From the NCBI RefSeq assembly GCF_030580955.1, contig NZ_JAUQON010000003.1, positions 248,001-312,000 on the forward strand: DNA of 64,000 nucleotides, in the 5' to 3' direction. Source of the stretch: Hymenobacter convexus. GTDB taxonomy: Bacteria; Bacteroidota; Bacteroidia; Cytophagales; Hymenobacteraceae. This document shows positions 1 through 64,000 of this stretch, piece by piece. Both the position numbers and the translations under genes were made by a program. Within the stretch, counting starts at the first letter, position 1. Each line of letters begins with the position of its first letter. The notes beneath the pieces were generated by a model that saw only the letters and a program-made list of their open reading frames with translations, was not told where the DNA came from and did no database searches.

Positions 1-960
1 AACGGCCAGGCGCGGCCGGGCCTAGCGCGCGTATCGGCCGCCGGGGTCCTCGACGCCGGGTTTAACCCCACGGGCGCGCCCTGGCAAACGGCCACCGCGT
101 CGGGGTTTTATGTAGCGGGGGTGCAGCCCGGAGGGCAGCCGGTGGTGAGCTGGGGCGATGCAAACCGGCCTTTTCTAGCGCGACTGTCGGCCACGACGGG
201 CCAGGTCGACAATACCTTTTCCATTGGCAGCGGCGCTTCGAGCAGCGCCGGCCTGCGCGTGTACTGGGGGGCGCAGGTAGCGACCGGGGGCCATATAATC
301 ATCAACGGCCAATTCACATCCTTCAACGGCCAGGCCGCGCCCAATGGCATCGCACGACTACTGCCCAACGGCCAGCCCGACCCTACTTTCACGGCGGCCT
401 TGTCCTGTAGGGTGCTTCAAGTTCAGACCGATGGCCGAATTCTGGGCAGCCTCGCCGACACCAGCTATTTTGCGCCGCCCCTGTTCCAACTGGTCCGGCT
501 CAATGCCGATGGCAGCCGCGACGCAACATTTGCCCCGGTAACGGTGCCCCAGGAAATCGTCTATTACCCTGCCAGAGTGACTTTGCAACCCCTGGACGGG
601 AAAATACTGGTATCCGGCAGCTTTACCAGCATCAACGGGCAGTTACGCAGCAATTTGGTCCGCCTCGATAACACCCTATTGGCCATGCGCTCGGCTTTTG
701 CCAGCATCCCGGCGCTTGACGTATTTCCCAACCCGGCCCAGCAGCAGGCGACGTTGCGGCTGCCCGCCGGCGCCGCGTCGGCCACGGCTCAGCCAGTGAC
801 GCTGCTGGACGTGCAGGGCCGGGTCGTGCGGCGGTTTACCCTCCCGGCTCACCATACAGAAATCGTTTTGTCGCTGGCCGATGTGGCGCCCGGCGTTTAT
901 GTGCTGCAGGCCAGTACCGACGCCGGCCCGGTTCGGCGGCGCGTGGTGGTGGCTCACTGA
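1..960 (+). CDS. Delta-60 repeat protein with T9SS sorting domain (5' end missing)
   Basis: The frame is open from the first base, so the start lies outside the window; 319 residues are visible. The visible part holds about four delta-60-type repeats ending in D-x-x-F (VLDAGF, QVDNTF, QPDPTF, SRDATF). These are typical of secreted beta-propeller-like proteins. The last ~85 residues are a type A T9SS C-terminal domain: FPNP motif, then VTLLDVQGR, then LADVAPGVYVLQ, and a final VRRRVVVAH. The protein is therefore inferred to be exported and then carried across the outer membrane by T9SS. Its function is unknown. Confidence 0.85.
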   Translation, partial: NGQARPGLARVSAAGVLDAGFNPTGAPWQTATASGFYVAGVQPGGQPVVSWGDANRPFLARLSATTGQVDNTFSIGSGASSSAGLRVYWGAQVATGGHIIINGQFTSFNGQAAPNGIARLLPNGQPDPTFTAALSCRVLQVQTDGRILGSLADTSYFAPPLFQLVRLNADGSRDATFAPVTVPQEIVYYPARVTLQPLDGKILVSGSFTSINGQLRSNLVRLDNTLLAMRSAFASIPALDVFPNPAQQQATLRLPAGAASATAQPVTLLDVQGRVVRRFTLPAHHTEIVLSLADVAPGVYVLQASTDAGPVRRRVVVAH

Positions 961-1021
961 TAGCTGGGTGGAAAGCCCAAGACAATAGCCGGCGGCTTAT
1001 TTTTGGGCTTTTCCCCATCCC

Positions 1022-1444
1022 ATGTCTGCTCCCGCGCCCCAGGTTTCCGAAGAAGTGTACAGCATCCCGGCCGTGTACCGGCAGATGGAAAACACGCACA
1101 TCCTGTTCTGGCTGCTCAAGGACATTGCCTGGTGCATGGTGTGGAAGCCGCTGGGCCTGCTCATGGTGCTGCCCACGCTGGGCATTGCCCTCGTCATTGC
1201 CTGGCGCACCCGCGCGCTGGCCTCGGAGCTGGCCCACAACCTGGCCATCGTGTTCTGGATTACGGCCAACTCCTACTGGATGACGAGCGAATTTTTCGGC
1301 TTCGACACCGTGCACATCACGCCCACCATCACGGGCAAGCACCTGGCGCTGGTGCCGTTTCTCATCGGGCTGGGCATTCTACTGTACTATTATCTGGTGA
1401 CGAAGCCGCGCGAAAACCGGGCCGGGCAAACGGCCACGCTGTAG
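1022..1444 (+). CDS. Small integral membrane protein, unknown function
   Basis: 140 residues from ATG. About three hydrophobic helices are visible: around the WKPLGLLMVLPTLG stretch, around LAIVFWITANSYWM, and around LVPFLIGLGILLYYYLV. The N-terminal ~40 residues are soluble (SEEVYSIPAVYRQMENTH). No family is recognised. It lies 61 bp after the T9SS gene on the same strand and is followed at once by an inverted repeat (1451-1524), so it may end its transcript there. Confidence 0.7.
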   Translation: MSAPAPQVSEEVYSIPAVYRQMENTHILFWLLKDIAWCMVWKPLGLLMVLPTLGIALVIAWRTRALASELAHNLAIVFWITANSYWMTSEFFGFDTVHITPTITGKHLALVPFLIGLGILLYYYLVTKPRENRAGQTATL

Positions 1445-1450
1445 GAACAA

Positions 1451-1524
1451 GTAGCGCGGACTTTTAGTCCGCGTCCCCGCGCCGTTTTCGCTTTCTGGTG
1501 ACGCGGACTAAAAGTCCGCGCTAC
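1451..1524. repeat. GTAG-headed inverted repeat pair (BIME-like), 24-bp arms
   Basis: Perfect 24-bp inverted arms at 1451-1474 and 1501-1524 with a 26-bp spacer. Each arm starts with GTAG and is itself a hairpin (GCGGACT-TTT-AGTCCGC). This matches the design of REP elements recognised by RAYT transposases: a GTAG tetranucleotide followed by a hairpin, often as inverted pairs. No RAYT gene is in the window, so the assignment is structural only. Confidence 0.75.
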
Positions 1525-1533
1525 TATTCGCGC

Positions 1534-1541
1534 TACATTAC
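1534..1541 (+). promoter_or_regulatory. -7-like box TACATTAC, 4 nt before the EcsC start
   Basis: An imperfect match to the Bacteroidota TAnnTTTG element, followed by GCCC and ATG at 1546. It is the weakest member of a recurrent box-N4-start pattern in this window. The predicted transcript would begin at or within a few bases of the start codon. Confidence 0.35.
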
Positions 1542-1545
1542 GCCC

Positions 1546-2295
1546 ATGACTCCCGAAGAACAGCAAACCCGCGTCGAGCTGCGCGCCTGGCAGCTGCGCA
1601 TGCAGCGGCGGCCCTCGTTTCTCAACAACTTTGCTCACCGCGTGCAGGTGCGCCTCAATGCCCTGCTGCCCGAAAAGGTGCATCAGGCCATCACCGGCGC
1701 CATCCGGCAGATGGTGCGCGGCGTGCTCTTCGGCTCGCAGCACACCACCAGCAAGCCGCTGGCTGAGGCCGCCTTTGCCACCCGCGAGGCCGAGGTGCGC
1801 AGCCGCATCCGCGACTACCGCACCATGGCCACGGCCGAGGGCGCCGTGACCGGAGCCGGCGGCTTTCTGCTCGGGCTGGCCGATTTCCCGCTACTTATCG
1901 GTCTGAAAATGAAGCTGCTGTTCGACATCGCCGCGCTCTATGGCTACGACGTGCACGACTACACCGAGCGGCTGTACCTGCTCCATGTGTTCCAGCTGGC
2001 CTTCAGCAGCCAGCAGGCCCGCAACGCCACCTACCGCCGCCTCGCCGACTGGGACGCCTACCGCCTCGGCCTGCCCCTGAACCCCGAAGAGTTCGACTGG
2101 CGCACCTTCCAGCAGGAATACCGCGACTACATCGACCTTGCCAAAATGGCCCAGCTGGTGCCCGTCATCGGGGCGGCCGTGGGCGCCGTGGCCAACTACA
2201 AGCTCATCGAGCAGCTCGGCGACACGGCCATGAACTGCTACCGCATGCGCCACTTCGCGGCCGAAGCAGCCCCCGCCCGGCAGCTGCCGGGCTAA
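1546..2295 (+). CDS. EcsC family protein
   Basis: 249 residues. The frame is open further upstream, but that extension reads through the repeat arm, so ATG 1546 is chosen. A -7-like box TACATTAC lies 4 nt before it. The central part carries the EcsC hallmark hydrophobic stretch (VTGAGGFLLGLADFPLLIGLKM, split here around residues 95-125) followed by conserved LYGYD and a second hydrophobic segment near the C-terminus (LVPVIGAAVGAVANYKL). EcsC proteins are membrane-associated and poorly understood. The stop codon overlaps the stop of the convergent gene at 2292-3929 by two bases. Confidence 0.8.
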   Translation: MTPEEQQTRVELRAWQLRMQRRPSFLNNFAHRVQVRLNALLPEKVHQAITGAIRQMVRGVLFGSQHTTSKPLAEAAFATREAEVRSRIRDYRTMATAEGAVTGAGGFLLGLADFPLLIGLKMKLLFDIAALYGYDVHDYTERLYLLHVFQLAFSSQQARNATYRRLADWDAYRLGLPLNPEEFDWRTFQQEYRDYIDLAKMAQLVPVIGAAVGAVANYKLIEQLGDTAMNCYRMRHFAAEAAPARQLPG

Positions 2296-3929
2296 GGCGC
2301 CTTCACCACAATGTTCTTGAAGGTGGCCGTGCTGTTGTCCACGAACACGCCCCAGGAGGTTTTCGGCGCTTTGTAGATGCGAGCTGTGAGGGCGGCCACA
2401 TTGTTGAGGTACACGACCACGACGGAGTTTTCCTGCACGATGTCCACCGTGTAGTCGGTGTTCGGCTGCAGGGGAAAGGGCACGTCGGCGGTGGCCACGG
2501 TGGTGCTGGTGAGGTTGGTGCGGTTGGTGAAATCGAGGCTGAAACGGTTCTGGCCGGGCACAAAGCGCAGGCTGTAGAACTGGTTGTAACCGTCGCAGGC
2601 CCCCAGCAGAAACCCAAAATCCTTGCCTGCACTGGTGTATGACACAGTGGCGCTGATTTTGAAGCGCGTGCGGTTGATGGGGTCGTAGAGCACGTTGGCC
2701 ACGTCGTTGTTGGCCGTGCTCACGAGTTGGTACGACTCCGTGTTGGGGATGGTGTTGGTGACGTTGCCCCATTGGCTGCTTTTGGTGAAGGCCGGCGTGG
2801 TGGCCTCCAGGTAGCTTTTCAGTGTGTGTGGCATGGTGAGGGCCAGGTCGCCGTTGGCCAGCTGGTAGAGCTTGTGCGTCACCAGGTTGCCGCCCCACTG
2901 CCAGGCGCCGGTGTCGGTGGCGCCCGCACGGCGGTGCAACCAGGCCTGGATGTAGCTGTCGCCAAACTTGTCGGTTATCACCTTAGCCCCGTAAAAGCCG
3001 GGGCCGTCGAAACGGGCGTTGCCGGCCGGTGCGCTCCACGGCCCGGCCAGGGAGGCGCTTTTGCGGTAGTACACGTTTTTGGAGTCCATGTCGGAAAACA
3101 GCAGGTAATAAGTGCTGCCTAGCTTGAACAGCTGCGGGCATTCCATCATGAAGAAATTGGTGCTGCCGCCGTCGTAGAGCCGCCCCTGGTAGGTCCAGCT
3201 CGTGAGGTTGGTGGAAGTATAGCGGGCAATGATGCCGCGCCACACGCCGCTCACGCTCTGGCGGGCCGCCACCAGCAGCGAGTACTGGCCCGTGCCCGCG
3301 TCGAAGTACACGAAAGGGTCGCGGAAGTTGTCGTTGCTGTCGAAATTCTGCCCGGCGGGCGCGTACAGGGTACCGAAGCTGGTGCTTTTGGTGAAAGGCT
3401 GACCCAGGCCGGTGGCGGTGGCCAGCATCACGCCTTCCTTGGGGTTTGTACAGCTGCCGGTGTTGGGGTTGAAGCCGGTGTAGTAGGCGTAGTAGGTGCC
3501 GTTGCGCAGCGTCACGCTGCCCGTACCGATGGCAAAATCCGGGGCGCAGGTGGGCGCGCTGCAGCTCAGTTGCTCGCCGGCAGCCAGGTCCGAATAACCG
3601 TAGAAATTACTGGTTTTAAAGCCGTACCAGGGGTGGCGCTTCGTGGTGGCGTCGTTCCAGATATCCTTCAGGAAATACGTGTACGTGGTGTTCGAGGCGG
3701 CATCGTAGTACGGCATCACGTCGCCCACCGCCGTGCCGTCGGCGCACTGCGGGTAGATGGCGTAGTTGGTGCCCTCGGGCTGTTGGGCGCAGGTCAGCGC
3801 CGCATCGGCCGGGGTGCTGGCGGGCGGCGTGGGCGCGGCGTCCGGCGTGCGGGTGTCGCAGCCGCCGGCCAGCAGCAACGCCAGACCGGCCCCCAGGCAC
3901 AGGCCCGGGCGGAAGAGTTTGGTTTTCAT
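2292..3929 (-). CDS. GH32-like (clan GH-J) lipoprotein 1 of the fructan locus
   Basis: 545 residues from ATG 3929. Lipobox LLLAGGC with Cys24 gives an outer- or inner-membrane lipoprotein. The five-blade-type catalytic region retains the candidate clan GH-J triad: Asp in VGDVMPYYD (~residue 70, nucleophile position), Asp in FRDPF (transition-state stabiliser), Glu in MMECPQLF (acid/base). The C-terminal ~150 residues form a beta-sandwich module (FGFLLGACDGYNQFYSLRF onward). Closely paralogous to 5392-7011. It is the last gene of the minus-strand fructan operon, so action on fructan is inferred from context; exact linkage specificity cannot be read. The family resembles Bacteroidota GH32-like proteins with a DUF4975-type tail. 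Confidence 0.8.
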   Translation of the reverse strand: MKTKLFRPGLCLGAGLALLLAGGCDTRTPDAAPTPPASTPADAALTCAQQPEGTNYAIYPQCADGTAVGDVMPYYDAASNTTYTYFLKDIWNDATTKRHPWYGFKTSNFYGYSDLAAGEQLSCSAPTCAPDFAIGTGSVTLRNGTYYAYYTGFNPNTGSCTNPKEGVMLATATGLGQPFTKSTSFGTLYAPAGQNFDSNDNFRDPFVYFDAGTGQYSLLVAARQSVSGVWRGIIARYTSTNLTSWTYQGRLYDGGSTNFFMMECPQLFKLGSTYYLLFSDMDSKNVYYRKSASLAGPWSAPAGNARFDGPGFYGAKVITDKFGDSYIQAWLHRRAGATDTGAWQWGGNLVTHKLYQLANGDLALTMPHTLKSYLEATTPAFTKSSQWGNVTNTIPNTESYQLVSTANNDVANVLYDPINRTRFKISATVSYTSAGKDFGFLLGACDGYNQFYSLRFVPGQNRFSLDFTNRTNLTSTTVATADVPFPLQPNTDYTVDIVQENSVVVVYLNNVAALTARIYKAPKTSWGVFVDNSTATFKNIVVKAP

Positions 3930-3973
3930 GCGGTGGGAATTTTGGCATGGAGGAAGTAGAAGTTGATTTGGCA

Positions 3974-4020
3974 CCGCCTTGCCGTCATGCTTCGCTGCGC
4001 TCTGAATGACGGCAAGGCGG
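3974..4020. repeat. Single GAGCGCAGC-loop hairpin
   Basis: 15-bp perfect arms at 3974-3988 and 4006-4020. The 17-nt loop carries, on the minus strand, the constant core GAGCGCAGCGA. It lies in the 108-bp gap between the T9SS protein gene and GH32-like gene 1, inside the fructan operon. It belongs to the same family as the elements at 9923, 11416, 41208, 49957, 53364, 56157 and 61143. Confidence 0.75.
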
Positions 4021-4037
4021 CTTTGTTCACACAGGTC

Positions 4038-5234
4038 CTACAGCAGCACGACTTTGCGCACGGCCACGGTGCTGCCCAGTTGCACACGCAGCAGGTAGGT
4101 GCCGGCGGCCACGTCGGCGGTGATTAGGGTGGTGCTTTGCGGGCCGGCGGCTTTCAGGCCCTGCTCCAGCACGCGCACGGGGCGGCCCAGCAAGTCAGTC
4201 AATACCAAGCTGGCGGCGCCGGCGCGGGGTACCTGGTAGGCCACCGTCAGCCGGCCGGCGGCGGGGTTAGGGTACACCTGCAGGCCCAGGCCGGCTTCCT
4301 CGGCCGAGCGGGCGGCCAGCACGGTGGCGCCGCTGGCCGTCACCTGCAACGTGGCCGACTGCCGGCCGGGGATAGCCGTGAAATCGGGGCTGCGCTGCAG
4401 GCTGCCGTTGGCGTCGGCGCCGGGCGCGGCGGCGGTGTTTTCCGGGATGATGTCGCTGGAGAAAAAGTCGCCGTCGGCGTTGTTCTGCAGGCCGAATACC
4501 TGCACCGCGCCGCCAGCGGCGGGCAGGCCCAGGCTGGCCCGGCTCAGCGAAATTTCCAGGCCCGTGGCGTTGGCGCCGCCCGCCGGCGCACCGGGGTTGG
4601 TCGACAGCCGCGAACTGTTGCGGAAGGCCACCACGGCATTGGCAAACAGTGCGTACTGGCCCGTGGCCTGGGCGCTGCCGATGGTGGCCGCCGCGCCCGT
4701 GTTCACGTTCAGCCCGTTGACATTGAGCGGCTTGGTAACGGCCGTGGCCGGGCTACCCGCGCTGTACACCACGCCATCGACCTGCACCTGCGCGGCCACG
4801 CCATTGCCCTTCACCCCGATGCCGAAGTCGCCGGGCTGGTCGAGCTTAGCGCCCACCATTTTGAACGACGTGATGGGCGTGCTGGTCGCCGGCAGCGGCA
4901 GCGCGGTGCCCACGGGCACGGCCGCCGCGCCCGGCCGGGCCACGTAAATCTGCAGCGAGTTGCGAATCTGGCCCAGCGAGGCGGCGCTGCCATCGGTTTC
5001 GAGCGTGCCGGCCAGGAAGAGGTAGATGTTGTTGGCATCGGCCGCGGCGTAGAACGACAGCAACCCGGCGTCGCCGAAGCTGTGGCTGCGCGTGTAGCGG
5101 CCAATGAGCTGGTAGCCGCTGCTGCTGATTTCACTAGCGCTCAGCGTGCCATCTATGCTGATGGTCTGGGCATTGGAGGAAAAGACCGCCGTAGCGAGGG
5201 CGCCGACAAAAGCGAGGGTAAATGGTTTTTTCAT
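4038..5234 (-). CDS. T9SS-sorted surface protein of the fructan locus, possible glycan-binding
   Basis: 398 residues. ATG 5234 is chosen because it begins a clean signal peptide (MKKPFTLAFVGALATAVFSSNAQ). An N-terminal domain of ~230 residues opens with ISIDGTLSASEI and shows beta-rich, CBM9/DOMON-like character, but no fold is certain. The C-terminus is a type A T9SS domain: VYPNPAAGRLTVAYQVP, then LLGRPVRVLEQG, then VAAGTYLLRV and a final VRKVVLL. It sits between two paralogous GH32-like lipoprotein genes. No separate SusE/F-type binding protein is seen, so it could fill that role (inference). Confidence 0.75.
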   Translation of the reverse strand: MKKPFTLAFVGALATAVFSSNAQTISIDGTLSASEISSSGYQLIGRYTRSHSFGDAGLLSFYAAADANNIYLFLAGTLETDGSAASLGQIRNSLQIYVARPGAAAVPVGTALPLPATSTPITSFKMVGAKLDQPGDFGIGVKGNGVAAQVQVDGVVYSAGSPATAVTKPLNVNGLNVNTGAAATIGSAQATGQYALFANAVVAFRNSSRLSTNPGAPAGGANATGLEISLSRASLGLPAAGGAVQVFGLQNNADGDFFSSDIIPENTAAAPGADANGSLQRSPDFTAIPGRQSATLQVTASGATVLAARSAEEAGLGLQVYPNPAAGRLTVAYQVPRAGAASLVLTDLLGRPVRVLEQGLKAAGPQSTTLITADVAAGTYLLRVQLGSTVAVRKVVLL

Positions 5235-5358
5235 GGGAATTTGACGGGGGTTGAAAGTGGAAAAATCAGGCATGAGAGGGGCCAGCTTCGCCCGAAAACC
5301 AGGCAAAGAGCGGTAAATGCCCCGGGCGCGAGAGGGCGCCGTTGGAGTAGGAATAGAT

Positions 5359-5387
5359 GTAGGGGCGGGGCCTGCCCCCGCCCCTAC
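5359..5387. repeat. Single GTAG-headed hairpin
   Basis: 12-bp perfect arms (5359-5370, 5376-5387) with a 5-nt loop. It starts with GTAG and is very GC-rich. It sits in the gap between GH32-like gene 2 and the T9SS surface protein gene. It has the same architecture as one arm of the paired elements at 1451, 7057 and 8736. Confidence 0.65.
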
Positions 5388-5391
5388 TTTG

Positions 5392-7011
5392 CTAGGGCTT
5401 GGTGACCGTCAGGTTTTTGAAGGTTGCCGTGCTGTTGTCGGCGAAGATGCCCCAGGAGGTGCGGGGCGCTTTGTAGATGCGCACCGACAGCGCGGCCACG
5501 CCGTTGAGGTACACCACCACCACGGAATTTTCCTCCACGATGTCCACCATGTAATCGGTATTCGGCTGCATTGGGAAGGGCACATCGGCCACGGCGGAGG
5601 TGCCGGCATTGAGGCTGCTGCGGTTCAGGCGGTCGAAGCTGAAGCGGTTCTGACTGGGCACGAAGCGCAGGCTGTAGAACTGGTTGGTGCCGTCGCAGGC
5701 CCCCAGCATGAAGCCAAAATCCTTGGCCGCGCTGCTATACGACACGGTGGTGCTCAGCTTGAAGCGCGTGAGGTTGAGGGGCTTGAACAGCACGTTGGCC
5801 AGCGGGCCGGCGGCCGGGCCGGTCAGGATGTAGGTGCTCGAATCGGGCCGGGCAGCGCTGGCGGTGCGGCTCACGCGCTGCAGGGGCTCGGTCTGGGCTT
5901 CGAGGTAGGTTTTGAGGGCCGGCACCATACTCACGGTGAGGTCGCCGTTGGGCAGCTGGTTGAGCTGGTGCGTCACGAGGTTGCCGCCCCACCACCAGCT
6001 GCCGGCGTCGCTGTTGTTTTCGAGGCGGTTGACCCAGCCGATGAGGTAGTTTTTGCCGGTGGCGGTGTTGTTGAGCACGCGGGCGGCGTAGAGGCCGCTG
6101 CCGTCCACCCGCTCGTTGCCGGCGGGTGCGCTCCAGGGGCCGCCGGGCGCGGCGCTTTTGCGGTAGTAGAAGTGGCGGGTGCCGGTGTCGGAATACGTGA
6201 GGTAGTAAGTGCTGCCGATTTTAAACAGCTGCGGGCACTCCATCATGAAGTAGTTGCTCGAGCCGCCGTCATAGAGCACGCTCTGGTAGGTCCAGGTAAG
6301 CAAATCGGGGGAAGTGAGCTTCACGATGACGCCGCGCCAGATACCGGCCACGTTGCGGCGGGCCGACACCAGCATGGCGTACTGCCCGGTGGCATCGTCC
6401 TGGTATACAAAGGGGTCGCGAAAGTTGTCGTTCTCGTCGAAGCCCTGGCCGGTGGGCACGTAGAGCGTGGCGAAGCTGGTGCTCTTGGTGAAGCGCTGGG
6501 CCGGGCCGGGCGCGGTGGCCAGCATCACGCCCTCCTTACGGCGGCCGCAGTTGTCGGCGTTGGGGTTGTTGCCGGTGTAGAAGGCGTAGTAGGTGCCGTT
6601 GCGGGCAATTACGCTGCCCGTGCCGATGGCGCGGTCCTGCGCGCAGCTGCCCGCGCTGCTGGCCAGCAGCTCGCCGGCCGGCGCTTCGGTGTACTGCCGG
6701 AAGTCGCTGGTGGTGAAGGCGTACCAGGGATGGCGCTGGTTGCTCACGTCGCTCCACACGTCCTTCAGGTAGTAGAGGTACTGGGTGCCCGAGGCCGCGT
6801 CGAAGAAGGGCATCACGTCGCCCACGCCCGCGCCGTCGGCCACTTTGGGGAAGATGCCGTAGTCGTTGCGCTCGGCCGGGGGCGTGCACACCAGCTCCAC
6901 GCCGGGGTTGACGGCGGGCGGGTCCTGGGGTGTGGTGGGGTCGTTTTTCTTGCAGCCGGCCAGGCTAAGCGCCGCCAGCAGCACCCCGGCGAGTTGCCGA
7001 TAATGCCTCAT
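5392..7011 (-). CDS. GH32-like (clan GH-J) lipoprotein 2 of the fructan locus
   Basis: 539 residues from ATG 7011. Lipobox LSLAGC (Cys20). Candidate catalytic residues match its paralogue: Asp65 in VGDVMPFFD, Asp in FRDPFVY, Glu in MMECPQLF. The C-terminal beta-sandwich (FGFMLGACDGTNQFYSLRF onward) is almost collinear with that of 2292-3929, so the pair arose by duplication. It lacks the canonical WMNDPNG block of the classical GH32 at 7201-8724, so a different fructan linkage or an exo/endo split is possible. Hydrolysis of fructan is inferred from family and context. Confidence 0.8.
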   Translation of the reverse strand: MRHYRQLAGVLLAALSLAGCKKNDPTTPQDPPAVNPGVELVCTPPAERNDYGIFPKVADGAGVGDVMPFFDAASGTQYLYYLKDVWSDVSNQRHPWYAFTTSDFRQYTEAPAGELLASSAGSCAQDRAIGTGSVIARNGTYYAFYTGNNPNADNCGRRKEGVMLATAPGPAQRFTKSTSFATLYVPTGQGFDENDNFRDPFVYQDDATGQYAMLVSARRNVAGIWRGVIVKLTSPDLLTWTYQSVLYDGGSSNYFMMECPQLFKIGSTYYLTYSDTGTRHFYYRKSAAPGGPWSAPAGNERVDGSGLYAARVLNNTATGKNYLIGWVNRLENNSDAGSWWWGGNLVTHQLNQLPNGDLTVSMVPALKTYLEAQTEPLQRVSRTASAARPDSSTYILTGPAAGPLANVLFKPLNLTRFKLSTTVSYSSAAKDFGFMLGACDGTNQFYSLRFVPSQNRFSFDRLNRSSLNAGTSAVADVPFPMQPNTDYMVDIVEENSVVVVYLNGVAALSVRIYKAPRTSWGIFADNSTATFKNLTVTKP

Positions 7012-7056
7012 GGGAAGTAGGAAAGTTTGCTTGGATTAGCTCAGAAAGACAGAGTA

Positions 7057-7180
7057 GTAGAGACGCATACTTGCGTCTCGGCGGCCGCGCCGCTTGCATT
7101 CAACTGCAAGATGACGGCCAGCCGATGCGGACGGCGCGGTCCCGGCCGTTCAACGACGAGACGCAAGTATGCGTCTCTAC
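7057..7180. repeat. GTAG-headed inverted repeat pair, 24-bp arms
   Basis: Perfect 24-bp inverted arms (7057-7080, 7157-7180) around a 76-bp GC-rich spacer. Each arm starts with GTAG and folds by itself (GAGACGCA / TGCGTCTC, loop TACT). It occupies the gap between the GH32 gene and GH32-like gene 2. Confidence 0.75.
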
Positions 7181-7200
7181 CCGTTGCATGCAGCGCCGAA

Positions 7201-8724
7201 TCAATTAACCGGCTTGGCGTTGGGTCCGGCCAGCTTGCTGTAGGTCAGCTCCTGCACCGTCAGGCCGCCGGCCGATTCCAGCTTGAGCGTGGTGAAGGCT
7301 TTGGTCGGAAAAAACAGTTCGGTGGCCACGCTCAGCCCGCCATCGGCAAACAGCTCGACCGACGTCGCGTCCACATACAGCGCCACGTCGGCGGCCGGCG
7401 CGGTGGCCAGGCGCGGCGTGACGTGCCGGCCCGCAAACTTGGGGCTGAAAGCCGCGGGGCCGGCCTTGGTGCGGTCGATGTAGTACTGCTTCGCTGCGGC
7501 ATCGTAGCCGATGCGCAGCTCCTCACCGGCCGTGTTACCCAGCACCAGCGCGAAATCCTTCAGCTGTGCGGTGCTCATTTTCAGCGCGTACCGGTCGCCG
7601 CCGAAGTTGAGCTTGGTGCTCAGGTCCTGGGCGGTGGCGGTGGCTCTCACATCTTTCAGCGTGGTGGCGGGCTGGGCTATTTTGGCCACCTCCTTCACCG
7701 GCTGCGAGGTGAGGTAGATTTCCGAGCCCACCTGGCGCAGGCCCAGCTCGCGGGGCAGCGTCATGGCGTTGCGCCAGGGCGAGGTGGGCACCTGGTTGGC
7801 GTAATCCCAGTTGCTCATCCAGCCCAGAAAAATCCGGCGGGCTCCCGTGTTGGCCCAGGTCACGCCGGCGTAGTCGTCGGGGCCGTAGTCGGCCCACTTG
7901 GTCTTGTCGTTCAGGGGCGTGAATTTGTGTCCGTCGAAGCTGCCGATGAAGTACTGGGTGCCCGAGCCGCTGTTGGGGCCGCCGGGGTTCAGGTTCACGA
8001 TGAGCACCCAGTGGGTTTTGCCGTTCAGCGTGAGCGGGAACAAATCGGGGCACTCCCACACGCCGCCGTGGGCGCCCAGCTTCTCGCCAAACTCGCTTTC
8101 TTTGGTCCAGCTTTTCAGGTTGGGCGAGGAGTAGAAGGTGATGCGGTCCTTGGTGGCCAGCGTCATTATCCACTTCTTGGCCACCTCGTTCCAGCTCACT
8201 TTCGGGTCGCGGAAATCCTGGATGCCGGGGTTGGGCAGCACGGGGTTGCCCGCGTATTTTGTCCAGGTTTTGCCGGCGTCGAGGCTGTAGGCCAGGCTTT
8301 GGTACTGATGCTTGTTGGTTTTCTTTTTCTCCTCGGGGTCGTTGTGGTGGGTGAAAATAGCCACCATCGCATTCTTCCCGAAGCCGGCTGTATTATTGGC
8401 ATCAATCACCGCCGAACCCGAGAAAATCCAGCCCAGCTTATCCGGAAAAAGCGCGATGGCTTGCTCCTTCCAACTGGTTAAATCGGTGCTCGTGGCGTGG
8501 CCCCAGTGCATGGGGCCCCAGGTCATGCCATCGGGATAGTACTGGAAAAACAGGTGGTAGGTGCCCTGGTAATACACCATGCCATTGGGGTCGTTCATCC
8601 AGTGCGCGGCGGGCGAAAAGTGGTAGCCGGGCCGGTACTGCGGCGTGGCCGGCGGCACGGGCGCCTGCTGCGCGTAGGCGAGCAGATTGAGGCTAAAAAG
8701 GGCCGGGAGAAAAAGGCGTTTCAT
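7201..8724 (-). CDS. GH32 fructanase (levanase/inulinase type), secreted
   Basis: 507 residues from ATG 8724. The N-terminal signal peptide ends near AYAQQ. All three canonical GH32 blocks are present: WMNDPNG (Asp45, nucleophile), FRDPKV (stabilising Asp) and WECPDLF (Glu acid/base). The C-terminal ~140 residues are the GH32 beta-sandwich (ALYVDATSVELFADGG resembles its core). Length is normal for exo-acting bacterial fructanases. It releases fructose from beta-fructan, probably in the periplasm or at the cell surface; whether levan or inulin is preferred cannot be told from sequence. Confidence 0.92.
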   Translation of the reverse strand: MKRLFLPALFSLNLLAYAQQAPVPPATPQYRPGYHFSPAAHWMNDPNGMVYYQGTYHLFFQYYPDGMTWGPMHWGHATSTDLTSWKEQAIALFPDKLGWIFSGSAVIDANNTAGFGKNAMVAIFTHHNDPEEKKKTNKHQYQSLAYSLDAGKTWTKYAGNPVLPNPGIQDFRDPKVSWNEVAKKWIMTLATKDRITFYSSPNLKSWTKESEFGEKLGAHGGVWECPDLFPLTLNGKTHWVLIVNLNPGGPNSGSGTQYFIGSFDGHKFTPLNDKTKWADYGPDDYAGVTWANTGARRIFLGWMSNWDYANQVPTSPWRNAMTLPRELGLRQVGSEIYLTSQPVKEVAKIAQPATTLKDVRATATAQDLSTKLNFGGDRYALKMSTAQLKDFALVLGNTAGEELRIGYDAAAKQYYIDRTKAGPAAFSPKFAGRHVTPRLATAPAADVALYVDATSVELFADGGLSVATELFFPTKAFTTLKLESAGGLTVQELTYSKLAGPNAKPVN

Positions 8725-8735
8725 ACGGGTGGGAT

Positions 8736-8830
8736 GTAGCGTGGACTCTGCGAGTCCGCGCAGGCGTGGGTTGGTAGCAGTTCGTTCAAGGCGCGTCGTT
8801 CGGTGCGCGGACTCGCAGAGTCCACGCTAC
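8736..8830. repeat. GTAG-headed inverted repeat pair, 25-bp arms
   Basis: Perfect 25-bp arms (8736-8760, 8806-8830) with a 45-bp spacer. Each arm starts with GTAG and contains its own near-palindrome (GTGGACTC-TGC-GAGTCCGC, one G-T pair). It fills almost the whole gap between the fructokinase and GH32 genes, ending 4 bp before the fructokinase stop codon. Confidence 0.75.
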
Positions 8831-8834
8831 AGGC

Positions 8835-9734
8835 TTACGCCACGGCGGCCGTCATCAGCGCCCGCACATCAGCCTCCTCGAAGGCCGGCGTGGCACCCTG
8901 GTGCGTGGCCACCAGCGCCCCGGCGGCGCAGGCGAAGCGCAGCGCCGCCTCGGGCGCGTGGCCGGTGAGCCAGCAGCGGAGCAGCGCGGCCAGGAAGGCA
9001 TCGCCGCTGCCGATGGTGTCCTGCACCTGCACGGGCACGCCGGGCGTGCGGTAGAGCTGGTTGTTGGCCCAGAGCATGGCGCCGTCGGCGCCGCAGGTCA
9101 CGCACACCACTTGCAGGTCGAAGCGGGTGGCCAGCCACTGCATGGCGGCGGCATCGTCGGTTTCGGCCCCGAACCAGGCCATGATTTCGGCCAGCTCGTG
9201 GTGGTTCATTTTCACCATGTTGGCTTTGCCCAGCAGGTACTTCACCACCTCGCGGGTGTAGTGCGGCGGGCGCATGTTCACGTCAAACACCTTGAATTTG
9301 GCGGTTTCGAGCAGGCGGTACAGCGTTTCGCGGGTGCCGGCCTGCCGGGCGGCCAGGCTGCCGAACACGAAGGCATCGGCAGTGGCCACGGCGGCTTCCA
9401 CATCGGCGTCGAAGTGGATGTAGTCCCAGGCCACGGGCTGCACTATCTTGTAGGTCACCTCGTTGGCGTCGTCCACGTTGGCCTTCACCACGCCGGTGAG
9501 GTGAGTTTTGCCCTGCTGGATGAGGCCGGTATCCACACCTTTCGACGCCACGAAATCGACCAGCTCGGTGCCCAGCTCGTCGTCGCCCACGCGGCTGATG
9601 AAGCGCACGGGCAAACCCAGCTGGTGCAGGTGCACGGCCACGTTGAAGGGCGCGCCGCCCGGCTGCTTGCCGGTGGGCAGGATGTCCCAGAGAATTTCGC
9701 CGAAGCAGGCAATGGTGGGCAGGGAAGTAGTCAT
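8835..9734 (-). CDS. PfkB-family fructokinase
   Basis: 299 residues from ATG 9734; an upstream in-frame extension is not protein-like. N-terminal ACFGEILWDILP and GGAPFNVAVHL are typical of PfkB fructokinases. The C-terminal signature DTIGSGDAFLAALL carries the anion hole (G-S-G) and catalytic Asp. The enzyme phosphorylates fructose with ATP in the cytoplasm to give fructose 6-phosphate. Its place between the sugar symporter and the GH32 fructanase supports fructose as substrate. Confidence 0.9.
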   Translation of the reverse strand: MTTSLPTIACFGEILWDILPTGKQPGGAPFNVAVHLHQLGLPVRFISRVGDDELGTELVDFVASKGVDTGLIQQGKTHLTGVVKANVDDANEVTYKIVQPVAWDYIHFDADVEAAVATADAFVFGSLAARQAGTRETLYRLLETAKFKVFDVNMRPPHYTREVVKYLLGKANMVKMNHHELAEIMAWFGAETDDAAAMQWLATRFDLQVVCVTCGADGAMLWANNQLYRTPGVPVQVQDTIGSGDAFLAALLRCWLTGHAPEAALRFACAAGALVATHQGATPAFEEADVRALMTAAVA

Positions 9735-9922
9735 GGACGGGGAAGGATTAGGGGCAAGGAATAATTCCGGTAGCGGCTGGCCGAACGGGGCCTTCAAAGG
9801 CGGCGGGCGCTACCCACCACAGCGCGCAGGCCGCCGGGCCCGCAAGTTCGGCCAGCCAACAGCCAGTTGGATTTGGGTTTGGTTTTGGTCTAATGTAGAA
9901 CGGTCATGTTTACAAAACAGAA

Positions 9923-10013
9923 CGTCATGCTGAGCGCAGTCGAAGCATCTCTACCGCAGTAGTAATTGATTGTGTTGCGCGGTAGAGATGCTTCGACTGC
10001 GCTCAGCATGACG
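9923..10013. repeat. Inverted pair of GAGCGCAGC-loop hairpins, 35-bp arms
   Basis: Perfect 35-bp arms (9923-9957, 9979-10013) with a 21-nt centre. Each arm contains GTCATGCT-GAGCGCAGTCGA-AGCAT, a small hairpin with the family core loop. The centre shares a CGCAGTA-like and AT-rich character with those at 11416 and 53364. It lies between the sugar symporter and fructokinase genes. Confidence 0.8.
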
Positions 10014-10031
10014 GGCTGGGTTGATGTTCAA

Positions 10032-11348
10032 TCAATGCAGCACCAGCACCTTATCGGCTTCTTCCAGCGTTTTGCCTTTGGTTTCGGGCATCAGCTTCCA
10101 CACGTAGAGCAGCTGCAGCACCATCATGCCGCAGAAGAAGGCGAAGGTGTTGCCGCCGCCCAGCGCCTCGGTCAGCTTGGGGAAAATGAAGGTGATAACG
10201 GCCGCCAGCACCCAGTGCGTGCTCGAACCCAGCGCCTGCCCCTTGGCCCGCACCGCCGAGGGAAAAATCTCGGAAATAAATACCCAGATAACCGCGCCCT
10301 GCGAGAAAGCGAAGAAGGCAATGTAGCCGAACAGCAGCACCGGCACCGCCTCAAACTGCTGCGTGTAGAAGGCCCGCGCCACCAGCCCCAGCGTGAGAAT
10401 CAGCCCCACGGAGCCCACCAGCATCAGCCGGCGCCGGCCGAACCGGTCGATGATGTTCACGGCCAGCAGCGTGAAGCAGAAGTTCACCAGTCCAATGCCA
10501 GCCGACGACAGCAGCGCCGCGCTTTGGCCCCGCCCGGTCATCTCGAAAATGCGCGGCGCGTAGTAGATGATGGCGTTGATGCCCGCCAGCTGGTTGAAGG
10601 CGGCGAAGAGGATGGCCAGCAGCACCGGCGGCCGGTACTGCGGCGCCCACAGCGACTCGCCCGGGCCCTGCTCGGCCGCATTAGCCACCAGAATGGTGCT
10701 GATGTTCTCATCAGCCGTTGCCGGGTCGATGCGCTCGAACACGGCGCGGGCGTCCTCGGTGCGGCCGTGGCGCAGCAGCCAGCGCGGGCTCTCCGGGATG
10801 CGGAACAACAAGAGAAAGAAGGCAATGGCTGGCACCGCCTGCACGCCCAGCATCCAGCGCCAGGCGTCGGGGCCAATGTCGCGCAGCAGGAAATTGCTCA
10901 GGTAAGCCAGCAGGATGCCGAACACCACGTTGAACTGGAACATGCCCACCATGCGGCCCCGCGAGGCCGGCGGCGACACCTCCGAGATGTAGAGCGGCGC
11001 TGTAACCGACGAAGCCCCCACCCCCAGCCCGCCCAAAAAGCGGAACACCATAAACGGCACCCAGCTCGGCGACAAGGCCGCGCCCACCGCCGACACGAGG
11101 TAGAGCACCGCAATCCAGACCAGGGTGCCGCGCCGCCCCAGGGCATCGCTCGGCACGCTGCCGAAGATGGCGCCCAGCACGGTGCCAATCAGGGCGATGG
11201 ACATGGTGAGGCCGTGCTCGTAGGCGCTCAGGCCCCACAGCTTCTGAATGGACTCTTCGGCCCCGGAAATCACGGCCGTGTCGAAGCCGAACAGCAGGCC
11301 GCCCAGCGCCACCACTATCGACCAGAAGAATACGTTGCGGTTTTTCAC
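10032..11348 (-). CDS. MFS sugar porter, probably fructose/H+ symporter
   Basis: 438 residues if started at GTG 11348 (then KNRNVFFWSIVVALGG), the usual beginning for this family; the frame continues to a GTG at 11414 close to the repeat. Sugar-porter marks: FGFDTAVISG in helix 1, DALGRRG in loop 2-3, PESPRWL after helix 6, RFGRRRLM in loop 8-9, PETKGK at the C-terminus. Twelve helices are expected in the inner membrane. Genomic position between susD and fructokinase points to fructose uptake (inference); the family also moves glucose, galactose or xylose. Confidence 0.87.
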   Translation of the reverse strand: MKNRNVFFWSIVVALGGLLFGFDTAVISGAEESIQKLWGLSAYEHGLTMSIALIGTVLGAIFGSVPSDALGRRGTLVWIAVLYLVSAVGAALSPSWVPFMVFRFLGGLGVGASSVTAPLYISEVSPPASRGRMVGMFQFNVVFGILLAYLSNFLLRDIGPDAWRWMLGVQAVPAIAFFLLLFRIPESPRWLLRHGRTEDARAVFERIDPATADENISTILVANAAEQGPGESLWAPQYRPPVLLAILFAAFNQLAGINAIIYYAPRIFEMTGRGQSAALLSSAGIGLVNFCFTLLAVNIIDRFGRRRLMLVGSVGLILTLGLVARAFYTQQFEAVPVLLFGYIAFFAFSQGAVIWVFISEIFPSAVRAKGQALGSSTHWVLAAVITFIFPKLTEALGGGNTFAFFCGMMVLQLLYVWKLMPETKGKTLEEADKVLVLH

Positions 11349-11415
11349 AAGCGGATGTTTTTGAGGGTAGAACGATTGGTTGTTAACGAAATATTTTGGA
11401 GTCGGTGTCGTCACT

Positions 11416-11540
11416 GAACGTCATGCTGAGCGTAGCGCAGCGGAGTCGAAGCATCTCGCTCGGGGCAGTAATCAAATTCGTTGAACGATTGGATTAGTGG
11501 CGGCACGCGAGATGCTTCGGCTGCGCTCAGCATGACGTTC
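11416..11540. repeat. Inverted pair of GAGCGCAGC-loop hairpins, one arm with 10-bp insertion
   Basis: Arms at 11416-11458 and 11508-11540. The right arm, reverse-complemented, reads GAACGTCATGCTGAGCGCAG and continues; the left arm is the same except for a 10-bp expansion in the loop (GTAGCGCAGCGGAG in place of CAGC). The central 49 nt share TTGGATTA-GTGGCG with the element at 53364. It lies between susD and the symporter gene. Confidence 0.75.
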
Positions 11541-11562
11541 TTGTAAATGCGTCAGGCCTCCC

Positions 11563-13293
11563 CTACCAGCCCGGGTTCTGCTGATAAAGCCCTTTGGTGA
11601 AGTTGATTTGGTTTTGCGGGATGGGCAGGTACTCGTCGCGGCCGCGAGTGAAGCGGGCGTCCTGCAGGTACTGGCGCTTGGTTTTTTCCTGGTTGAGGTA
11701 GGCGGTCAGGTAGTCGGCGGCGATACCCCAGCGCACGAGGTCGAAGAAGCGGTTGCCTTCCATGGCCAGTTCCAGGCGGCGCTCGTAGCGCAGGGCCTGG
11801 CGGGCGTAGGCCTGCGTCCAGTTGGTGCTGGGGTAGAGGCCGATGCGGTAGTTGGAGGTGGGCAGGCCGGTGCTCTGGCGCAGCAGGCCGGTGCTATTCT
11901 GGGCGCGCTGGCGGATTTGGTTGATGAGGGGCAGCGCGTCGGCGGCGCGGTTGAGCTCAATCAGAGCCTCGGCCTTCCAGAGCAGCACGTCGGCGTAGCG
12001 GATAATGGCCCAGTTCTTCGACGAGCTCATGAACGGCGGCTCCTTCTGGAAGCTCGGGTCGTTGGGCCCCACGTTCTCCTTCATCGACATGAAGTAGCCG
12101 TAGATGCCCGGCACCCGCACCCAGGCCTGCTGAAACACAAAGCCCGGGTCGTACTTCCACGGGTGGCCGGGGATGGCCACCGTGTGGTCGAGGCGCGGGT
12201 CCACGCTGTTCACGGTGAAGTCGACGCCGCTCACCAAATCGCCGCTGGTGTTGAAGGTGGTGAAGAGCGGCAGGCCGTTGGCGTCGGTTTTGAAGGAGTT
12301 CACCAGGTTCTGGCTGGGCTGGTGGAAGCCGCAGCAGCCAAACTCGGCATTCATGGGGTAGTTCAGCTTGTTGCCCTGCTGAATACGGCCCTTGGGCGTG
12401 CCGTCATTCTTCGAAAACTGGATGGCAAAAACCGACTCCGCGCCGTTGTCGTGGTTCGACTGGAAGTTGAAGGCGAAGTCCGGGTACAGCGAGTAGCGGC
12501 CGGAGCTAATGACCTCATCCGTGAGGCGCACCACGTCCTGGAGCTTGGCCTGGTCCACGCCGGTCACCTGGTGGCTGGCGTCCTGGGTGTAGGCCTGAAA
12601 CAGCAGCGTTTTGGCCAAGTAGGCCTTGGCGGCCAGCTGGTTGGCACGGCCTACTTCGGGCTGGTTGGCGGGCACGTTATCGACGGCAAACTGGAAGTCG
12701 GCGGCAATTTTGTCCCAGAGCTGCTGGCTGCTCAGGGCTACATTCGAAACGTTGCCGTACTCGGCCACGTCCACCGTTTCGTCGATGTAGGGCACGCGGT
12801 CGAACAACTCCTTCAGGATGAAGTAGAAGTGGCCGCGCAGGAAGCGCATTTCGCCCTGGCGCACCTTGCGGGTGGGCATGGCGGCATCGGAAATGGCGTT
12901 GAGGCGGCGCAGGGCATCGTTGGCGCGGCCGATGCCGATGTAGAGGCGGAACCACACCTCATCGGTGTTACCGATGTCGGGCCGGTTGTAGCTGAAGGTT
13001 TCGTAGAAGTGGAAGGCGTCCACGTCGCCGGTGCCGCCGCCGCCCTTGTAGGCGTCGCCGGCGCGCAGGTTGCCGTAGGGCCACAGGGAGGTGTAGGGCG
13101 CCGTGAAGCCGTCGTTGCCAAGAGCCGAGTAGGCCGCGATGCACTGCTTGTCAATGTTTTCCGCCGTATTAATCTGCTCGTCGCTGATGGCGCCGCGCGG
13201 CGGCACGTCCAGAAATTCCTTATCGTTGCAGGAAGTGGCGAGGCCCAGCGTGAGCAGCGAGCAAGCTAGGGCGAAGTGTTTAAACGTTTTCAT
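11563..13293 (-). CDS. susD: SusD/RagB family outer-membrane lipoprotein
   Basis: 576 residues from ATG 13293. Lipobox region TLGLATSC with Cys22. The N-terminal NDKEFLDVPPRGAISDEQ and the C-terminal RYERRLELAMEGNRFFDLVRWG are diagnostic of SusD-like proteins. The protein caps the SusC channel and binds oligosaccharide at the cell surface. It starts 21 bp after susC, so the two are almost surely co-transcribed and form a complex. The substrate, fructan, is inferred from the neighbouring GH32 and fructokinase genes. Confidence 0.95.
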   Translation of the reverse strand: MKTFKHFALACSLLTLGLATSCNDKEFLDVPPRGAISDEQINTAENIDKQCIAAYSALGNDGFTAPYTSLWPYGNLRAGDAYKGGGGTGDVDAFHFYETFSYNRPDIGNTDEVWFRLYIGIGRANDALRRLNAISDAAMPTRKVRQGEMRFLRGHFYFILKELFDRVPYIDETVDVAEYGNVSNVALSSQQLWDKIAADFQFAVDNVPANQPEVGRANQLAAKAYLAKTLLFQAYTQDASHQVTGVDQAKLQDVVRLTDEVISSGRYSLYPDFAFNFQSNHDNGAESVFAIQFSKNDGTPKGRIQQGNKLNYPMNAEFGCCGFHQPSQNLVNSFKTDANGLPLFTTFNTSGDLVSGVDFTVNSVDPRLDHTVAIPGHPWKYDPGFVFQQAWVRVPGIYGYFMSMKENVGPNDPSFQKEPPFMSSSKNWAIIRYADVLLWKAEALIELNRAADALPLINQIRQRAQNSTGLLRQSTGLPTSNYRIGLYPSTNWTQAYARQALRYERRLELAMEGNRFFDLVRWGIAADYLTAYLNQEKTKRQYLQDARFTRGRDEYLPIPQNQINFTKGLYQQNPGW

Positions 13294-13314
13294 AATGAAG
13301 ACGATGGGCGGGAT

Positions 13315-16300
13315 TTAGAAGGAAATATTGAGGCCCGTGGTGAACGTGACCGGGATGGGGTAGCCGAAGGTTTGCACTTCGGGGTCGGGGGCGGTGTAGG
13401 CGCCGTCGCCTTTTTTCTGGTAGAAGGCCAGCAGGTTCTGGCCCTGCACGTAGACGCGCGCCTGCGTCATGCGTAGCTTGCTAATCAGGCCGGCGGGCAG
13501 GCTATAGCCGAGCTGCACGTTACGCAGCTTCAGGTAGGAGCCGTTTTCGAGGAAGTAGGTGGAGGTGCGGCCCTCGTTGTTGTTGTTGATGAGCGACACG
13601 GCCGGGATGTTCGAGTCGGGGTTGGCGGGCGTCCAAGCGTCGAGGGTGCGCTGGCCCCAGTTTTCGCCCGAGGTCAGCGACGAAAAGTCGGTGCGAAACT
13701 TGGTGTCGCTGTACACTTTCAGGCCCTGCACGCCCTGCAGAAACACCTGCACATCAAAGCCTTTGTAGCTGGCGCCCAGGTTCAGGCCGTAGCTAAAGTC
13801 GGGGTTGCCGTTCGAAATCCAGGTCTGGTCCTTGGCGTCGATTTTGCCGTCGCCGTTCAGGTCCTGGTAGCGGATGCGGCCCAGGCCCTTGCCGGTTTGA
13901 GTGGGCGAGTTGGTCACCTCCTCGGCCGTGCGGAACAGGCCGTCCGTCACGTAGCCGAACACCGAGCCGATGGAGCGGCCCAGAATGGTCTGGTCCTGGC
14001 CGTTGCCGCCGTAGGCGTTCACGGCCGCGGCCGGCAGGTAGGTCACCTCGTTGCGGTAGCTGGATAGGTTGCCGGAGATATTGAACGCCAAGTCGTTGCT
14101 CAGCTTTTTCTGGTAGTTGAGCAGGAATTCCCAGCCCTTGTTGCGCAGCGAGGCGCCGTTGATGAACTGGCCGCCGCCCTCGCCTACCACGGCCGGGTAC
14201 GGCAGGTTCACCAGAATGTCCTTGGTGTTTTTCACGAAGTAGTCGACCGAGCCCGAGAGCTGGTTTTCCAGGAAGCCGAAGTCCACGCCCAGGTTGGTTT
14301 GGCTGGTGGTTTCCCACTTCAGCCGGTCGTTGCCCTGCTGGAAGCGCTGGAAGCCCGAGGGCAGCAGGCCGCTCTTGTTGCCGTTGATGTCGTAGGCCGT
14401 GCCGGTGTCGGGGTCCCAGGTGGGGTCCGAGCCGTAGTTGGGGCGGTAGAGGCTGCGGGCGGCGTTGTAGGCAATGTCTTGGTTACCAGTTTGTCCCCAG
14501 CCGGCGCGCAGCTTGAAATCCGACACAAACCGGGCGTTGTCCTTGATGAAGCCCTCCTCGCTCAGGCGCCAGCCCGCCGACACGGCCGGGAACAAACCAA
14601 ACTGGTTGTCCTTGCCGAAGCGCGACGAGCCGTCGCGGCGCAAAGTGGCCGAAACCAGGTATTTATCGGCAAACGCGTAGTTGATTTTGCCGAAGTACGA
14701 GGCCAGCCGGTAGGCCGACGAATAGCCGCCGTTGTTCTGCACGCCGGTGCCGGCGTCGAGGTACATGAAGTTGGGGTCGGTGATGGCGAAGCCGGTGCGC
14801 GTGGCAAAGGTTTCCTCGTAGTCGTAGCTGATGCGCTCGGTGCCGGCCAGGAAGTCGATTTGGTTGCGGCCCAGCGTCAGGTTGTAGTTCAAGGTGTTCT
14901 GCCACACCCAGTTGCCAAACACGCGGCTAGTGTTGCTCACCCGGCTTTCGGGGTTGTTGAGGTAGCCCGATTTGTAGGGCTTGTACATGCCCCGGAAGGT
15001 GAACAGGTTGTAATCGAGCCCGAAGCTGCTGCGCAGGTGCAGGCCCTTCACCACCTCCAAATCGGCGAAGAAGTTGCCGAAGGCGCGGTTGTTGTAGGCC
15101 TTGTTCTGGCGGTTGTCTTCCAGAATGCGGACGGGGTTGTTGCGGTCGGCAATGCCCGACACGGGGCCGCCCCAGCCCACGCCGTCCACGGTGCGCACCG
15201 GCACAATGGGCAGGCTGAGCACGGCCAGGCCGCGGGCCTGCCGGTCTTCGCCGTAGGTCTGCATGTTGCGCACCAGCGTCAGGTTTTCGCCCACCTTCAG
15301 CCGCCCGCCGAAGAAGTTGTAATCAGAATTGATGCGCCCCGTAAAGCGCTCAAATTCAGAATATTTGATGACACCCTTGTTGTCGAAGTAATTCAGCGAC
15401 ACCAGCGCGCCGCCTTTCTCGCCGCCGGTGCTCAGGTTCAGGTTGTAGCTCTGCGCCAGCGAGTTCTGCTGAATCTCGTTGAACCAGTTGGTATCGGCCG
15501 CGCGCTGGGTCTGGTCGGGGCCGATGAATTCGGGCACGATGACGCGGTCGAGCACCGGCCGGCCGCTGGCGTCGTTGTGCTGCTGGTAGGTATAGAGCTG
15601 GGTGGGCGGCGTCACGCCGTCGTTGATGGCCGCCTGCCACAGCACCCGGCCGTACTGCTCGGTGTTCAGCAATTTGGGCTGCTTGCCGGGCCCCTGAAAG
15701 GTGAAAAAGGTGTTGAAATCGACCTTGTTCACGCCCTTCTTGGCGCGCTTGGTGGTGATGATAATCACGCCGTTGCCGGCCCGCGAGCCGTAGATGCTGG
15801 CCGCCGAGGCATCCTTCAGGACCTGAATGCTCTCAATGTCGTTCTGGTTAATCTGGTTGATGCCATCCTTGGTCGGAATGCCATCGATGACATAGAGCGG
15901 GTCGTTATTCCCCAGCGTGCCGATGCCGCGGATGCGCACCGACACGTTGCCGTCGGGCGCGCCGTCGGTGGTGATGTTCACGCCCGGCACGCGGCCTTGC
16001 AGGTTGCGGGCCACGTTGTTGGAGGGCAGGTCCTTCACCTCGTCCACCTTCACCACGGCCACGGCGCCGGTCAGGTCGGCCTTCTTCTGGGTCTGGTAGC
16101 CGGTCACCACAATTTCGTCGAGCTCGGCGGCGTCGTTGGCCAGCTGCACCGCGAAGGTGGCCTGCGTACCCATCGCAATTTCCTGGGTTTTGTAGCCCAC
16201 GAAGGACAGCACCAGCGTGGCGTTGTCGGGCGCGGTGAGGGCAAAGCTGCCGTCGGGGCCGGTGGTGGTGCCCAGCGAAGTGCCCTTCACGAGCACGGTC

Positions 16301-16473
16301 ACGCCGGGCAGGCCAGCGCCTTTCTCATCGGTCACACGGCCCGAAATGGGGCGGTCGGCGGCGGGCGCCAGGGCGGCCGGATGGGCGGCGGGCGCCTCCG
16401 TGGCCAGGGCCGGGCCGCCGGCCAGCAGCGCCACCAGCGCCGCCTGCGGGAGAGTGGATAGTAGTTTGTTCAT
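13315..16473 (-). CDS. susC: SusC/RagA family TonB-dependent outer-membrane transporter
   Basis: 1052 residues from ATG 16473. Signal peptide, then a CarboxypepD-like domain (PISGRVTDEKGAGLPGVTVL, ~residues 43-120), a TonB plug (GYQTQKKADLTGAV, VRIRGIGTLGNNDPLYVIDG, SAASIYGSRAGNGVIIITT), then a 22-strand barrel ending in a C-terminal aromatic (NISF). It drives TonB-dependent uptake of oligosaccharides across the outer membrane together with the SusD partner. It is the first gene of the fructan operon; a regulated promoter region lies at 16474-16730. Confidence 0.95.
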   Translation of the reverse strand: MNKLLSTLPQAALVALLAGGPALATEAPAAHPAALAPAADRPISGRVTDEKGAGLPGVTVLVKGTSLGTTTGPDGSFALTAPDNATLVLSFVGYKTQEIAMGTQATFAVQLANDAAELDEIVVTGYQTQKKADLTGAVAVVKVDEVKDLPSNNVARNLQGRVPGVNITTDGAPDGNVSVRIRGIGTLGNNDPLYVIDGIPTKDGINQINQNDIESIQVLKDASAASIYGSRAGNGVIIITTKRAKKGVNKVDFNTFFTFQGPGKQPKLLNTEQYGRVLWQAAINDGVTPPTQLYTYQQHNDASGRPVLDRVIVPEFIGPDQTQRAADTNWFNEIQQNSLAQSYNLNLSTGGEKGGALVSLNYFDNKGVIKYSEFERFTGRINSDYNFFGGRLKVGENLTLVRNMQTYGEDRQARGLAVLSLPIVPVRTVDGVGWGGPVSGIADRNNPVRILEDNRQNKAYNNRAFGNFFADLEVVKGLHLRSSFGLDYNLFTFRGMYKPYKSGYLNNPESRVSNTSRVFGNWVWQNTLNYNLTLGRNQIDFLAGTERISYDYEETFATRTGFAITDPNFMYLDAGTGVQNNGGYSSAYRLASYFGKINYAFADKYLVSATLRRDGSSRFGKDNQFGLFPAVSAGWRLSEEGFIKDNARFVSDFKLRAGWGQTGNQDIAYNAARSLYRPNYGSDPTWDPDTGTAYDINGNKSGLLPSGFQRFQQGNDRLKWETTSQTNLGVDFGFLENQLSGSVDYFVKNTKDILVNLPYPAVVGEGGGQFINGASLRNKGWEFLLNYQKKLSNDLAFNISGNLSSYRNEVTYLPAAAVNAYGGNGQDQTILGRSIGSVFGYVTDGLFRTAEEVTNSPTQTGKGLGRIRYQDLNGDGKIDAKDQTWISNGNPDFSYGLNLGASYKGFDVQVFLQGVQGLKVYSDTKFRTDFSSLTSGENWGQRTLDAWTPANPDSNIPAVSLINNNNEGRTSTYFLENGSYLKLRNVQLGYSLPAGLISKLRMTQARVYVQGQNLLAFYQKKGDGAYTAPDPEVQTFGYPIPVTFTTGLNISF

Positions 16474-16552
16474 GCGATTTTGAGTGGGATTGAAAGAGCA
16501 GGAATCGTTTGCAGCGCCCTGGCATCGGAAAGCCGGCCGCTGATTGATGACC

Positions 16553-16730
16553 CAAATGTCCGCCGCCCCCCAACGGAGGGCTTGCTCAATCCTCTCAAAA
16601 ACGTTTACTATCCGTTCATCTCTTCAAAATAGAATCAAACTGCTGATTAATAAATAATTAACAAACTGCAAACGTTTGGGGAAAGCCCGCCGCTTGCACT
16701 CTCGTTACCTCACTTTCACTATCCGTTCAT
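16553..16730 (-). promoter_or_regulatory. Candidate susC promoter and sensor-binding region
   Basis: On the minus strand GACATTTG (16553-16560) is a one-mismatch -7 candidate about 80 bp before the susC start. Upstream of it, the palindrome AAACGTTT occurs at 16599-16606 and 16670-16677, and the 13-mer ATGAACGGATAGT (minus strand) occurs exactly twice, at 16607-16619 and 16718-16730. The second 13-mer overlaps the stop codon of the sensor gene. The repeated 13-mer is a reasonable target for the AraC-type domain of the neighbouring regulator; this is inference. Confidence 0.45.
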
Positions 16731-19510
16731 TCCACCGGCGTGGTGTGCAGGGCCCGATACTCGGAGGGCGAAATCTGGTAACGTCCCTTGAAGCTGGTGG
16801 AGAAGTAGGACGGCGAATTGAACCCCAGCTGGTAGGCCACCTCGGCAATGGTGAGCGAATCGTCGAGCAGCAGCTGCCGCGCTTTGGTGAGGCGAATGCT
16901 CTGCACGAAGTCCGTGGGGCTGGTGCCGAGTACGGCCTTCACCTTGCGGTAGAGCTGCACCCGCGAGATGCCCAGGCTGCGGGCCACGTCCTCCACGCTC
17001 AGGTCGGCGCGGTCGAGGTTGGCCTCGATGATGGCGGTGAGGTCGGCCAGGAATTTCTGGTCGACGCGCTGGGTGGGGGCCACGGTGGCGGTGTCCACGC
17101 TCAGCTCGCGGCGGAAATGCTCGCGCAGCCGGTCGCGGTTGCCGAGCAGGGTGCGCAGGCTTTCGAGCAGGAAGGTGGGGTTGAAGGGCTTGGTGAGGTA
17201 GAGGTCGGCGCCGGCCTGCACGCCCTCCACCTGCTGCTCGGGCGCCGAGCGGGCCGTGAGCAGCACGATGGGAATGTGCGAGGTGCGCCAGTCGCCCTTG
17301 AGCTGGGCCACCACCTCCAGCCCGCTGATTTCGGGCAGCATCACGTCGCACACGATGAGGTCGGGAATAAGCTCGGCGGCCAGGCGCAGGCCGGTGCTGC
17401 CGTCCAGGGCGGTGTGCACCTGGAAGTGCGGCCGCAGCTTCTGGGCCAGGAAGGCGTTCACCTCCTCGTTGTCCTCAATCACCAGAACCAACGCGTCGCG
17501 CCCCTCGCCGGTGGCAAAGCCGGCGGCCGGTGCTTCGGCCACGGCCGGCGGCGGGGCGGCCACCATTTCCTCGTCCTGTGCCAGCCCCGGCGCCACGGGC
17601 AGGGCCGCGGCCGGCGCCAGCATTCCAGCCGGCAGCGTGCGGGGCAGGGTCACCACGAAGGTGCTCCCCTGCCCCGCCTGGCTGGTGAACGTGAGCTGGC
17701 CCTGGTGCAAGCGCGTGAGCCCTAGGGCCAACGCCAGCCCCATGCCCGAGCCCTGCGCCCCCGGCTGCTGCCCCTGGTAAAACCACTCGAAAATGTGGGC
17801 CCGGTCCTGCTCGCTGATGCCGCGGCCGGTGTCTTCCACGCTCACGCGCACGCTGTTTTCGGCCGGCACGGGCTGGAGGCTGACGGTAATCTGGCCGCGC
17901 TCGGGTGTGAATTTCAAGGCGTTGGCCAGCAGGTTGAACAGCACCTTGTCGAGGATGTTCACGTCGAAGGGCAGCGTCATCACCGGCTCGGCGGGCAGGA
18001 AGCGCAGGGCCACGCCCTTTTGCCGGGCGGGCTTCTCGAAGGCATCGAGGATGTCGCGCACGAAGGCCACGAGGTTGCCCTCGGTGGCGCGCACGGGCAT
18101 CTTGCCCACGTCGATTTTGCGGAAGTCCATGAGCTGGTTCACCAGGCGCAGCAGGCGCTGGGCGTTGCGGCGCACCAGGCCCAGGTCGTGGCGGTGGGCG
18201 GCGGTGAAGTCGGCCCCGCTGGTCAGCATTTCCTCCACCGGCCCCAGAATGAGGGTGAGCGGGGTGCGCAGCTCGTGCGAGAAGTTGGTGAAGAAGCGCA
18301 GCTTGGCCTCGGTTTCGACCTTGGCTTGCTCGGCAAACTCCTGAATCTGGTTGCGCTGGGAGCGGATTTCGTCGTTCTGCCCGGCCAGCACCCGCGTGAT
18401 GCGGCGGTTGGCGCGCAGGGCCCGCCACACCAGCAGGGCCAACGCGGCGGCCACTAGCAGCGCCCCGGCCAGCACGTAGAGCACCGTTTGCTGGCTGGCG
18501 TAGGTGTCGCGCTGCTGCTGCAGCAGCCGCTGCTGCCGCTGAATGTCCTGCTGCTGGGCGGCCAGCTGCTCAGTTTGCATCTTCATGGTCAGCACGTTGG
18601 TCGAGTCGATGACCATCGTGCCCAGCACGTTTTCCTTGGCGTAGGGCCGGCGCTGCAAGATGTTCATGGCCGTGCGAATGGCCTCCTCGCCGCCCGGCGG
18701 ATAAAGCAGCGTGGCCGTAAGCACGCCGTCCTGCACAAACTGAATGCCGCCCTGCGGGCCCGACAGCCCATCTACGCCCACCACCCGCACGCGGCGGTCG
18801 AGCCCCAGCTGCTTGCACACCTGGTAGGCGCCCAGGGCCATGCGGTCGTTGTGGGCAAAAATCAGGTTCACCTCGGGGTGGGCGCGCAGCACGCGGGGCA
18901 GGTTCTGCACCACCGAGGGCCGTTTCCAGTCGCCCTGCACCTGCGCCACCAGGCGGATGCCGGGGTAGGCGGCCAGCGCGGCGGCCAGGCCCTGGTGGCG
19001 GTCCACGGCCGGTGAGGCCCCGGCCAGGCCCTGGATTTCCAGCACGTTGCCGCGCCCATCAAGCAGGTTGCCGATATAGCGGCCGGCGGCGCGGCCCACC
19101 TCCAGGTTGTTGCCGCCCACGTAGGCGGTGTAAAGTTTGGAAGTAGTGCGGCGGTCGAGTATCACCACCGGAATGCCGCGGTTAAAGGCTTCCTCCACCA
19201 CCGGCGTCACCGGCTCGGCCTCGTTGGCCGACACGATGAGCAGGTCGATGCCTTCCTTGAGAAACTCGCGAATCTGCTGCTGCTGGCGGCGGCTGTCGTC
19301 GCGGGCGTCCTTCAGCCGGAACGTGACGTTGGGGTAGAAGCTCAGCTCCTTTTGCATGCCCGCCAGCATGGCCCGGCGCCAGGCGTCGCCGGTGGTGCAC
19401 TGCGAAAAGCCAATAACGTAGTGCCGCGGCGCAGCAGCCCGCACCGGGCCGAGCGCGCCCAGCAGTGCGCAGCCCATCAACAGGCAAATGATTCGGAGAG
19501 CCTTCTTCAT
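16727..19510 (-). CDS. Hybrid two-component system regulator with periplasmic sugar-binding-like sensor
   Basis: 927 residues from ATG 19510. Order: signal/TM; a periplasmic-binding-protein type I domain (YVIGFSQCTTGDAWRRAM to ~residue 310, with AYVGGNNLEVGRAAG and LIFAHNDRMALGAYQ); coiled coil; TM (~345-368); histidine kinase with FSHELRTPL (H box), NLLANALKFTP (N box), DTGRGIS (G1), GSGMGLALAL (G2); receiver with VIEDNEEV, CDVMLPE phospho-acceptor Asp and TKPF Lys; C-terminal AraC HTH (LSVEDVARSLGISRVQLYRK, then VAYQLGFNSPSYFSTSFK). This architecture is that of the fructose sensor BT1754 of Bacteroides thetaiotaomicron, so it probably senses periplasmic fructose and activates the locus (established for BT1754, inferred here). 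Confidence 0.93.
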   Translation of the reverse strand: MKKALRIICLLMGCALLGALGPVRAAAPRHYVIGFSQCTTGDAWRRAMLAGMQKELSFYPNVTFRLKDARDDSRRQQQQIREFLKEGIDLLIVSANEAEPVTPVVEEAFNRGIPVVILDRRTTSKLYTAYVGGNNLEVGRAAGRYIGNLLDGRGNVLEIQGLAGASPAVDRHQGLAAALAAYPGIRLVAQVQGDWKRPSVVQNLPRVLRAHPEVNLIFAHNDRMALGAYQVCKQLGLDRRVRVVGVDGLSGPQGGIQFVQDGVLTATLLYPPGGEEAIRTAMNILQRRPYAKENVLGTMVIDSTNVLTMKMQTEQLAAQQQDIQRQQRLLQQQRDTYASQQTVLYVLAGALLVAAALALLVWRALRANRRITRVLAGQNDEIRSQRNQIQEFAEQAKVETEAKLRFFTNFSHELRTPLTLILGPVEEMLTSGADFTAAHRHDLGLVRRNAQRLLRLVNQLMDFRKIDVGKMPVRATEGNLVAFVRDILDAFEKPARQKGVALRFLPAEPVMTLPFDVNILDKVLFNLLANALKFTPERGQITVSLQPVPAENSVRVSVEDTGRGISEQDRAHIFEWFYQGQQPGAQGSGMGLALALGLTRLHQGQLTFTSQAGQGSTFVVTLPRTLPAGMLAPAAALPVAPGLAQDEEMVAAPPPAVAEAPAAGFATGEGRDALVLVIEDNEEVNAFLAQKLRPHFQVHTALDGSTGLRLAAELIPDLIVCDVMLPEISGLEVVAQLKGDWRTSHIPIVLLTARSAPEQQVEGVQAGADLYLTKPFNPTFLLESLRTLLGNRDRLREHFRRELSVDTATVAPTQRVDQKFLADLTAIIEANLDRADLSVEDVARSLGISRVQLYRKVKAVLGTSPTDFVQSIRLTKARQLLLDDSLTIAEVAYQLGFNSPSYFSTSFKGRYQISPSEYRALHTTPVE

Positions 19511-19657
19511 GCAACCACAGTAAAGCCGGCGAAGCAATGGCTGCTACCGATTCGCCCATGATTTTCAGGCAGCAGAATAACAAATTTAATACATCGCCCT
19601 GCAGCTGCCGACTGCCAATTTTTCGATGCTTGGCATCGCCTTCCTCAGCACCTGCTA

Positions 19658-19996
19658 TCAGGTGGTCACCCGGTCGCCGTGGGCTTTCGGTTCCGAAATC
19701 ACCAGAAAATGCAGGTCTTCTGCTTCCTGGTTGGCAATGCGGTGCGGCGTGCCCGGCGGGATGTGCAGGCTTTCCTGCGCCGCCACCCGCACCGTCTCCT
19801 CCCCTACTTCAAACGTCGCTTCGCCCGCCAAAACGAAAAACACCTGCTGCGCCCGCGCGTGGTAGTGCCGCTGCTCGGCCGTGCCCGGCGGGATGCGCTC
19901 CTGAATGACGCTCAGCGAGTCGCTTTTTAATAAGTGCCAGCCGTCGCAGGCGGCACCCCAGGTGTAGTGCTTGGCGGTGCGGGTGGAGGTTTTCAT
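19658..19996 (-). CDS. Cupin-domain protein
   Basis: 112 residues from ATG 19996. A single small beta-barrel cupin is indicated by the two motifs: PPGTAEQRHYHARAQQVFFV (histidine-rich motif 1, His-Tyr-His plus Glu/Gln positions) and ESLHIPPGTPHRIAN (motif 2). Such proteins bind a metal and serve as small dioxygenases, isomerases or sugar-binding proteins; the substrate is not evident. A -7-like TAGCTTTC box sits 4 nt before the start. Confidence 0.8.
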   Translation of the reverse strand: MKTSTRTAKHYTWGAACDGWHLLKSDSLSVIQERIPPGTAEQRHYHARAQQVFFVLAGEATFEVGEETVRVAAQESLHIPPGTPHRIANQEAEDLHFLVISEPKAHGDRVTT

Positions 19997-20000
19997 GGGC

Positions 20001-20008
20001 GAAAGCTA
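20001..20008 (-). promoter_or_regulatory. -7-like box TAGCTTTC, 4 nt before cupin start
   Basis: The minus strand reads TAGCTTTC-GCCC-ATG. It matches TAnnTTTG except for the last base and has the exact 4-nt spacing seen before seven other genes in the window. The transcript is predicted to start at or next to the ATG. Confidence 0.45.
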
Positions 20009-20061
20009 TTATCCGAACGCTCGGCATAACGTTCCTTTTTAATCCTTTAATTCTTGATTCG

Positions 20062-20883
20062 TTAGTGTGCTGGTGACCGCACGGTTTTCGCCCGAAAGAA
20101 CTCATCCGTTTTCCGGTTAAACTCGTCCGCGTGTTCCTGCAAGGTAGCGTGGCCGCTATCCGGCACCAGCCACAGCCAAGCGCGAGGCAGGCTTTGGTAA
20201 ATGGCCACCGTGTGCTCGGGCCGAATCACGTCCCGGTCGCCGGCAATGATGAAGGCCGGCACCTGCACGCGCCGCAAGGCCGCCAGCGGAATATTGGGTT
20301 GAAACACATCCAGGCAAAACACTTTCCAGTCATTCTTTCGCTTGGGGTCAGTGAAAACAACGTTCCGGTTTTCCTGATAGCCGCGTTGCTGTTGCCGCCA
20401 CAGGCTGGGCATGAGCGCCGTCGAGTCGGGCCAGAGGTTGGCGCCGGTGGCCACCAGCTTCTTCACCTTTTCGGGGTGGCGCATGGCCAGCACCAGCGCG
20501 TTGATGCCGCCATCGCTCCACCCCATCACATAGACCGAATCGATGCGCAGGCTGGTGAGCAGGCCGGCAAAGTCGTCGGCCATCATTTCGAAGCTCAGCG
20601 AGTCGCCGGGGTCCACTGATTTGCCGTGCGCCCGGCTGTCCACGGCAATAACACGGTAGCGCCGGGCGAAATAGGGAATGTTCTTCGCCCAGGCCGAGAT
20701 GTTGTCGCCGTTGCCATGAATCAGGAGCAGCGGCGGGCCCTGGCCGTAGGTTTCGTAGTAGAGCTTCACGCCGCGCACCAGCTGGTAGTGCCCGGCGGCG
20801 GGGTTGTGGCCGTAGGGCGGGGTAGGTTGGGCGGCGGCGAGGTTGCTGAATAGCAGAATGAAAAATACCAACGCCCTATTCAT
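20062..20883 (-). CDS. Secreted alpha/beta hydrolase
   Basis: 273 residues. ATG 20883 starts a good signal peptide (MNRALVFFILLFSNLAAAQ); two ATGs 13-18 bp upstream are also in frame. Oxyanion-region motif LLLIHGNGDN, nucleophile elbow VMGWSDGGIN (Ser), acid in IIAGDRDVI and His in DSGHATLQEH give a complete triad. The lid region is short. It resembles 3-oxoadipate enol-lactonase-like or aryl-ester hydrolases; substrate is unknown. Confidence 0.82.
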   Translation of the reverse strand: MNRALVFFILLFSNLAAAQPTPPYGHNPAAGHYQLVRGVKLYYETYGQGPPLLLIHGNGDNISAWAKNIPYFARRYRVIAVDSRAHGKSVDPGDSLSFEMMADDFAGLLTSLRIDSVYVMGWSDGGINALVLAMRHPEKVKKLVATGANLWPDSTALMPSLWRQQQRGYQENRNVVFTDPKRKNDWKVFCLDVFQPNIPLAALRRVQVPAFIIAGDRDVIRPEHTVAIYQSLPRAWLWLVPDSGHATLQEHADEFNRKTDEFFRAKTVRSPAH

Positions 20884-20916
20884 CGAAAATCTAGGCATCA
20901 TTCTTACTTCACGATT

Positions 20917-21357
20917 TTATGGTTTTGCTTTTCTTCGGAAGTAAGTAAAAACCAATACGCCACCCTTACCCTCTTGGCCTATTTCATAAAACAGGTTATT
21001 ATTCACCCAAGCTACTGGACTTGTAAATGGTTGACTAATACGCGTACGAGTGTCGTTATAGTCAAGCATCAACTCTGCTTCTGTTAGTTTCCAAACACCT
21101 GCGCTTTTCACTCCATCTTGGCTTTGGTAGAATTTACCATCGGCAGTGAATACAAAAAAATCACTATGCTTGGCATAGTAATCATTACCCTGACATCTTC
21201 CCGTTGTATCTATTTTCTCCACACCAATGCAGTGGTTCCAAGCTCCAACTAGCAGTTGACGCCGCTTAGCAAGCAGGTCTTGGCTAAAAGCAAACTGGCT
21301 TTGAAAAAACAAAAGGCCGACAAGTAATGGGAATTTAAACTGCCGCAATTCAGCCAT
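20917..21357 (-). CDS. AT-rich secreted hypothetical protein, lipocalin-like size
   Basis: 146 residues from ATG 21357. Signal peptide (FKFPLLVGLLFFQSQFAFSQ). The rest is beta-rich: LLVGAWNHCIGVE, FFVFTADGKFYQSQ, GVWKLTEAELMLDYND. This GxW and repeated strand pattern resembles small lipocalin-like domains, but family membership is not certain. Base composition (about 43% GC by eye) and codon use differ sharply from both neighbours, which suggests recent acquisition. Confidence 0.65.
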   Translation of the reverse strand: MAELRQFKFPLLVGLLFFQSQFAFSQDLLAKRRQLLVGAWNHCIGVEKIDTTGRCQGNDYYAKHSDFFVFTADGKFYQSQDGVKSAGVWKLTEAELMLDYNDTRTRISQPFTSPVAWVNNNLFYEIGQEGKGGVLVFTYFRRKAKP

Positions 21358-21467
21358 GACCACCAAAAATTAGATTCAATCAAATCTAACACCGATTAAG
21401 CATAACCAAAATGGCCGCCCCAGATTTCTCTAAGGCGGCCGTGGCTTGAGCTACAGGCTGACGGCAG

Positions 21468-23747
21468 TTATACCGTCTGGCCAGCTTCTTTCAGGCGAAT
21501 CAAATTCAACGCGGAACCCGCCTTAAACCACTCAATCTGGCCCTCGTTGTAGGTGTGGTTGAGGGTGATGAGGTCGGTGTCGCCGTCGGCGTGGTGCAGG
21601 CGGGCCTGCAGGGGCTGGCCGGGCGTGAAGGTGGTCAGGCCGAGGATGTCGATGGTGTCGCCTTCCTCAATCAGGTCGTAGTCGGCCTTGTTGGCGAAGG
21701 TGAGGCCGAGCATGCCCTGCTTCTTGAGGTTGGTTTCGTGAATACGGGCGAAGCTCTTCACAATCACGGCGCGCACGCCGAGGTGGCGGGGCTCCATGGC
21801 TGCGTGTTCGCGCGAGGAGCCTTCGCCGTAGTTCTCGTCGCCAATCACCACGGTGCCGATGCCCTGGCTCTTGTACGAGCGGGCCGACTGCGGCACGGTG
21901 GTGTAGCCGTCGCCCTGCACCGCGAAGTTGCGCACCGAGTTGGCCTCGCCGTTGAAGGCGTTGGTGGCCCCGATGAGCATGTTGTTCGAGATGTTGTCGA
22001 GGTGGCCGCGGTACTTCAGCCACGGGCCGGCCATCGAAATATGGTCCGTCGTGCACTTGCCCTGGGCCTTGATGAGCAGACGCAGGCCCATCAAATCGGT
22101 ACCTTCCCAAGCCTTGAAGGGCTCCAGCAGCTCCAGACGGTCGGAGGTGGGGTTCACCAGTACCTGCACCGTGCTGCCATCGGCGGCGGGCGCCTGGAAG
22201 CCGGCATCCTCCACGGCGAAACCACGGGGCGGCATTTCCACACCCTGGGGCTCGTCGAGCTTCACGGGGCCGTTGGTGCCTTGCAGGGTATCGGTGAGGG
22301 GGTTAAAGGTCAAATCTCCGGCGATGGCGAAGGCGGTCACGATTTCGGGCGACGCCACGAAGGCGTGGGTGTTCGGGTTGCCGTCGTTGCGCTTGGCAAA
22401 GTTGCGGTTGAAGCTCGTGATGATGGAGTTCTTGCGCTTGGGGTCGTCGGTGTGGCGGGCCCACTGGCCGATGCACGGACCGCAGGCGTTGGCCAGCACC
22501 ACGCCGCCCATGTCGGCGAAGGTGTCGAGGAGGCCGTCGCGGGCCACGGTGTAGCGCACCAGCTCCGAGCCGGGCGTGATGGTGAACTCGGCGTTCACGG
22601 TCAGGCCCTTTTCCACGGCCTGCTTGGCGATGCTGGCGGCGCGGGTGATGTCCTCGTAGCTCGAGTTGGTGCACGAGCCAATCAGGCCCACTTCCAGCTT
22701 CTCGGGCCAGCCGTGCTCTTTCACGGCGGCGGCAAACTGCGAGATGGGCCAAGCGGCGTCCGGCGTGAACGGCCCGTTCACGTAGGGCTCCAGCGTGTTG
22801 AGGTCGATTTCGATGAGCTGGTCGTAGAACTTGGCCGGGTCGGCGTACACCTCGTCGTCGGCGCGCAGGTGCTGGCGCACGGCGGCGGCGGCTTCGGCAA
22901 TCTCGGCGCGGCCGGTGCCGCGCAGGTAGTCGCCCATTTTCTCGTCGTAGGAGAACACCGACGTGGTGGCGCCGATTTCAGCGCCCATGTTGCAGATGGT
23001 GCCTTTGCCGGTGGCCGAGAGGCTCTCGGCGCCCTCGCCGAAGTACTCCACGATGGCGCCGGTGCCGCCCTTCACGGTCAGGATGCCGGCCACGCGCAGA
23101 ATCACGTCTTTGGCCGAGGTCCAGCCGTTCATTTTGCCGGTCAGTTTCACGCCGATGACTTTCGGGAATTTCAATTCCCAGGCCATGCCGGCCATCACGT
23201 CCACGGCGTCGGCGCCGCCCACGCCGATGGCCACCATGCCCAGGCCGCCCGCGTTGGGGGTGTGCGAGTCGGTGCCAATCATCATGCCGCCGGGGAAGGC
23301 GTAGTTTTCGAGCACCACCTGGTGGATGATGCCGGCGCCGGGCTTCCAGAAACCGATGCCGTATTTGTTGGAAACCGAGGCCAGGAAGTCGTACACTTCC
23401 TTGTTTTCAGAGTTGGCTTCGGCCAGGTCGGCGGTGGCGCCGTCTTTGGCCTGAATGAGGTGGTCGCAGTGCACGGTGCTGGGCACGGCGGCCGTGGCCT
23501 TGCCGGCCTGCATGAACTGGAGCAGCGCCATTTGGGCGGTGGCGTCCTGCATGGCCACGCGGTCGGGGGCGAAATCGACGTAGGAAACGCCGCGCTCATA
23601 AGCCTGCTTTACTTCGCCGCCGTAGAGGTGGGCGTAGAGAATTTTCTCGGTGAGGGTGAGCGGGCGCGCCACGGCGGCGCGGGCCGCCTCGATGCGGGAA
23701 CCCATGCCGGCGTACACGGCGCGAATCATTTCCAGGTCGAAAGCCAT
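21468..23747 (-). CDS. acn: Aconitate hydratase
   Basis: 759 residues from ATG 23747, full length for the mitochondrial-type aconitase common in Bacteroidota. It isomerises citrate to isocitrate through cis-aconitate in the TCA cycle. 4Fe-4S ligands are in [10 protein letters not shown] and [10 protein letters not shown]. The swivelling C-terminal domain has [15 protein letters not shown] and [22 protein letters not shown] promoter box lies at 23779-23786. It is a single-gene unit with the TlpA-like gene divergent from it. Confidence 0.95.
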
Positions 23748-23778
23748 AGGATGCGTGTTATTATAAAGAGTGGTGGCG

Positions 23779-23786
23779 CAAATGTA
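23779..23786 (-). promoter_or_regulatory. -7 box TACATTTG of the aconitase gene
   Basis: An exact TAnnTTTG match on the minus strand, 31 nt upstream of the aconitase ATG. A TTG 25 bp further upstream is at the long end for a -33 element. This is an ordinary leader-bearing promoter, in contrast to the box-N4-start genes. Confidence 0.55.
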
Positions 23787-23995
23787 GCACTCCCGGGAAG
23801 TTGGACCTAGCCAAAATGCGTAGATGCGGGTTTTGGATGGATTAACGTGGGTTTTGGTGGTTCCGTTCGGGCTTGGCGCGGTTCCGGGTTCCCGCAGTGG
23901 GCGCCGAGGTAGGCGCAGAGGTACGCAGTGGCAGACGGTAACCTATTGGCGCGGGTGGCGGTTGTGGAGCTTCTGTTTGCATTTTTGCGCTTACC

Positions 23996-25321
23996 ATGAA
24001 ATCAACTTCCCTTTCCCTGCTGGCCGCGGCCACGCTGGGGCTCAGCCTCGCCGGCTGCTCTTCCAATTCTTCCTCTGAAACCACGGCCGCCGCCGGCACT
24101 TCCGCCGCGGCCCCGACGCTCACGCCCGGCCCCTGGCGCGGCGTGCTGGCCACGCAAGGCCAGGAAATCCCGTTTCTATTCGAGGTAAAAACCGAGGCCG
24201 GCCGGCCGGTGGTGTACCTCATCAACAAGGGCCTGAACGGCGAGGAGCGGCTGCGCTGCGAGGAAATTTCCTCGGCTGGCGACTCCACCACCATCCGCCT
24301 GCACGCCTTCGACGCGGCGCTGGTGGTGCGCGCCGATGGCCCGAACAAGCTGAAAGGCACCTGGGTGAAATACGATACCAAAGACCCGTACCGCGTTCCG
24401 CTGACGGCCACAGCGGGCGCCCAGGAGCTGTTTCCGGCCGCGCAATCGACTGAAAAGCCGGGCAACTTTGGCGGCACCTGGCGCGCAACTTTTCAGGACG
24501 GCGACGACTCGTACCCGGCCACGGGTGTGTTCACGCAGCAAGGCAACCGCCTGATGGGCACTTTCCTCACCACCACCGGCGACTACCGCTACCTGAGCGG
24601 CCAAGTGAATGGGCAGAAAATGGCGGTGAGCACCTTCGACGGCAGCCACGCTTTCCTGTTCACGGCTCAGAACGGGCCGAAGGAGCCCGTCGACATCACC
24701 AAGCATTACGCGCCCAACACGCTGTTTGGCGACTTCTATTCCGGCAAAGCGGGCCACGAAACCTGGACGGCCGTGCCCGACCCCAAGGCCAAGCTGCCCG
24801 ACGCCGACACCCTCACCTACCTCAAAAAGGGCGAAAGCCGGCTGAATTTCAAGTTTCCGAACGTTGTAGAAGGCAGCAGCATCTCCCCCACCGACGCCAA
24901 ATACCGAGGCAAGGTGGTGGTGCTGCAGGTGCTGGGCTCGTGGTGCCCCAACTGCATGGACGAAACCAACTTCCTAGCGCCCTGGTACGAGAAAAACAAG
25001 CAGCGCGGCGTCGAAATCATTGGCCTGGGCTACGAGCGCAGCGGCGAATACGCCAAGTCGGCGCCCAAGCTGCGCAACATGCGCGAGCGGTTCAAGATTG
25101 GCTACGACGTGGCGTTTGCCGGCGTGTCTAACAAGGACTCGGTGGCGAAGTCCTTGCCGCAGCTGGCGAAATTCCTGGCCTTTCCCACCACCATTTTCCT
25201 CGATAAGAAGGGCAACGTGCGGAAGATTCACACGGGCTTTGCGGGGCCGGGCACAGGCAAGTATTACCAGGAAGAAATGGCCGGTTTCGAGCAAACCATC
25301 AATAAGCTGCTGAAGGAGTAG
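23996..25321 (+). CDS. TlpA/ResA-like thiol-disulfide lipoprotein
   Basis: 441 residues from ATG 23996. Lipobox LGLSLAGC (Cys ~19). A beta-rich N-terminal half of ~260 residues (TPGPWRGVLATQGQEIPFLF onward) has no clear family. It is followed by a thioredoxin-fold domain with the redox motif WCPNC (residues 316-320) and the cis-Pro region FLAFPTTIFLDKKG. Such proteins reduce disulfides or mature cytochromes in the periplasm. The closing GTGKYYQEEMAGFEQTI is typical of Bacteroidota TlpA-like proteins. Confidence 0.85.
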   Translation: MKSTSLSLLAAATLGLSLAGCSSNSSSETTAAAGTSAAAPTLTPGPWRGVLATQGQEIPFLFEVKTEAGRPVVYLINKGLNGEERLRCEEISSAGDSTTIRLHAFDAALVVRADGPNKLKGTWVKYDTKDPYRVPLTATAGAQELFPAAQSTEKPGNFGGTWRATFQDGDDSYPATGVFTQQGNRLMGTFLTTTGDYRYLSGQVNGQKMAVSTFDGSHAFLFTAQNGPKEPVDITKHYAPNTLFGDFYSGKAGHETWTAVPDPKAKLPDADTLTYLKKGESRLNFKFPNVVEGSSISPTDAKYRGKVVVLQVLGSWCPNCMDETNFLAPWYEKNKQRGVEIIGLGYERSGEYAKSAPKLRNMRERFKIGYDVAFAGVSNKDSVAKSLPQLAKFLAFPTTIFLDKKGNVRKIHTGFAGPGTGKYYQEEMAGFEQTINKLLKE

Positions 25322-25387
25322 CCCAGCAAAAGATATCAGGCCGAAAGGGCTTGTTATCATTGCTTTCCGGTCAGGAAAAAGCTATAT

Positions 25388-25457
25388 TAGGTCACATTCA
25401 TCGCGGACAAGTCCGGCCACGCAGCCGGGCTTCCGCGGTGGGTGAGACCTAATTTTT
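25388..25457 (+). promoter_or_regulatory. Structured 5' leader / terminator-like hairpin before uspA
   Basis: A nested stem: TAGGTC (25388-25393) with GACCTA (25446-25451); CGCGGA (25402-25407) with TCCGCG (25432-25437); AGTCCGGC (25410-25417) with GCCGGGCT (25424-25431, one G-T pair), loop CACGCA. It is followed by seven T (25453-25459 region) and then ATG 25465 after only a few bases. A -10-like TATATTAG (25383-25390) overlaps the outer stem. It could be a terminator of the upstream gene, an attenuator, or a start-site-masking structure. Confidence 0.5.
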
Positions 25458-25464
25458 TTCAGCC

Positions 25465-26361
25465 ATGAAAAACCTGCTGGTGCCCACCGATTTTTCGCCC
25501 GAAGCCCACCACGCCTACGAGGTGGCTTTGCAGTTGGCCCGCCACACGGGCGGCACCGTGACGCTGTTGCACGTGCTGGAAGACCTCGATGAAGCCGGCG
25601 GCTTCAGCACCATGGGCAGCACCGTGAGCGGCCCGGGCATCGACGAAATCTTCCCCATCAAGCTCATGGAAGCCACCAAGCGTCGCCTGCTCACGGCCAT
25701 GGCCGGGGCGGCTCCGCTGGCCCCCGACGTGCCCGTGCGCGAGGCCATCAAAACCGGCCCCATCGGCGCGGGCATTCTCAAGGCCATTCAGCGCTACCAC
25801 ATCGACCTAGTGGTGGCCGGGGCGCGGGGCCACGGCGCCACGGCGCACTTTTTCGTGAGCTCGAACACCGAGCGCATGATTCGGCTGGCGCCCTGCCCGG
25901 TGCTCACGGTGAAGCACCAGCAGGTGCCATTTGAGGTGCGCACCATCGTGTTTCCGTCCGATTTTTCGGAGGAAACCGCCCGGGCCATCGGGCCGCTGCG
26001 CGAAACCCTGGCGACGTTCCCCGACGCCACGCTGCACCTGCTGCACGTGGTGGGCGACCGCGACGCCTTCGCCGCCCGGCAGCGCATGGAAGCCTTTGCG
26101 GAGCTGGCCCAACTCCCCCATTACCAGATGAGCGAGGTGAACGCCGGCCGCACGGCAGCCGGCATCGAGCAATACGCCGAGCAGGTGAACGCCGATTTGG
26201 TGGTCATTCCCACGCACGCGCACTCCGGCCTGAGCAGCTTTTTCCACACCAGCATTGCCGAGGCCGTGGCCACCCACGCCTTCCCGCCGGTGCTCACCTA
26301 CCATTTCAGCAGTGTGAAATCGGACGTAGCGGCCAGCACAGCCGATTACGCGCACCATTAA
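25465..26361 (+). CDS. Tandem-domain universal stress protein
   Basis: 298 residues from ATG 25465. There are two UspA domains. The first (1-~148) starts MKNLLVPTDFSPEAHHAYEV and ends with the nucleotide-loop VVAGARGHGATAHFFVSSNTE and PCPVLTVK. The second (~155-290) starts TIVFPSDFSEETARAI and ends PTHAHSGLSSFFHTSIAE with PPVLTYHF. Domain one keeps a G-x2-G-x9-[ST]-like ATP loop; domain two is degenerate. Such proteins act in stress or dormancy in the cytoplasm. The leader region is highly structured, which suggests regulation after transcription starts. Confidence 0.88.
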   Translation: MKNLLVPTDFSPEAHHAYEVALQLARHTGGTVTLLHVLEDLDEAGGFSTMGSTVSGPGIDEIFPIKLMEATKRRLLTAMAGAAPLAPDVPVREAIKTGPIGAGILKAIQRYHIDLVVAGARGHGATAHFFVSSNTERMIRLAPCPVLTVKHQQVPFEVRTIVFPSDFSEETARAIGPLRETLATFPDATLHLLHVVGDRDAFAARQRMEAFAELAQLPHYQMSEVNAGRTAAGIEQYAEQVNADLVVIPTHAHSGLSSFFHTSIAEAVATHAFPPVLTYHFSSVKSDVAASTADYAHH

Positions 26362-26382
26362 TTTAGGTCTCCAACTAAAACG

Positions 26383-27792
26383 TCATGCAGCGCGCAACCG
26401 CAACGCCACCCGGAAATCGCCCTTGGGCCGCAGGGTGATGAGCGGCTGCATGGTGACGGGCGCTTGCCCGGCCACCCAGTCAACCTCGAACAGGCGCAGC
26501 AGCTCCAGCGTCACGAGCTGCATTTCGGTGAGGGCGAACTGCATGCCGATGCACAGGCGCGGCCCGCCACCGAAGGGCACGTAGGTGTTGGGCTGCACAG
26601 GGCGGGCCTGGCCGGGCGCGAAGCGGCTGGGACGAAATTCTTCGGGGTCGGGCCAGTACTTGGGGTCGTGGTGCAGGCCGTGGAAGTAGAGCGAAAATAG
26701 CGTGCCTTTGGGGATGTGCAGGCCCTGGTACTCGTCGTCGGCCAGGGCCACGCGGTCCACCATCCAGGCGGGCGGGTAGCGGCGCATGGTTTCCTGCACG
26801 GCATAAAGGGCCCGGCCCAGGCGCGGCAGGTCCTCAAAAGCGGGCGTGCGGCCGGCCAGCACGCTCTCGGCTTCGGCGCGAACGGCGGCGGCTTCCTGCG
26901 GGTGATGGGCCAGTAGGTAGGTGAGCCAGGTGAGGGCGTTGGCGCTGGTTTCGTGGCCGGCAATGAGCAGGATGAGGGCCTCGTCGAGCACGCGGTCGGG
27001 CGTCATGGGCTCGCCGGTGTCTTCGTAGCGCACGTCGAGCAGCATCTGGAGCAGGTCGGCGGGCGGGGTGGCACCGGGCCGGGCATTGTCGGCCTGGCGC
27101 TTTGCGATGAGGTTGCCCAGCAGCACCCGCAGCTCGGCGGCCAGGTCATCGTGGTACTTAAACTGGCCACGGAAGTGAAACCACGGTTTGAGGTAGGGCT
27201 GCCGGATGGAACGCACGAAAAACGCCTGAATCTCGGTGATGAGCCGGGCCAGGCGGTCCAGCTGCGCCTCTGGGAAATTGGTACTGAACACCGAGCGCGC
27301 GATGATGCGAAAGGTGAGCCGCGTCATCAGCTCGTGCACCTCTACCGTGGTGGTGCCCCCGCCGGCCTGGGCCCGAGCCGCCAGCGGCGCCAGGGTCTCG
27401 GCCGCTATTTCCTGCATCAGGCCCGTGAGGGCCGCCACCCGCTGCCGGTGGAAACCGGGCTGAATCAGCCGGCGCTGCCGCAGCCAGTCGGGCCCGTCGT
27501 TGGTGAGCAGGCCGTGGCCGATGTAGCGCGAAAATCCCCGCGTAAACTTCGATTTGGCGTAGTTGCGGTTGTTTTTCTGCAGCACGTGCTGCGTCAGGCC
27601 AGGGTCGCGGGTGAGGATGCTTTTCTCCACGCCCCCGATGTAGAGCTCCACGGTATCGCCGTAGTGCGCCAGTGTGTCGTTGAGCACCGGCAAGGGGTCT
27701 TTGGCCAGCGCAAACGAGCGCAGCAATGAGCGCCAGCGCGGCAGCCGCGGCAGGTAAAACGTAGCGGCGGCCGCTTTTTCGGATGCTTCCAT
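26383..27792 (-). CDS. Cytochrome P450
   Basis: 469 residues from ATG 27792. I-helix oxygen-activation motif AGHETSANALTW, K-helix ExxR (ETMRRYP), PERF-like PEEFRPSRF, and the haem-binding loop FGGGPRLCIGMQF with the axial Cys at ~414. There is no N-terminal membrane anchor. It is a soluble monooxygenase needing a separate redox partner; no ferredoxin gene is adjacent. The length and F-x-x-G-x-R-x-C-I-G form fit CYP102/CYP110-like fatty-acid or terpenoid hydroxylases, but substrate is unknown. It converges with uspA with a 21-bp gap. Confidence 0.93.
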   Translation of the reverse strand: MEASEKAAAATFYLPRLPRWRSLLRSFALAKDPLPVLNDTLAHYGDTVELYIGGVEKSILTRDPGLTQHVLQKNNRNYAKSKFTRGFSRYIGHGLLTNDGPDWLRQRRLIQPGFHRQRVAALTGLMQEIAAETLAPLAARAQAGGGTTTVEVHELMTRLTFRIIARSVFSTNFPEAQLDRLARLITEIQAFFVRSIRQPYLKPWFHFRGQFKYHDDLAAELRVLLGNLIAKRQADNARPGATPPADLLQMLLDVRYEDTGEPMTPDRVLDEALILLIAGHETSANALTWLTYLLAHHPQEAAAVRAEAESVLAGRTPAFEDLPRLGRALYAVQETMRRYPPAWMVDRVALADDEYQGLHIPKGTLFSLYFHGLHHDPKYWPDPEEFRPSRFAPGQARPVQPNTYVPFGGGPRLCIGMQFALTEMQLVTLELLRLFEVDWVAGQAPVTMQPLITLRPKGDFRVALRLRAA

Positions 27793-27829
27793 GTTGGTTG
27801 TTTTCGCGGCCCACAAGGTGCCGGTTTCT

Positions 27830-27837
27830 CAAAAATA
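27830..27837 (-). promoter_or_regulatory. -7 box TATTTTTG of the P450 gene
   Basis: An exact TAnnTTTG match on the minus strand, 37 nt upstream of the P450 ATG. No convincing -33 TTG is visible at 17-23 bp. Confidence 0.45.
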
Positions 27838-27943
27838 CCACCCTGTTGCGGCTGCCTCATCTTTTTTCGCGCCGGCCGCGTAAAGCCGACACGGACCTCA
27901 CAGTTCAACACCTTTCTTTTCTTTCTTCCAACACCCTTTCCCT

Positions 27944-28240
27944 ATGTGGATTCAGCAAAACCCCAGCTCGCCCGCCCCGCTCGCCGATTTGCAAGGCCGC
28001 GCCGTCGGCCTCAAGTTTGAGTGCACCAAGTGCCACACCGAAGTCTTCACCGACCTCATCGGCGTGCCCGCCCCCAACGACCAAGCCGACTCGCCCGAGC
28101 ACGCCGACAACCACGAAATCGAGGAAATCAAGTGCCCCGGCTGCGAAATGACGCACACCCTGGAAGTCGACAGCTCCTTCGATGGCGTGACGTTCAAGGT
28201 GAGTGAGGCGAAGGACGTGAGCTACCAGGTGGCGGAGTAA
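27944..28240 (+). CDS. Small zinc-ribbon-like protein
   Basis: 98 residues from ATG 27944. Two CxxC knuckles, FECTKCHTEVF and IKCPGCEMTH, separated by ~45 acidic residues, suggest a single zinc site. The pyrimidine-rich leader (27905-27940) has no obvious Shine-Dalgarno, which is normal in this phylum. Function is unknown; nothing in the neighbourhood defines it. A MITE-like inverted repeat starts 4 bp after the stop. Confidence 0.7.
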   Translation: MWIQQNPSSPAPLADLQGRAVGLKFECTKCHTEVFTDLIGVPAPNDQADSPEHADNHEIEEIKCPGCEMTHTLEVDSSFDGVTFKVSEAKDVSYQVAE

Positions 28241-28244
28241 ATGC

Positions 28245-28414
28245 TGTCATTGCGAGGCCGCAGGCCGTGGCAATCCGTTCTGTTCTCAGCGACTAACCTA
28301 CTATTGTGACCAGCCCAGTAAAAAGCCCCGGCACTGTGCAGTGCCGAGGCTTTCTTGTAAAAGGGCGTGTCTGGTTTTGACAGGACGGATTGCTTCGCTG
28401 CGCTCGCAATGACA
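28245..28414. repeat. MITE-like element, copy 1 (TGTCATTGC arms)
   Basis: Inverted arms at 28245-28277 and 28386-28414. Stem letters TTGC/GCAA match, but the left loop is degenerate (GAGGCCGCAGGCCGTG) while the right loop is the family core. The 108-bp centre contains a perfect small palindrome CGGCACTG-TG-CAGTGCCG (28329-28346). The half from CAGTGCCG through GTGTCTGG to CGGATTGC is homologous to the reverse complement of the element at 51648-51859. Confidence 0.7.
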
Positions 28415-28441
28415 GGCGAAACCCGTCCCGACAGTCCAGCG

Positions 28442-29449
28442 CTATTTTTCCCGCTCAATCGTGTAGTTAATCAACTCTTCCAGCGACGTGCGGCTTGGCG
28501 ACTCTGGAAAAGTATGCAGGATTTCCAGCGCGTCGTCGCGGTACTTCTTCATCGTGTTGATGGCGTAATCCAGCCCACCCGATTTCTTCACAAATTCAAT
28601 GACCTGCTGCACCCGGTCGCGGTGACCTTCGTTGTTCTTCACGTTGAAAATCACCTTGCGCTTTTCCAGCCAGGAAGCGTGCTGTAGGGCATAAATCAGC
28701 GGCAGCGTCATCTTTTTTTCCTTGATGTCGATGCCCACCGGCTTGCCGATTTCGGCCGTGCCGTAGTCAAATAAGTCGTCCTTGATTTGAAAGGCAATGC
28801 CGACTTTTTCTCCAAATAAGCGGGCCCGCTCAATCGTCTCCTTGTCGGCCCCGACGGACGCCGCGCCCACCGCCGTGCACGAGGCAATGAGCGAAGCCGT
28901 TTTCTGCCGAATGATGTCGAAATAAACATCTTCGGTGATGTCGAGCTTGCGCGCTTTTTCGATTTGCAATAATTCGCCTTCGCTCAATTCGCGCACCGCG
29001 TTGCTGACAATCTTTAGCAGGTCGAAATCATCGTTTTCAAGCGATAATAAGAGGCCGCGCGACAGCAGGTAGTCGCCCACGAGCACGGCAATCTTGTTCT
29101 TCCACAGCGCATTGATGGAGAAGAAGCCGCGGCGGTAGTTGCTTTCGTCCACCACGTCGTCGTGCACCAGCGTGGCGGTGTGCAGCAGCTCGATGAGGGC
29201 CGCGCCGCGGAAGGAAGCATCGGGCAGCGGGGCAGTAGTGGTGGGCTCGGGACGGGCGGCGCGGGCCGTGAGAAACACGAACATGGGCCGGATTTGCTTG
29301 CCCTTGCGCTTCACGATGTAGCCCATTATCTTGTCGAGCAGCAGCACTTTGGTGCGCATCGACTGACGGAACTTGTGCTCAAACTCTTCCATTTCGGCCG
29401 CAATGGGCGCCTGAATCTGGTCGAGGGAGAAAGTGGGTTGTTGGGGCAT
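28442..29449 (-). CDS. ispB: Polyprenyl diphosphate synthase
   Basis: 335 residues from ATG 29449. Both aspartate-rich motifs of trans-prenyltransferases are present: LVHDDVVDESNYRRG (first) and IKDDLFDYG (second), with GKQIRPMFV and ALIELLHTATL upstream. It condenses isopentenyl diphosphate onto an allylic primer to make the side chain of menaquinone (inferred; the phylum uses menaquinone). Length is normal for octaprenyl/solanesyl-type enzymes. It is divergent from the hydrolase gene at 29563. Confidence 0.92.
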   Translation of the reverse strand: MPQQPTFSLDQIQAPIAAEMEEFEHKFRQSMRTKVLLLDKIMGYIVKRKGKQIRPMFVFLTARAARPEPTTTAPLPDASFRGAALIELLHTATLVHDDVVDESNYRRGFFSINALWKNKIAVLVGDYLLSRGLLLSLENDDFDLLKIVSNAVRELSEGELLQIEKARKLDITEDVYFDIIRQKTASLIASCTAVGAASVGADKETIERARLFGEKVGIAFQIKDDLFDYGTAEIGKPVGIDIKEKKMTLPLIYALQHASWLEKRKVIFNVKNNEGHRDRVQQVIEFVKKSGGLDYAINTMKKYRDDALEILHTFPESPSRTSLEELINYTIEREK

Positions 29450-29550
29450 TGCGCCGGCAATGATACGGCAGAACGGGCAAGCTGAAGGGTTTTCGACACT
29501 TAAGAATTGACGGCATTGCCGTCCTCACCCGTTCACCACCTCCCCGCCCC

Positions 29551-29558
29551 TACCTTCG
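29551..29558 (+). promoter_or_regulatory. -7-like box TACCTTCG, 4 nt before the hydrolase start
   Basis: TACCTTCG-CTAT-ATG. It matches TAnnTTTG at seven of eight bases. The 4-nt spacing to the start codon predicts a leaderless or nearly leaderless transcript. Confidence 0.5.
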
Positions 29559-29562
29559 CTAT

Positions 29563-30420
29563 ATGCTCACTCACGCTTCTTTTTTGCTCACCAATGCCGG
29601 CCACGGCCGGGCTTTTGAGGCCGATGCCACCTTTCGGGCCGATGGCGTGGCCAAGCCCGTAGTGGTTTTCGTGCACGGCTTCAAGGGGTTTAAGGACTGG
29701 GGCCACTTCCCGCTGCTGGCCGATTTCTTTGCCGAACGGGGCTTTGTGTTCGTCAAGCTCAATTTGTCGCACAACGGCATCGTGGTGGGCGGCACCGGCG
29801 ATTTGGAAGATTTGGAGGCCTTCGGGCGCAACAACTTCAGCATCGAACTGGATGACATCGGGCTGGTCATCGACGCCCTTTTCGACGGTAAGTCGCCGGT
29901 GCCGGCCACCGAAATGGACCTGCAGCGCCTGGGCCTGGTAGGCCACAGCCGCGGGGGCGGCCTAGTGCTGCTCAAGGCCGCCGAAGACCCACGCGTGCGG
30001 GCCGTGGCCACCTGGGCGGCCATTGCCGAAGTGCACCCGCACTGGCCCCAGTCCATTTTTGACGAGTGGGAGCGCACCGGTATCCTGCACGTGCCCAACA
30101 CCCGCACCGGCCAGCAGCTGCCCATGCACTACCAGATTGTGGAGGACTACCACCGGCACCGCCCGCGCCTCGACATTGCCCACAACGTGCGCCGCAAGCT
30201 GCGCCAGCCCCTGCTGCTGGTGCACGGCGACCAGGACGAAACCGTGCACGTGGCCGCCGCCCACACCCTGCACCAGCACAAGCCCGATGCCGAGCTGCTG
30301 CTGATACCCGACGCCACCCACATGTTCGGCGGCGCGCATCCCTGGCCCAAAAACGAGCTACCTGAACCCGCCCGTTTCGTAGCCGAGCGCACCGCCGACT
30401 TCTTCCTGCGTCACCTGTGA
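29563..30420 (+). CDS. Alpha/beta hydrolase (dienelactone-hydrolase-like)
   Basis: 285 residues from ATG 29563. VVFVHGFKGFKDWGHFP forms the oxyanion strand, GLVGHSRGGGLVLL the nucleophile elbow with Ser, LLLVHGDQDETV the acid Asp and DATHMFGG the His. The family covers many cytoplasmic esterases and acyl hydrolases; substrate cannot be assigned. Its stop codon overlaps the GTG start of folK by 4 bp (GTGA), so the two are translationally coupled. Confidence 0.85.
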   Translation: MLTHASFLLTNAGHGRAFEADATFRADGVAKPVVVFVHGFKGFKDWGHFPLLADFFAERGFVFVKLNLSHNGIVVGGTGDLEDLEAFGRNNFSIELDDIGLVIDALFDGKSPVPATEMDLQRLGLVGHSRGGGLVLLKAAEDPRVRAVATWAAIAEVHPHWPQSIFDEWERTGILHVPNTRTGQQLPMHYQIVEDYHRHRPRLDIAHNVRRKLRQPLLLVHGDQDETVHVAAAHTLHQHKPDAELLLIPDATHMFGGAHPWPKNELPEPARFVAERTADFFLRHL

Positions 30421-30914
30421 GCCGCCCCGCCACCGCCTACCTGCTGCTGGGCAGCAACCTTGGCAACCGGGCCGCTTTGTTGGCGTTTGCGCGCCAGGAA
30501 TTGGCCGCCTCGGCCGGCAAAATAACGGCCGCTTCGGCCTTGTATGAAACCGCCGCTTGGGGCCGCGAAGACCAGCCAGCCTTTCTCAACCAGGCGCTGG
30601 CCCTACGCACGGAGCTGTCGGCCCAGGAGCTGCTGGCGCACTGCCTGGCCACCGAACAAAAGGCCGGGCGCGAACGCCTAGAACGCTGGGGCAGCCGCAC
30701 GCTGGACGTGGATATTCTGCTGTTCAATGACAAAATCATTGACGAACCGAACCTGAAAGTGCCGCACCCGCGCCTGCCCGAGCGGCGCTTTGCCTTGGTG
30801 CCACTAGCCGAAATTGCGGGCGCGGCACGGCACCCGGTGCTGAAGCTGCACGTAGCCGAGTTGCTGGCGCAATGCCCCGACCTGTTAGCAGTGCGGCCCT
30901 GGCCAGCCGGTTGA
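30417..30914 (+). CDS. folK: 2-amino-4-hydroxy-6-hydroxymethyldihydropteridine diphosphokinase
   Basis: 165 residues from GTG 30417. HPPK signatures: YLLLGSNLGNR at the N-terminus, ALYETAAWGREDQPAFLNQA, and the PROSITE-like ERWGSRTLDVDILLFN with metal-binding Asp residues, then PHPRLPERRFALVPLAEI. It transfers pyrophosphate from ATP in folate synthesis in the cytoplasm. It is translated from a GTG overlapping the stop of the upstream hydrolase, with which it has no known metabolic link. It converges with fabD. Confidence 0.93.
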   Translation: MSRPATAYLLLGSNLGNRAALLAFARQELAASAGKITAASALYETAAWGREDQPAFLNQALALRTELSAQELLAHCLATEQKAGRERLERWGSRTLDVDILLFNDKIIDEPNLKVPHPRLPERRFALVPLAEIAGAARHPVLKLHVAELLAQCPDLLAVRPWPAG

Positions 30915-30961
30915 ACACATCAACCAGCCGGCTAGGGCCGCGCGTTTTTCATGTGCTGATG

Positions 30962-31846
30962 CTACCCGATGGTGGCGGTGGGCACAATCTTCTTTACCAG
31001 TCCCTGCAGCACCTTGCCGGGGCCGCACTCGATGAATTCGGTGGCGCCGTCGGCGGCCATTTGCTGTACGAGCTGCGTCCAGCGCACGGGGGCGGTGAGC
31101 TGAGCCAGCAGGTTGGCTTTGATTTCGGCGGGGTCGGTGTGCGGCCGGGCGTCCACGTTTTGGTAAACGGGGCATTTGGCGGCGTTGAAGGTGGTTTTCT
31201 CGATGGCGGCGGCCAGGGCGGCGGCGGCGCTTTGCATGAGCGGCGAGTGAAAGGCGCCGCCCACGGGCAGCGGCAGGGCGCGCTTGGCGCCGGCGGCTTT
31301 CAGAGCCTCGCAGGCTTTGGCGATGCCGGCCGTGGAGCCCGAAATCACGAGCTGGCCGGGGCAGTTGTAATTAGCGGCCACCACCACGTCGCCCGCGTCG
31401 GTGATTTCCTGGCAGATGCGCTCCACGGTGGAGTCGTCAAGGCCCAGAATGGCGGCCATGGTGCCGGGCTGCTCCTCGCAGGCGGCCTGCATGGCCTGGG
31501 CGCGGCGGGCCACCAGCGGCAGGGCATCTTCGAAGCGCAGCACACCAGCGGCCACCAGGGCCGAGAACTCGCCCAGCGAGTGGCCGGCCGTCATGCCGGG
31601 CTGCAGCTCGGGCCGGGCCACGAACTGGGCCACCGAATGCACGAAAATGGCCGGCTGCGTGACGTCGGTGCGGCGCAGGTCGTCGTCGGAACCCGAAAAC
31701 ATGATATCGGTAAGGCTGAAGCCGAGCAGGTCGTTGGCCTGGGTGAGCAGGGCGCGGGCGTCGAGGCTCTGGTCGAAAAGGTCGCGGGCCATGCCCGGAA
31801 ACTGGCTGCCCTGGCCGGGGAAAACGATGGCGGTGGTCGAGCTCAT
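30962..31846 (-). CDS. fabD: Malonyl-CoA:acyl-carrier-protein transacylase
   Basis: 294 residues; ATG 31846 begins MSSTTAIVFPGQGSQ, the normal FabD start. An in-frame extension upstream is not conserved-looking. Nucleophile elbow GHSLGEFSAL (Ser), followed by RRAQAMQ with the conserved Arg, and GAFHSPLM carrying the catalytic His. The enzyme loads malonyl groups onto ACP for fatty acid synthesis. It is isolated from other fab genes here. Confidence 0.95.
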   Translation of the reverse strand: MSSTTAIVFPGQGSQFPGMARDLFDQSLDARALLTQANDLLGFSLTDIMFSGSDDDLRRTDVTQPAIFVHSVAQFVARPELQPGMTAGHSLGEFSALVAAGVLRFEDALPLVARRAQAMQAACEEQPGTMAAILGLDDSTVERICQEITDAGDVVVAANYNCPGQLVISGSTAGIAKACEALKAAGAKRALPLPVGGAFHSPLMQSAAAALAAAIEKTTFNAAKCPVYQNVDARPHTDPAEIKANLLAQLTAPVRWTQLVQQMAADGATEFIECGPGKVLQGLVKKIVPTATIG

Positions 31847-31917
31847 GGGAATTGAGGGTATCTGAGGGAGGGAAAATGAATGGGGGCGCAAGCTGCAAAC
31901 AAACCAGCATTGGACCC

Positions 31918-31953
31918 AAAAAAACGGAGCGCACCCTGAGGTCCGCTCCGTTT
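31918..31953 (-). terminator. Intrinsic terminator of the first giant T9SS gene
   Basis: Stem AAACGGAGCG (31922-31931) with CGCTCCGTTT (31944-31953), 12-nt loop. On the minus strand the stem is followed by seven T. It lies 47 bp after the stop at 32000. Confidence 0.8.
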
Positions 31954-31999
31954 GAAATGTCACCTTGTCAAAGCCTTGGCGGGCTGGCCTCCAGGGCCA

Positions 32000-34978
32000 T
32001 TACCGCACGATTTCGACCCAGCCCTTGTAAGTCCGCTTGGTGCCGTTCAAATCGGCAAACTCGACCTCGGCCAAGTAGAAATAGATGCCATCGGCCACTT
32101 TGCTGCCGCGGGCGCCGGGGGTATCGCCGGCCAGGGGCCCGCCGCCGTCCCAGTTGATGAGCACGGGGTCGGAGGCGGTGGTGGTGTTCTCGAAAACCTT
32201 GCGGCCCCAGCGGTTGAACGCCTGGAAGTGCACGCTGCGCACCGGCGAGTTGTTGCGGGGCTTGAACACCGTGTTCAGGCCGTCGCCGTTGGGCGTGAAG
32301 ATGTTGGGCAGCGAAAAAAACAGGCAGTTGGACTGGCAGGCCACATTGCTCGTGTCGCTCACGCCGCCGCCGCTGCCCACGGCCTGCACCGCGTAGCAGC
32401 CGCCCAGGTTCGGCAGGTTGCTGTGGGTGAAGCTGGTTTGCGAGGTGGTGGTAAGCAGGGAGAAGGGGCCGGCGGGGCCTTCGCGGTAGTACAGGCGGTA
32501 GCTGACCCCGCTGGCGTTGCAGCCGGTGGGGGCATTGCTCAGCGTCCAGCTCAGGCGGTTGGTGTAGGTCTGGCTGCTGCCCGACAGTTGGGGCTGGGCC
32601 GCCAAGCTGTCGCAGTTCACCGTTTGCAGGGACAATACCGGCGTGCAGGGCGGCGCAATCAGCTGGCGGCACTGCTCCTGGCTTTTGTTGAGCAACGAAC
32701 TCAGGTAGCCGGTGGGCACGTAGCGGCCCTCGGTGCGCACGTAGTAGCAGTAGTTCTGGCCTGTCACCAGCGTCGCGCTATTATCGACGTAAGAGCCGCC
32801 CGTGGTTCCGGTCGGGGCCGTCGCAATTTGCACGAACTGGCTCCCCGGCGTATCGGCGCGGCGGTAGATGGTTACGGGCCGGGCGGTGTTGTCCCAAGGC
32901 ACGTTGTAGCTCCAGCGCACATTGAACGACGTGGGCGGGTTGCCGGCCACCACCGTGGTGCGCACGCTGCTGGCCGGAATGCCGGTTTCGGTCACGCTGG
33001 CCTGGCCGTTGGTGAAGGTGCGCACAAAATCGAGCCGATACGTGTACTGCCTGTCCAGGGTATTGAGGCCGGTGTCGACAAACGACGTATCGTTGAACGA
33101 GGTGAAGGTCCGCACCGTGGTGAACGTCGTCGGACTCTGGCCCTCCCCGCGCGACAGCACGTAGCTGGGCGTGCCATCGAACGCCACGCCCGTGGTGGGG
33201 CGCGGCGTGGTCCAGCGCACGGCTATCTGGCCGGCGGTGGCGCTGGTCACGTCCACATCCACGTTCTTCAGCTGCGCCGAGCGGCCGGCAAACGTAGCGC
33301 ACGCCTCGGCCGAAGCCAGGCTGGCCCCGCCCGCCGGCAGCGGAAACTCGGCGTAGATGCGGTAGCAGTACGTGAAGCCCCGGGCCAAGCCGCGGGCCGT
33401 GCCGCTGGCATCGAGGTTTTCGTCGGTGAAAGTGGTGGCGTTGGGGGCCACCGAACCAATGCGGACATAGCCCGACGAGGCCGGAATGCCCGTTTCGCAG
33501 GCACCCGGCGCCGGGCCCGGGCCCACCTTCCGGTAGATGTAGATAATGCTGGCATTGGTGCAGGTGTAAGGGCTCCAGTTGAGCACTGTGCGGTTCAGCC
33601 CCGTGCCGTTGACGCCGGCCGTGGCGGTCAGGTTTTGGGGCGCCGGCCCTACCACCGTAATGCGCCACACCTGCTCATCAATCAGCGGCTGGTTGGCCGG
33701 GGTGGTGGTGGTAGTGCCCGAGCCCGGCGGCGTGTCCTGGGCTTTAAACACCACCAAGTAGGGCAAGCGGGCCACGTTGCTGCACTGGGTTTGCCAAGTG
33801 AATGTGCCCCGCGCGGTGGGCGGCCCCTGGGTGCTCTGCACAAAGGTAGCCGGCGGCCTGACGCCCGAATAAGCAAAAAGCGTAACCGGCGTCTGGGCCG
33901 CGCTGCCCGGCCCAATGCCGTCGGCGGCCGTGACCACGCCGGTAATTGATTGGCCCGCCACCACGCAGATGTCGGCCGGAATGGTCAGGTTCGGCCGCAG
34001 GTTGTTGGTGGGCACGATGATAATCTGCATGTCGCGAATGACCAGGCCAATCTGGCGGCGGCCCAGCGGCGTGCGGCGCCATTCCTCCACTTCGAAGGCC
34101 ACGTTGTAGGTGCCAGCCTGCCCGGGAGCGTTCCAGGTAATCTGGCCGGTGAAGGGGTCCTGCACGAAAATGGGCGCAAGGTTGCCTGTGCCCGTGCTCG
34201 ACGGCACGCCGTTGTAGGGCACCTGTACAGCGCCCGCGGCCAGACCCGGGTCGGCCGGGAAGCGAAAGTTGGGCACCACCACTGAAATGGGGGTGTTGTT
34301 GCCCGTAGTTCCCGGACAGGGCAGCCCCACAATGTCCTGGGCCAGCAGGCTCACCTTCTGGCTGGGCCGCAGGTGGTAGGCCAGCGAGTCGCCGTCGGCG
34401 TCGTAGCCCCCGGGGTTGTGCAGAAATACCTGGTTGATACCGCCTTTGTCCACGGCGGGCGAGGTCAGCACCGGCGAGTGGTTCAAGCCCAGGGCGGGGT
34501 CGATGGTAACGGTAGTGCTGATAAAAAACGACTGGGCGCCCGAATTATCCATGTTCAACACCCCCGCCACGCGGTTTTCGCCGGTGTAGCTCACCGTGTA
34601 GCTACCGGTCGCGGGATAAGTGTGCTCAAACACGTACACATTCAGGCCGGTATCCGGCACCAGTGGAATGGGCTGACGCCCGCCCACGCGGTCAACGCCC
34701 AGGTAACAGCTGGAGGTGCCGTCGCCGAAAAAGATGGTCACCTGCCGCTCATCCACCGGCTGCTGGGTACCGTTGGGCAGCGTGGTGGTGTAGAGTATCA
34801 TCTTGAAGAAGATGCGGCGCGGGTTGCGGCCCGCCGTGGTGTCCACTTTGGCTTGAATGTCGCCGGCCCGGATGTGGCTGGCGTGCGCCACTTCCGGCCG
34901 CAGCCCCGCCCCCACCACCAACACCAACGAAACCGCCCAGGCCCAAGCCCTGGCACGAAGGAGAAAAGATTCTATCAT
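32000..34978 (-). CDS. Giant secreted fibronectin-like protein with T9SS type B tail (paralogue 1)
   Basis: 992 residues; ATG 34978 starts the signal peptide (LRARAWAWAVSLVLVVGAGL). After it comes HIRAGDIQAKVD, a first ~300-residue region with PKD-like strands (VTIFFGDGTSSC, EHTYPATGSYTVSYTG), then several fibronectin-III-like repeats (repeated YCYRIYAEFPLPAGG, SYVLSRGEGQSPTTFT). It ends in the gliding-motility-associated C-terminal domain: LPNIFTPNGDGLN, FQAFNRWGRKVFENT, ISTGWDG-like INWDGGG, DGIYFYLAEVEF, YKGWVEIVR. This is a type B T9SS signal, so the protein is exported to the cell surface or medium. Paralogue of the next gene. Confidence 0.88.
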   Translation of the reverse strand: MIESFLLRARAWAWAVSLVLVVGAGLRPEVAHASHIRAGDIQAKVDTTAGRNPRRIFFKMILYTTTLPNGTQQPVDERQVTIFFGDGTSSCYLGVDRVGGRQPIPLVPDTGLNVYVFEHTYPATGSYTVSYTGENRVAGVLNMDNSGAQSFFISTTVTIDPALGLNHSPVLTSPAVDKGGINQVFLHNPGGYDADGDSLAYHLRPSQKVSLLAQDIVGLPCPGTTGNNTPISVVVPNFRFPADPGLAAGAVQVPYNGVPSSTGTGNLAPIFVQDPFTGQITWNAPGQAGTYNVAFEVEEWRRTPLGRRQIGLVIRDMQIIIVPTNNLRPNLTIPADICVVAGQSITGVVTAADGIGPGSAAQTPVTLFAYSGVRPPATFVQSTQGPPTARGTFTWQTQCSNVARLPYLVVFKAQDTPPGSGTTTTTPANQPLIDEQVWRITVVGPAPQNLTATAGVNGTGLNRTVLNWSPYTCTNASIIYIYRKVGPGPAPGACETGIPASSGYVRIGSVAPNATTFTDENLDASGTARGLARGFTYCYRIYAEFPLPAGGASLASAEACATFAGRSAQLKNVDVDVTSATAGQIAVRWTTPRPTTGVAFDGTPSYVLSRGEGQSPTTFTTVRTFTSFNDTSFVDTGLNTLDRQYTYRLDFVRTFTNGQASVTETGIPASSVRTTVVAGNPPTSFNVRWSYNVPWDNTARPVTIYRRADTPGSQFVQIATAPTGTTGGSYVDNSATLVTGQNYCYYVRTEGRYVPTGYLSSLLNKSQEQCRQLIAPPCTPVLSLQTVNCDSLAAQPQLSGSSQTYTNRLSWTLSNAPTGCNASGVSYRLYYREGPAGPFSLLTTTSQTSFTHSNLPNLGGCYAVQAVGSGGGVSDTSNVACQSNCLFFSLPNIFTPNGDGLNTVFKPRNNSPVRSVHFQAFNRWGRKVFENTTTASDPVLINWDGGGPLAGDTPGARGSKVADGIYFYLAEVEFADLNGTKRTYKGWVEIVR

Positions 34979-35148
34979 AATTATTTTGAAAAACAGCAAC
35001 CAGCGCCGCTCCCCCCGTGCGGGGCAGGCTTCGACTAGCAACTCTGCTGAACGCACGAGGTTTTGAAGTAAGTACGGAAAGTGAAGCCGGTTTGCCTGCG
35101 CAAACGCGTTATTTTTCCCCCCTTTTCTTGCCCACACAAATTAAGCCG

Positions 35149-35178
35149 AAAAGGCCGCCCCTTTCGGAACGGCCTTTC
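35149..35178 (-). terminator. Terminator of the second giant T9SS gene
   Basis: Stem AAAGGCCG (35150-35157) with CGGCCTTT (35170-35177). It lies about 20 bp past the stop of the minus-strand gene at 35199, and the minus strand continues into TTTTC. The plus strand also ends in a T-run, so it may act both ways. Confidence 0.6.
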
Positions 35179-35198
35179 TTTTTAACTCGCTTTTAAGG

Positions 35199-38138
35199 CT
35201 AGCGAATGATTTCAACCCAGCCTTTATACGTCCGCTTCGTGTTGTTGAAATCGGCAAACTCCACTTCGGCCAGATAGTAGTACACGCCATCGGCGGTGGT
35301 TTTGCCCGAGCTGGTGGCCGCCTCCCCCACCGGCCCGCCGCCGTCCCAGTTGATGAGCACGGGGTCGCTGGCGGTGGTGGTGTTTTCAAATACTTTCACG
35401 CCCCAGCGGTTGAAGGCCTGGAAGTGCACCCGCCGCACCGGCGAGTTATTTTTGGGCCGGAACACCGCGTTCTGGTTGTCGCCGTTGGGCGTGAACACGT
35501 TGGGCAGGATGAAGAACAGGCAATTGTCCTGGCAAGCCACGTTGCTCGTGTCGCTCAGCACCCCACCCGTGCCCACGGCCTGCACTGCGTAGCAGCCGCC
35601 ATTAGAGGCCAAATCGCTGTGCACGAAGCTGGGCTGCGTAGTGGTGCCCAGGAAGGCGAAGGGCCCCGTGGGCGTGGGCCGGTAATACACGCGGTAGCCC
35701 GTCACGGTGGCATCGCAGCCGGTGGGCGTGTCGGTCAGCGTCCAGCTTAAGCGGTTGGTATACCGGTCGTTGGGCGTGGGGTACTGTGGCCGGGCGGCCA
35801 GCTCATCGCAGTTGGTGGGTTCGAGCGTCAGCTTGGGCGTGCAGGGCGGGCTGCGCAGTTCCAGGCAACGCACCTGGCTGCGGTTTTGCAGCGAGTTCAG
35901 GTAGGCAATGCCGGGGTATTGGCCATCGGTTTGCACGTAGTAGCAGTAGGTCTGGCCCTTCACCAGCGTGGGGTCGCTGTCGGTATAGGTGCCGCCGGTG
36001 GCCGTGGTCGGGGCCGTGCCGATGCGGGCAAAAGCGCCCGTGCTGCCCGTGCGGCGGAAGACGATGGCCGGGCGGGTGGCGTTGTCCCACGGCACATTGT
36101 AGGTCCAGCTTACGCGCACGGCCGTGGCCGCGGCACTGGTGGGCACGGCGCTGGTGCGCACACTACTGGCCGTGGGCGAAGCTTCCCGAACCGGTGCCCG
36201 GGAATCGCCGGGGGCGAAGGTGCGCACAAACTCCAGCTTATAAGTGTACTGCAGGTCTTGGGTATTGATTTGCGTGTCGGTGTAGCACGTATCGGCCAGC
36301 GAACTGAGCGTGGCGATGGGCGTGAACGTGGTCGGCGTCAGGCCCTCCCCGCGCGACAGCACGTAGCTGGGCGTGCCCTCGAAGGGGATGCCGCCGGCGG
36401 CGCGCGGGCGCGTCCAGCACACCTGCATCTGGCCGGTGGTCACGCCAGTGTTTTCCACGTCTACCTTCACAATTCTGGCCGCATTGCCCTGAAACGACAC
36501 GCAGGCCTCCTGCGAGGCAATGCTGGCCCCACCTGCTGGCAAAGGGAATTCGGCATAGATGCGGTAGCAATACGTCTGGCCGCGGTCGAGGCCCTGGGCC
36601 ACGCCGTTAGCATCCAGGTTGCTATCGGTGAAGGTGGTCGCATTGGCCGCCACAGCCCCGATGCGGGTGTATCCGGCCGAGGCGGGAATGCCCGTGTCGC
36701 AAGGCCCGGGCACGAAGCTCGACGAGTTCACCTTGCGGTAGATGTAAATCTGGGAGGCATTGGTGCAGATGTAGGGGTTCCACGTCAGCACGGCGCTGGC
36801 CACAGTGCCGGCGGCGGGCACGGCGCGCAGGTTTTGCGGGGCCGGGCCCACCACCGTGATGCGCCAGGGCTTCTCGTCAATCAGCGGCACCGTGGGTGCC
36901 GATGGCGAATCCTGCGCCTTAAACACCACCAGGTACGGCTGCCGGGCCACGTTGCTGCAGTCCGTTTGCCAGGTGAAGGTGCCCTGGGCCTGCGGTGGCC
37001 CGGTCTGCGACTGCCGGAACGTAGCCGGCGGGATGACGCCCGAATAGGCAAACAACGAAATCGGGGTTTGCTGGGCGCCGCCCGTCGCGTCGTCCACGGC
37101 CGTCACGTTGCCGGTCACCGTGGCGCCGGCCACCACGCAAATGTCGGCCGGTACCGTGATGATGGGGCGCAGGTTGTTGGAGGCCGTCACAATAATCTGC
37201 ATGTCACGGATGACCAGGCCAATCCGGCGGCGGCCCAGCGGCGTGCGGCGCCATTCCTCCACTTCGAAGGCCACGTTGTAAAAGCCCAGCGCCACCGGCG
37301 CATTCCAGGTAATCTGGCCCGTGAAAGCATCCTGCACGAAAATGGCGGGTGCGCCCGGCGCCCCCGGCGGCACGCCATTGTAAGCCACCTGCACCGGCGG
37401 GTTGGCCGGGCCGGTGATGCTCGGGTCGTTCGGATAAACAAAGCCTGCTACCGACACCGGGGCGGGGGTATTGTTGCCCGTGCCGACGCAGGGGGGGCCC
37501 TGCGTGCCCACAATGCCCAGCGGCACCATCTGGCTGGGGCGCAGGTGAAAGGCCAGCGAGTCGCCGTCGGCATCGTAAGCCCCCGGGTTGTGCAGGTACA
37601 CCTGGCGGAGCCCAGCCTTGTCGACGGCCGGTGCCGTGAGGATGGGCGAACGGTTGCGGCCCAGGGCGGGGTCAATCGTAATCAGGGTGCTGATGTAGAA
37701 GTTCGTGTTGACGGAGTTCACCATGTTCAACACGCCCGGGTTGCGGTTCTCGCCAATGTAGCTCACCGTGAAGCTGCCCGACGATGGGTAGGTGTGGTCG
37801 AAATAATAAATGTTGGCGCTCGTATCAGAATTACCGGGAATGGCGCGGCGGCCCCCAAAGCGCGGTATGCCGGGAGGGCAGCTCGACGTGCCATCGCCGT
37901 AGAAGACCGTGGCAAAGTCGGCCGGCACGGTCGAGCTGTTGTCGGTGTAGAGAATCATCTTGAAAAAGACGCGCCGCGGATTGTTGGTCACCGTGTCCGG
38001 CCGGGCCTGAATGTCGCCGGCCCGCAAGTGGGTGGCCCACGCCGCATCCGGCCGCGCGCCCAGCCCCGCGGCAACGACCATCAGCAGCAGCGCCGTTCGC
38101 GCCCACGCCCCTACCCGAAGTGGAAAAAACTGTGTCAT
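35199..38138 (-). CDS. Giant secreted fibronectin-like protein with T9SS type B tail (paralogue 2)
   Basis: 979 residues; ATG 38138 begins a signal peptide (RVGAWARTALLLMVVAAGLG). Domain order equals that of 32000-34978: THLRAGDIQARPD, PKD-like region (ATVFYGDGTSSCPPG, DHTYPSSGSFTVSYIG), fibronectin-III-like repeats (YCYRIYAEFPLPAGG again), and a type B T9SS tail (LPNVFTPNGDNQN, FQAFNRWGVKVFENT, DGVYYYLAEVEF, YKGWVEIIR). The two genes clearly arose by tandem duplication. Adhesion or matrix roles are typical of such proteins, but the function is unknown. Confidence 0.88.
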   Translation of the reverse strand: MTQFFPLRVGAWARTALLLMVVAAGLGARPDAAWATHLRAGDIQARPDTVTNNPRRVFFKMILYTDNSSTVPADFATVFYGDGTSSCPPGIPRFGGRRAIPGNSDTSANIYYFDHTYPSSGSFTVSYIGENRNPGVLNMVNSVNTNFYISTLITIDPALGRNRSPILTAPAVDKAGLRQVYLHNPGAYDADGDSLAFHLRPSQMVPLGIVGTQGPPCVGTGNNTPAPVSVAGFVYPNDPSITGPANPPVQVAYNGVPPGAPGAPAIFVQDAFTGQITWNAPVALGFYNVAFEVEEWRRTPLGRRRIGLVIRDMQIIVTASNNLRPIITVPADICVVAGATVTGNVTAVDDATGGAQQTPISLFAYSGVIPPATFRQSQTGPPQAQGTFTWQTDCSNVARQPYLVVFKAQDSPSAPTVPLIDEKPWRITVVGPAPQNLRAVPAAGTVASAVLTWNPYICTNASQIYIYRKVNSSSFVPGPCDTGIPASAGYTRIGAVAANATTFTDSNLDANGVAQGLDRGQTYCYRIYAEFPLPAGGASIASQEACVSFQGNAARIVKVDVENTGVTTGQMQVCWTRPRAAGGIPFEGTPSYVLSRGEGLTPTTFTPIATLSSLADTCYTDTQINTQDLQYTYKLEFVRTFAPGDSRAPVREASPTASSVRTSAVPTSAAATAVRVSWTYNVPWDNATRPAIVFRRTGSTGAFARIGTAPTTATGGTYTDSDPTLVKGQTYCYYVQTDGQYPGIAYLNSLQNRSQVRCLELRSPPCTPKLTLEPTNCDELAARPQYPTPNDRYTNRLSWTLTDTPTGCDATVTGYRVYYRPTPTGPFAFLGTTTQPSFVHSDLASNGGCYAVQAVGTGGVLSDTSNVACQDNCLFFILPNVFTPNGDNQNAVFRPKNNSPVRRVHFQAFNRWGVKVFENTTTASDPVLINWDGGGPVGEAATSSGKTTADGVYYYLAEVEFADFNNTKRTYKGWVEIIR

Positions 38139-38356
38139 ACAAACTTGATTAACAAAAGAAAACAGCTTGGGCAAGGGCCTCACGGCTGCAGCCGCGCCCC
38201 TGGGCCAGGTAAGTTAGTCAAACTATAATGGCCGCGCCCGTGCGTGTGTAAACGATGCCGGCGGCGGATAGATTCACCACGCCGGCTATAGTTTATTCAA
38301 TCTCCTTTGGCAGGCAAGTAAACTACGCGTCCGTTGCCCGGTTAGCGAGTGGGGGC

Positions 38357-38364
38357 TACCTTTG
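38357..38364 (+). promoter_or_regulatory. -7 box TACCTTTG of the sdhCAB operon
   Basis: Exact TAnnTTTG with a TTG at 38335-38337, 19 bp upstream, giving a canonical Bacteroidota promoter. The predicted start is near 38371 and gives a leader of about 38 nt before sdhC. Confidence 0.65.
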
Positions 38365-38408
38365 AGCCCTCAAAACACACCCTCCCACGTTCCAAGTTTG
38401 GCTACTTT

Positions 38409-39167
38409 ATGAGTTGGATAACTAAAACATTCACCAGCAGCATCGGCCGAAAGATTATCATGTCCCTCTCGGGCTTGTTTCTGTGCACTTTCCTGGTGGT
38501 TCACCTCATTGGCAACCTGCAGCTTTTCAAGCACGACGGAGGCGCGGCCTTTAATACCTACTCGCACTTCATGGGCACCAACCCCATCATTCGCACCATC
38601 GAGTGGGGTTTGGTGCTGGGTTTTGGCTTCCACATTTACGAAGCTCTGATGCTGACGCGCCGCAACAAAGCCGCCCGCGGCAGCCAGGGCTACGTGAGCA
38701 ACCACTCTGAGCAAAACTCGGAATGGACCTCGCGCAACATGGGCATCCTGGGCACCATTATCCTGATTTTCCTGCTGGTGCACCTCTACAACTTCTTCTG
38801 GCGCGCCCGTTTCGCCGGCGACATCCCCAAGATGGGCGGTGCCGACCCGCTGACGCGCGACTACGACAACCTCTACATGGCCGTGGTCGATTCGTTCCAC
38901 ATCTGGTGGTACGTGCTGCTCTACGTGGCCGCCCAAATCAGCCTCGGCTACCACCTGTGGCACGGCTTCCGCTCCGGCTTCCAGACGCTGGGCCTGAACC
39001 ACCGCAAGTACACTCCGGCCATTAAGTACATCGGCTACGCCTTTGCCGTGCTGGTTTCGGCCGGTTTCGCGTCCATGCCGCTCTACTTCTTCCTGTTCAC
39101 CAACGCGCAGGGCGAATTGGCTGCCAATGCTCCGGCCGTGCTACAAAGCGTAGCCGCCGCTTTCTAA
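38409..39167 (+). CDS. sdhC: Succinate dehydrogenase cytochrome b subunit
   Basis: 252 residues from ATG 38409 (a longer in-frame start would lie upstream of the predicted transcript start). Five hydrophobic helices are visible, with candidate haem-ligand histidines in LVVHLIGN, GFHIYEAL, HLYNFFW, SFHIWWYV and GYHLWHGF. This is a type B, two-haem membrane anchor, so there is no separate SdhD. It passes electrons to or from menaquinone in the inner membrane. It is followed by sdhA after 100 bp with a small CGCGCC/GGCGCG hairpin at 39202-39221. Confidence 0.93.
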   Translation: MSWITKTFTSSIGRKIIMSLSGLFLCTFLVVHLIGNLQLFKHDGGAAFNTYSHFMGTNPIIRTIEWGLVLGFGFHIYEALMLTRRNKAARGSQGYVSNHSEQNSEWTSRNMGILGTIILIFLLVHLYNFFWRARFAGDIPKMGGADPLTRDYDNLYMAVVDSFHIWWYVLLYVAAQISLGYHLWHGFRSGFQTLGLNHRKYTPAIKYIGYAFAVLVSAGFASMPLYFFLFTNAQGELAANAPAVLQSVAAAF

Positions 39168-39267
39168 TTTTCATTTGCTGACGCGCAGGAAAACTATCGA
39201 CCGCGCCTAACACCCGGCGCGTTCAACTGTTTACTTGCTGAATATCACTCCCTCACTCCGTCGCTTT

Positions 39268-41202
39268 ATGCAGTTGGATTCCAAAATTCCCGAAGGCCCT
39301 CTCGCCGAAAAGTGGGAGAAGCACAAGTTCAACGTCAAGCTCGTGAACCCCGCCAATAAGCGGAAATACGACGTGATTGTGGTCGGCACGGGCCTGGCCG
39401 GTGGCGCCGCCGCCGCTTCGCTCGCCGAGCTGGGCTATAACGTGAAGGCCTTTACCTACCACGACTCGCCCCGACGCGCGCACTCCATCGCCGCGCAGGG
39501 CGGCATCAACGCCGCTAAAAATTACCAAAACGACGGCGACTCCGTATTCCGTCTGTTCTACGACACCATCAAGGGCGGCGACTACCGCGCCCGCGAAGCC
39601 AACGTGTACCGCCTGGCCCAGGTGTCGGTGAATATCATCGACCAGTGCGTGGCCCAGGGCGTACCCTTCGCCCGCGAATACGGCGGCCTGCTGGCCAACC
39701 GCTCCTTCGGCGGGGCCCAGGTGAGCCGCACGTTCTATGCCCGCGGCCAGACCGGACAGCAGCTCCTGCTGGGCGCCTACTCGGCCCTGAGCCGCCAGAT
39801 TGCCTACGGCAAAGTGAAGATGTACACCCGCTCCGAGATGCTCGACGTGGTGGTAATCGACGGTCAGGCCCGCGGCATCGTGACGCGCAACCTGATTACC
39901 GGCGAGATTGAAACCCACTCGGCTCACGCCGTGGTATTGGCTACCGGTGGTTATGGCAACGTGTTCTACCTGAGCACTAATGCCATGTACTGCAACGTGA
40001 CGGCCGCTTGGCGCGCCCACAAAAAAGGCGCCTACTTCGCCAACCCCTGCTTCACCCAGATTCACCCCACCTGCATCCCCGTCAGCGGAGACTATCAGTC
40101 GAAGCTCACGCTGATGTCGGAATCGCTCCGCAACGACGGCCGCGTGTGGGTACCCAAAACGGTGGAAATGGCTGAGCGCGTGCGCAAAGGCGAAATCAAG
40201 CCCCAGGACATTGCCGAAGACGACCGCGACTACTTCCTGGAGCGCAAGTACCCCGCGTTCGGCAACCTCGTACCGCGTGACGTGGCCTCGCGCAACGCCA
40301 AAATGATGTGCGACGAAGGTCGTGGCGTGGGCAGCACCGGCTTGGCCGTGTACCTCGATTTCTCGGAAATCATTAAGCGCACGGGCGCCGACGCGGTGAG
40401 CCAGAAGTACGGCAACCTGTTTGCCATGTACGAGAAAATTACCGACGAGGACCCCTACAAGCAGCCGATGCGGATTTATCCGGCGGTGCACTACACCATG
40501 GGCGGCCTGTGGGTGGACTACAACCTGCAAACCACTGTGCCCGGCCTCTACGCCACTGGCGAGTGCAACTTCTCCGACCACGGCGCCAACCGCCTCGGCG
40601 CCTCGGCCCTGATGCAGGGCCTGGCCGATGGCTACTTCGTAATCCCCTACACTATTGGCGATTACCTGGCCCAGACGCCGCCCAAGCCGGTGAGCACCGA
40701 CCACCCCGCTTTCGCCGAGGCGAAGGCTGGTGTGCAGGCCCGCACCGAGCAGCTGCTCAGCATCAAAGGCAACCGCACCCCCGATGATTTCCACAAAATC
40801 CTCGGCCACATCATGTGGGAGTATTGCGGCATGGCCCGCACCGCTGAGGGCCTGACCCACGCCAAGGCCGAGATTCAGAAGTTGAAGAAAGACTTCTGGA
40901 GCGACGTGAAAGTGGTGGGCTCCGGCGAAGAAATGAACCAAGCGCTGGAAAAAGCCGGCCGCGTGGCTGACTTCATCGAGCTCGGCGAGCTGATGGTGGA
41001 CGACGCCCTGAACCGCAACGAGAGCTGCGGCGGCCACTTCCGCGAAGAGTACCAGACCCCCGAGGGCGAGGCCCTGCGCGACGACGAAAACTACGCCTAC
41101 GTAGCCGCCTGGGAGTATCAGGGTGAAAACCAGCCTGAGAAGCTCAACAAGGAAGAATTAACCTTCGAAAACGTGAAGCTGACCCAGCGCAGCTACAAGT
41201 AA
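39268..41202 (+). CDS. sdhA: Succinate dehydrogenase/fumarate reductase flavoprotein subunit
   Basis: 644 residues. ATG 39268 gives [16 protein letters not shown], the standard start in this phylum; a TTG 33 bp upstream is less likely. Rossmann motif [20 protein letters not shown]-attachment site [15 protein letters not shown] (His for covalent FAD), active-site HPTCIP and [16 protein letters not shown]. It oxidises succinate to fumarate on the cytoplasmic face. It is the middle gene of sdhCAB and separated from sdhB by a 105-bp inverted repeat. Confidence 0.96.
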
Positions 41203-41207
41203 TAATC

Positions 41208-41312
41208 TGTCATCCTGAGCGCAGCGAAGGACCTTATCACGCGCGCATCAATTAAGTTACTAACCCAACGAGTACCAGCGTGATAAGGTCCTTCGCTGCG
41301 CTCAGGATGACA
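41208..41312. repeat. Inverted pair of GAGCGCAGC-loop hairpins between sdhA and sdhB
   Basis: Perfect 35-bp arms (41208-41242, 41278-41312), centre 35 nt. Each arm is a hairpin TCCT-GAGCGCAGCGA-AGGA. It begins 6 bp after the sdhA stop and ends 17 bp before sdhB, inside an operon. In translation it gives the spurious CHPERSEGP / RSFAALRMT peptides seen in many annotations of this phylum. Confidence 0.85.
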
Positions 41313-41328
41313 AACGACAAATAAGAAA

Positions 41329-42114
41329 ATGGCCGGTTCCAACCCCAACGCTAAACCGATGAACCTGACCCTGAAAGTGTGGCGGCAGCCCAACCGCCAG
41401 GCCCAGGGGAAAATTGTGGATTATCAGGTAAAGGACATTTCGCCCGATATGTCCTTCCTGGAAATGCTCGACGTGCTGAACGAGGACCTGCTGCGCGGCG
41501 GCCAGGACCCGGTGGCCTTCGACCACGACTGCCGCGAGGGCATCTGCGGTTCGTGCGACTTGTTCATCAACGGCCGCTCGCACGGCCCGGAGAAGGGCAC
41601 CACCACCTGCCAGCTGCACATGCGCAAGTTCTCGGATGGCGACACCATCACCATCGAGCCCTGGCGCGCGTCCTCCTTCCCGGTGAACAAGGACTTGAGC
41701 GTAGACCGCTCGGCGTTCGACCGCATCATTCAGGCCGGCGGCTACGTGAGCGTGAACACCGGCGGCGCGCCCGACGGCAACGAGATTCCGATTCCGAAGG
41801 AAATTTCGGACCGGGCTTTCGAGGCGGCTACCTGCATTGGCTGCGGCGCCTGCGTGGCAGCTTGCAAAAATGCGTCGGCCATGCTGTTCGTGTCGGCCAA
41901 GGTGTCGCAGCTTGCGCTGCTGCCCCAGGGCCAGGTGGAGCGCAAAACCCGCGTCGAAAACATGGTGGCCCAGATGGACAAGGAAGGCTTCGGCGCCTGC
42001 ACCAACATCGGCTCGTGCGCGGCCGAGTGCCCGGTGGGCATCTCGCTCGAAAACATTGCCATTCTGAACCGCGAGTTCCTGGCAGCTAAAGCTTCTTCGA
42101 ACAACCTGGCATAA
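41329..42114 (+). CDS. sdhB: Succinate dehydrogenase iron-sulfur subunit
   Basis: 261 residues from ATG 41329; ATG 41359 ([10 protein letters not shown]) is an alternative. The 2Fe-2S cluster lies in [16 protein letters not shown] with a later Cys in GTTTC; the 4Fe-4S and 3Fe-4S clusters lie in [13 protein letters not shown] and [14 protein letters not shown]. It carries electrons between FAD and the haems of SdhC. Last gene of the operon, followed 24 bp later by a strong terminator. Confidence 0.96.
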
Positions 42115-42137
42115 GCTGGTTGAATCAGCAGGTTGAG

Positions 42138-42169
42138 AAAGCGCGATGGGCAGCCGTCGCGCTTTTTTT
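42138..42169. terminator. Bidirectional terminator after sdhB
   Basis: Stem AAAGCGCGA (42138-42146) with TCGCGCTTT (42157-42165), 10-nt loop, followed by TTTT on the plus strand and A-run on the other side. It overlaps the last codon of the convergent MFS gene (stop at 42168-42170). Confidence 0.85.
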
Positions 42170-43337
42170 ATGCCTGTTGCGCTTCCTCACGCAACTTTGG
42201 CACCAGCCACACCACCAGGCCACCCAGCAGCGCCACCAGCGCAAACGACCAGCGCAGGCTGGCTGCCTTCGCCACAAAGCCCACCAAAGGTGGTACCATG
42301 AGGAAGCCGAAGTAGCTCACCGTGGAAACCGAGGCAATGGCCGCGCCGGCGCGCAATGGGTTGGCGCGGCCCACGAGGCTGAACACCAGCGGCACCACGC
42401 ACGACACGCCCAGGCCCGCCAGCACAAAGCCCAGCCCGGCCAGCAACACAGTGGGAAAGGTGGCGGCCAGCAGCAGGCCGGCGCTCATTAGCAAGCCGCT
42501 GCCTTGCAGAATGGGCTTGGTGCCAAAGCGAGTCACCAACCTGTCGCCCAGAAAGCGGCCGGTGGTCATGGCCACCATGTAGAGGGTGAAGCCGATGGGG
42601 GCCAGCTCTTTGGGCGCGTGCACGGCCTGGGCGAAATACACGCCGGTCCAGTCGTAGAGCGTACCCTCGCAGGCCATGGAGGCAAAGGCAATGAGCCCGA
42701 ATTTCAGCACCGGCTTTTCGGGCCAGGAAAAGAACGAGCGTTTGGCGGGCGGCGCGGGCGGCAGCGCCAGCGTGCCTGGGAAGAAGGCCAGTGCCAGCCC
42801 GGTAAGCGCTGCCGATACGGCCACGAAATGGTAGCTCGTCGGCACGTTATTCTTGATGAGCAGCGTGGCCACGCCGGCCGCCGCAAACCCCGCCACACTC
42901 CAGATGCCGTGAAACGTGGCAATAATGGAGCGTGAATAGAGCGTCTGGACGCCCACTGACTGGGCATTGACGGACAGATTGAGCAGGTTGCGCGAGCAGC
43001 CGAAGCAGAACAGCAGCGCCGCCAGCTGCCAGGTGTGCGCCGCAAAACCCAGCAAACCCAGCGCGAGGTTGTAGAGTACGGCGCCCACCATCATCACCTG
43101 CCGGCTGCTGAAGCGCTGCAGCAGGTGGCCGGTTACGGGCAGGGTCATCATCAGGCCGGCGGGCAGGGCCAGCAGCACGGCGCCCAGCTGCGCTTCGTCG
43201 AGCCCGAGCCGGTGCTGGATGATGGGAATGCGCGAGGCCCAGGTAGCAAACCCGAAGCCCGACACGAAAAAGAACAACGCAATGGACACCCGCGCCCGCC
43301 GCGGCGAAACCCCGGGGGCTGTCAACACTTCACTCAT
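42168..43337 (-). CDS. MFS transporter (FucP/unknown-substrate-like)
   Basis: 389 residues; ATG 43337 (MSEVLTAPG) opens the protein proper. About 12 helices: FFVSGFGFATWASRIP (helix 1), LGAVLLALPAGLMMTL, MVGAVLYNLALGLLGF and so on. There is no sugar-porter PESPRWL motif. A conserved ASRIPIIQHRLGLDEAQLG resembles MFS proteins of the YbjJ-like group. The substrate is unknown. No operon partner is seen. Confidence 0.85.
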   Translation of the reverse strand: MSEVLTAPGVSPRRARVSIALFFFVSGFGFATWASRIPIIQHRLGLDEAQLGAVLLALPAGLMMTLPVTGHLLQRFSSRQVMMVGAVLYNLALGLLGFAAHTWQLAALLFCFGCSRNLLNLSVNAQSVGVQTLYSRSIIATFHGIWSVAGFAAAGVATLLIKNNVPTSYHFVAVSAALTGLALAFFPGTLALPPAPPAKRSFFSWPEKPVLKFGLIAFASMACEGTLYDWTGVYFAQAVHAPKELAPIGFTLYMVAMTTGRFLGDRLVTRFGTKPILQGSGLLMSAGLLLAATFPTVLLAGLGFVLAGLGVSCVVPLVFSLVGRANPLRAGAAIASVSTVSYFGFLMVPPLVGFVAKAASLRWSFALVALLGGLVVWLVPKLREEAQQA

Positions 43338-43498
43338 AACCACAAAAAAACACCGACCTAGCCCACTGCTTACCACCAAATGGGGTGTCCGGGTTGTACG
43401 GGGTAGCTCATGGGCAGTTCGGGTGGCCCCGGGCAGCCGGAAAAGGCCGCCCCCCACCCCTGCCGGAGCAAGGGAGTGGGCCAGCTTATTTCCAGCCC

Positions 43499-44048
43499 TT
43501 AATACCAGGGGTCGAGTTTTTGCACGTCGCAGCCGGACAGGATGGAGTCTTCATAATGCATCAGGCGCGCCATGCAGCTGTAGTTGGTTTCCAGGCTTCG
43601 ATGACAGCTCCATGTCGAAGCGCGGGTGCTGGCCCGACAAAAAAGCGACATCCTTGGTGTTGTTGATGAAGCTGAACCGGATGTTGACCATACCGGTCAC
43701 CCCGCGGTTCGTGGTCAGGACGTAGCGGAGCAGCACCGGGTCGGCATCGTACTCGAAGGTGTACCGGGCGATGGGCTCGGTGAGGTGGTTGCGCAACTTG
43801 TTTTTGGCGTAGTCGCGGTCGAAGGCTTTGATTTTATCGATGGAGTCGAACTCCTGGTATTTCAGATAGGATTCGTGACTGTAGAGTTCGTACACCGATT
43901 TGAGGTCTTCGTCGTCCGGGTCGTCGTCGTCGCGGAGCTGCCCAAATTGGGTGATGCGGGCCGTGGCCTGGCGCACCCCATCGTAGTTGAAAGTAATTTC
44001 GGCCACCTTGTGGCCACTGGCTTTGATGATGCGTACGGTTCTATCCAT
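43499..44048 (-). pseudogene. Hypothetical protein with C-terminal frameshift
   Basis: The first ~151 codons (from ATG 44048) read MDRTVRIIKASGHKVAEITF onward and are protein-like. After HPRFDMELSSK the frame runs into PGNQLQLHGAPDAL and stops at 43551. One frame over, from about 43594, reading continues as LETNYSCMARLMHYEDSILS and then GCDVQKLDPWY with a stop at 43499-43501. A single extra G in the GG at 43594-43595 (plus strand) explains it. Either an assembly error or a recent mutation. Family unknown. A -7-like box sits 4 nt before the start. Confidence 0.65.
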
Positions 44049-44052
44049 GCGC

Positions 44053-44060
44053 TAAATGTA
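44053..44060 (-). promoter_or_regulatory. -7-like box TACATTTA, 4 nt before the start at 44048
   Basis: The minus strand reads TACATTTA-GCGC-ATG. The divergent MFS gene has the same design at 44116, so both promoters of this 79-bp gap are predicted to give leaderless mRNAs. Confidence 0.5.
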
Positions 44061-44115
44061 GGGCGATTTTTGCGGCAGGAACGCACCTCGCAGCCCCGCG
44101 CCCGCCCCGCACGCC

Positions 44116-44123
44116 TACTTTTG
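44116..44123 (+). promoter_or_regulatory. -7 box TACTTTTG, 4 nt before a GTG start
   Basis: TACTTTTG-CCCC-GTG at 44116-44130; the same CCCC-GTG arrangement occurs before the helicase gene at 51883. It fixes GTG 44128 as the start. Confidence 0.6.
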
Positions 44124-44127
44124 CCCC

Positions 44128-45378
44128 GTGCCCCTGCTTCCCTCCGACCGTCGTCTGCCGCTGCTTTACGCCATCATTTTGCTCGACGTCATTGTGGGGG
44201 CGGCCGTGGGGCCGGTGCTGCCCGAGTTTGTGCGCGGCCTGCACCAGCCGCAGCTGTGGCTGAGCGTGGGTACAGGCGTGTTTCTGGGGGTGCAGCTGTT
44301 TTCGGCGCCGCTGCTGGGCCGGCTGGGCGATGGCTACGGGCGGCGGCCCATATTCATCCTCTCGGCGGTGGGCACGCTGCTGGCCAACGCGCTGCTACTG
44401 CCGGTGCGGACAGGGCTGTATTTCGTGAACCGGGTTTCCGACGGCCTCACCAACGGCATGTACGCCACGGTGCGCTCGGCCATCACCGACATCTCGAAGC
44501 CCGAGCAGCTGTTTCGCAACCTGGGCATCGAAGGAGCTATTATTTCGCTGGGCTTCGTGCTGGGACCGATGGCGGCGGGGCTGATGCTAACGTTCCTGCA
44601 GGTGCCGCCGACGCAGCAGGCCACCTACGTGGTGCGGCTGGCCGTGGCCCTGGCGGCCCTCAACGTGCTGCTGAGCCTCTGGCTGCCCGAGACGCACCGG
44701 CAGCGTAGCGGCGTGCGCGGCGCCGAGCTTCGGGCCGAGTTGGCGCTGGCCATCAACCCGCTCACGCTGTGGGCGCGGTTGCGCGAAAAGAACCGGCAGA
44801 ACCCCGGCATTCGGCGCATTGTGCTCACGCAGGTGGCCCTCACGCTCAGCACGGGCTATTATTTCTACTTTGTGCCGTTTGCCAGCCTGGGGCCGTTGCG
44901 GCTCGATGCGCGGGGCATTTCCTACTTTTTCATGTATTTCGGCGCGCTGAGCGTGGGGCTGAACTTCGTGTTCTACAACTACTTCGCCGACCGCATCAAC
45001 CAGCGCCGGGCCATTGTGTGGCTGGCGGCGCTAGGCGTACCGGTGCTGGCCGGCTATGGCCTGATGGGCACCTCCAAAACCGCGCTATATGCCCTGGTAA
45101 CAGCCGACTGCCTCACGCTTTCGCTCATCCAGGGGTTGTTGGAAGGACGCTTGGCCCGCCACACCACGGAGGCCGACCGGGGCGAGATTTTTGGGCTGAA
45201 CCAAGCATTTCAATCCTTCGCCAGCTTCAGCACGGCGCTGGTTTTTGGCGGGCTTTCAGTGCTCGATTTGCGGCTACCCTGGGCGTGGTTTGCCCTGTGC
45301 CTGGCGGCGGTGGCGTGGCTGGCGGCGCGCGACGAAACCGGCGCTGTAGGCGCAACAACTACAGCAGAAACCCAATAG
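44128..45378 (+). CDS. MFS transporter, TetA-like drug-efflux family
   Basis: 416 residues from GTG 44128. MFS features: LLDVIVGAAVGPVLPEFV in helix 1, loop 2-3 motif GRLGDGYGRRPIF (motif A), and PMAAGLML in helix 5. Twelve helices are expected. Motif A and the single-drug layout resemble tetracycline-type proton antiporters, but no drug can be assigned. The start is a GTG placed 4 nt after a good -7 box. It is divergent from the frameshifted gene and convergent with the MATE gene. Confidence 0.87.
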   Translation: MPLLPSDRRLPLLYAIILLDVIVGAAVGPVLPEFVRGLHQPQLWLSVGTGVFLGVQLFSAPLLGRLGDGYGRRPIFILSAVGTLLANALLLPVRTGLYFVNRVSDGLTNGMYATVRSAITDISKPEQLFRNLGIEGAIISLGFVLGPMAAGLMLTFLQVPPTQQATYVVRLAVALAALNVLLSLWLPETHRQRSGVRGAELRAELALAINPLTLWARLREKNRQNPGIRRIVLTQVALTLSTGYYFYFVPFASLGPLRLDARGISYFFMYFGALSVGLNFVFYNYFADRINQRRAIVWLAALGVPVLAGYGLMGTSKTALYALVTADCLTLSLIQGLLEGRLARHTTEADRGEIFGLNQAFQSFASFSTALVFGGLSVLDLRLPWAWFALCLAAVAWLAARDETGAVGATTTAETQ

Positions 45379-45388
45379 CCCAGGCGAA

Positions 45389-46813
45389 CTATGGCTTGTC
45401 TTCGAACTGCGCCACCACGTTGGCACTGTGCTGCAAGGGGTCGGCCAGGTCCTTGCCCTTCCAGTCGCCGCGCAGGTACCAGAGCAGCGCCAGCACCGCC
45501 GCCAGTACATTGGCCACCACAAACGACCACCACAGGCCGTGGAAGCCCAGCGCCGTGTGCTGCGATAGGTACCAGGCCACCGGAAACTGAAAAACCCACA
45601 CCCCGATTATGGTTAGCATCATGGCCGACAGGGTGTTGCCTGACCCGCGCAAAGCCCCTGAAACCGACTGCTGCGCGCCCGTAAAGCACAGACTAAACAC
45701 GGCAATGCGCACAAATTCCACGGCGTCGCGGCTCACGGCCTCGTCGCCTTTCAGGAAGAACTGGACCAATGGCTCGGCGGCCAGATAGCCCAGCAGGCCC
45801 ACCACCAGCAGCCCGCCGAAGCTGATACCAATGGCATAATTAGCCGTGCGCACGGCGCGGGGCACATTGCGGGCGCCAATATTTTGGGCTACCAGCGTGG
45901 AGCAGGCCAGCGAAATGCCCAGCGCCGGGATGATGCCCAGCGCCAGAATGCGCGACCCAATGCCGTAGGTGGCCAGCACGGTGGTACCAAACGAAGCGGC
46001 CAGCACCGTCATCACCGACAGCCCCAGCGCCCGGGCCGACAACTCGATGGACGAGGGCACGCCCAGTTTCACCGCCCGGCCCATCAGGGCGAAATCAGGC
46101 TTGAACCCTTTGAAGGAAAGCTGGATGCCCGAGCGGCCCCGCAGCAGCACCGCCATGCCCACCGCCATGCTTAGGGCCTGCGTGATGAGCGTGGCCACGG
46201 CCGCGCCCGACACCCCGAAGGCCGGCACCGGCCCCCAGCCGTAGATGAAAAGCGGGTCGAGCAGGAAATTGAGCGCCAGGGTGCTGATGTTGATGTAAAG
46301 CGGAATCCGCACCTCGCCCACGCCCCGCATCAGGGCCTGGAACATCAGAAAGCCGAAGTTGAAGGCCAACCCCAAAAACAGGATGCGCTGAAACTGGTCG
46401 GCTTGCGCGAAGATGTCGGGTCCCACCCCGATGAGCCGCAGAATGCGCGGCGAGCCCCAGTGCGCCACCGCCGTGAGCACCAGCGCCAGCCCGGTTTCGA
46501 GCACCAATACCTGGGCCGCAATGTGGTTCACCATGGGCAGGTTGCGGGCGCCGTAGTTCTGGGCCACCAGCACCGAGCCGGCCACCGAAAAGCCCGAGCC
46601 CAGCGCTATCAGCAGGAAGTTGACGGGGAAGCTCACGGCCACGGCGGCCACGGCCCCGGCCCCCAGGCGCCCCACCCAAAAGGCATCCACGAGCTGGTAG
46701 CCGGTCTGGAGCAGGTTGCCGAACACGATGGGCAGCGCCAGCGTGAGCAGCGCTTTGAGAATGGAACCCTGGGTGAGGTTGGGGCGGGAGCTGGCGGCGG
46801 CAGGTGCGTACAT
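45389..46813 (-). CDS. MATE family efflux transporter
   Basis: 474 residues from ATG 46813; ATG 46855 adds 14 residues and cannot be excluded. Two homologous halves start with LPIVFGNLLQTGYQLVDAFW and LSARALGLSVMTVLAASFG. Twelve helices are expected. MATE transporters expel cationic drugs by Na+ or H+ antiport. No regulator is adjacent. The 3' end is 10 bp from the stop of the convergent MFS gene. Confidence 0.9.
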   Translation of the reverse strand: MYAPAAASSRPNLTQGSILKALLTLALPIVFGNLLQTGYQLVDAFWVGRLGAGAVAAVAVSFPVNFLLIALGSGFSVAGSVLVAQNYGARNLPMVNHIAAQVLVLETGLALVLTAVAHWGSPRILRLIGVGPDIFAQADQFQRILFLGLAFNFGFLMFQALMRGVGEVRIPLYINISTLALNFLLDPLFIYGWGPVPAFGVSGAAVATLITQALSMAVGMAVLLRGRSGIQLSFKGFKPDFALMGRAVKLGVPSSIELSARALGLSVMTVLAASFGTTVLATYGIGSRILALGIIPALGISLACSTLVAQNIGARNVPRAVRTANYAIGISFGGLLVVGLLGYLAAEPLVQFFLKGDEAVSRDAVEFVRIAVFSLCFTGAQQSVSGALRGSGNTLSAMMLTIIGVWVFQFPVAWYLSQHTALGFHGLWWSFVVANVLAAVLALLWYLRGDWKGKDLADPLQHSANVVAQFEDKP

Positions 46814-46879
46814 AGGGCCCTCAGTACGGGCAGCGCGGGGGTTTGGCTGCAACATTGGCTGGCTTCTGCAACGCCCAAC

Positions 46880-46917
46880 AAAAAAGCAGCCCGCCAGCGA
46901 AACCGCCGGCGGGCTGC
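46880..46917 (-). terminator. Terminator of the roadblock gene 46939-47313
   Basis: Stem GCAGCCCGCC (46886-46895) with GGCGGGCTGC (46908-46917). On the minus strand it is followed by six T. It lies about 22 bp past the stop and just upstream of the MATE gene. Confidence 0.8.
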
Positions 46918-46938
46918 CCCAGAGCCAAAAGCCGTGAA

Positions 46939-47313
46939 TTAGTTCAGGCTGGCCGAGTACATTTTCATAATCTGACGCGCCTGGGCCAGGTTGGTGTCGC
47001 GCGAGTTCACGGCCAGGTAGATGAACTTGTCGCCGGTGGGCGACAGCTTCAGCAGGTGCAGCTGGTCGGTCAGCGTCAGCAGGATGTCCTGCACGGTCTG
47101 GTTCAGGTTGAGGGCCTTGATGGCTTTCAGCTTGGCTTTCACCACCTCGGTGTTGTAGGCGGCAGCGGTTTCGATGTCGAAATCGGCCACGTTGGCGTGC
47201 GAAGCCAGCGGCATGCCGGTTTCAACTTCTACCACGGCTACGGCCAGCAGCGTGGGCAGCTCGGCCATGATGTCTTTGATGGTTTGCTTGGGGGATACGG
47301 TAACGGTTGACAT
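46939..47313 (-). CDS. Roadblock/LC7-domain protein A
   Basis: 124 residues from ATG 47313. Alpha/beta roadblock fold is suggested by IMAELPTLLAVAVVEVETGM, TEVVKAKLKAIKAL, TVQDILLTLTDQLHLLKLSP and KFIYLAVNSRDTNLAQARQIMK. Roadblock/LC7 proteins bind or regulate small Ras-like GTPases (as MglB does with MglA). No GTPase gene is in the window. It is 47 bp downstream of a diverged paralogue; the two are probably co-transcribed. Confidence 0.65.
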   Translation of the reverse strand: MSTVTVSPKQTIKDIMAELPTLLAVAVVEVETGMPLASHANVADFDIETAAAYNTEVVKAKLKAIKALNLNQTVQDILLTLTDQLHLLKLSPTGDKFIYLAVNSRDTNLAQARQIMKMYSASLN

Positions 47314-47359
47314 TGAATGGGGATTGGGTTTGTTGGGTTGAGAAAAAGAAAAATAACGA

Positions 47360-47782
47360 TTAAGCCGCGTGCCGGCGCATGATTTCCTTGGCAATGCCCA
47401 GGTTGGCATCGGCCGTGTGCACGGCCAGAAAGCAGTACCACTTGCCGCCGTTCATGGGGCGCAGGTGGTGCAGCTGGTCTTCCAACATCACCGAGATGTC
47501 GGTGAGCGGGCCGCCCACCCAGGCCTTGGCCGCCAGGGCTTCGTCCATGATGCGCAGGAGCTTGGCATTGCGCAGGCTGATTTGATTGGGATTATAAGCC
47601 GCGCTCACCGTGTAGGACGCCACCACCCGCCCCGACTGCGCGTTCACCACACAAGCCATCAGCAGGTCGGGCAGGTCGTGCAGCAGGCCTTCGATTACTT
47701 GTTTGGAGCGTTTTGCCATTTCATCGTCGGTGGCCACAGTCACTTTTTTTAGCGGCAGTCGATTGAAAAAAGGAATGTTCAT
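47360..47782 (-). CDS. Roadblock/LC7-domain protein B
   Basis: 140 residues from ATG 47782. It follows the same core pattern as its neighbour: VIEGLLHDLPDLLMACVVNA, RNAKLLRIMDEAL, DISVMLEDQLHHLRPM, KWYCFLAVHTADANLGIAKEIM. The N-terminal ~25 residues are unrelated. The shared TDQLHLL/EDQLHHL and LAVxxxDxNLxxA motifs support homology. Being paralogous but not identical, they could form a heterodimer (inference). Confidence 0.65.
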   Translation of the reverse strand: MNIPFFNRLPLKKVTVATDDEMAKRSKQVIEGLLHDLPDLLMACVVNAQSGRVVASYTVSAAYNPNQISLRNAKLLRIMDEALAAKAWVGGPLTDISVMLEDQLHHLRPMNGGKWYCFLAVHTADANLGIAKEIMRRHAA

Positions 47783-47851
47783 AAGGATGTGAAGCAAAGA
47801 GGTGGCCGGTGCGCCGACGATGCCACCCGGGCCGGCCAGCGGCCGGCCCCG

Positions 47852-47881
47852 CTGCTTCCCCCCGCAGGCGGGGGGAAGCAG
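47852..47881. repeat. Perfect 14-bp hairpin between two minus-strand genes
   Basis: Arms 47852-47865 and 47868-47881 with a 2-nt loop, CTGCTTCCCCCCGC and its complement. A second palindrome (GCCGGCC-AGC-GGCCGGC) lies just before it, around 47831-47847. It is not GTAG-headed and lacks the GAGCGCAGC loop. The remaining ~200 bp (47882-48080) hold no gene that I can support. Confidence 0.55.
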
Positions 47882-48080
47882 TTTATTCGGGAAAGCACTC
47901 GGCGATACAAGGCCCGTCCCCGGCGGCGAACCCCTTGCGTACAAAGGCTTTGCCACTTGGGACCCTGCCCCAGCTACCTCGGCAGCGCGGCGGGCGGCCC
48001 GGGGGCCGCGTTGCCAAACTGCCGATATTTTCAGAGCATGCTGCCGCCACAACAGAGTGTCCCGAAAGGAAATCAGCTAC

Positions 48081-48782
48081 TTAAAACTGCCACCAATGGT
48101 GTTTTTTGGTTTTGGTGGTTTTGGCCTGGGGCACCAGCGTCACGTTCTGCACGCTGTAGCCCTTCACCTGCACGTGCAGGTCGGCCTCGCCGTAGCCGCC
48201 GTAGCCCACCTGCAACTGGGAGGCCTGGTTGGCGGGCACGGTCAATGAATAGTTGCCCTGGGCGTCGGTGCTCACGCCCCGGCCGCGGGCCTTGTCGAGC
48301 ACGGTGGCCCCGATGAGCGGGTGGCCGTTCTCGTCCAGAATCCGCCCCGACACGGTGGTCATGCGGGCAGCCGTGGCGGTAGCCTCGGCCGTGGTAGCGG
48401 CCTCGGCGGGGGCCACCACGGCGGAACCGGCCGGCAGGCCGATGCCAGCAGTGCGGTGGAGGTTGTTGCCCGCAAAGGCAGCGCCGCTCAGCAGCGCGGC
48501 CACGGCCACAATGGAGCCCGCCCGGCGCCGGAAACGCTTGGGTTCGGTCCGGACAAGCTCAAACTGATGCTGCAGCCAGCCCACCGGGCGCACGTCGTGG
48601 CCCTTGGCTTGGAGGGTATGGAAGCGCTGAAACGCTTCGCCGCCTTTCTCGGGGTTGGCCTTCAGATAAGCATCGACGAGGTCGGTGTTTTTCACTGAAA
48701 GGTCGCCCCGGAGGTAGGCGTCGCGGTAGCCCGGGAGAAGCTCCTGGGTTACCGGATGAAAAGGGTGTGCGGTTAATGCCAT
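48081..48782 (-). CDS. Single-pass membrane protein with CarboxypepD-like domain
   Basis: 233 residues from ATG 48782. A cytoplasmic N-terminal ~85 residues (FHPVTQELLPGYRDAYLRGD; VGWLQHQFELVRTEPKRFRR) is followed by one TM helix (SIVAVAALLSGAAFAG). Then an extracytoplasmic linker rich in Ala/Thr and a CarboxypepD_reg-like beta-domain (TVSGRILDENGHPLIGATVL, NYSLTVPANQ, YSVQNVTLVP). It ends in KTTKTKKHHWWQF. The layout resembles an anti-sigma-like transmembrane signaller, but no sigma gene is adjacent. Function unknown. Confidence 0.65.
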   Translation of the reverse strand: MALTAHPFHPVTQELLPGYRDAYLRGDLSVKNTDLVDAYLKANPEKGGEAFQRFHTLQAKGHDVRPVGWLQHQFELVRTEPKRFRRRAGSIVAVAALLSGAAFAGNNLHRTAGIGLPAGSAVVAPAEAATTAEATATAARMTTVSGRILDENGHPLIGATVLDKARGRGVSTDAQGNYSLTVPANQASQLQVGYGGYGEADLHVQVKGYSVQNVTLVPQAKTTKTKKHHWWQF

Positions 48783-49401
48783 AAATAAGTAAATGGGTCT
48801 GTGGAAAAGAATATGGCGGGCAGCACAGGCATCAATCTTGTACCGATTGACAATGCTACGATAGAAAAATAATGCAATTAATTTCTTTTCGACAAAACAG
48901 AATTTATAAACTACCAAACCGGATTATCGCCAGTTAAAAATTAAATAATATTGCACAAAATAGTTACAGCTCAGGTTAATTTTTTCCAAGCAAAAGCCTT
49001 TTATCACTCACCAATGGCCATATTCTACGAAGCTAAGGCAATTAATAAAATTTAATTAATCCAACAATAATTTTAATGGCAGCGTATTAGCAGCAATATT
49101 TTTTAACAGATATTTTAACAAACGATAATCTGGTATTATTGATATTTATAGCCTTGCAATTCGGACAATTTGCTGAAATAATTAGACTCTTGAAAGGGGC
49201 GATAAGTAGAACCCGCAAGTGGCATAAACTGCATACATTGCCACGGTGAAGGGCGCCAGTTGCTTCAGCTCTTCTCGCGCATCCTTGCTCTCATCTTGCG
49301 TGGCAGATGCACTCGCGCTCGGGCGGGCTCCGGGACGGCGGCGTAACCAATGGCAGGCCTTCGGGGTTAGCAGCAAACCGAACCCGCAACCCCACTGCAT
49401 T
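48783..49401. other. AT-rich intergenic region
   Basis: About 620 bp between the CarboxypepD-like gene and the FMN reductase, with long A/T runs between roughly 48880 and 49200, far below the GC of the rest. No open frame with a coding look and no clear TAnnTTTG box was found. The right end (49246-49401) is GC-rich and in frame with the FMN reductase but is not protein-like. Confidence 0.5.
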
Positions 49402-49929
49402 TTGATAACGATACTCGCCGGCACCAACCGGCCCAACTCGCGGGCCCGCCGCATTGCCAATTACTACCGCCGCGTGCTCAGCGAGTTGGGCGCCGAAAGC
49501 CAGATTCTCGACCTGGCCGAGCTGCCCGCCGATTTTGTAGCTACGGCGCTCTATGCCAACGTGGGCAGCCACCCCGAATTCAACCGCTTGGCGGCCATGC
49601 TCGATGTCGGCCAGAAGCTGGTCATTGTGGTGCCCGAATACAACGCTTCCTTCCCCGGCGTGCTCAAGGCTTTCATCGACGGCCTAGCCTACCCCGGCGG
49701 CATTGCCGGCAAAAAAGCCGCCCTCGTGGGCCTGAGCAGCGGCGGCCAGGGCGGCCTGCTGGCCATGGCCCACCTCTCCGATGTGCTGATGTACCTGGGC
49801 ACGGCCGTGCTGCCCCAGCGCGTGCGCCTGCCCTTCATCAACCAGGACTTAAACGCCGAGGACGGCCTCAACCACGACCTTTCCCGGCAGCTGCTGCGCG
49901 AGCAGGCCGCAGCGCTGCTGGCATTTTAA
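49402..49929 (+). CDS. NADPH-dependent FMN reductase family protein
   Basis: 175 residues if started at TTG 49402 (then ITILAGTNRPNSRARRIANYY). No ATG exists near this site, and the in-frame upstream sequence (to 49246) is not conserved-looking. FMN-binding motif GTNRPNSRAR, then VPEYNASFPGVLKAFIDGL (flavodoxin-like P-E-Y-N loop) and GLSSGGQGGLLAM. It reduces flavin, quinone or azo compounds with NAD(P)H in the cytoplasm. The start codon is uncertain. Confidence 0.8.
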   Translation: MITILAGTNRPNSRARRIANYYRRVLSELGAESQILDLAELPADFVATALYANVGSHPEFNRLAAMLDVGQKLVIVVPEYNASFPGVLKAFIDGLAYPGGIAGKKAALVGLSSGGQGGLLAMAHLSDVLMYLGTAVLPQRVRLPFINQDLNAEDGLNHDLSRQLLREQAAALLAF

Positions 49930-49956
49930 CACAGGGGGAGTCAACTTTGATTCGGC

Positions 49957-50043
49957 TGTCATCCTGAGCGCAGCGAAGGACCTTATCCCGGCAGAACCAG
50001 TTGTTATAACGTGAGAAGGTCCTTCGCTGCGCTCAGGATGACA
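49957..50043. repeat. Inverted pair of GAGCGCAGC-loop hairpins, 31-bp arms
   Basis: Arms 49957-49987 and 50013-50043 with one mismatch. The stem/loop TCCT-GAGCGCAGCGA-AGGA is the same sub-family as at 41208. It sits between two convergent genes. Confidence 0.8.
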
Positions 50044-50050
50044 AACAGTT

Positions 50051-50590
50051 TCAACCTGCGCCCACGTCCTGCTTCGCCAGCACCCGCCGAAACACCACCC
50101 GCAGCACAAAATAAATTACCGCCACCAGCGGCACGCAGGCCACGGCCCACAGCAGCAGGGCGCCCAGCTCGGCCCGCCACAGCAGCTTGCCGATGGCTTG
50201 CCAGCCCTCGTGCTCGATGAGCTGGCGCAAGGCCGGCAGCGTAAGGTGCTCTACCTGCGCTCCCTGGCCCAGCAGCCGGGCGCCGGCGCGCAGCAGCGGT
50301 ATCAGCAGGGCCAGCTGAAAGAACGTCATGAGGTGCGTGACGAGCTGCATGGCGGCCACGTTGAGGCGCAGGCGCAGGGCCACGGCGGCACTCAGCACCG
50401 TGGTCACGCCCAGCAGCGGCACCACGCCCACGGCCGCGCCCAGGGCCACGGTGAGGGCCAGCTGCGAGGGCGTAAGACCGGCCTTGAGCAAATCGAGCAA
50501 CGGGTCGAGCAAGCGGCGGCGTAGCCAGGAGCGCGGCGGCGCGGCGGGCGCGGGGGCCAACGGCAACGGCGAGGGTTCGGGAATTGACAT
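50051..50590 (-). CDS. DUF2062 membrane protein
   Basis: 179 residues from ATG 50590. A proline/alanine-rich cytoplasmic N-terminus is followed by two helix pairs: ALTVALGAAVGVVPLLGVTTVLSA (the G-x-F/V-P-x-x-G feature of DUF2062) and TFFQLALLIPLLRAG, then LLLWAVACVPLVAVIYFVLR. Function is unknown for the family; it often sits near glycosyltransferases, which are not seen here. It is divergent from the BrkB gene with a 107-bp gap. Confidence 0.8.
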   Translation of the reverse strand: MSIPEPSPLPLAPAPAAPPRSWLRRRLLDPLLDLLKAGLTPSQLALTVALGAAVGVVPLLGVTTVLSAAVALRLRLNVAAMQLVTHLMTFFQLALLIPLLRAGARLLGQGAQVEHLTLPALRQLIEHEGWQAIGKLLWRAELGALLLWAVACVPLVAVIYFVLRVVFRRVLAKQDVGAG

Positions 50591-50697
50591 AAAGAAAAGT
50601 GAGGAAGGCCTGCGCCAGGCCCGGCGGCGGCCCGTACCTTCGTTCAGGCAGGCTTCCTCATACGGCAGCGCCCCGAAATGTTGCCTTTTGGGCATTT

Positions 50698-51633
50698 ATG
50701 ACAAAGTTAGGTTCTTCGCCGGAGCTGCCGGGCCCGTGGTGGCGCGAGCTTCCCATTCTCTTGCATCGGGCCGCCCGCGAGCTGGGCCAGAACGACCCGC
50801 TGCGGCTGGGCGCGGCCACGGCGTTTTTCACGTCGTTTGCGCTGCCGCCCATCCTCATCATCCTCATTCAGCTGCTGAGCTCGCTCTACTCCACCTCCAT
50901 GGTGCGGCAGCTGCTGCTGGCCAAAATCAGCAACCTGGTGGGGGCGTCGGCGGCGGGGCTGGTGGCGCAGATTGTGATGAACGTGGCCGACCCCATGCGC
51001 AGCCGGCTGGTGACGGTGGCGGGCTTCTGCTTCCTGCTCTTCGTGGCCACCACGCTGTTCACCATCATCCAGCACTCGCTTAATCAACTTTGGCAAATCC
51101 GGCCGAAGCGCGGCACCGGCAAGTTTTCGCAGGCCCTGCGCGAGCGGGCGCGCTCGGCGGGCGTGCTGCTGGCCACGGCGGGGCTCTCGCTGCTGGCCTT
51201 CGGCACCGATTCGGCGCTGGGCCTCTTCGCCGAAAGCATTCATGAGTTCGATGCCACGTTTGCCTATTTCGTTGTTCGGGGCCTGAACGGTGTCATTGCC
51301 TGGCTGATTCTGGCGGCGTGGTTCGGCGTCACGTTTCGCACCCTGAGCTTGGCCAAAGTGCCGTGGCGGGCCGTCACGCGCGGGGCGGCGCTCACGGCCT
51401 TTCTCATCAGCCTGGGCGAAGTGGTGCTGGGCCACTTGCTGGTGGCCCGGGATTTGGGGCCGGTGTACGGGCCGGCGTCGAGCCTGGTGCTGGTGCTGCT
51501 GTTCGTATTCTACTGCGCCATGATATTCTACTTCGGGGCGGCGTTCACCAAAGCCTACGCGCACCGGATTGGGCTCGATATCCGGCCGAAGAAGTCGGCC
51601 GTGCGCTACCGGCTAGTGAACGTGGAGGAGTAA
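50698..51633 (+). CDS. YihY/BrkB family inner-membrane protein
   Basis: 311 residues from ATG 50698. The core starts PLRLGAATAFFTSFALPPIL, the hallmark A-F-F-x-x-F-A-x-P of the family. About six helices are visible, with ILIQLLSSLYSTSM, FCFLLFVATTLFTIIQHSLNQLW, VLLATAGLSLLAFG and ASSLVLVLLFVFYCAMIFYFGAAF. The physiological role of YihY/BrkB proteins is still unclear (not a ribonuclease, contrary to old annotation). The gene ends just before a MITE-like element. Confidence 0.88.
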   Translation: MTKLGSSPELPGPWWRELPILLHRAARELGQNDPLRLGAATAFFTSFALPPILIILIQLLSSLYSTSMVRQLLLAKISNLVGASAAGLVAQIVMNVADPMRSRLVTVAGFCFLLFVATTLFTIIQHSLNQLWQIRPKRGTGKFSQALRERARSAGVLLATAGLSLLAFGTDSALGLFAESIHEFDATFAYFVVRGLNGVIAWLILAAWFGVTFRTLSLAKVPWRAVTRGAALTAFLISLGEVVLGHLLVARDLGPVYGPASSLVLVLLFVFYCAMIFYFGAAFTKAYAHRIGLDIRPKKSAVRYRLVNVEE

Positions 51634-51647
51634 TCGGGGAAGTCATT

Positions 51648-51859
51648 TGCCATTACGAGTGGAGCGCAGCGGAACGCGGCAATCCGCTCTGACAAAGCCA
51701 GACACCTCCTTCTACCAGAATGCCCGGCACTGGATAGTAACAGGGCTTTCTGCCGTCTAAAAGGCGTAGTCTTTTTGAAAAATGCTTCGTCACTTCTCAA
51801 GGCTGGTCGCATAGAGAGGACAGATTGCCGCGTTGCGCTACGCTCCCCTCGCAATGACA
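51648..51859. repeat. MITE-like element, copy 2, inverse to 28245-28414
   Basis: Inverted arms at about 51648-51687 and 51821-51859 (imperfect; GAGGGGAGCGTAGC loop in the right arm). The centre reads, on the minus strand, CAGTGCCGGGC then GTGTCTGGCTTTG then GCGGATTGC, matching the centre of the element at 28245-28414 in the opposite orientation. Total ~212 bp; it directly precedes the helicase promoter. Confidence 0.65.
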
Positions 51860-51882
51860 AACGCCCACCCTGCCAGCCGCCG

Positions 51883-51890
51883 TACCTTTG
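51883..51890 (+). promoter_or_regulatory. -7 box TACCTTTG, 4 nt before a GTG start
   Basis: TACCTTTG-CCCC-GTG: an exact TAnnTTTG match whose spacing is the same as before the MFS gene at 44128. It decides the helicase start at 51895 against any upstream frame, which runs through the repeat. Confidence 0.65.
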
Positions 51891-51894
51891 CCCC

Positions 51895-53346
51895 GTGAAT
51901 ACTCCCGATACCTCCGCCGCCGGGGCCGCTGCCGAAGCGCCCAAAACCACCGAGCCCAACCTGCAATTCGCCGATTTCGCCCTCTCCCCCGCCCTGCTGG
52001 CGGGCGTGGCCGAGCTGAATTTCACCCAGCCCACCCCCGTGCAGCAGCTGGTGCTGGCCCCCGCCCTCGAAGGGCAGGACGTGGCCGGGCAGGCCCCCAC
52101 CGGCTCGGGCAAAACCGCCGCCTACGGCCTGGCCGTGCTCCAGCAGGTCGACCCTACCTCGGCCACCATGCAGGCGCTGGTGCTGGTGCCCGCCCGCGAA
52201 CTGGTGCTGCAGGTGCGCGACGCCCTGCAGCGCCTCGGCAAGCACATCCCCAACCTGCGGGTGGCCGGCTACTACGGCGGCCACGCCATGCGCGACGAAG
52301 TGAAAGGCCTCCAGCAGATGCCCCACGTGGTAGTGGCCACGCCCGGCCGCATGCTCGACCACCTGGAGCGCCGCACCATTGTGCCCAACCGCCTGAAAGT
52401 GCTGGTGCTGGACGAAGCCGACAAGCTGCTGGAGCTGGGTTTCCAAGAGGAAATGGCCACCATCATCAGCCGCCTGCCGCAGCGCCGCCAGACGCTCCTG
52501 TTCTCGGCCACCATGCCGGATAAGGTGCTGAGCCTCGTGCGCGAGTACCTGACGCGGCCCCGCGTGATGAACGTGGGCGGCTCCAACGCCACCACCCTGC
52601 CCGAGAGCCTCGTGCTACTCGGCCACGTCCTCAGCGCCGCCGACATGAAGCCGGCGGCCCTTTATCACATTATCAGCCAGCCCACCGCCGGCCGCTCGCT
52701 CGTGTTCGCCAACACCCGCGACCGGGTAGAAGAGCTCACCCGCTTCCTGCGCGGCCGGGGCCTGGCCGCCGAGGCCCTGCACGGCAAAATGTTGCAGCCC
52801 GAGCGCGATAAGAGCATGATGAAGCTACGCAACGGCTCGGCCACCGTGCTGGTGGCCACCGACGTGGCCGCTCGCGGCCTCGACGTGAACGACCTCGACA
52901 CGGTGGTGCAGTTCGACCCGCCCCACGAAACCGACACCTTCCAGCACCGGGCCGGCCGCACGGCCCGCGCCGGCGCCGTGGGCACCGCCCACCTGCTCGT
53001 GACGCCCCACGAGCAGCAGAAGATTCAGCAGTGGCCCACGGCCCGCAACGTGCAATGGGCCGGGATGCGCCCGCCGGCCCTGCCCGCCGCGGCGCCCAAG
53101 GCCCCGCGCCCCAGCACGGTTACGCTGCACGTATCGGCCGGCAAGAGCGAAAAAATCAGCCGCGGCGACCTGGCCGGTGCCTTCGTGAGCGTGGGCGGCC
53201 TGGAGCGCGACGCCGTGGGCCGCATCGAAGTTTTCGACCACCACAGCTTCGTGGCCGTGCCCGAGGCCCAGGCCGAAGAAGTGCTGGCGAATATGCAAGG
53301 GGCTAAGGTGAAGGGCAAGAAGGTGAAAGTGGCGCTGATTCGCTAA
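51895..53346 (+). CDS. dbpA: DEAD-box RNA helicase, DbpA-like
   Basis: 483 residues from GTG 51895. Q-motif region FTQPTPVQQLVLAPALEGQD, motif I GQAPTGSGKTAAYG, Ia PARELVLQ, Ib TPGRMLDHLE, II VLDEADKLLELG, III FSATMP, V VLVATDVAARGLDVNDL, VI HRAGRTARAG. The C-terminal ~75 residues (VTLHVSAGKSEKISRGDLAG onward to VKVALIR) match the RNA-binding domain of DbpA, which targets 23S rRNA hairpin 92. It most likely helps large-subunit assembly in the cytoplasm. Confidence 0.92.
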   Translation: MNTPDTSAAGAAAEAPKTTEPNLQFADFALSPALLAGVAELNFTQPTPVQQLVLAPALEGQDVAGQAPTGSGKTAAYGLAVLQQVDPTSATMQALVLVPARELVLQVRDALQRLGKHIPNLRVAGYYGGHAMRDEVKGLQQMPHVVVATPGRMLDHLERRTIVPNRLKVLVLDEADKLLELGFQEEMATIISRLPQRRQTLLFSATMPDKVLSLVREYLTRPRVMNVGGSNATTLPESLVLLGHVLSAADMKPAALYHIISQPTAGRSLVFANTRDRVEELTRFLRGRGLAAEALHGKMLQPERDKSMMKLRNGSATVLVATDVAARGLDVNDLDTVVQFDPPHETDTFQHRAGRTARAGAVGTAHLLVTPHEQQKIQQWPTARNVQWAGMRPPALPAAAPKAPRPSTVTLHVSAGKSEKISRGDLAGAFVSVGGLERDAVGRIEVFDHHSFVAVPEAQAEEVLANMQGAKVKGKKVKVALIR

Positions 53347-53363
53347 GAAAGAACCTCCCCGCT

Positions 53364-53470
53364 GAACGTCATGCCGAGCGCAGCGCAGCATCTTGCCCGC
53401 AGTCACTAAATTCCAATCATTGGATTACTAGTGGCGGGCAAGATGCTGCGCTGCGCTCGGCATGACGTTC
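53364..53470. repeat. Inverted pair of GAGCGCAGC-loop hairpins, 37-bp arms
   Basis: Perfect 37-bp arms (53364-53400, 53434-53470), centre 33 nt. Each arm folds as ATGC-CGAGCGCAGC-GCAGCAT. The centre TTGGATTACTAGTGGCG is close to that of 11416-11540. It lies between dbpA and the phosphatase gene on the same strand. Confidence 0.8.
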
Positions 53471-53490
53471 TTTTAGCTACCCATTCCTCC

Positions 53491-53820
53491 ATGCGCCTCC
53501 TTTTCATCTGCAGCCAGAACAAGTGGCGCAGTCTCACCGCCGAGCGGCTTTTTGATGAGCATCCGCACTACGAAGCCCGCTCGGCCGGCACCGAGCCGGG
53601 GGCCCGGGTGCGCGTCACGGCCGGCCACCTGGGCTGGGCCGAAATTATTTTTGTGATGGAGCGCCGCCACGCCGACCGGCTGCGCGAAAAATATGCAGCG
53701 GAGCTGCGCGGCAAAACCCTCGTGGTGCTGCGCATTCCGGACAAGTATCCGTTTGGGGACGCGGCGCTGATTGCCTTGTTGCGCGGGCGGCTACCTGCGC
53801 ATTTGCCATTATTTTCGTGA
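53491..53820 (+). CDS. Low-molecular-weight protein-tyrosine-phosphatase-like protein
   Basis: 109 residues from ATG 53491; an in-frame extension upstream runs through the repeat and is rejected. The phosphate-binding loop CSQNKWRS (Cys7-x5-Arg13-Ser) sits at the N-terminus as in LMW phosphatases, followed by SLTAERLF and RSAGTEPGARVRV. A C-terminal Asp-Pro acid as in the full family is not obvious (PDKYPFGD holds candidate Asp residues). This is the short ~105-residue bacterial family. Substrate unknown. Confidence 0.8.
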   Translation: MRLLFICSQNKWRSLTAERLFDEHPHYEARSAGTEPGARVRVTAGHLGWAEIIFVMERRHADRLREKYAAELRGKTLVVLRIPDKYPFGDAALIALLRGRLPAHLPLFS

Positions 53821-53844
53821 GTTCATTTTACCTCAACGTTTTTC

Positions 53845-55143
53845 ATGCTGCGTCGTCTACCGTTTTTACTGCTTGCTTTTGCGGGCTTTTCCTATCAATC
53901 CCTGGCCCAGACGTTCGAGCCGGGCTACGTGGTGCGTACCGTGGGCGATACCCTGCGGGGCGAAATCGAAAACGGATTCTGGGAAGAGCCGCCGCCTTCT
54001 ATTCGCTTCCGGCGTTCGGCCCAAAGCCCGAGTGAAACCTACCTGCCGCACCAGCTGCGGGCGGCGCGCTTCACCAAGGGCCGCTACTTCCGGTTCCTGC
54101 GCCTGCCCATCGACCACGCCGCCAAGGCCGTGGTAGGCCATTTGCCCCGCGAAAACCGCCCGGCCATCCAAACCGATTCGCTGCTGGCCGAGGTGCTGGT
54201 GGAGGGCACGGCCTCGCTGGTGCGGGTGGTGCTGCCCGACATCGTGCACTACGTGGTGCTGCGCCCCGACCGCCCGGCCCTGGACCTGAGCGAGCGCAAA
54301 TACCTGCGGCAGGGCTCCGATGGGGTGTGGACGCTGGTGAATGGCAACAACTACCGCGGGCAGCTCGGTGTGTACTTTGGCGACTGCCCCACGGTGTCCC
54401 TGGCGGCTCAAAAGGCCGCTTTCACCGTCGAAGGCCTGTCGGCCGTGGTGCTGGCCTACAACGCCGCGTGCAGCCCCGCGCACCAGCCCGGGCACAACCT
54501 GCTGGCCGAAGCCACGCCGCGGCGGCGGCTGGCTTTCCAGGGCGGCGTGCTGGCGGGGGTGCGCTACAACCGCACCGAGAGCAACGCGGCGGAGCTGGCC
54601 GGGACCTGCGTCGATTGCGCGGTGCATCCCTTCGGCGGGCTCTACGCCGAGGTGTTGCAGCCCAGCCGCACGGCGGCCATCTTCGGTGAGCTGACGCTGA
54701 GCTCGTTCAAAAGCTCCAACGTGGAATACAGCAATTACTCGTACTCCAAATCCGTTTATACCTACAAGGGCCTGCTGGGCAGCGCGCGGCTGGGCGTGCG
54801 TTTTTTTATTCCGGCTCCGCGCGAGCGGCAGTGGCTGGTCAGCTTTGGGTATGAGCTGAACAAAACGATAATGCCGCGCATCACCACCCTTTCGGGCACG
54901 CCGGTGGTGGCATCCGCCACCAATGTGCCTTTTGCGAAGGCCGTTATCCTGCCCAACATCGGGCTGGGCTTTCGGAGCCACCGCTTCACTACCAGCGTGG
55001 ACGTGCAGCTCTACCGCGACTACAACGACGATGCCCAGGGCTACGGCACGGCTTTCTTCGGCTCCAACTTCGCGTTGCGCGCCGGCCTGGGCTACCGCCT
55101 GGGCCGCAATTCGGATGAGGCCACCAAACGTGCCGCCGAATAG
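53845..55143 (+). CDS. Secreted outer-membrane-type hypothetical protein
   Basis: 432 residues from ATG 53845. Signal peptide (LLAFAGFSYQSLAQ), then a soluble N-terminal ~200 residues opening with FEPGYVVRTVGDTLRGEIEN, a pattern often seen in Bacteroidota secreted proteins. The C-terminal half shows alternating polar/aromatic strands and ends RAGLGYRLGR, compatible with a small outer-membrane barrel. No family is recognised. It starts 24 bp after the phosphatase-like gene and may be co-transcribed. Confidence 0.75.
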   Translation: MLRRLPFLLLAFAGFSYQSLAQTFEPGYVVRTVGDTLRGEIENGFWEEPPPSIRFRRSAQSPSETYLPHQLRAARFTKGRYFRFLRLPIDHAAKAVVGHLPRENRPAIQTDSLLAEVLVEGTASLVRVVLPDIVHYVVLRPDRPALDLSERKYLRQGSDGVWTLVNGNNYRGQLGVYFGDCPTVSLAAQKAAFTVEGLSAVVLAYNAACSPAHQPGHNLLAEATPRRRLAFQGGVLAGVRYNRTESNAAELAGTCVDCAVHPFGGLYAEVLQPSRTAAIFGELTLSSFKSSNVEYSNYSYSKSVYTYKGLLGSARLGVRFFIPAPRERQWLVSFGYELNKTIMPRITTLSGTPVVASATNVPFAKAVILPNIGLGFRSHRFTTSVDVQLYRDYNDDAQGYGTAFFGSNFALRAGLGYRLGRNSDEATKRAAE

Positions 55144-55186
55144 CCCCTGGACCAACCTCTAACCCAACCCCCAACCGGGACAGCCG

Positions 55187-55194
55187 TACTACCG
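55187..55194 (+). promoter_or_regulatory. -7-like box TACTACCG, 4 nt before the M90 start
   Basis: TACTACCG-GCCC-ATG. Only a weak match to TAnnTTTG, but the spacing of exactly 4 nt is the same as in seven other genes of the window. Confidence 0.35.
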
Positions 55195-55198
55195 GCCC

Positions 55199-56140
55199 AT
55201 GCCCTATTTGATTTCCCTGGCCGTGCTGGCGGCTATTCTGTACGCGTTTTACCAATACGCCACCGCCGACTCGCGCCGCCGCGCCGAGGCCGTTGCGGCC
55301 GCGTTTCCAGCGGCCTGGCGCCAGATTCTGGCCGAGCGGGTGGCTTTCTACCTAACTCTCAGCAAGAGCGAAAAAGTCCGGTTTGAGAAGCAGGTGCAGG
55401 TTTTTCTGGCCGGCACGCGCATCACCGGCGTGCAAACTGAGGTGGACGACACCACGCGCCTGCTGGTAGCGGCCTCGGCCCTGATTCCGGTGTTCGGCTT
55501 TCCGGAGTGGGAATACAGCCACTTGGGCGAGGTGCTCATCGTGCCCGATGCCTGGAAGCTGCCCGACGCGCCCGACCAGGAGGTGCAACCCTTGCAGGGC
55601 ACCCTGCTGGGCTCGGTGCAGGGCTTCCAGAACCAGCACTACATGCGTCTGTCGAAGGCGTCGTTGGAGCAGGGCTTCCGCGACGCGGTGGACCGGCAGA
55701 ACGTGGGCATCCACGAGTTTGCGCACCTGCTGGACGAGGCCGACGGGGTGATTGACGGCGTGCCCCAGGCCGCCCTGCCGCCCGAGCTATTGCACCCCTG
55801 GGCCGTAGTGATGCAGCGCGAAATTGCCGCCATCCAGGCCGGCAAATCCGAAATCAACCCCTACGCGGCCACCAACGAAGCCGAGTTCTTCGCGGTGGTG
55901 ACGGAATATTTCTTCGAGAAGCCCGAGAAGCTGGCGGAAAACCACCCCGAGCTCTACAAGTTGCTAAGCCGGGTTTTCCGCCAAAACCCCAAAAAACGTT
56001 TCCTCCAGGTCGCCACCGACCCGCGCGAGTGGTTGAAAACCCTGCGCAGCCGCCGCAAGTTTGGCCGCAACGCCCCGTGCCCCTGCGGCAGCGGCAAGAA
56101 GTATAAAGACTGTCATCTCGGGCAGGCGCAGGCGGCGTAG
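55199..56140 (+). CDS. M90 (MtfA-like) zinc peptidase with C-terminal SEC-C motif
   Basis: 313 residues from ATG 55199. N-terminal TM helix (YLISLAVLAAILYAFY), then the MtfA-like core: GFPEWEYSHLGEVLIVPDAW, catalytic HEFAH (His172-Glu-x2-His) followed by LLDEADG, and a downstream Glu in NEAEFFAVVTEYFFEKP as third ligand. The last ~20 residues, GRNAPCPCGSGKKYKDCH, are a SEC-C zinc motif, which is not a usual part of MtfA. MtfA of E. coli inactivates the Mlc repressor by binding; no Mlc is seen here. Confidence 0.85.
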   Translation: MPYLISLAVLAAILYAFYQYATADSRRRAEAVAAAFPAAWRQILAERVAFYLTLSKSEKVRFEKQVQVFLAGTRITGVQTEVDDTTRLLVAASALIPVFGFPEWEYSHLGEVLIVPDAWKLPDAPDQEVQPLQGTLLGSVQGFQNQHYMRLSKASLEQGFRDAVDRQNVGIHEFAHLLDEADGVIDGVPQAALPPELLHPWAVVMQREIAAIQAGKSEINPYAATNEAEFFAVVTEYFFEKPEKLAENHPELYKLLSRVFRQNPKKRFLQVATDPREWLKTLRSRRKFGRNAPCPCGSGKKYKDCHLGQAQAA

Positions 56141-56156
56141 GGCGCTCGGGTTGAGT

Positions 56157-56196
56157 AAGAACGTCATGTCGAGCGCAGCCGAGACATGACGTTCTT
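56157..56196. repeat. Single GAGCGCAGC-loop hairpin, 14-bp stem
   Basis: Perfect arms 56157-56170 and 56183-56196 with the 12-nt loop GAGCGCAGCCGA. Identical loop to that at 61155-61166 but with a different stem, so the stem changes are compensated on both sides. Confidence 0.8.
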
Positions 56197-56221
56197 ACTG
56201 CTTTTCCTCCGGCAAAATGCA

Positions 56222-56229
56222 TTTCTTTG
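56222..56229 (+). promoter_or_regulatory. -7-like box TTTCTTTG, 4 nt before the M2 peptidase start
   Basis: TTTCTTTG-CCCT-ATG; the second base differs from TAnnTTTG, but the TTTG half and spacing agree with the box-N4-start pattern. Confidence 0.45.
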
Positions 56230-56233
56230 CCCT

Positions 56234-58084
56234 ATGAAAAAGCATTTGCTTCCCCTCATGGCCGCCGCCACGCTGGCTGCCTGCGCTCCCACCGCGAAAG
56301 CTCCCGTCGCTACCGCGCCCGCCGCTCCGGCCCCGCCACCTACCGCCCCGGCCCCGCCCGACTACCGCGCCCAGGCCCAGCAGTTTCTGGATGGCTACAA
56401 TGCCGAATACGTGCGCCTCTACACGGCGTCGAGCGAGGCCGAATGGCGCTCCAACACCCACATTGTGGCCGGCGACACCAGCAACGCCGGCGCCACCACC
56501 CGCGCCAACCAGCGCATGGCCGCCTTCACGGGCAGCGCCGAGAACATCCGCCAGCTGCGCGAGCTGCTGACGCACAAAAGCGCCCTGACGCCACTTCAGG
56601 TCAAGCAGCTGGAAACGGCCCTCTATAACGCCGCCAACAACCCGCAAACCGTGGCCGATGTGGTGAAAAAGCGTATCAGCGCCGAAGCCGCTCAGACGGA
56701 AAAGCTCTACGGGTTTGACTACAAATACGCTGGCAAATCCGTCATCACCAACGATATCGACGAGCTGCTGCGCAAGGAAACCAACCCGCAGAAGCGCCAG
56801 CAAATCTGGGAAGCCAGCAAGGCCATCGGCCCCACGCTGAAAGATGGCCTGCTCAACCTGCGCGACCTCCGCAACCAAACGGTGCAGGCCTTGGGCTACC
56901 CCGATTATTTCACCTACCAGGCCAGCGACTACGGCCTGACCCGGGACGAAATGATGGCCTTGGTGCGCAAAATCAACGACGAGCTGCGTCCCCTCTACCG
57001 CGAGCTGCACACCTACGCCCGCTACGAGCTGGCCAAAAAATACAAGGTGAAGCAGGTGCCCGACTACCTGCCCGCCCACTGGCTGCCTAACCGCTGGGGC
57101 CAGGACTGGGGCGCGTTGGTGGACGTGAAAGGGCTGAACCTCGACGCCGTGCTGGCCAAGAAAGGCGCGGAGTGGCAGGTGAAGCAGGGCGAGCGGTTCT
57201 ACCAGAGCCTGGGCTTCCCGGCGCTGCCGGCTTCATTTTATGAGAAAAGCAGCCTCTACCCACTGCCCAAAAACGCCACCTACAAGAAAAACAACCACGC
57301 CTCGGCCTGGCACATGGACCTCAACCAGGACCTGCGCAGCCTGATGAGCGTGGAGGCCAACACCGAGTGGTACGAAACTGCCCACCATGAGCTGGGTCAC
57401 ATTTTCTACTACCAAACCTACTCCAACCCCGACGTACCGCCGCTGCTCCGCCAGGGCGCCAACCGCGCCTACCACGAGGCCATTGGCTCGATGATGGGCC
57501 TGGCGGCCAAGCAGAAGCCTTTTCTGGTGGGCCTGGGCCTGATTCCGGCCAGCACCAAAACCGACCAGACCCAGCAACTCCTGCAGGAGGCCCTGAGCTA
57601 CGTCACCTTCATTCCTTTCGCCTCAGGCGTGATGAGCGAGTGGGAAAACAGCTTCTACGCCGACAAGCTGCCCGCCGACCAGCTCAACGCCAAGTGGTGG
57701 GCCCTGTGCAAGCAGTACCAGGGCATGGTGCCGCCCACTGAGCGCGGCGAAAACTACCTCGACCCCGCCACCAAAACCCACATCAACGACGACCCCGCCC
57801 AGTACTACGACTACGCGCTGAGCTACGTCATCCTGTTTCAGCTCCACGACCACATCGCCAAAAACATCCTGCACCAGGACCCGCACGCCACCAACTATTA
57901 TGGCAACCAGGAAGTGGGCCTGTTCCTGCGCGACATCATGCGCCCCGGCTCCAGCCGCGACTGGCGCGCAGTCCTGAAGGAAAAAACCGGCGAAGACCTC
58001 TCGGCCCGCGCCATGGTCGACTATTTCCAGCCCCTGATGGCTTATTTGAAAGCCCAGAACAAAGGACGGAAATACACGATGTAG
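56234..58084 (+). CDS. M2 family peptidyl-dipeptidase (ACE-like) lipoprotein
   Basis: 616 residues from ATG 56234; lipobox ATLAAC near residue 17 is followed by a Pro/Ala-rich linker. The zinc-binding HHELGH (HExxH at ~385) and a second Glu in YHEAIGSMM about 25 residues later are the M2 hallmarks; HYET-like WYETAHHELGH precedes. It removes dipeptides from peptide C-termini, presumably in the periplasm or on the surface. The length is normal. A palindromic terminator follows the stop. Confidence 0.93.
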   Translation: MKKHLLPLMAAATLAACAPTAKAPVATAPAAPAPPPTAPAPPDYRAQAQQFLDGYNAEYVRLYTASSEAEWRSNTHIVAGDTSNAGATTRANQRMAAFTGSAENIRQLRELLTHKSALTPLQVKQLETALYNAANNPQTVADVVKKRISAEAAQTEKLYGFDYKYAGKSVITNDIDELLRKETNPQKRQQIWEASKAIGPTLKDGLLNLRDLRNQTVQALGYPDYFTYQASDYGLTRDEMMALVRKINDELRPLYRELHTYARYELAKKYKVKQVPDYLPAHWLPNRWGQDWGALVDVKGLNLDAVLAKKGAEWQVKQGERFYQSLGFPALPASFYEKSSLYPLPKNATYKKNNHASAWHMDLNQDLRSLMSVEANTEWYETAHHELGHIFYYQTYSNPDVPPLLRQGANRAYHEAIGSMMGLAAKQKPFLVGLGLIPASTKTDQTQQLLQEALSYVTFIPFASGVMSEWENSFYADKLPADQLNAKWWALCKQYQGMVPPTERGENYLDPATKTHINDDPAQYYDYALSYVILFQLHDHIAKNILHQDPHATNYYGNQEVGLFLRDIMRPGSSRDWRAVLKEKTGEDLSARAMVDYFQPLMAYLKAQNKGRKYTM

Positions 58085-58100
58085 GCCCACCAATTCAAGA

Positions 58101-58144
58101 AACTAAAAAGGCCGGCTTCTGATTGAAGCCGGCCTTTTTAGTTT
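58101..58144. terminator. Bidirectional terminator between M2 and FAS1 genes
   Basis: Perfect 19-bp stem (58101-58119, 58126-58144) of AACTAAAAAGGCCGGCTTC and its complement, loop 6 nt. T-runs occur on both strands. Confidence 0.9.
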
Positions 58145-58168
58145 CGCTGTGATAAGGCTTTGCAGCCA

Positions 58169-59161
58169 TTACGGCAGCAACACGCGGTCAATGACGTGGA
58201 CCACGCCGTTGGTGCACTGCACGTCGGGAATCACCATGTTGGCCGGCGCGGTGTTGCCGTTGCCTTTGGCCGTGAGCACGCCGTTGCTGAAGGCGCCGAG
58301 GGCAATGGGGCCACCGGCAGCGGCAATGGTCGAGCTCTCGGGGAGTTCCGGGGTGAACTTGCCACCCTGCGTGCCACCGATGATGACGTGGTTGAGCAAC
58401 ACGGCCGTGACGGTGGCCAACGGCAGCTTGCGGATGTCGGCGGGCACGTTGAGCGGCACATTCAGCAGGGTGCCCAGGTCTTTGAAAGCCTGGTCAGTGG
58501 GCGCAAAAACGGTCAGCTTGGGGCTGCCCGGCGTGCCCGTGAGGGCCGACTGCAGGTTGCAATACACCACGGCCTCCACCAGGAACGTCAGCTCGGGTTT
58601 CACAAATACGTCACCCTTCTGCAGGGCCAGAGCCGAACTGAGTACATCAACACCCGTGGCCAGCAGCACCTTATCGATGGGATGAATCAGGCCATTGGCC
58701 GCCGCCACGTCCGTGCCCAGAATCTTCGAGCCGTTGATGTACTTGCTCCCGTCGGCCCGCTGAATGATGCGCCGCGTGATGCCCAGCGCCGAGGCCGAGG
58801 TGCTGGCCGACGTGAGCGCACTGCCCGGCAGCGTGCCGCTGTACACGTGATAAAATAGCGTGCTGCGCAGAAATGGCTGTTGCAAAGCCGTGAGGTCAGC
58901 AGCCGAGTTGAGGCCCAGGCGGGCGAAGGCCGCGTTGGTGGGCGCAAACACCGTGAAGTTGCCCGATGGGTCAGCATCGTTCTTGTTGCCAAGCAGCACC
59001 GCTACGTTGCCGCGAATGGCCGCATCTTCCAGCGTCTGGAAGTCGGGATTGGTAACGGCAATGTTGGTAATGGTAGGCTCTACTTCTTTGTTTTTTGCAC
59101 ATCCGGCCACCAGTAGGCCCAGTATCAATGCACCGGCTTTGAGAGGAAAATATTTTTTCAT
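58169..59161 (-). CDS. Two-domain fasciclin (FAS1) lipoprotein
   Basis: 330 residues from ATG 59161. Lipobox LLVAGC (Cys ~21). Two FAS1 domains: the first has NFTVFAPTNAAFARLG and LIHPIDKVLL, the second LTVFAPTDQAFKDLG and VVHVIDRVLLP. FAS1 domains mediate adhesion or binding to surface molecules. The protein is anchored in the outer membrane or periplasm. The divergent gene at 59363 codes for an outer-membrane-type protein, so the two may act together. Confidence 0.9.
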   Translation of the reverse strand: MKKYFPLKAGALILGLLVAGCAKNKEVEPTITNIAVTNPDFQTLEDAAIRGNVAVLLGNKNDADPSGNFTVFAPTNAAFARLGLNSAADLTALQQPFLRSTLFYHVYSGTLPGSALTSASTSASALGITRRIIQRADGSKYINGSKILGTDVAAANGLIHPIDKVLLATGVDVLSSALALQKGDVFVKPELTFLVEAVVYCNLQSALTGTPGSPKLTVFAPTDQAFKDLGTLLNVPLNVPADIRKLPLATVTAVLLNHVIIGGTQGGKFTPELPESSTIAAAGGPIALGAFSNGVLTAKGNGNTAPANMVIPDVQCTNGVVHVIDRVLLP

Positions 59162-59362
59162 CGTGTAAAAGAATGTATTGGTCGAGCCAGAAGAACAGTT
59201 TAGCCCAAATCGTTGACTATAAACGATTTTAAAATGCCTTTGGATTGCGCTAAGGTAAATCCGGAAGCTATTTCCTACCCGTAGATTGCGCTTTCAAATA
59301 ATTGCCGTCCGTTTTATCTAGCAAATAGACACGGTAATTATTTATTGAATAAATTCAATTTT

Positions 59363-60268
59363 ATGCAAAAGCTTTCTACACTTGCACTCAGTACCTTATT
59401 TGCAATTGGCACCGTTTCGGCAGGCCGCGCCCAGAGCCTGGTGAGTGGTTTTATGGCCGGCAAAGGCCATGGTTCAATAGCGGTGTCGGGCACTACCGAG
59501 AGCTACACACGGGTCTTTCTGGCACCGGAGAAAATTGATGGCGTGCCCATTTTTCAGGAAGTCCGCATCAACTCCGTCAACCTCTACGGCACCTATGGCC
59601 TCACCGACAAAATTGACGCCGTGGTCAGCCTGCCCTTTATTCAATCGAAAGGTCGGGCACCTGGCACCGTCATCAGCGACCTCAACGCCCTCTACTCCGA
59701 CCAAGGCTATACCAACGTGCGCCAGGGCCTGCAGGACGTCAACGCCCTGTTCAAGTTCAAGGTGTACTCGCGCGAAATCGGCAGCAGCATCCTCGATTTG
59801 CTGGGCGTGGTGAGCTTCAGCACCCCGGTGAGCAACTACCAGACGAACACCGGCTACGGCTACATCATTGCCATCGGCAACCGCGCCACCAAGTATTCAA
59901 CGGCCGGCGTGGCGCACCTCAAAACGGCTTCGGGCGTATTTGCTACGGCCCAGGTGGGCTACAGCCTGCGCACCGGCCTGGTGCCGCACGCCCTCATCGG
60001 GGAGGCCAAACTGGGCTACGCGGGCCCCAAGACCTACCTCGAAGGTTACGCCTCGTTTCAGGAATCGAACGGCGGCACCGACATTTCGGAGCAGGGCTTT
60101 ACTGGCTTCTTCCCCTCCACGCGCGTTAACTACGTGCGCCTAGGCGCCAGCGGCTACCGGCCCATTGCCAATGGTTTTGGGCTGTCGTTGGGCATCAGCA
60201 CGTATGTCGCGGGCCGCAACATTGGCAAATCCACCGGCTACTCGGCCGGCGTGAGCTATAATTTTTAA
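59363..60268 (+). CDS. Outer-membrane barrel-like hypothetical protein
   Basis: 301 residues from ATG 59363 (a TTG at 59345 is possible). Signal peptide (LSTLALSTLFAIGTVSAGRAQ). The rest shows alternating strands with many Gly/Tyr/Thr pairs (VNLYGTYGLTDKIDAVVSLP, NYQTNTGYGYIIAIG, LGYAGPKTYLEGYASFQ) and a C-terminal aromatic (NF), typical of outer-membrane porin-like proteins. Family unknown. It is divergent from FAS1 across a 200-bp AT-rich gap. Confidence 0.75.
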   Translation: MQKLSTLALSTLFAIGTVSAGRAQSLVSGFMAGKGHGSIAVSGTTESYTRVFLAPEKIDGVPIFQEVRINSVNLYGTYGLTDKIDAVVSLPFIQSKGRAPGTVISDLNALYSDQGYTNVRQGLQDVNALFKFKVYSREIGSSILDLLGVVSFSTPVSNYQTNTGYGYIIAIGNRATKYSTAGVAHLKTASGVFATAQVGYSLRTGLVPHALIGEAKLGYAGPKTYLEGYASFQESNGGTDISEQGFTGFFPSTRVNYVRLGASGYRPIANGFGLSLGISTYVAGRNIGKSTGYSAGVSYNF

Positions 60269-60287
60269 TGCCCACTCCACCACTGGG

Positions 60288-60325
60288 GCATAAAAAAGCC
60301 GGCTTCGGGGCCGGCTTTTTTATGC
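60288..60325. terminator. Bidirectional terminator between outer-membrane and pirin genes
   Basis: Perfect 16-bp stem (60288-60303, 60310-60325), GCATAAAAAAGCCGGC and complement, loop 6 nt, with T-runs on both sides. Confidence 0.9.
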
Positions 60326-60341
60326 ACTGGCGGGAGCGTGC

Positions 60342-61067
60342 CTAATAGTTGGATTCGCTCGCGGGCAGGTCGATGAGGATGAACTGAGCATCCTTGCCGG
60401 CCCGGATTTGCACCACGTCGTCGCCCGTCATGCGGGCCTGGTCGTTGGGGCCAAGCTCGGTACCGTTCACGAAAATCACGCCCTCTTTCACGTAAATGAA
60501 GGTGAGGCGGATGGGGAATGTCTTGAATTCGATTTCCTTGTCTTCGGCGAGGTTGGCCCAGTACACGGTGCTATTCGAGTTCATGTACACCACGTCCTCC
60601 AGCACCTTTTGGCCGGTGACGAGGGGCACGAGCTTATTCTTATCGCCGCCGATGAAGCCCAGGTCCTTCTGCTCGTAGCTGGGCGCCAGGCCCTTCTGGC
60701 CCGGGATGAACCACAGCTGGTAGAGGTGCAGGGGCTTGTCCTGGCGGTTGAATTCGGAGTGGGCCAAGCCGGTGCCGGCGGTCATGCGCTGCACTTCGCC
60801 GGCCTTGATGGTCGTTTTGTTGCCCATCGTGTCCTGGTGCGTGATTTCGCCGTCGAGCACCAGCGTCACGATTTCCATTTCGGAGTGCGGGTGCTGCGGA
60901 AAACCCGATTGCGCCGCCACACTATCGTCGTTGAACACCCGCAGAGGGCCGAAATGCATGTTGTCGCGGTCGAAATAATCGGCAAACGAGAACAGGAAGT
61001 AGCTGCTGAGCCAGGCGGCCGGGGCAGCGTGGTGGCGGTCGGCCGAAGAAATGTATTTAAGCATCAT
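60342..61067 (-). CDS. Pirin-like bicupin
   Basis: 241 residues from ATG 61067 (ATG 61064 equally possible). N-terminal cupin: FNDDSVAAQSGFPQHPHSEM and GEITHQDTMGNKT provide the HPH metal ligands, and TGLAHSEF the His/Glu pair. The C-terminal cupin is degenerate. Pirin-like proteins of this group are iron dioxygenases such as quercetinases or redox sensors; the substrate is not evident. It lies downstream of a LexA-like regulator, separated by a short hairpin. Confidence 0.88.
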   Translation of the reverse strand: MMLKYISSADRHHAAPAAWLSSYFLFSFADYFDRDNMHFGPLRVFNDDSVAAQSGFPQHPHSEMEIVTLVLDGEITHQDTMGNKTTIKAGEVQRMTAGTGLAHSEFNRQDKPLHLYQLWFIPGQKGLAPSYEQKDLGFIGGDKNKLVPLVTGQKVLEDVVYMNSNSTVYWANLAEDKEIEFKTFPIRLTFIYVKEGVIFVNGTELGPNDQARMTGDDVVQIRAGKDAQFILIDLPASESNY

Positions 61068-61142
61068 GCAAAAGCTTGGGGAATGGGAGTGCCTCCCATA
61101 CGCGCCAGCCGGGCCGGAAGTTGGCGTTCTTCTTCAAACCAG

Positions 61143-61178
61143 AACGGTCATGCTGAGCGCAGCCGAAGCATGACCGTT
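61143..61178. repeat. Single GAGCGCAGC-loop hairpin, 12-bp stem
   Basis: Arms 61143-61154 and 61167-61178, loop GAGCGCAGCCGA identical to that at 56171-56182, stem different (AACGGTCATGCT). Confidence 0.8.
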
Positions 61179-61217
61179 ATTTATTCTGTCGCCAGTTCGA
61201 GCAGCCCATTATGCTAC

Positions 61218-62039
61218 TCAAGCTTTCTTCAGCAGCGCGACTTGCTGCTGCAAGTCCAGCACGAGGCTGGCCACGCGCTCCAGCGACAGTTCAGCGATGG
61301 GGAACGTACTGCTGATGTAGCTCTTCGCTTCCCAGATTTCAAGCACGTCGTCCACTTTCACGTCGTAGGGCGTGAAGTGCGGATTGTCGGAGTGCAGCAC
61401 GAACATGGCGCCGGAGCGCATCTTATTGAACACGCGCTTGAACACGATGCCGTCGCGCGAGCTCACCACAATGCACGGCGTGCCGTCCTTGATGCTGGCC
61501 CAGTCCTCCACGTAGCGGCCCACGATGACGGTGCCGCTGGCAATGGGCAGCATGGAATCGCCGGCGATTTCGAAGGCGCGATACGTCCCGGTGTTCGAAA
61601 GCATGGGCAGGCGGAACTTGGGCAGCACCTCCAGGTATTCGCGGTCAGCGTAGCCGTTGAGGTAGCCGGCGGCGGCTTTCTGGGGCACCAGCTCAATGTT
61701 CTCGTTCTGGTCCTGGTCGACGGTGAAGGCCAGCACGCGCAGCTTGCCGCCGGCGGGCGTGGGGGGTTCGGGCTGGTCGTCGGCTTCGGCGCCGGCCTCG
61801 GGGGCCGGGGCCGTGCCGATGATTTTAGCGTTTTTCTTCTTGCTGAAGTCGGTGGTTACCAGCTGGTCGAGCGTGATGCCGAACAGGCGGGCCATGTTGA
61901 CGAGGGTGGCGAGGCGGGGCTCGGCGCGGCCTTCTTCGTAGGCCCCCACCAGGGAGCGTTTGATGCCGAGTTTATCGGCCATCTGGGCCTGCGTGAGGGC
62001 GAGCTCGCGCCGGCAAAACTTGAGGTTGGTATTAATCAT
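61218..62039 (-). CDS. XRE HTH regulator with S24 (LexA-like) peptidase domain
   Basis: 273 residues from ATG 62039. Residues ~6-60 are a Cro/CI-type HTH (LALTQAQMADKLGIKRSLVG, YEEGRAEPRLATLVNMARLF). A ~50-residue charged linker follows. The C-terminal S24 domain has GDSMLPI (Ser nucleophile) and IVFKRVF (Lys general base), so the Ser-Lys dyad is intact, then a short coiled coil (VLDLQQQVALLKKA). It could self-cleave upon RecA activation or simply use the fold for dimerisation. Confidence 0.88.
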   Translation of the reverse strand: MINTNLKFCRRELALTQAQMADKLGIKRSLVGAYEEGRAEPRLATLVNMARLFGITLDQLVTTDFSKKKNAKIIGTAPAPEAGAEADDQPEPPTPAGGKLRVLAFTVDQDQNENIELVPQKAAAGYLNGYADREYLEVLPKFRLPMLSNTGTYRAFEIAGDSMLPIASGTVIVGRYVEDWASIKDGTPCIVVSSRDGIVFKRVFNKMRSGAMFVLHSDNPHFTPYDVKVDDVLEIWEAKSYISSTFPIAELSLERVASLVLDLQQQVALLKKA

Positions 62040-62156
62040 CGGGGAGGGCAGCAGCCGGGAATAGCGTTCAATGCTAACGCAGATTCGGCTGGTGAAGTTA
62101 GCAACGCAAGCGCGAAGATACTAATTCACTTAGCTAATAATTTTCTGCCCACCACT

Positions 62157-62972
62157 TTAGCGTCGCGCTAATGATTTTTCGACCCACCATTCGTCGTTTT
62201 TCCAGAAATTATTCCAGCCCACGCGGGCGTATCGAGGGTTGATGTGGGCGTCGCGGTCACCGATTTCGAAGCGCGTCAGCACCTGCTGAATCACGGCGAC
62301 ATCCTGTTTCCAGAGCGCGGGCACGGCATCGGTGTTGTCGGCCTCGCGCCAGGCCCCGTCGAAGAGCAGGCCGCCGCGGCGGGTGGCCGGGTTCAGGGTG
62401 TAGCGGGCCAATTCGGCGCGGCCGCCTTTATCCAAACAGAAATCGAGGGCTATACGGCCGTCGAATCGGCCCCCCAGGCCCTGCGCGCTGCTGGCGCGCA
62501 GGGCAAAGCTGCCGGTGGCGCAATAGGTTGGCGCGGCAAGGGTTTCGCTTCGCTCAAATTCGCGAGCCAGTTCGGCGGGCAGGCGCTGCACCTGCTGCAC
62601 TTCGATGCTGCCCCGAAACGGCGTGACGTCGCCGTAGCAACGAAACTTGCCGGAAACTAAGTAGCGGCCGGGGCTCTTGGCATCGGGCTGCACACTGAGA
62701 AACACAAACTCCAGCCGCCGCCCGTCGTAGCCGAATGTGCCGTTGAGCACGTCCTCGGTGCCTTTTTGAGGCTGGTGCTGCCACAGGCGGCCCAGGTTGA
62801 TGCGGGCCAACAGGGCCTGCCGCGCGGCGTTGGAAAGCACCGCGCCGGGGGCGGCCAGGGGCGCCGGGGCAGTAGTAGGCGGCGGGGCCAACGGGGCTGG
62901 GGCTGGCCGGCGCGAAGGCCGGGCCGCGCCGAGCAGCAGCGCAGGCGCCGCCAGCAACAGGAAGTAACGCAT
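62157..62972 (-). CDS. Secreted protein of unknown function (paralogue 1 of edge pair)
   Basis: 271 residues; ATG 62972 starts a signal peptide (YFLLLAAPALLLGAA). A Pro/Ala-rich linker leads to a mainly beta domain (LNGTFGYDGRRLEFVFLSV, YLVSGKFRCYGDVTPFRGSI). The C-terminus carries DRDAHINPRYARVGWNNFWK and NDEWWVEKS, shared with the next gene. An internal QHQPQKGTEDVLNGTFG precedes the sheet. No family was recognised. Confidence 0.7.
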   Translation of the reverse strand: MRYFLLLAAPALLLGAARPSRRPAPAPLAPPPTTAPAPLAAPGAVLSNAARQALLARINLGRLWQHQPQKGTEDVLNGTFGYDGRRLEFVFLSVQPDAKSPGRYLVSGKFRCYGDVTPFRGSIEVQQVQRLPAELAREFERSETLAAPTYCATGSFALRASSAQGLGGRFDGRIALDFCLDKGGRAELARYTLNPATRRGGLLFDGAWREADNTDAVPALWKQDVAVIQQVLTRFEIGDRDAHINPRYARVGWNNFWKNDEWWVEKSLARR

Positions 62973-63060
62973 AGAACCCAGAAAAAACGGTGAAGAAAGG
63001 CCGGCTATATTGCTAGATGGCGCTTCTGAGGTTCTAACGTGGCTGGGCGGCGTTTTATTA

Positions 63061-63993
63061 TCAAAGGTTGAGGGAAGGCTTGGGCGATTTGGCCCACCAT
63101 TCCTCGTTTTCCCAAGCTTCGCTCCAGTCGAGCCCGGCGTACTTGGGGTTGATGTTTTCGCCCCGGTCCCCCAGGTACAAATCGGACATCGCATCGGGCA
63201 CAACGGATTGGGAATAATTGGCAAACGCGACCGCCTGTTGGCGCCCCGTGCGCCGGCTCCGCCACTGCCCCCGGAACAGCAGGCCCCCTCCCCCGGATGG
63301 AAATGCCTTGTCAGGAAAGGTTTGCAAAAGGTCAAGCTTGCCGGTTCCCAGTCGGTAAAAATCAAGGTGCGCCGTGCCTTGGAAAGTGCCGGCTCCCGTG
63401 GCCGTGCTGTCTTCATGCAGCACAAAGCGGGCCGTGGCGGTGTAGCTGCGGGCCTGCGCCACTTCGGCCGAATCGAGGTCCAAAAAAGCTTTCATCGACC
63501 GGATGCCCACCACCGTGATGGCACCCGCGAAGGGCGTGATGCTTTTGCGGAAGCGCGAACGGCCTCGCACCCGAAACGCACCGACCTGCGCGGTATCGGG
63601 CTCCACTGAATCAAAGATGAACGCAATGTGGCGGTGCTCGGCCCCGTAAAAACCGTCCAGAACGGTAGGTCGGGGGTAATCGTTTTCTCGCTGGCCAAAA
63701 TCGGCCTGCCACAGCGGGGCTAGGTTGTTGGCGGTGAGAAATGCTGAAATATTGGGTACTGGCGCGCCTATTTCGACCCGGGTTCGGTCTTCGGCGCTGG
63801 CCTCATCCGGCCCCAGGTGAGTGACCACGGGCAAATGTGCAGCAGTGGCTGGCTGGGCATTTGCAGCTATACCCGCCTTGGTTTCCGGCCGGGAGTGCGC
63901 CACCGCGTGCGGTTTGGCCTGGGGCTGGCAAGCAGCGGCCAGCAAGCCGATTGCGGTGCAGGCCAGGGCCAATGAGCGAAACGACTTTTCCAT
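63061..63993 (-). CDS. Secreted lipoprotein of unknown function (paralogue 2 of edge pair)
   Basis: 310 residues from ATG 63993, seven bases before the window edge. Lipobox LLAAAC (Cys ~22). The beta domain corresponds to the neighbour's (VLDGFYGAEHRHIAFIFDSV, VRGRSRFRKSITPFAGAITV, GGLLFRGQWRS) and ends GDRGENINPKYAGLDWSEAW then ENEEWWAKS. The W-x3-W-x-N-x-EWW signature is shared with 62157-62972. Tandem duplicates, 88 bp apart, same strand. Confidence 0.7.
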   Translation of the reverse strand: MEKSFRSLALACTAIGLLAAACQPQAKPHAVAHSRPETKAGIAANAQPATAAHLPVVTHLGPDEASAEDRTRVEIGAPVPNISAFLTANNLAPLWQADFGQRENDYPRPTVLDGFYGAEHRHIAFIFDSVEPDTAQVGAFRVRGRSRFRKSITPFAGAITVVGIRSMKAFLDLDSAEVAQARSYTATARFVLHEDSTATGAGTFQGTAHLDFYRLGTGKLDLLQTFPDKAFPSGGGGLLFRGQWRSRRTGRQQAVAFANYSQSVVPDAMSDLYLGDRGENINPKYAGLDWSEAWENEEWWAKSPKPSLNL

Positions 63994-64000
63994 GGCGATT

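Follow-up and report, generated by a model that had tools for sequence, protein, structure and literature searches.

We propose that the six hairpins lying in the gaps of the fructan operon downstream of susD are very probably non-autonomous mobile palindromes of the REP/REPIN type, and that their unbroken series is mostly a by-product of the abundance of such elements in this genome rather than a special regulatory design. The window, that is, the whole 64,000-nt stretch of Hymenobacter convexus DNA analysed, contains a fructan-type PUL with three GH32 proteins, PfkB, a sugar MFS transporter, SusD, a hybrid sensor and a Por-tailed protein (in a scan without susC). As an earlier note on this DNA had described, all six gaps downstream of susD hold a strong inverted repeat, none of the six lies inside a called gene, and both the 21-bp susC-susD gap and the sensor-susC gap are hairpin-free, although in both G024 and G048, the closest relatives, the susC-susD gap does carry an inverted repeat. 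Its description of the hairpins as long suits the first four but not the last two, at 5359-5387 and 3974-4020, which are short single hairpins; likewise, its two unrelated families stand as superfamilies, but the sequence families are more than two, since the GTAG elements form three subfamilies. Judged by their sequence, the six are REP/REPIN-type palindromes, three from each of the two described superfamilies, the GTAG-tagged and the CGTC-tagged, so that the likeness to REP elements drawn in the same note was right in kind. Each begins 3-22 nt downstream of a stop codon on the transcribed strand, and each, folded as RNA from that strand, is more stable than 200 of 200 shuffles, with z from -4.7 to -17.1. 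Rfam gave no match at gathering score within positions 2000-20000.

Table 1. Palindromic elements in and beside the fructan operon (positions in the window).
Position	Strand	Element	Location	Stem or arms
11416..11540	-	CGTC-tagged head-to-head REP dimer	susD / sugar MFS gap; starts 22 nt past susD stop	two 21-nt arm segments, 95% and 90%; one arm carries an insert
9913..10023	-	CGTC-tagged REP dimer	MFS / PfkB gap; core starts 18 nt past MFS stop	45-nt arms at 91%; core 9923-10013 with 35 nt perfect
8735..8831	-	GTAG-tagged REP dimer, CGTGGACTC subfamily	PfkB / GH32 gap; 3 nt past PfkB stop	28 nt perfect
7057..7180	-	GTAG-tagged REP dimer, AGACGC subfamily	GH32 / GH32 gap; 20 nt past upstream stop	24 nt perfect
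5359..5387	-	single GTAG-tagged REP hairpin, GGGGCGGGG subfamily	GH32 / Por-tailed gap; 4 nt past stop	12 bp; 29 nt in length
3974..4020	-	short CGTC-type single hairpin	Por-tailed / last GH32 gap; 17 nt past stop	15 bp; 47 nt in length
1450..1525	+	GTAG-tagged REP dimer, CGCGGACT subfamily	just outside operon

The operon's unbroken series follows from the fact that about one large co-directional gap in two is occupied. In a 564-kb sample of the genome, with the operon included, hairpins occupy 85 of the 174 co-directional gaps of at least 100 bp, so that six occupied gaps in a row lie within expectation; when this sample alone was permuted, the longest run reached at least six occupied gaps in 136 of 1000 permutations (13.6%). 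For gaps of at least 60 bp, occupancy is 28 of 41 where the flanking genes converge and 11 of 56 where they diverge. Within 464 kb, 101 of 113 inverted repeats fall in gaps between genes called by a custom codon-model script, and in 1.246 Mb GTAG hairpins number 66 outside and 24 inside called genes by a loose rule that admits chance hits. Head-to-head dimers are frequent among the strong inverted repeats. These element rules are regular expressions, which degenerate copies such as those at L227-L229 escape. The CGTC core GTCATGCTGAGC occurs 311 times on the forward and 318 times on the reverse strand of the genome, as against 4 matches to the reversed control pattern, and is present in all 61 genomes of the genus that were searched.

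The earlier note had taken the regular placement to suggest that the hairpins set the relative expression or stability of parts of one long mRNA, and that inference is unsupported on three counts: about half of the sampled co-directional gaps of at least 100 bp are occupied, the gaps of relatives are often empty, and the families differ. A set of hairpins selected to tune stretches of the fructan mRNA in their stability or expression, as a dedicated post-transcriptional architecture, would be in keeping with six very stable RNA folds 3-22 nt past stop codons and with the occupation of the first four gaps in this genome (G000), G024 and G048 alike, and the spacing of CGTC elements behind stop codons could reflect clearing of the terminating ribosome. 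We nevertheless consider it improbable. Such placement recurs genome-wide, and the comparison with related genomes that the earlier note had proposed as a check shows hairpins often absent across Hymenobacter, with 13 of 26, 26 of 46 and 19 of 26 scorable orthologous gaps, half or more each time, being hairpin-free (48 of 80 retained loci scored, a few genomes entering twice). Orthologous gaps in G024 show both presence/absence differences and family swaps, and in G024 and G048 a different family occupies several of the same operon gaps. Retention of occupancy relative to G024 is 6/6 in the operon and 9/13 in the rest of the syntenic stretch, which is no significant excess (Fisher p = 0.18). 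That the MFS gene has CGTC elements on both sides in G000, G024, G048 and G019 would also fit selective retention. On the outcome of the run test and of the comparison with relatives we rejected a dedicated operon code as the main explanation, and an expression-setting role for the operon hairpins is not supported. In E. coli, the REP elements of malEFG are reported to have an effect on mRNA, and the operon described here resembles malEFG in having strong hairpins past stop codons within an operon, but differs in that its series is explained by genome-wide abundance. An effect on mRNA could still arise as a by-product: if transcribed, each hairpin might hold back 3'-to-5' degradation of the message upstream of it.

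Intrinsic terminators or attenuators between the genes would equally present GC-rich, strong stems within gaps, and at 9923-10013 the transcribed strand runs from the core into TTCTGTTTTG, where 6 of 8 bases are T, so that this hairpin could terminate or attenuate; yet in the other five hairpins no more than 4 of the 8 bases past the stem are T, and the sequences belong to dispersed repeat families, making this a very remote explanation for the set. A terminator scan listed none of the six, though its loops were limited to 3-8 nt and the long dimers were outside its reach. At 62% GC, palindromes might also be thought to form by chance or composition in spacer DNA, but that reading carries almost no weight: the hairpin score was reached by 1 of 331 shuffled gaps, real sequence contains 95 inverted repeats where codon-shuffled sequence contains 6, and these shuffles, together with membership in dispersed families, refute it.

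The mobile-element explanation that we prefer would have the GTAG elements copied by a RAYT (HUH/Y1) enzyme through single-strand transposition and the CGTC elements moved by some enzyme. Insertions would survive where they do least harm, a short way past stop codons in gaps between co-directional or convergent genes, and would be removed from coupled gaps and from gaps that hold promoters. Two of the operon's three GTAG subfamilies have members, with varying loop bases, that flank a RAYT transposase gene in related genomes: CGTGGACTC at L159 (G020) and L161 (G024), and GGGGCGGGG at L124, L139 and L146. The CGCGGACT subfamily, again with varying loop bases, flanks RAYT genes at L127, L134, L138, L151 and L001, the last being this genome's own RAYT gene, which has a GTAG hairpin on either side and whose product passes the NCBIfam model REP_Tyr_transpos at 82.2 bits against a cut-off of 80. 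Among the parsed Y1 loci (61 of 72, drawn from a longer list of Y1 matches), no RAYT gene adjoins the AGACGC subfamily. Across the genus, 43 parsed N/S-HxH Y1 ORFs have GTAG hairpins on both sides in 18 cases, on one side in 8 and on neither in 17. The last of these counts and the lack of a RAYT gene beside AGACGC repeats tell against the mobile-element explanation. Of the four GTAG elements compared, those at 8735-8831, 7057-7180 and 1450-1525 are dimers with GTAG outside, and in each of their units GTAG stands unpaired directly 5' of the stem-loop; the element at 5359-5387 is single, and its GTAG pairs with CTAC at the opposite foot.

Such features are those of the GTAG REPs, BIMEs and REPINs with their RAYT (TnpA_REP), for which passages of Di Nocera 2013 (PMC3733652), Nunvar 2010 (PMC2817692) and Quentin 2018 (PMC6006769) describe GTAG beside a short stem-loop, head-to-head dimers, an intergenic position with a preference for unidirectional and convergent gaps, the same repeats flanking the RAYT gene, and a TAG that is often a stop codon. 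Hymenobacter differs from the published hosts in that PMC3733652 and PMC6006769 do not name it in their main texts, although PMC6006769, in the passages concerned, assigns to Bacteroidetes RAYT-like subclasses that have REP-like flanks. It differs further in having several GTAG subfamilies alongside CGTC elements and in allowing filled and empty orthologous stop codons to be compared. Within the library searched, we found no work pairing Hymenobacter with repetitive extragenic palindromic elements, and the core sequences led only to an unrelated title.

In the three CGTC elements of the operon (9923-10013, 11416-11540 and 3974-4020) the tag reads CGTC or TGTC, and AT comes next. In this they resemble the CGTC-tagged REPs of Di Nocera et al. 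(2013; PMC3733652), which, as characterised in passages of that paper, have the same tags, stems that begin with AT, head-to-head dimers and an intergenic position near 3' ends, lack an associated transposase, and occur in listed phyla that already include Bacteroidetes. They depart from that description in that the single-unit stem, CGTC-ATGCT...AGCAT, is interrupted (5 bp paired, then mismatches, judged by eye) and does not fit cleanly the published stem of 8-9 bp with a loop of 4-5 nt, in that many copies have AGAA...TTCT outside the tag, and in that no CCA-like tail is matched, CTC or CTT continuing instead; we did not take this tail as defining, the paper claiming it for most tails only. 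The short hairpin at 3974-4020 looks like a CGTC dimer without its inner part, and G024 has a full dimer at the same gap. A pattern search of the 564 kb yielded 14 CGTC dimers, whose loops differ while arm agreement is 0.948 within a dimer and 0.849 between dimers; had whole dimers been copied recently, a different picture would be expected. A CGTC unit lay near a Y1 gene at 1 of 61 parsed loci, on a single side only, and the genes flanked by CGTC on both sides (16 of 820) included no obvious transposase when their first 70 residues were read, so mobility of the CGTC elements is inferred from their distribution only. Replacement of CGTC variants by a species-specific 'master' was also considered and set aside, as the T variant GTCATGCTGAGC and the A variant GTCATGCAGAGC coexist without a simple sweep in G000 (629/186), G024 (557/329) and G048 (352/243).

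For REP-rich genomes these results serve as a warning that the background rate should be measured before function is inferred from a regular placement of hairpins. They also document both REP superfamilies, together with RAYT genes and their matching flanking repeats, in a genus of Bacteroidota of which many species have been sequenced. What moves CGTC elements, a question of Di Nocera et al., is posed anew here, and the target choice of REP elements becomes testable by comparing filled with empty orthologous stop codons.

In the genus sample, where syntenic and orthologous loci were each counted, the stop codon is no more than 45 nt away for 64 of 71 CGTC starts, the distance being within 15 nt for 12 of the 71 and 16-33 nt for 42 of them; of 43 GTAG starts that adjoin a gene end, 15 have the host's own stop codon as their TAG. 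For four genes whose stop is overlapped by an element, the stop of the ortholog lies within two codons of that of the query in 119 of 120 cases. Among orthologs whose stop bears no hairpin, 33 of 107 have a terminal GTAG (27 of 101 once six with degenerate or half elements are dropped by eye, two with an element after ATAG being kept), against a background of 137 of 883. At the stop of a MoxR-type gene, different species have elements of the GTAG families CGCGGACT and GGGCGCC, and CGTGGACTC after ATAG. It is quite possible, and we put it forward tentatively, that RAYT-type GTAG elements of Hymenobacter insert immediately 3' of a pre-existing target GTAG, with G-preceded TAG stops as natural landing sites. 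On that view the target would provide the GTAG, alone or together with the element, and such insertion would explain the presence of elements on stop codons and in operon gaps. Set against supply by the target, PMC8266576, in the passages bearing on this, regards GTAG as a guide sequence belonging to the element and puts cleavage at CT or CA. The PfkB gap also speaks against it, for there one and the same element lies behind a TAA stop in two species and provides the TAG in a third, so that tags also come into use as stop codons later on.

The presence of a hairpin in every gap downstream of susD, as first observed in the fructan operon of the 5.98 Mb H. convexus genome, is correct and is ordinary, if dense, REP colonisation. 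An inverted repeat does occupy each of the six gaps at the positions assigned by the earlier note, and susC-susD and sensor-susC are indeed the two gaps without one. Each of the six folds better than all 200 of its shuffles, and the hairpin score was reached by one of 331 shuffled gaps. The likening to REP elements holds as well, with the arms sorting into both of the superfamilies, GTAG and CGTC, that Di Nocera et al. 2013 (PMC3733652) describe. A Pfam scan covered all genes of the operon but susC.

Fructan operon (PUL, polysaccharide utilisation locus) and the REP hairpins in its gaps, in window coordinates
Feature	Position	Location	Genes or basis of assignment
Fructan-type PUL		window, minus strand	hybrid sensor, susC, susD, sugar MFS, PfkB, three GH32, Por-tailed protein
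GTAG-tagged	8735-8831	operon gap	arm sequences
GTAG-tagged	7057-7180	operon gap	arm sequences
GTAG-tagged	5359-5387	operon gap	arm sequences
CGTC-tagged	9913-10023	operon gap	arm sequences
CGTC-tagged	11416-11540	operon gap	arm sequences
CGTC-tagged	3974-4020	operon gap	arm sequences

These families are abundant well beyond the operon. The commonest 14-mers in 464 kb of the same genome assemble mainly to the CGTC unit, a TGTC variant and the GTAG unit, with shorter fragments also among the assemblies. Genome-wide, GTCATGCTGAGC has 629 copies and its reversed control pattern 4; among genus genomes, GTCATGCTGAGC is found in 61/61 and GTCATGCAGAGC in 54/61.

The regularity of placement, which had been taken as a sign of an expression-setting role, does not bear that reading. 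A 564 kb sample with 463 genes has hairpins in 85/174 co-directional gaps of at least 100 bp, in 28/41 convergent and 11/56 divergent gaps of at least 60 bp, and in none of the 108 co-directional gaps under 60 bp. The operon is the longest run of occupied gaps in this sample, 9% of the genome, and runs of six or more arose in 136 of 1000 permutations of occupancy within size classes. The 21-bp susC-susD gap falls under the smallest co-directional gap seen occupied, and the hairpin-free sensor-susC gap is where the promoter of susC would be expected.

Comparison with related Hymenobacter likewise fails to favour an expression-setting role, and reveals turnover. Among 48 loci the susD-MFS, MFS-PfkB and PfkB-GH32 gaps are hairpin-free in 13/26, 26/46 and 19/26 scorable cases, the remainder carrying CGTC, GTAG or other palindromes; in four relatives (L055-L058, 86-89%) all three core gaps are empty. 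Relatives G024 and G048 share the operon genes at 81-99% and 72-98% identity, the last GH32 being without a match in G048. In all three genomes the PfkB-GH32 gap holds a dimer of one family, and CGTC dimers with altered arms are present between susD and MFS and between MFS and PfkB. The GH32-GH32 gap carries the AGACGC subfamily in two of the three, G048 having a different GTAG family there; between GH32 and Por there is GTAG in H. convexus, an unrelated palindrome in G024 and nothing in G048; and the susC-susD gap, empty in H. convexus, is occupied in both relatives. Of 52 gaps syntenic with G024, 15 are occupied in both genomes (several by differing families), 8 in G024 only, 4 in H. convexus only and 25 in neither. 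Retention, counting any family, is 6/6 in the operon and 9/13 outside (Fisher p = 0.18). CGTC elements on both flanks of the MFS gene in H. convexus, G024, G048 and G019 count in favour of retention, and purifying selection may act on hairpin position.

Several further features of gaps, in and beyond the operon, were observed. A TTAGTAGTGAGT...-type inverted repeat lies in the susC-susD gap of both relatives, at L053 (6963-7062) and L054, and the 21 bases of that gap in the window are unrelated to it. Hairpin 7057-7180 and the orthologous gap of L053 have common flanks and similar loops, with both arm tips changed in concert, a pattern that suggests arm-to-arm homogenisation. TGTC-tagged REP dimers (TGTCATCCTGAGCGCAGCGAAGGACC) at 41208-41312 and 49957-50043 have no hairpin above score in the orthologous G024 gaps, indicating gain or loss. 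Operon gaps of other Hymenobacter (L285, L286, L299, L304, L322, L323, L325) contain CTCCCCTCC..., GGTGAGATGGTGA... and GTTAG-rich palindromes, by eye without kinship to GTAG or CGTC.

RAYT genes provide a candidate source of movement for the GTAG units. Y1_Tnp matches occur in 43/61 genus genomes and twice in H. convexus, whose RAYT (L001) exceeds the NCBIfam REP-associated tyrosine transposase cut-off and is bordered by GTAG hairpins on both sides. The second match, a RAYT-like ORF at L002 (1441-1995), scores 55 against the required 80, and no REP was found on either flank. Of 72 Y1 loci examined, 61 were parsed, into 43 N/S-HxH and 18 DHxH ORFs; 18/43 and 2/18 of these, respectively, are flanked by a GTAG hairpin on each side, and 17 of the 43 have none around them. 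The operon GTAG subfamilies CGTGGACTC (L159, L161) and GGGGCGGGG (L124, L139, L146) recur beside Y1 ORFs, the AGACGC subfamily beside none of the 61 parsed loci, and a CGTC unit lies near one of them. GTAG units would be mobile through RAYT, and CGTC units putatively through some other enzyme.

Placement relative to stop codons, over 1.246 Mb of genus sequence, differs by family: CGTC elements start a median of 25 nt past the stop (64/71 within 45 nt, 12/71 within 15 nt) and GTAG elements 4 nt past it, the TAG being the stop codon itself in 15/43 GTAG starts. GTAG termini are reported often to supply the stop codon (PMC3733652), with no insertion-target explanation in the sections of that paper covered here, and GTAG is described as a guide sequence adjoining CT or CA cleavage sites (PMC8266576). 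Across 30 orthologs of each of four genes, 119/120 have their stop at most two codons away from that of the query. The 13 strict hairpins located at the stop all come after GTAG (one, at L200, may be a terminator), and hairpin-free orthologs end in GTAG in 33/107 cases, or 27/101 after by-eye removal of orthologs, against a background of 137/883. In the gene set, a hairpin directly follows 9/136 GTAG endings and 10/744 others (p = 0.0009), such p-values being merely indicative, since the four genes were picked for an element in H. convexus and orthologs are non-independent. Together, these counts suggest that GTAG can belong to the insertion target.

Six of the eight bases that follow the core at 9923-10013 are T, a U-rich tail with which this hairpin might act as a terminator; counted over the eight bases past the stem, such a tail is absent at the other five operon hairpins. 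Terminator-like inverted repeats with T-rich arms, of another kind than the REPs, lie in convergent gaps at 58099-58145 and 60288-60325, the latter also scored in G024. The short, perfect hairpins at 56154-56199 and 3974-4020 resemble CGTC dimers cut down to one unit, their palindrome extending into the flanks as if via fold-back template switching.
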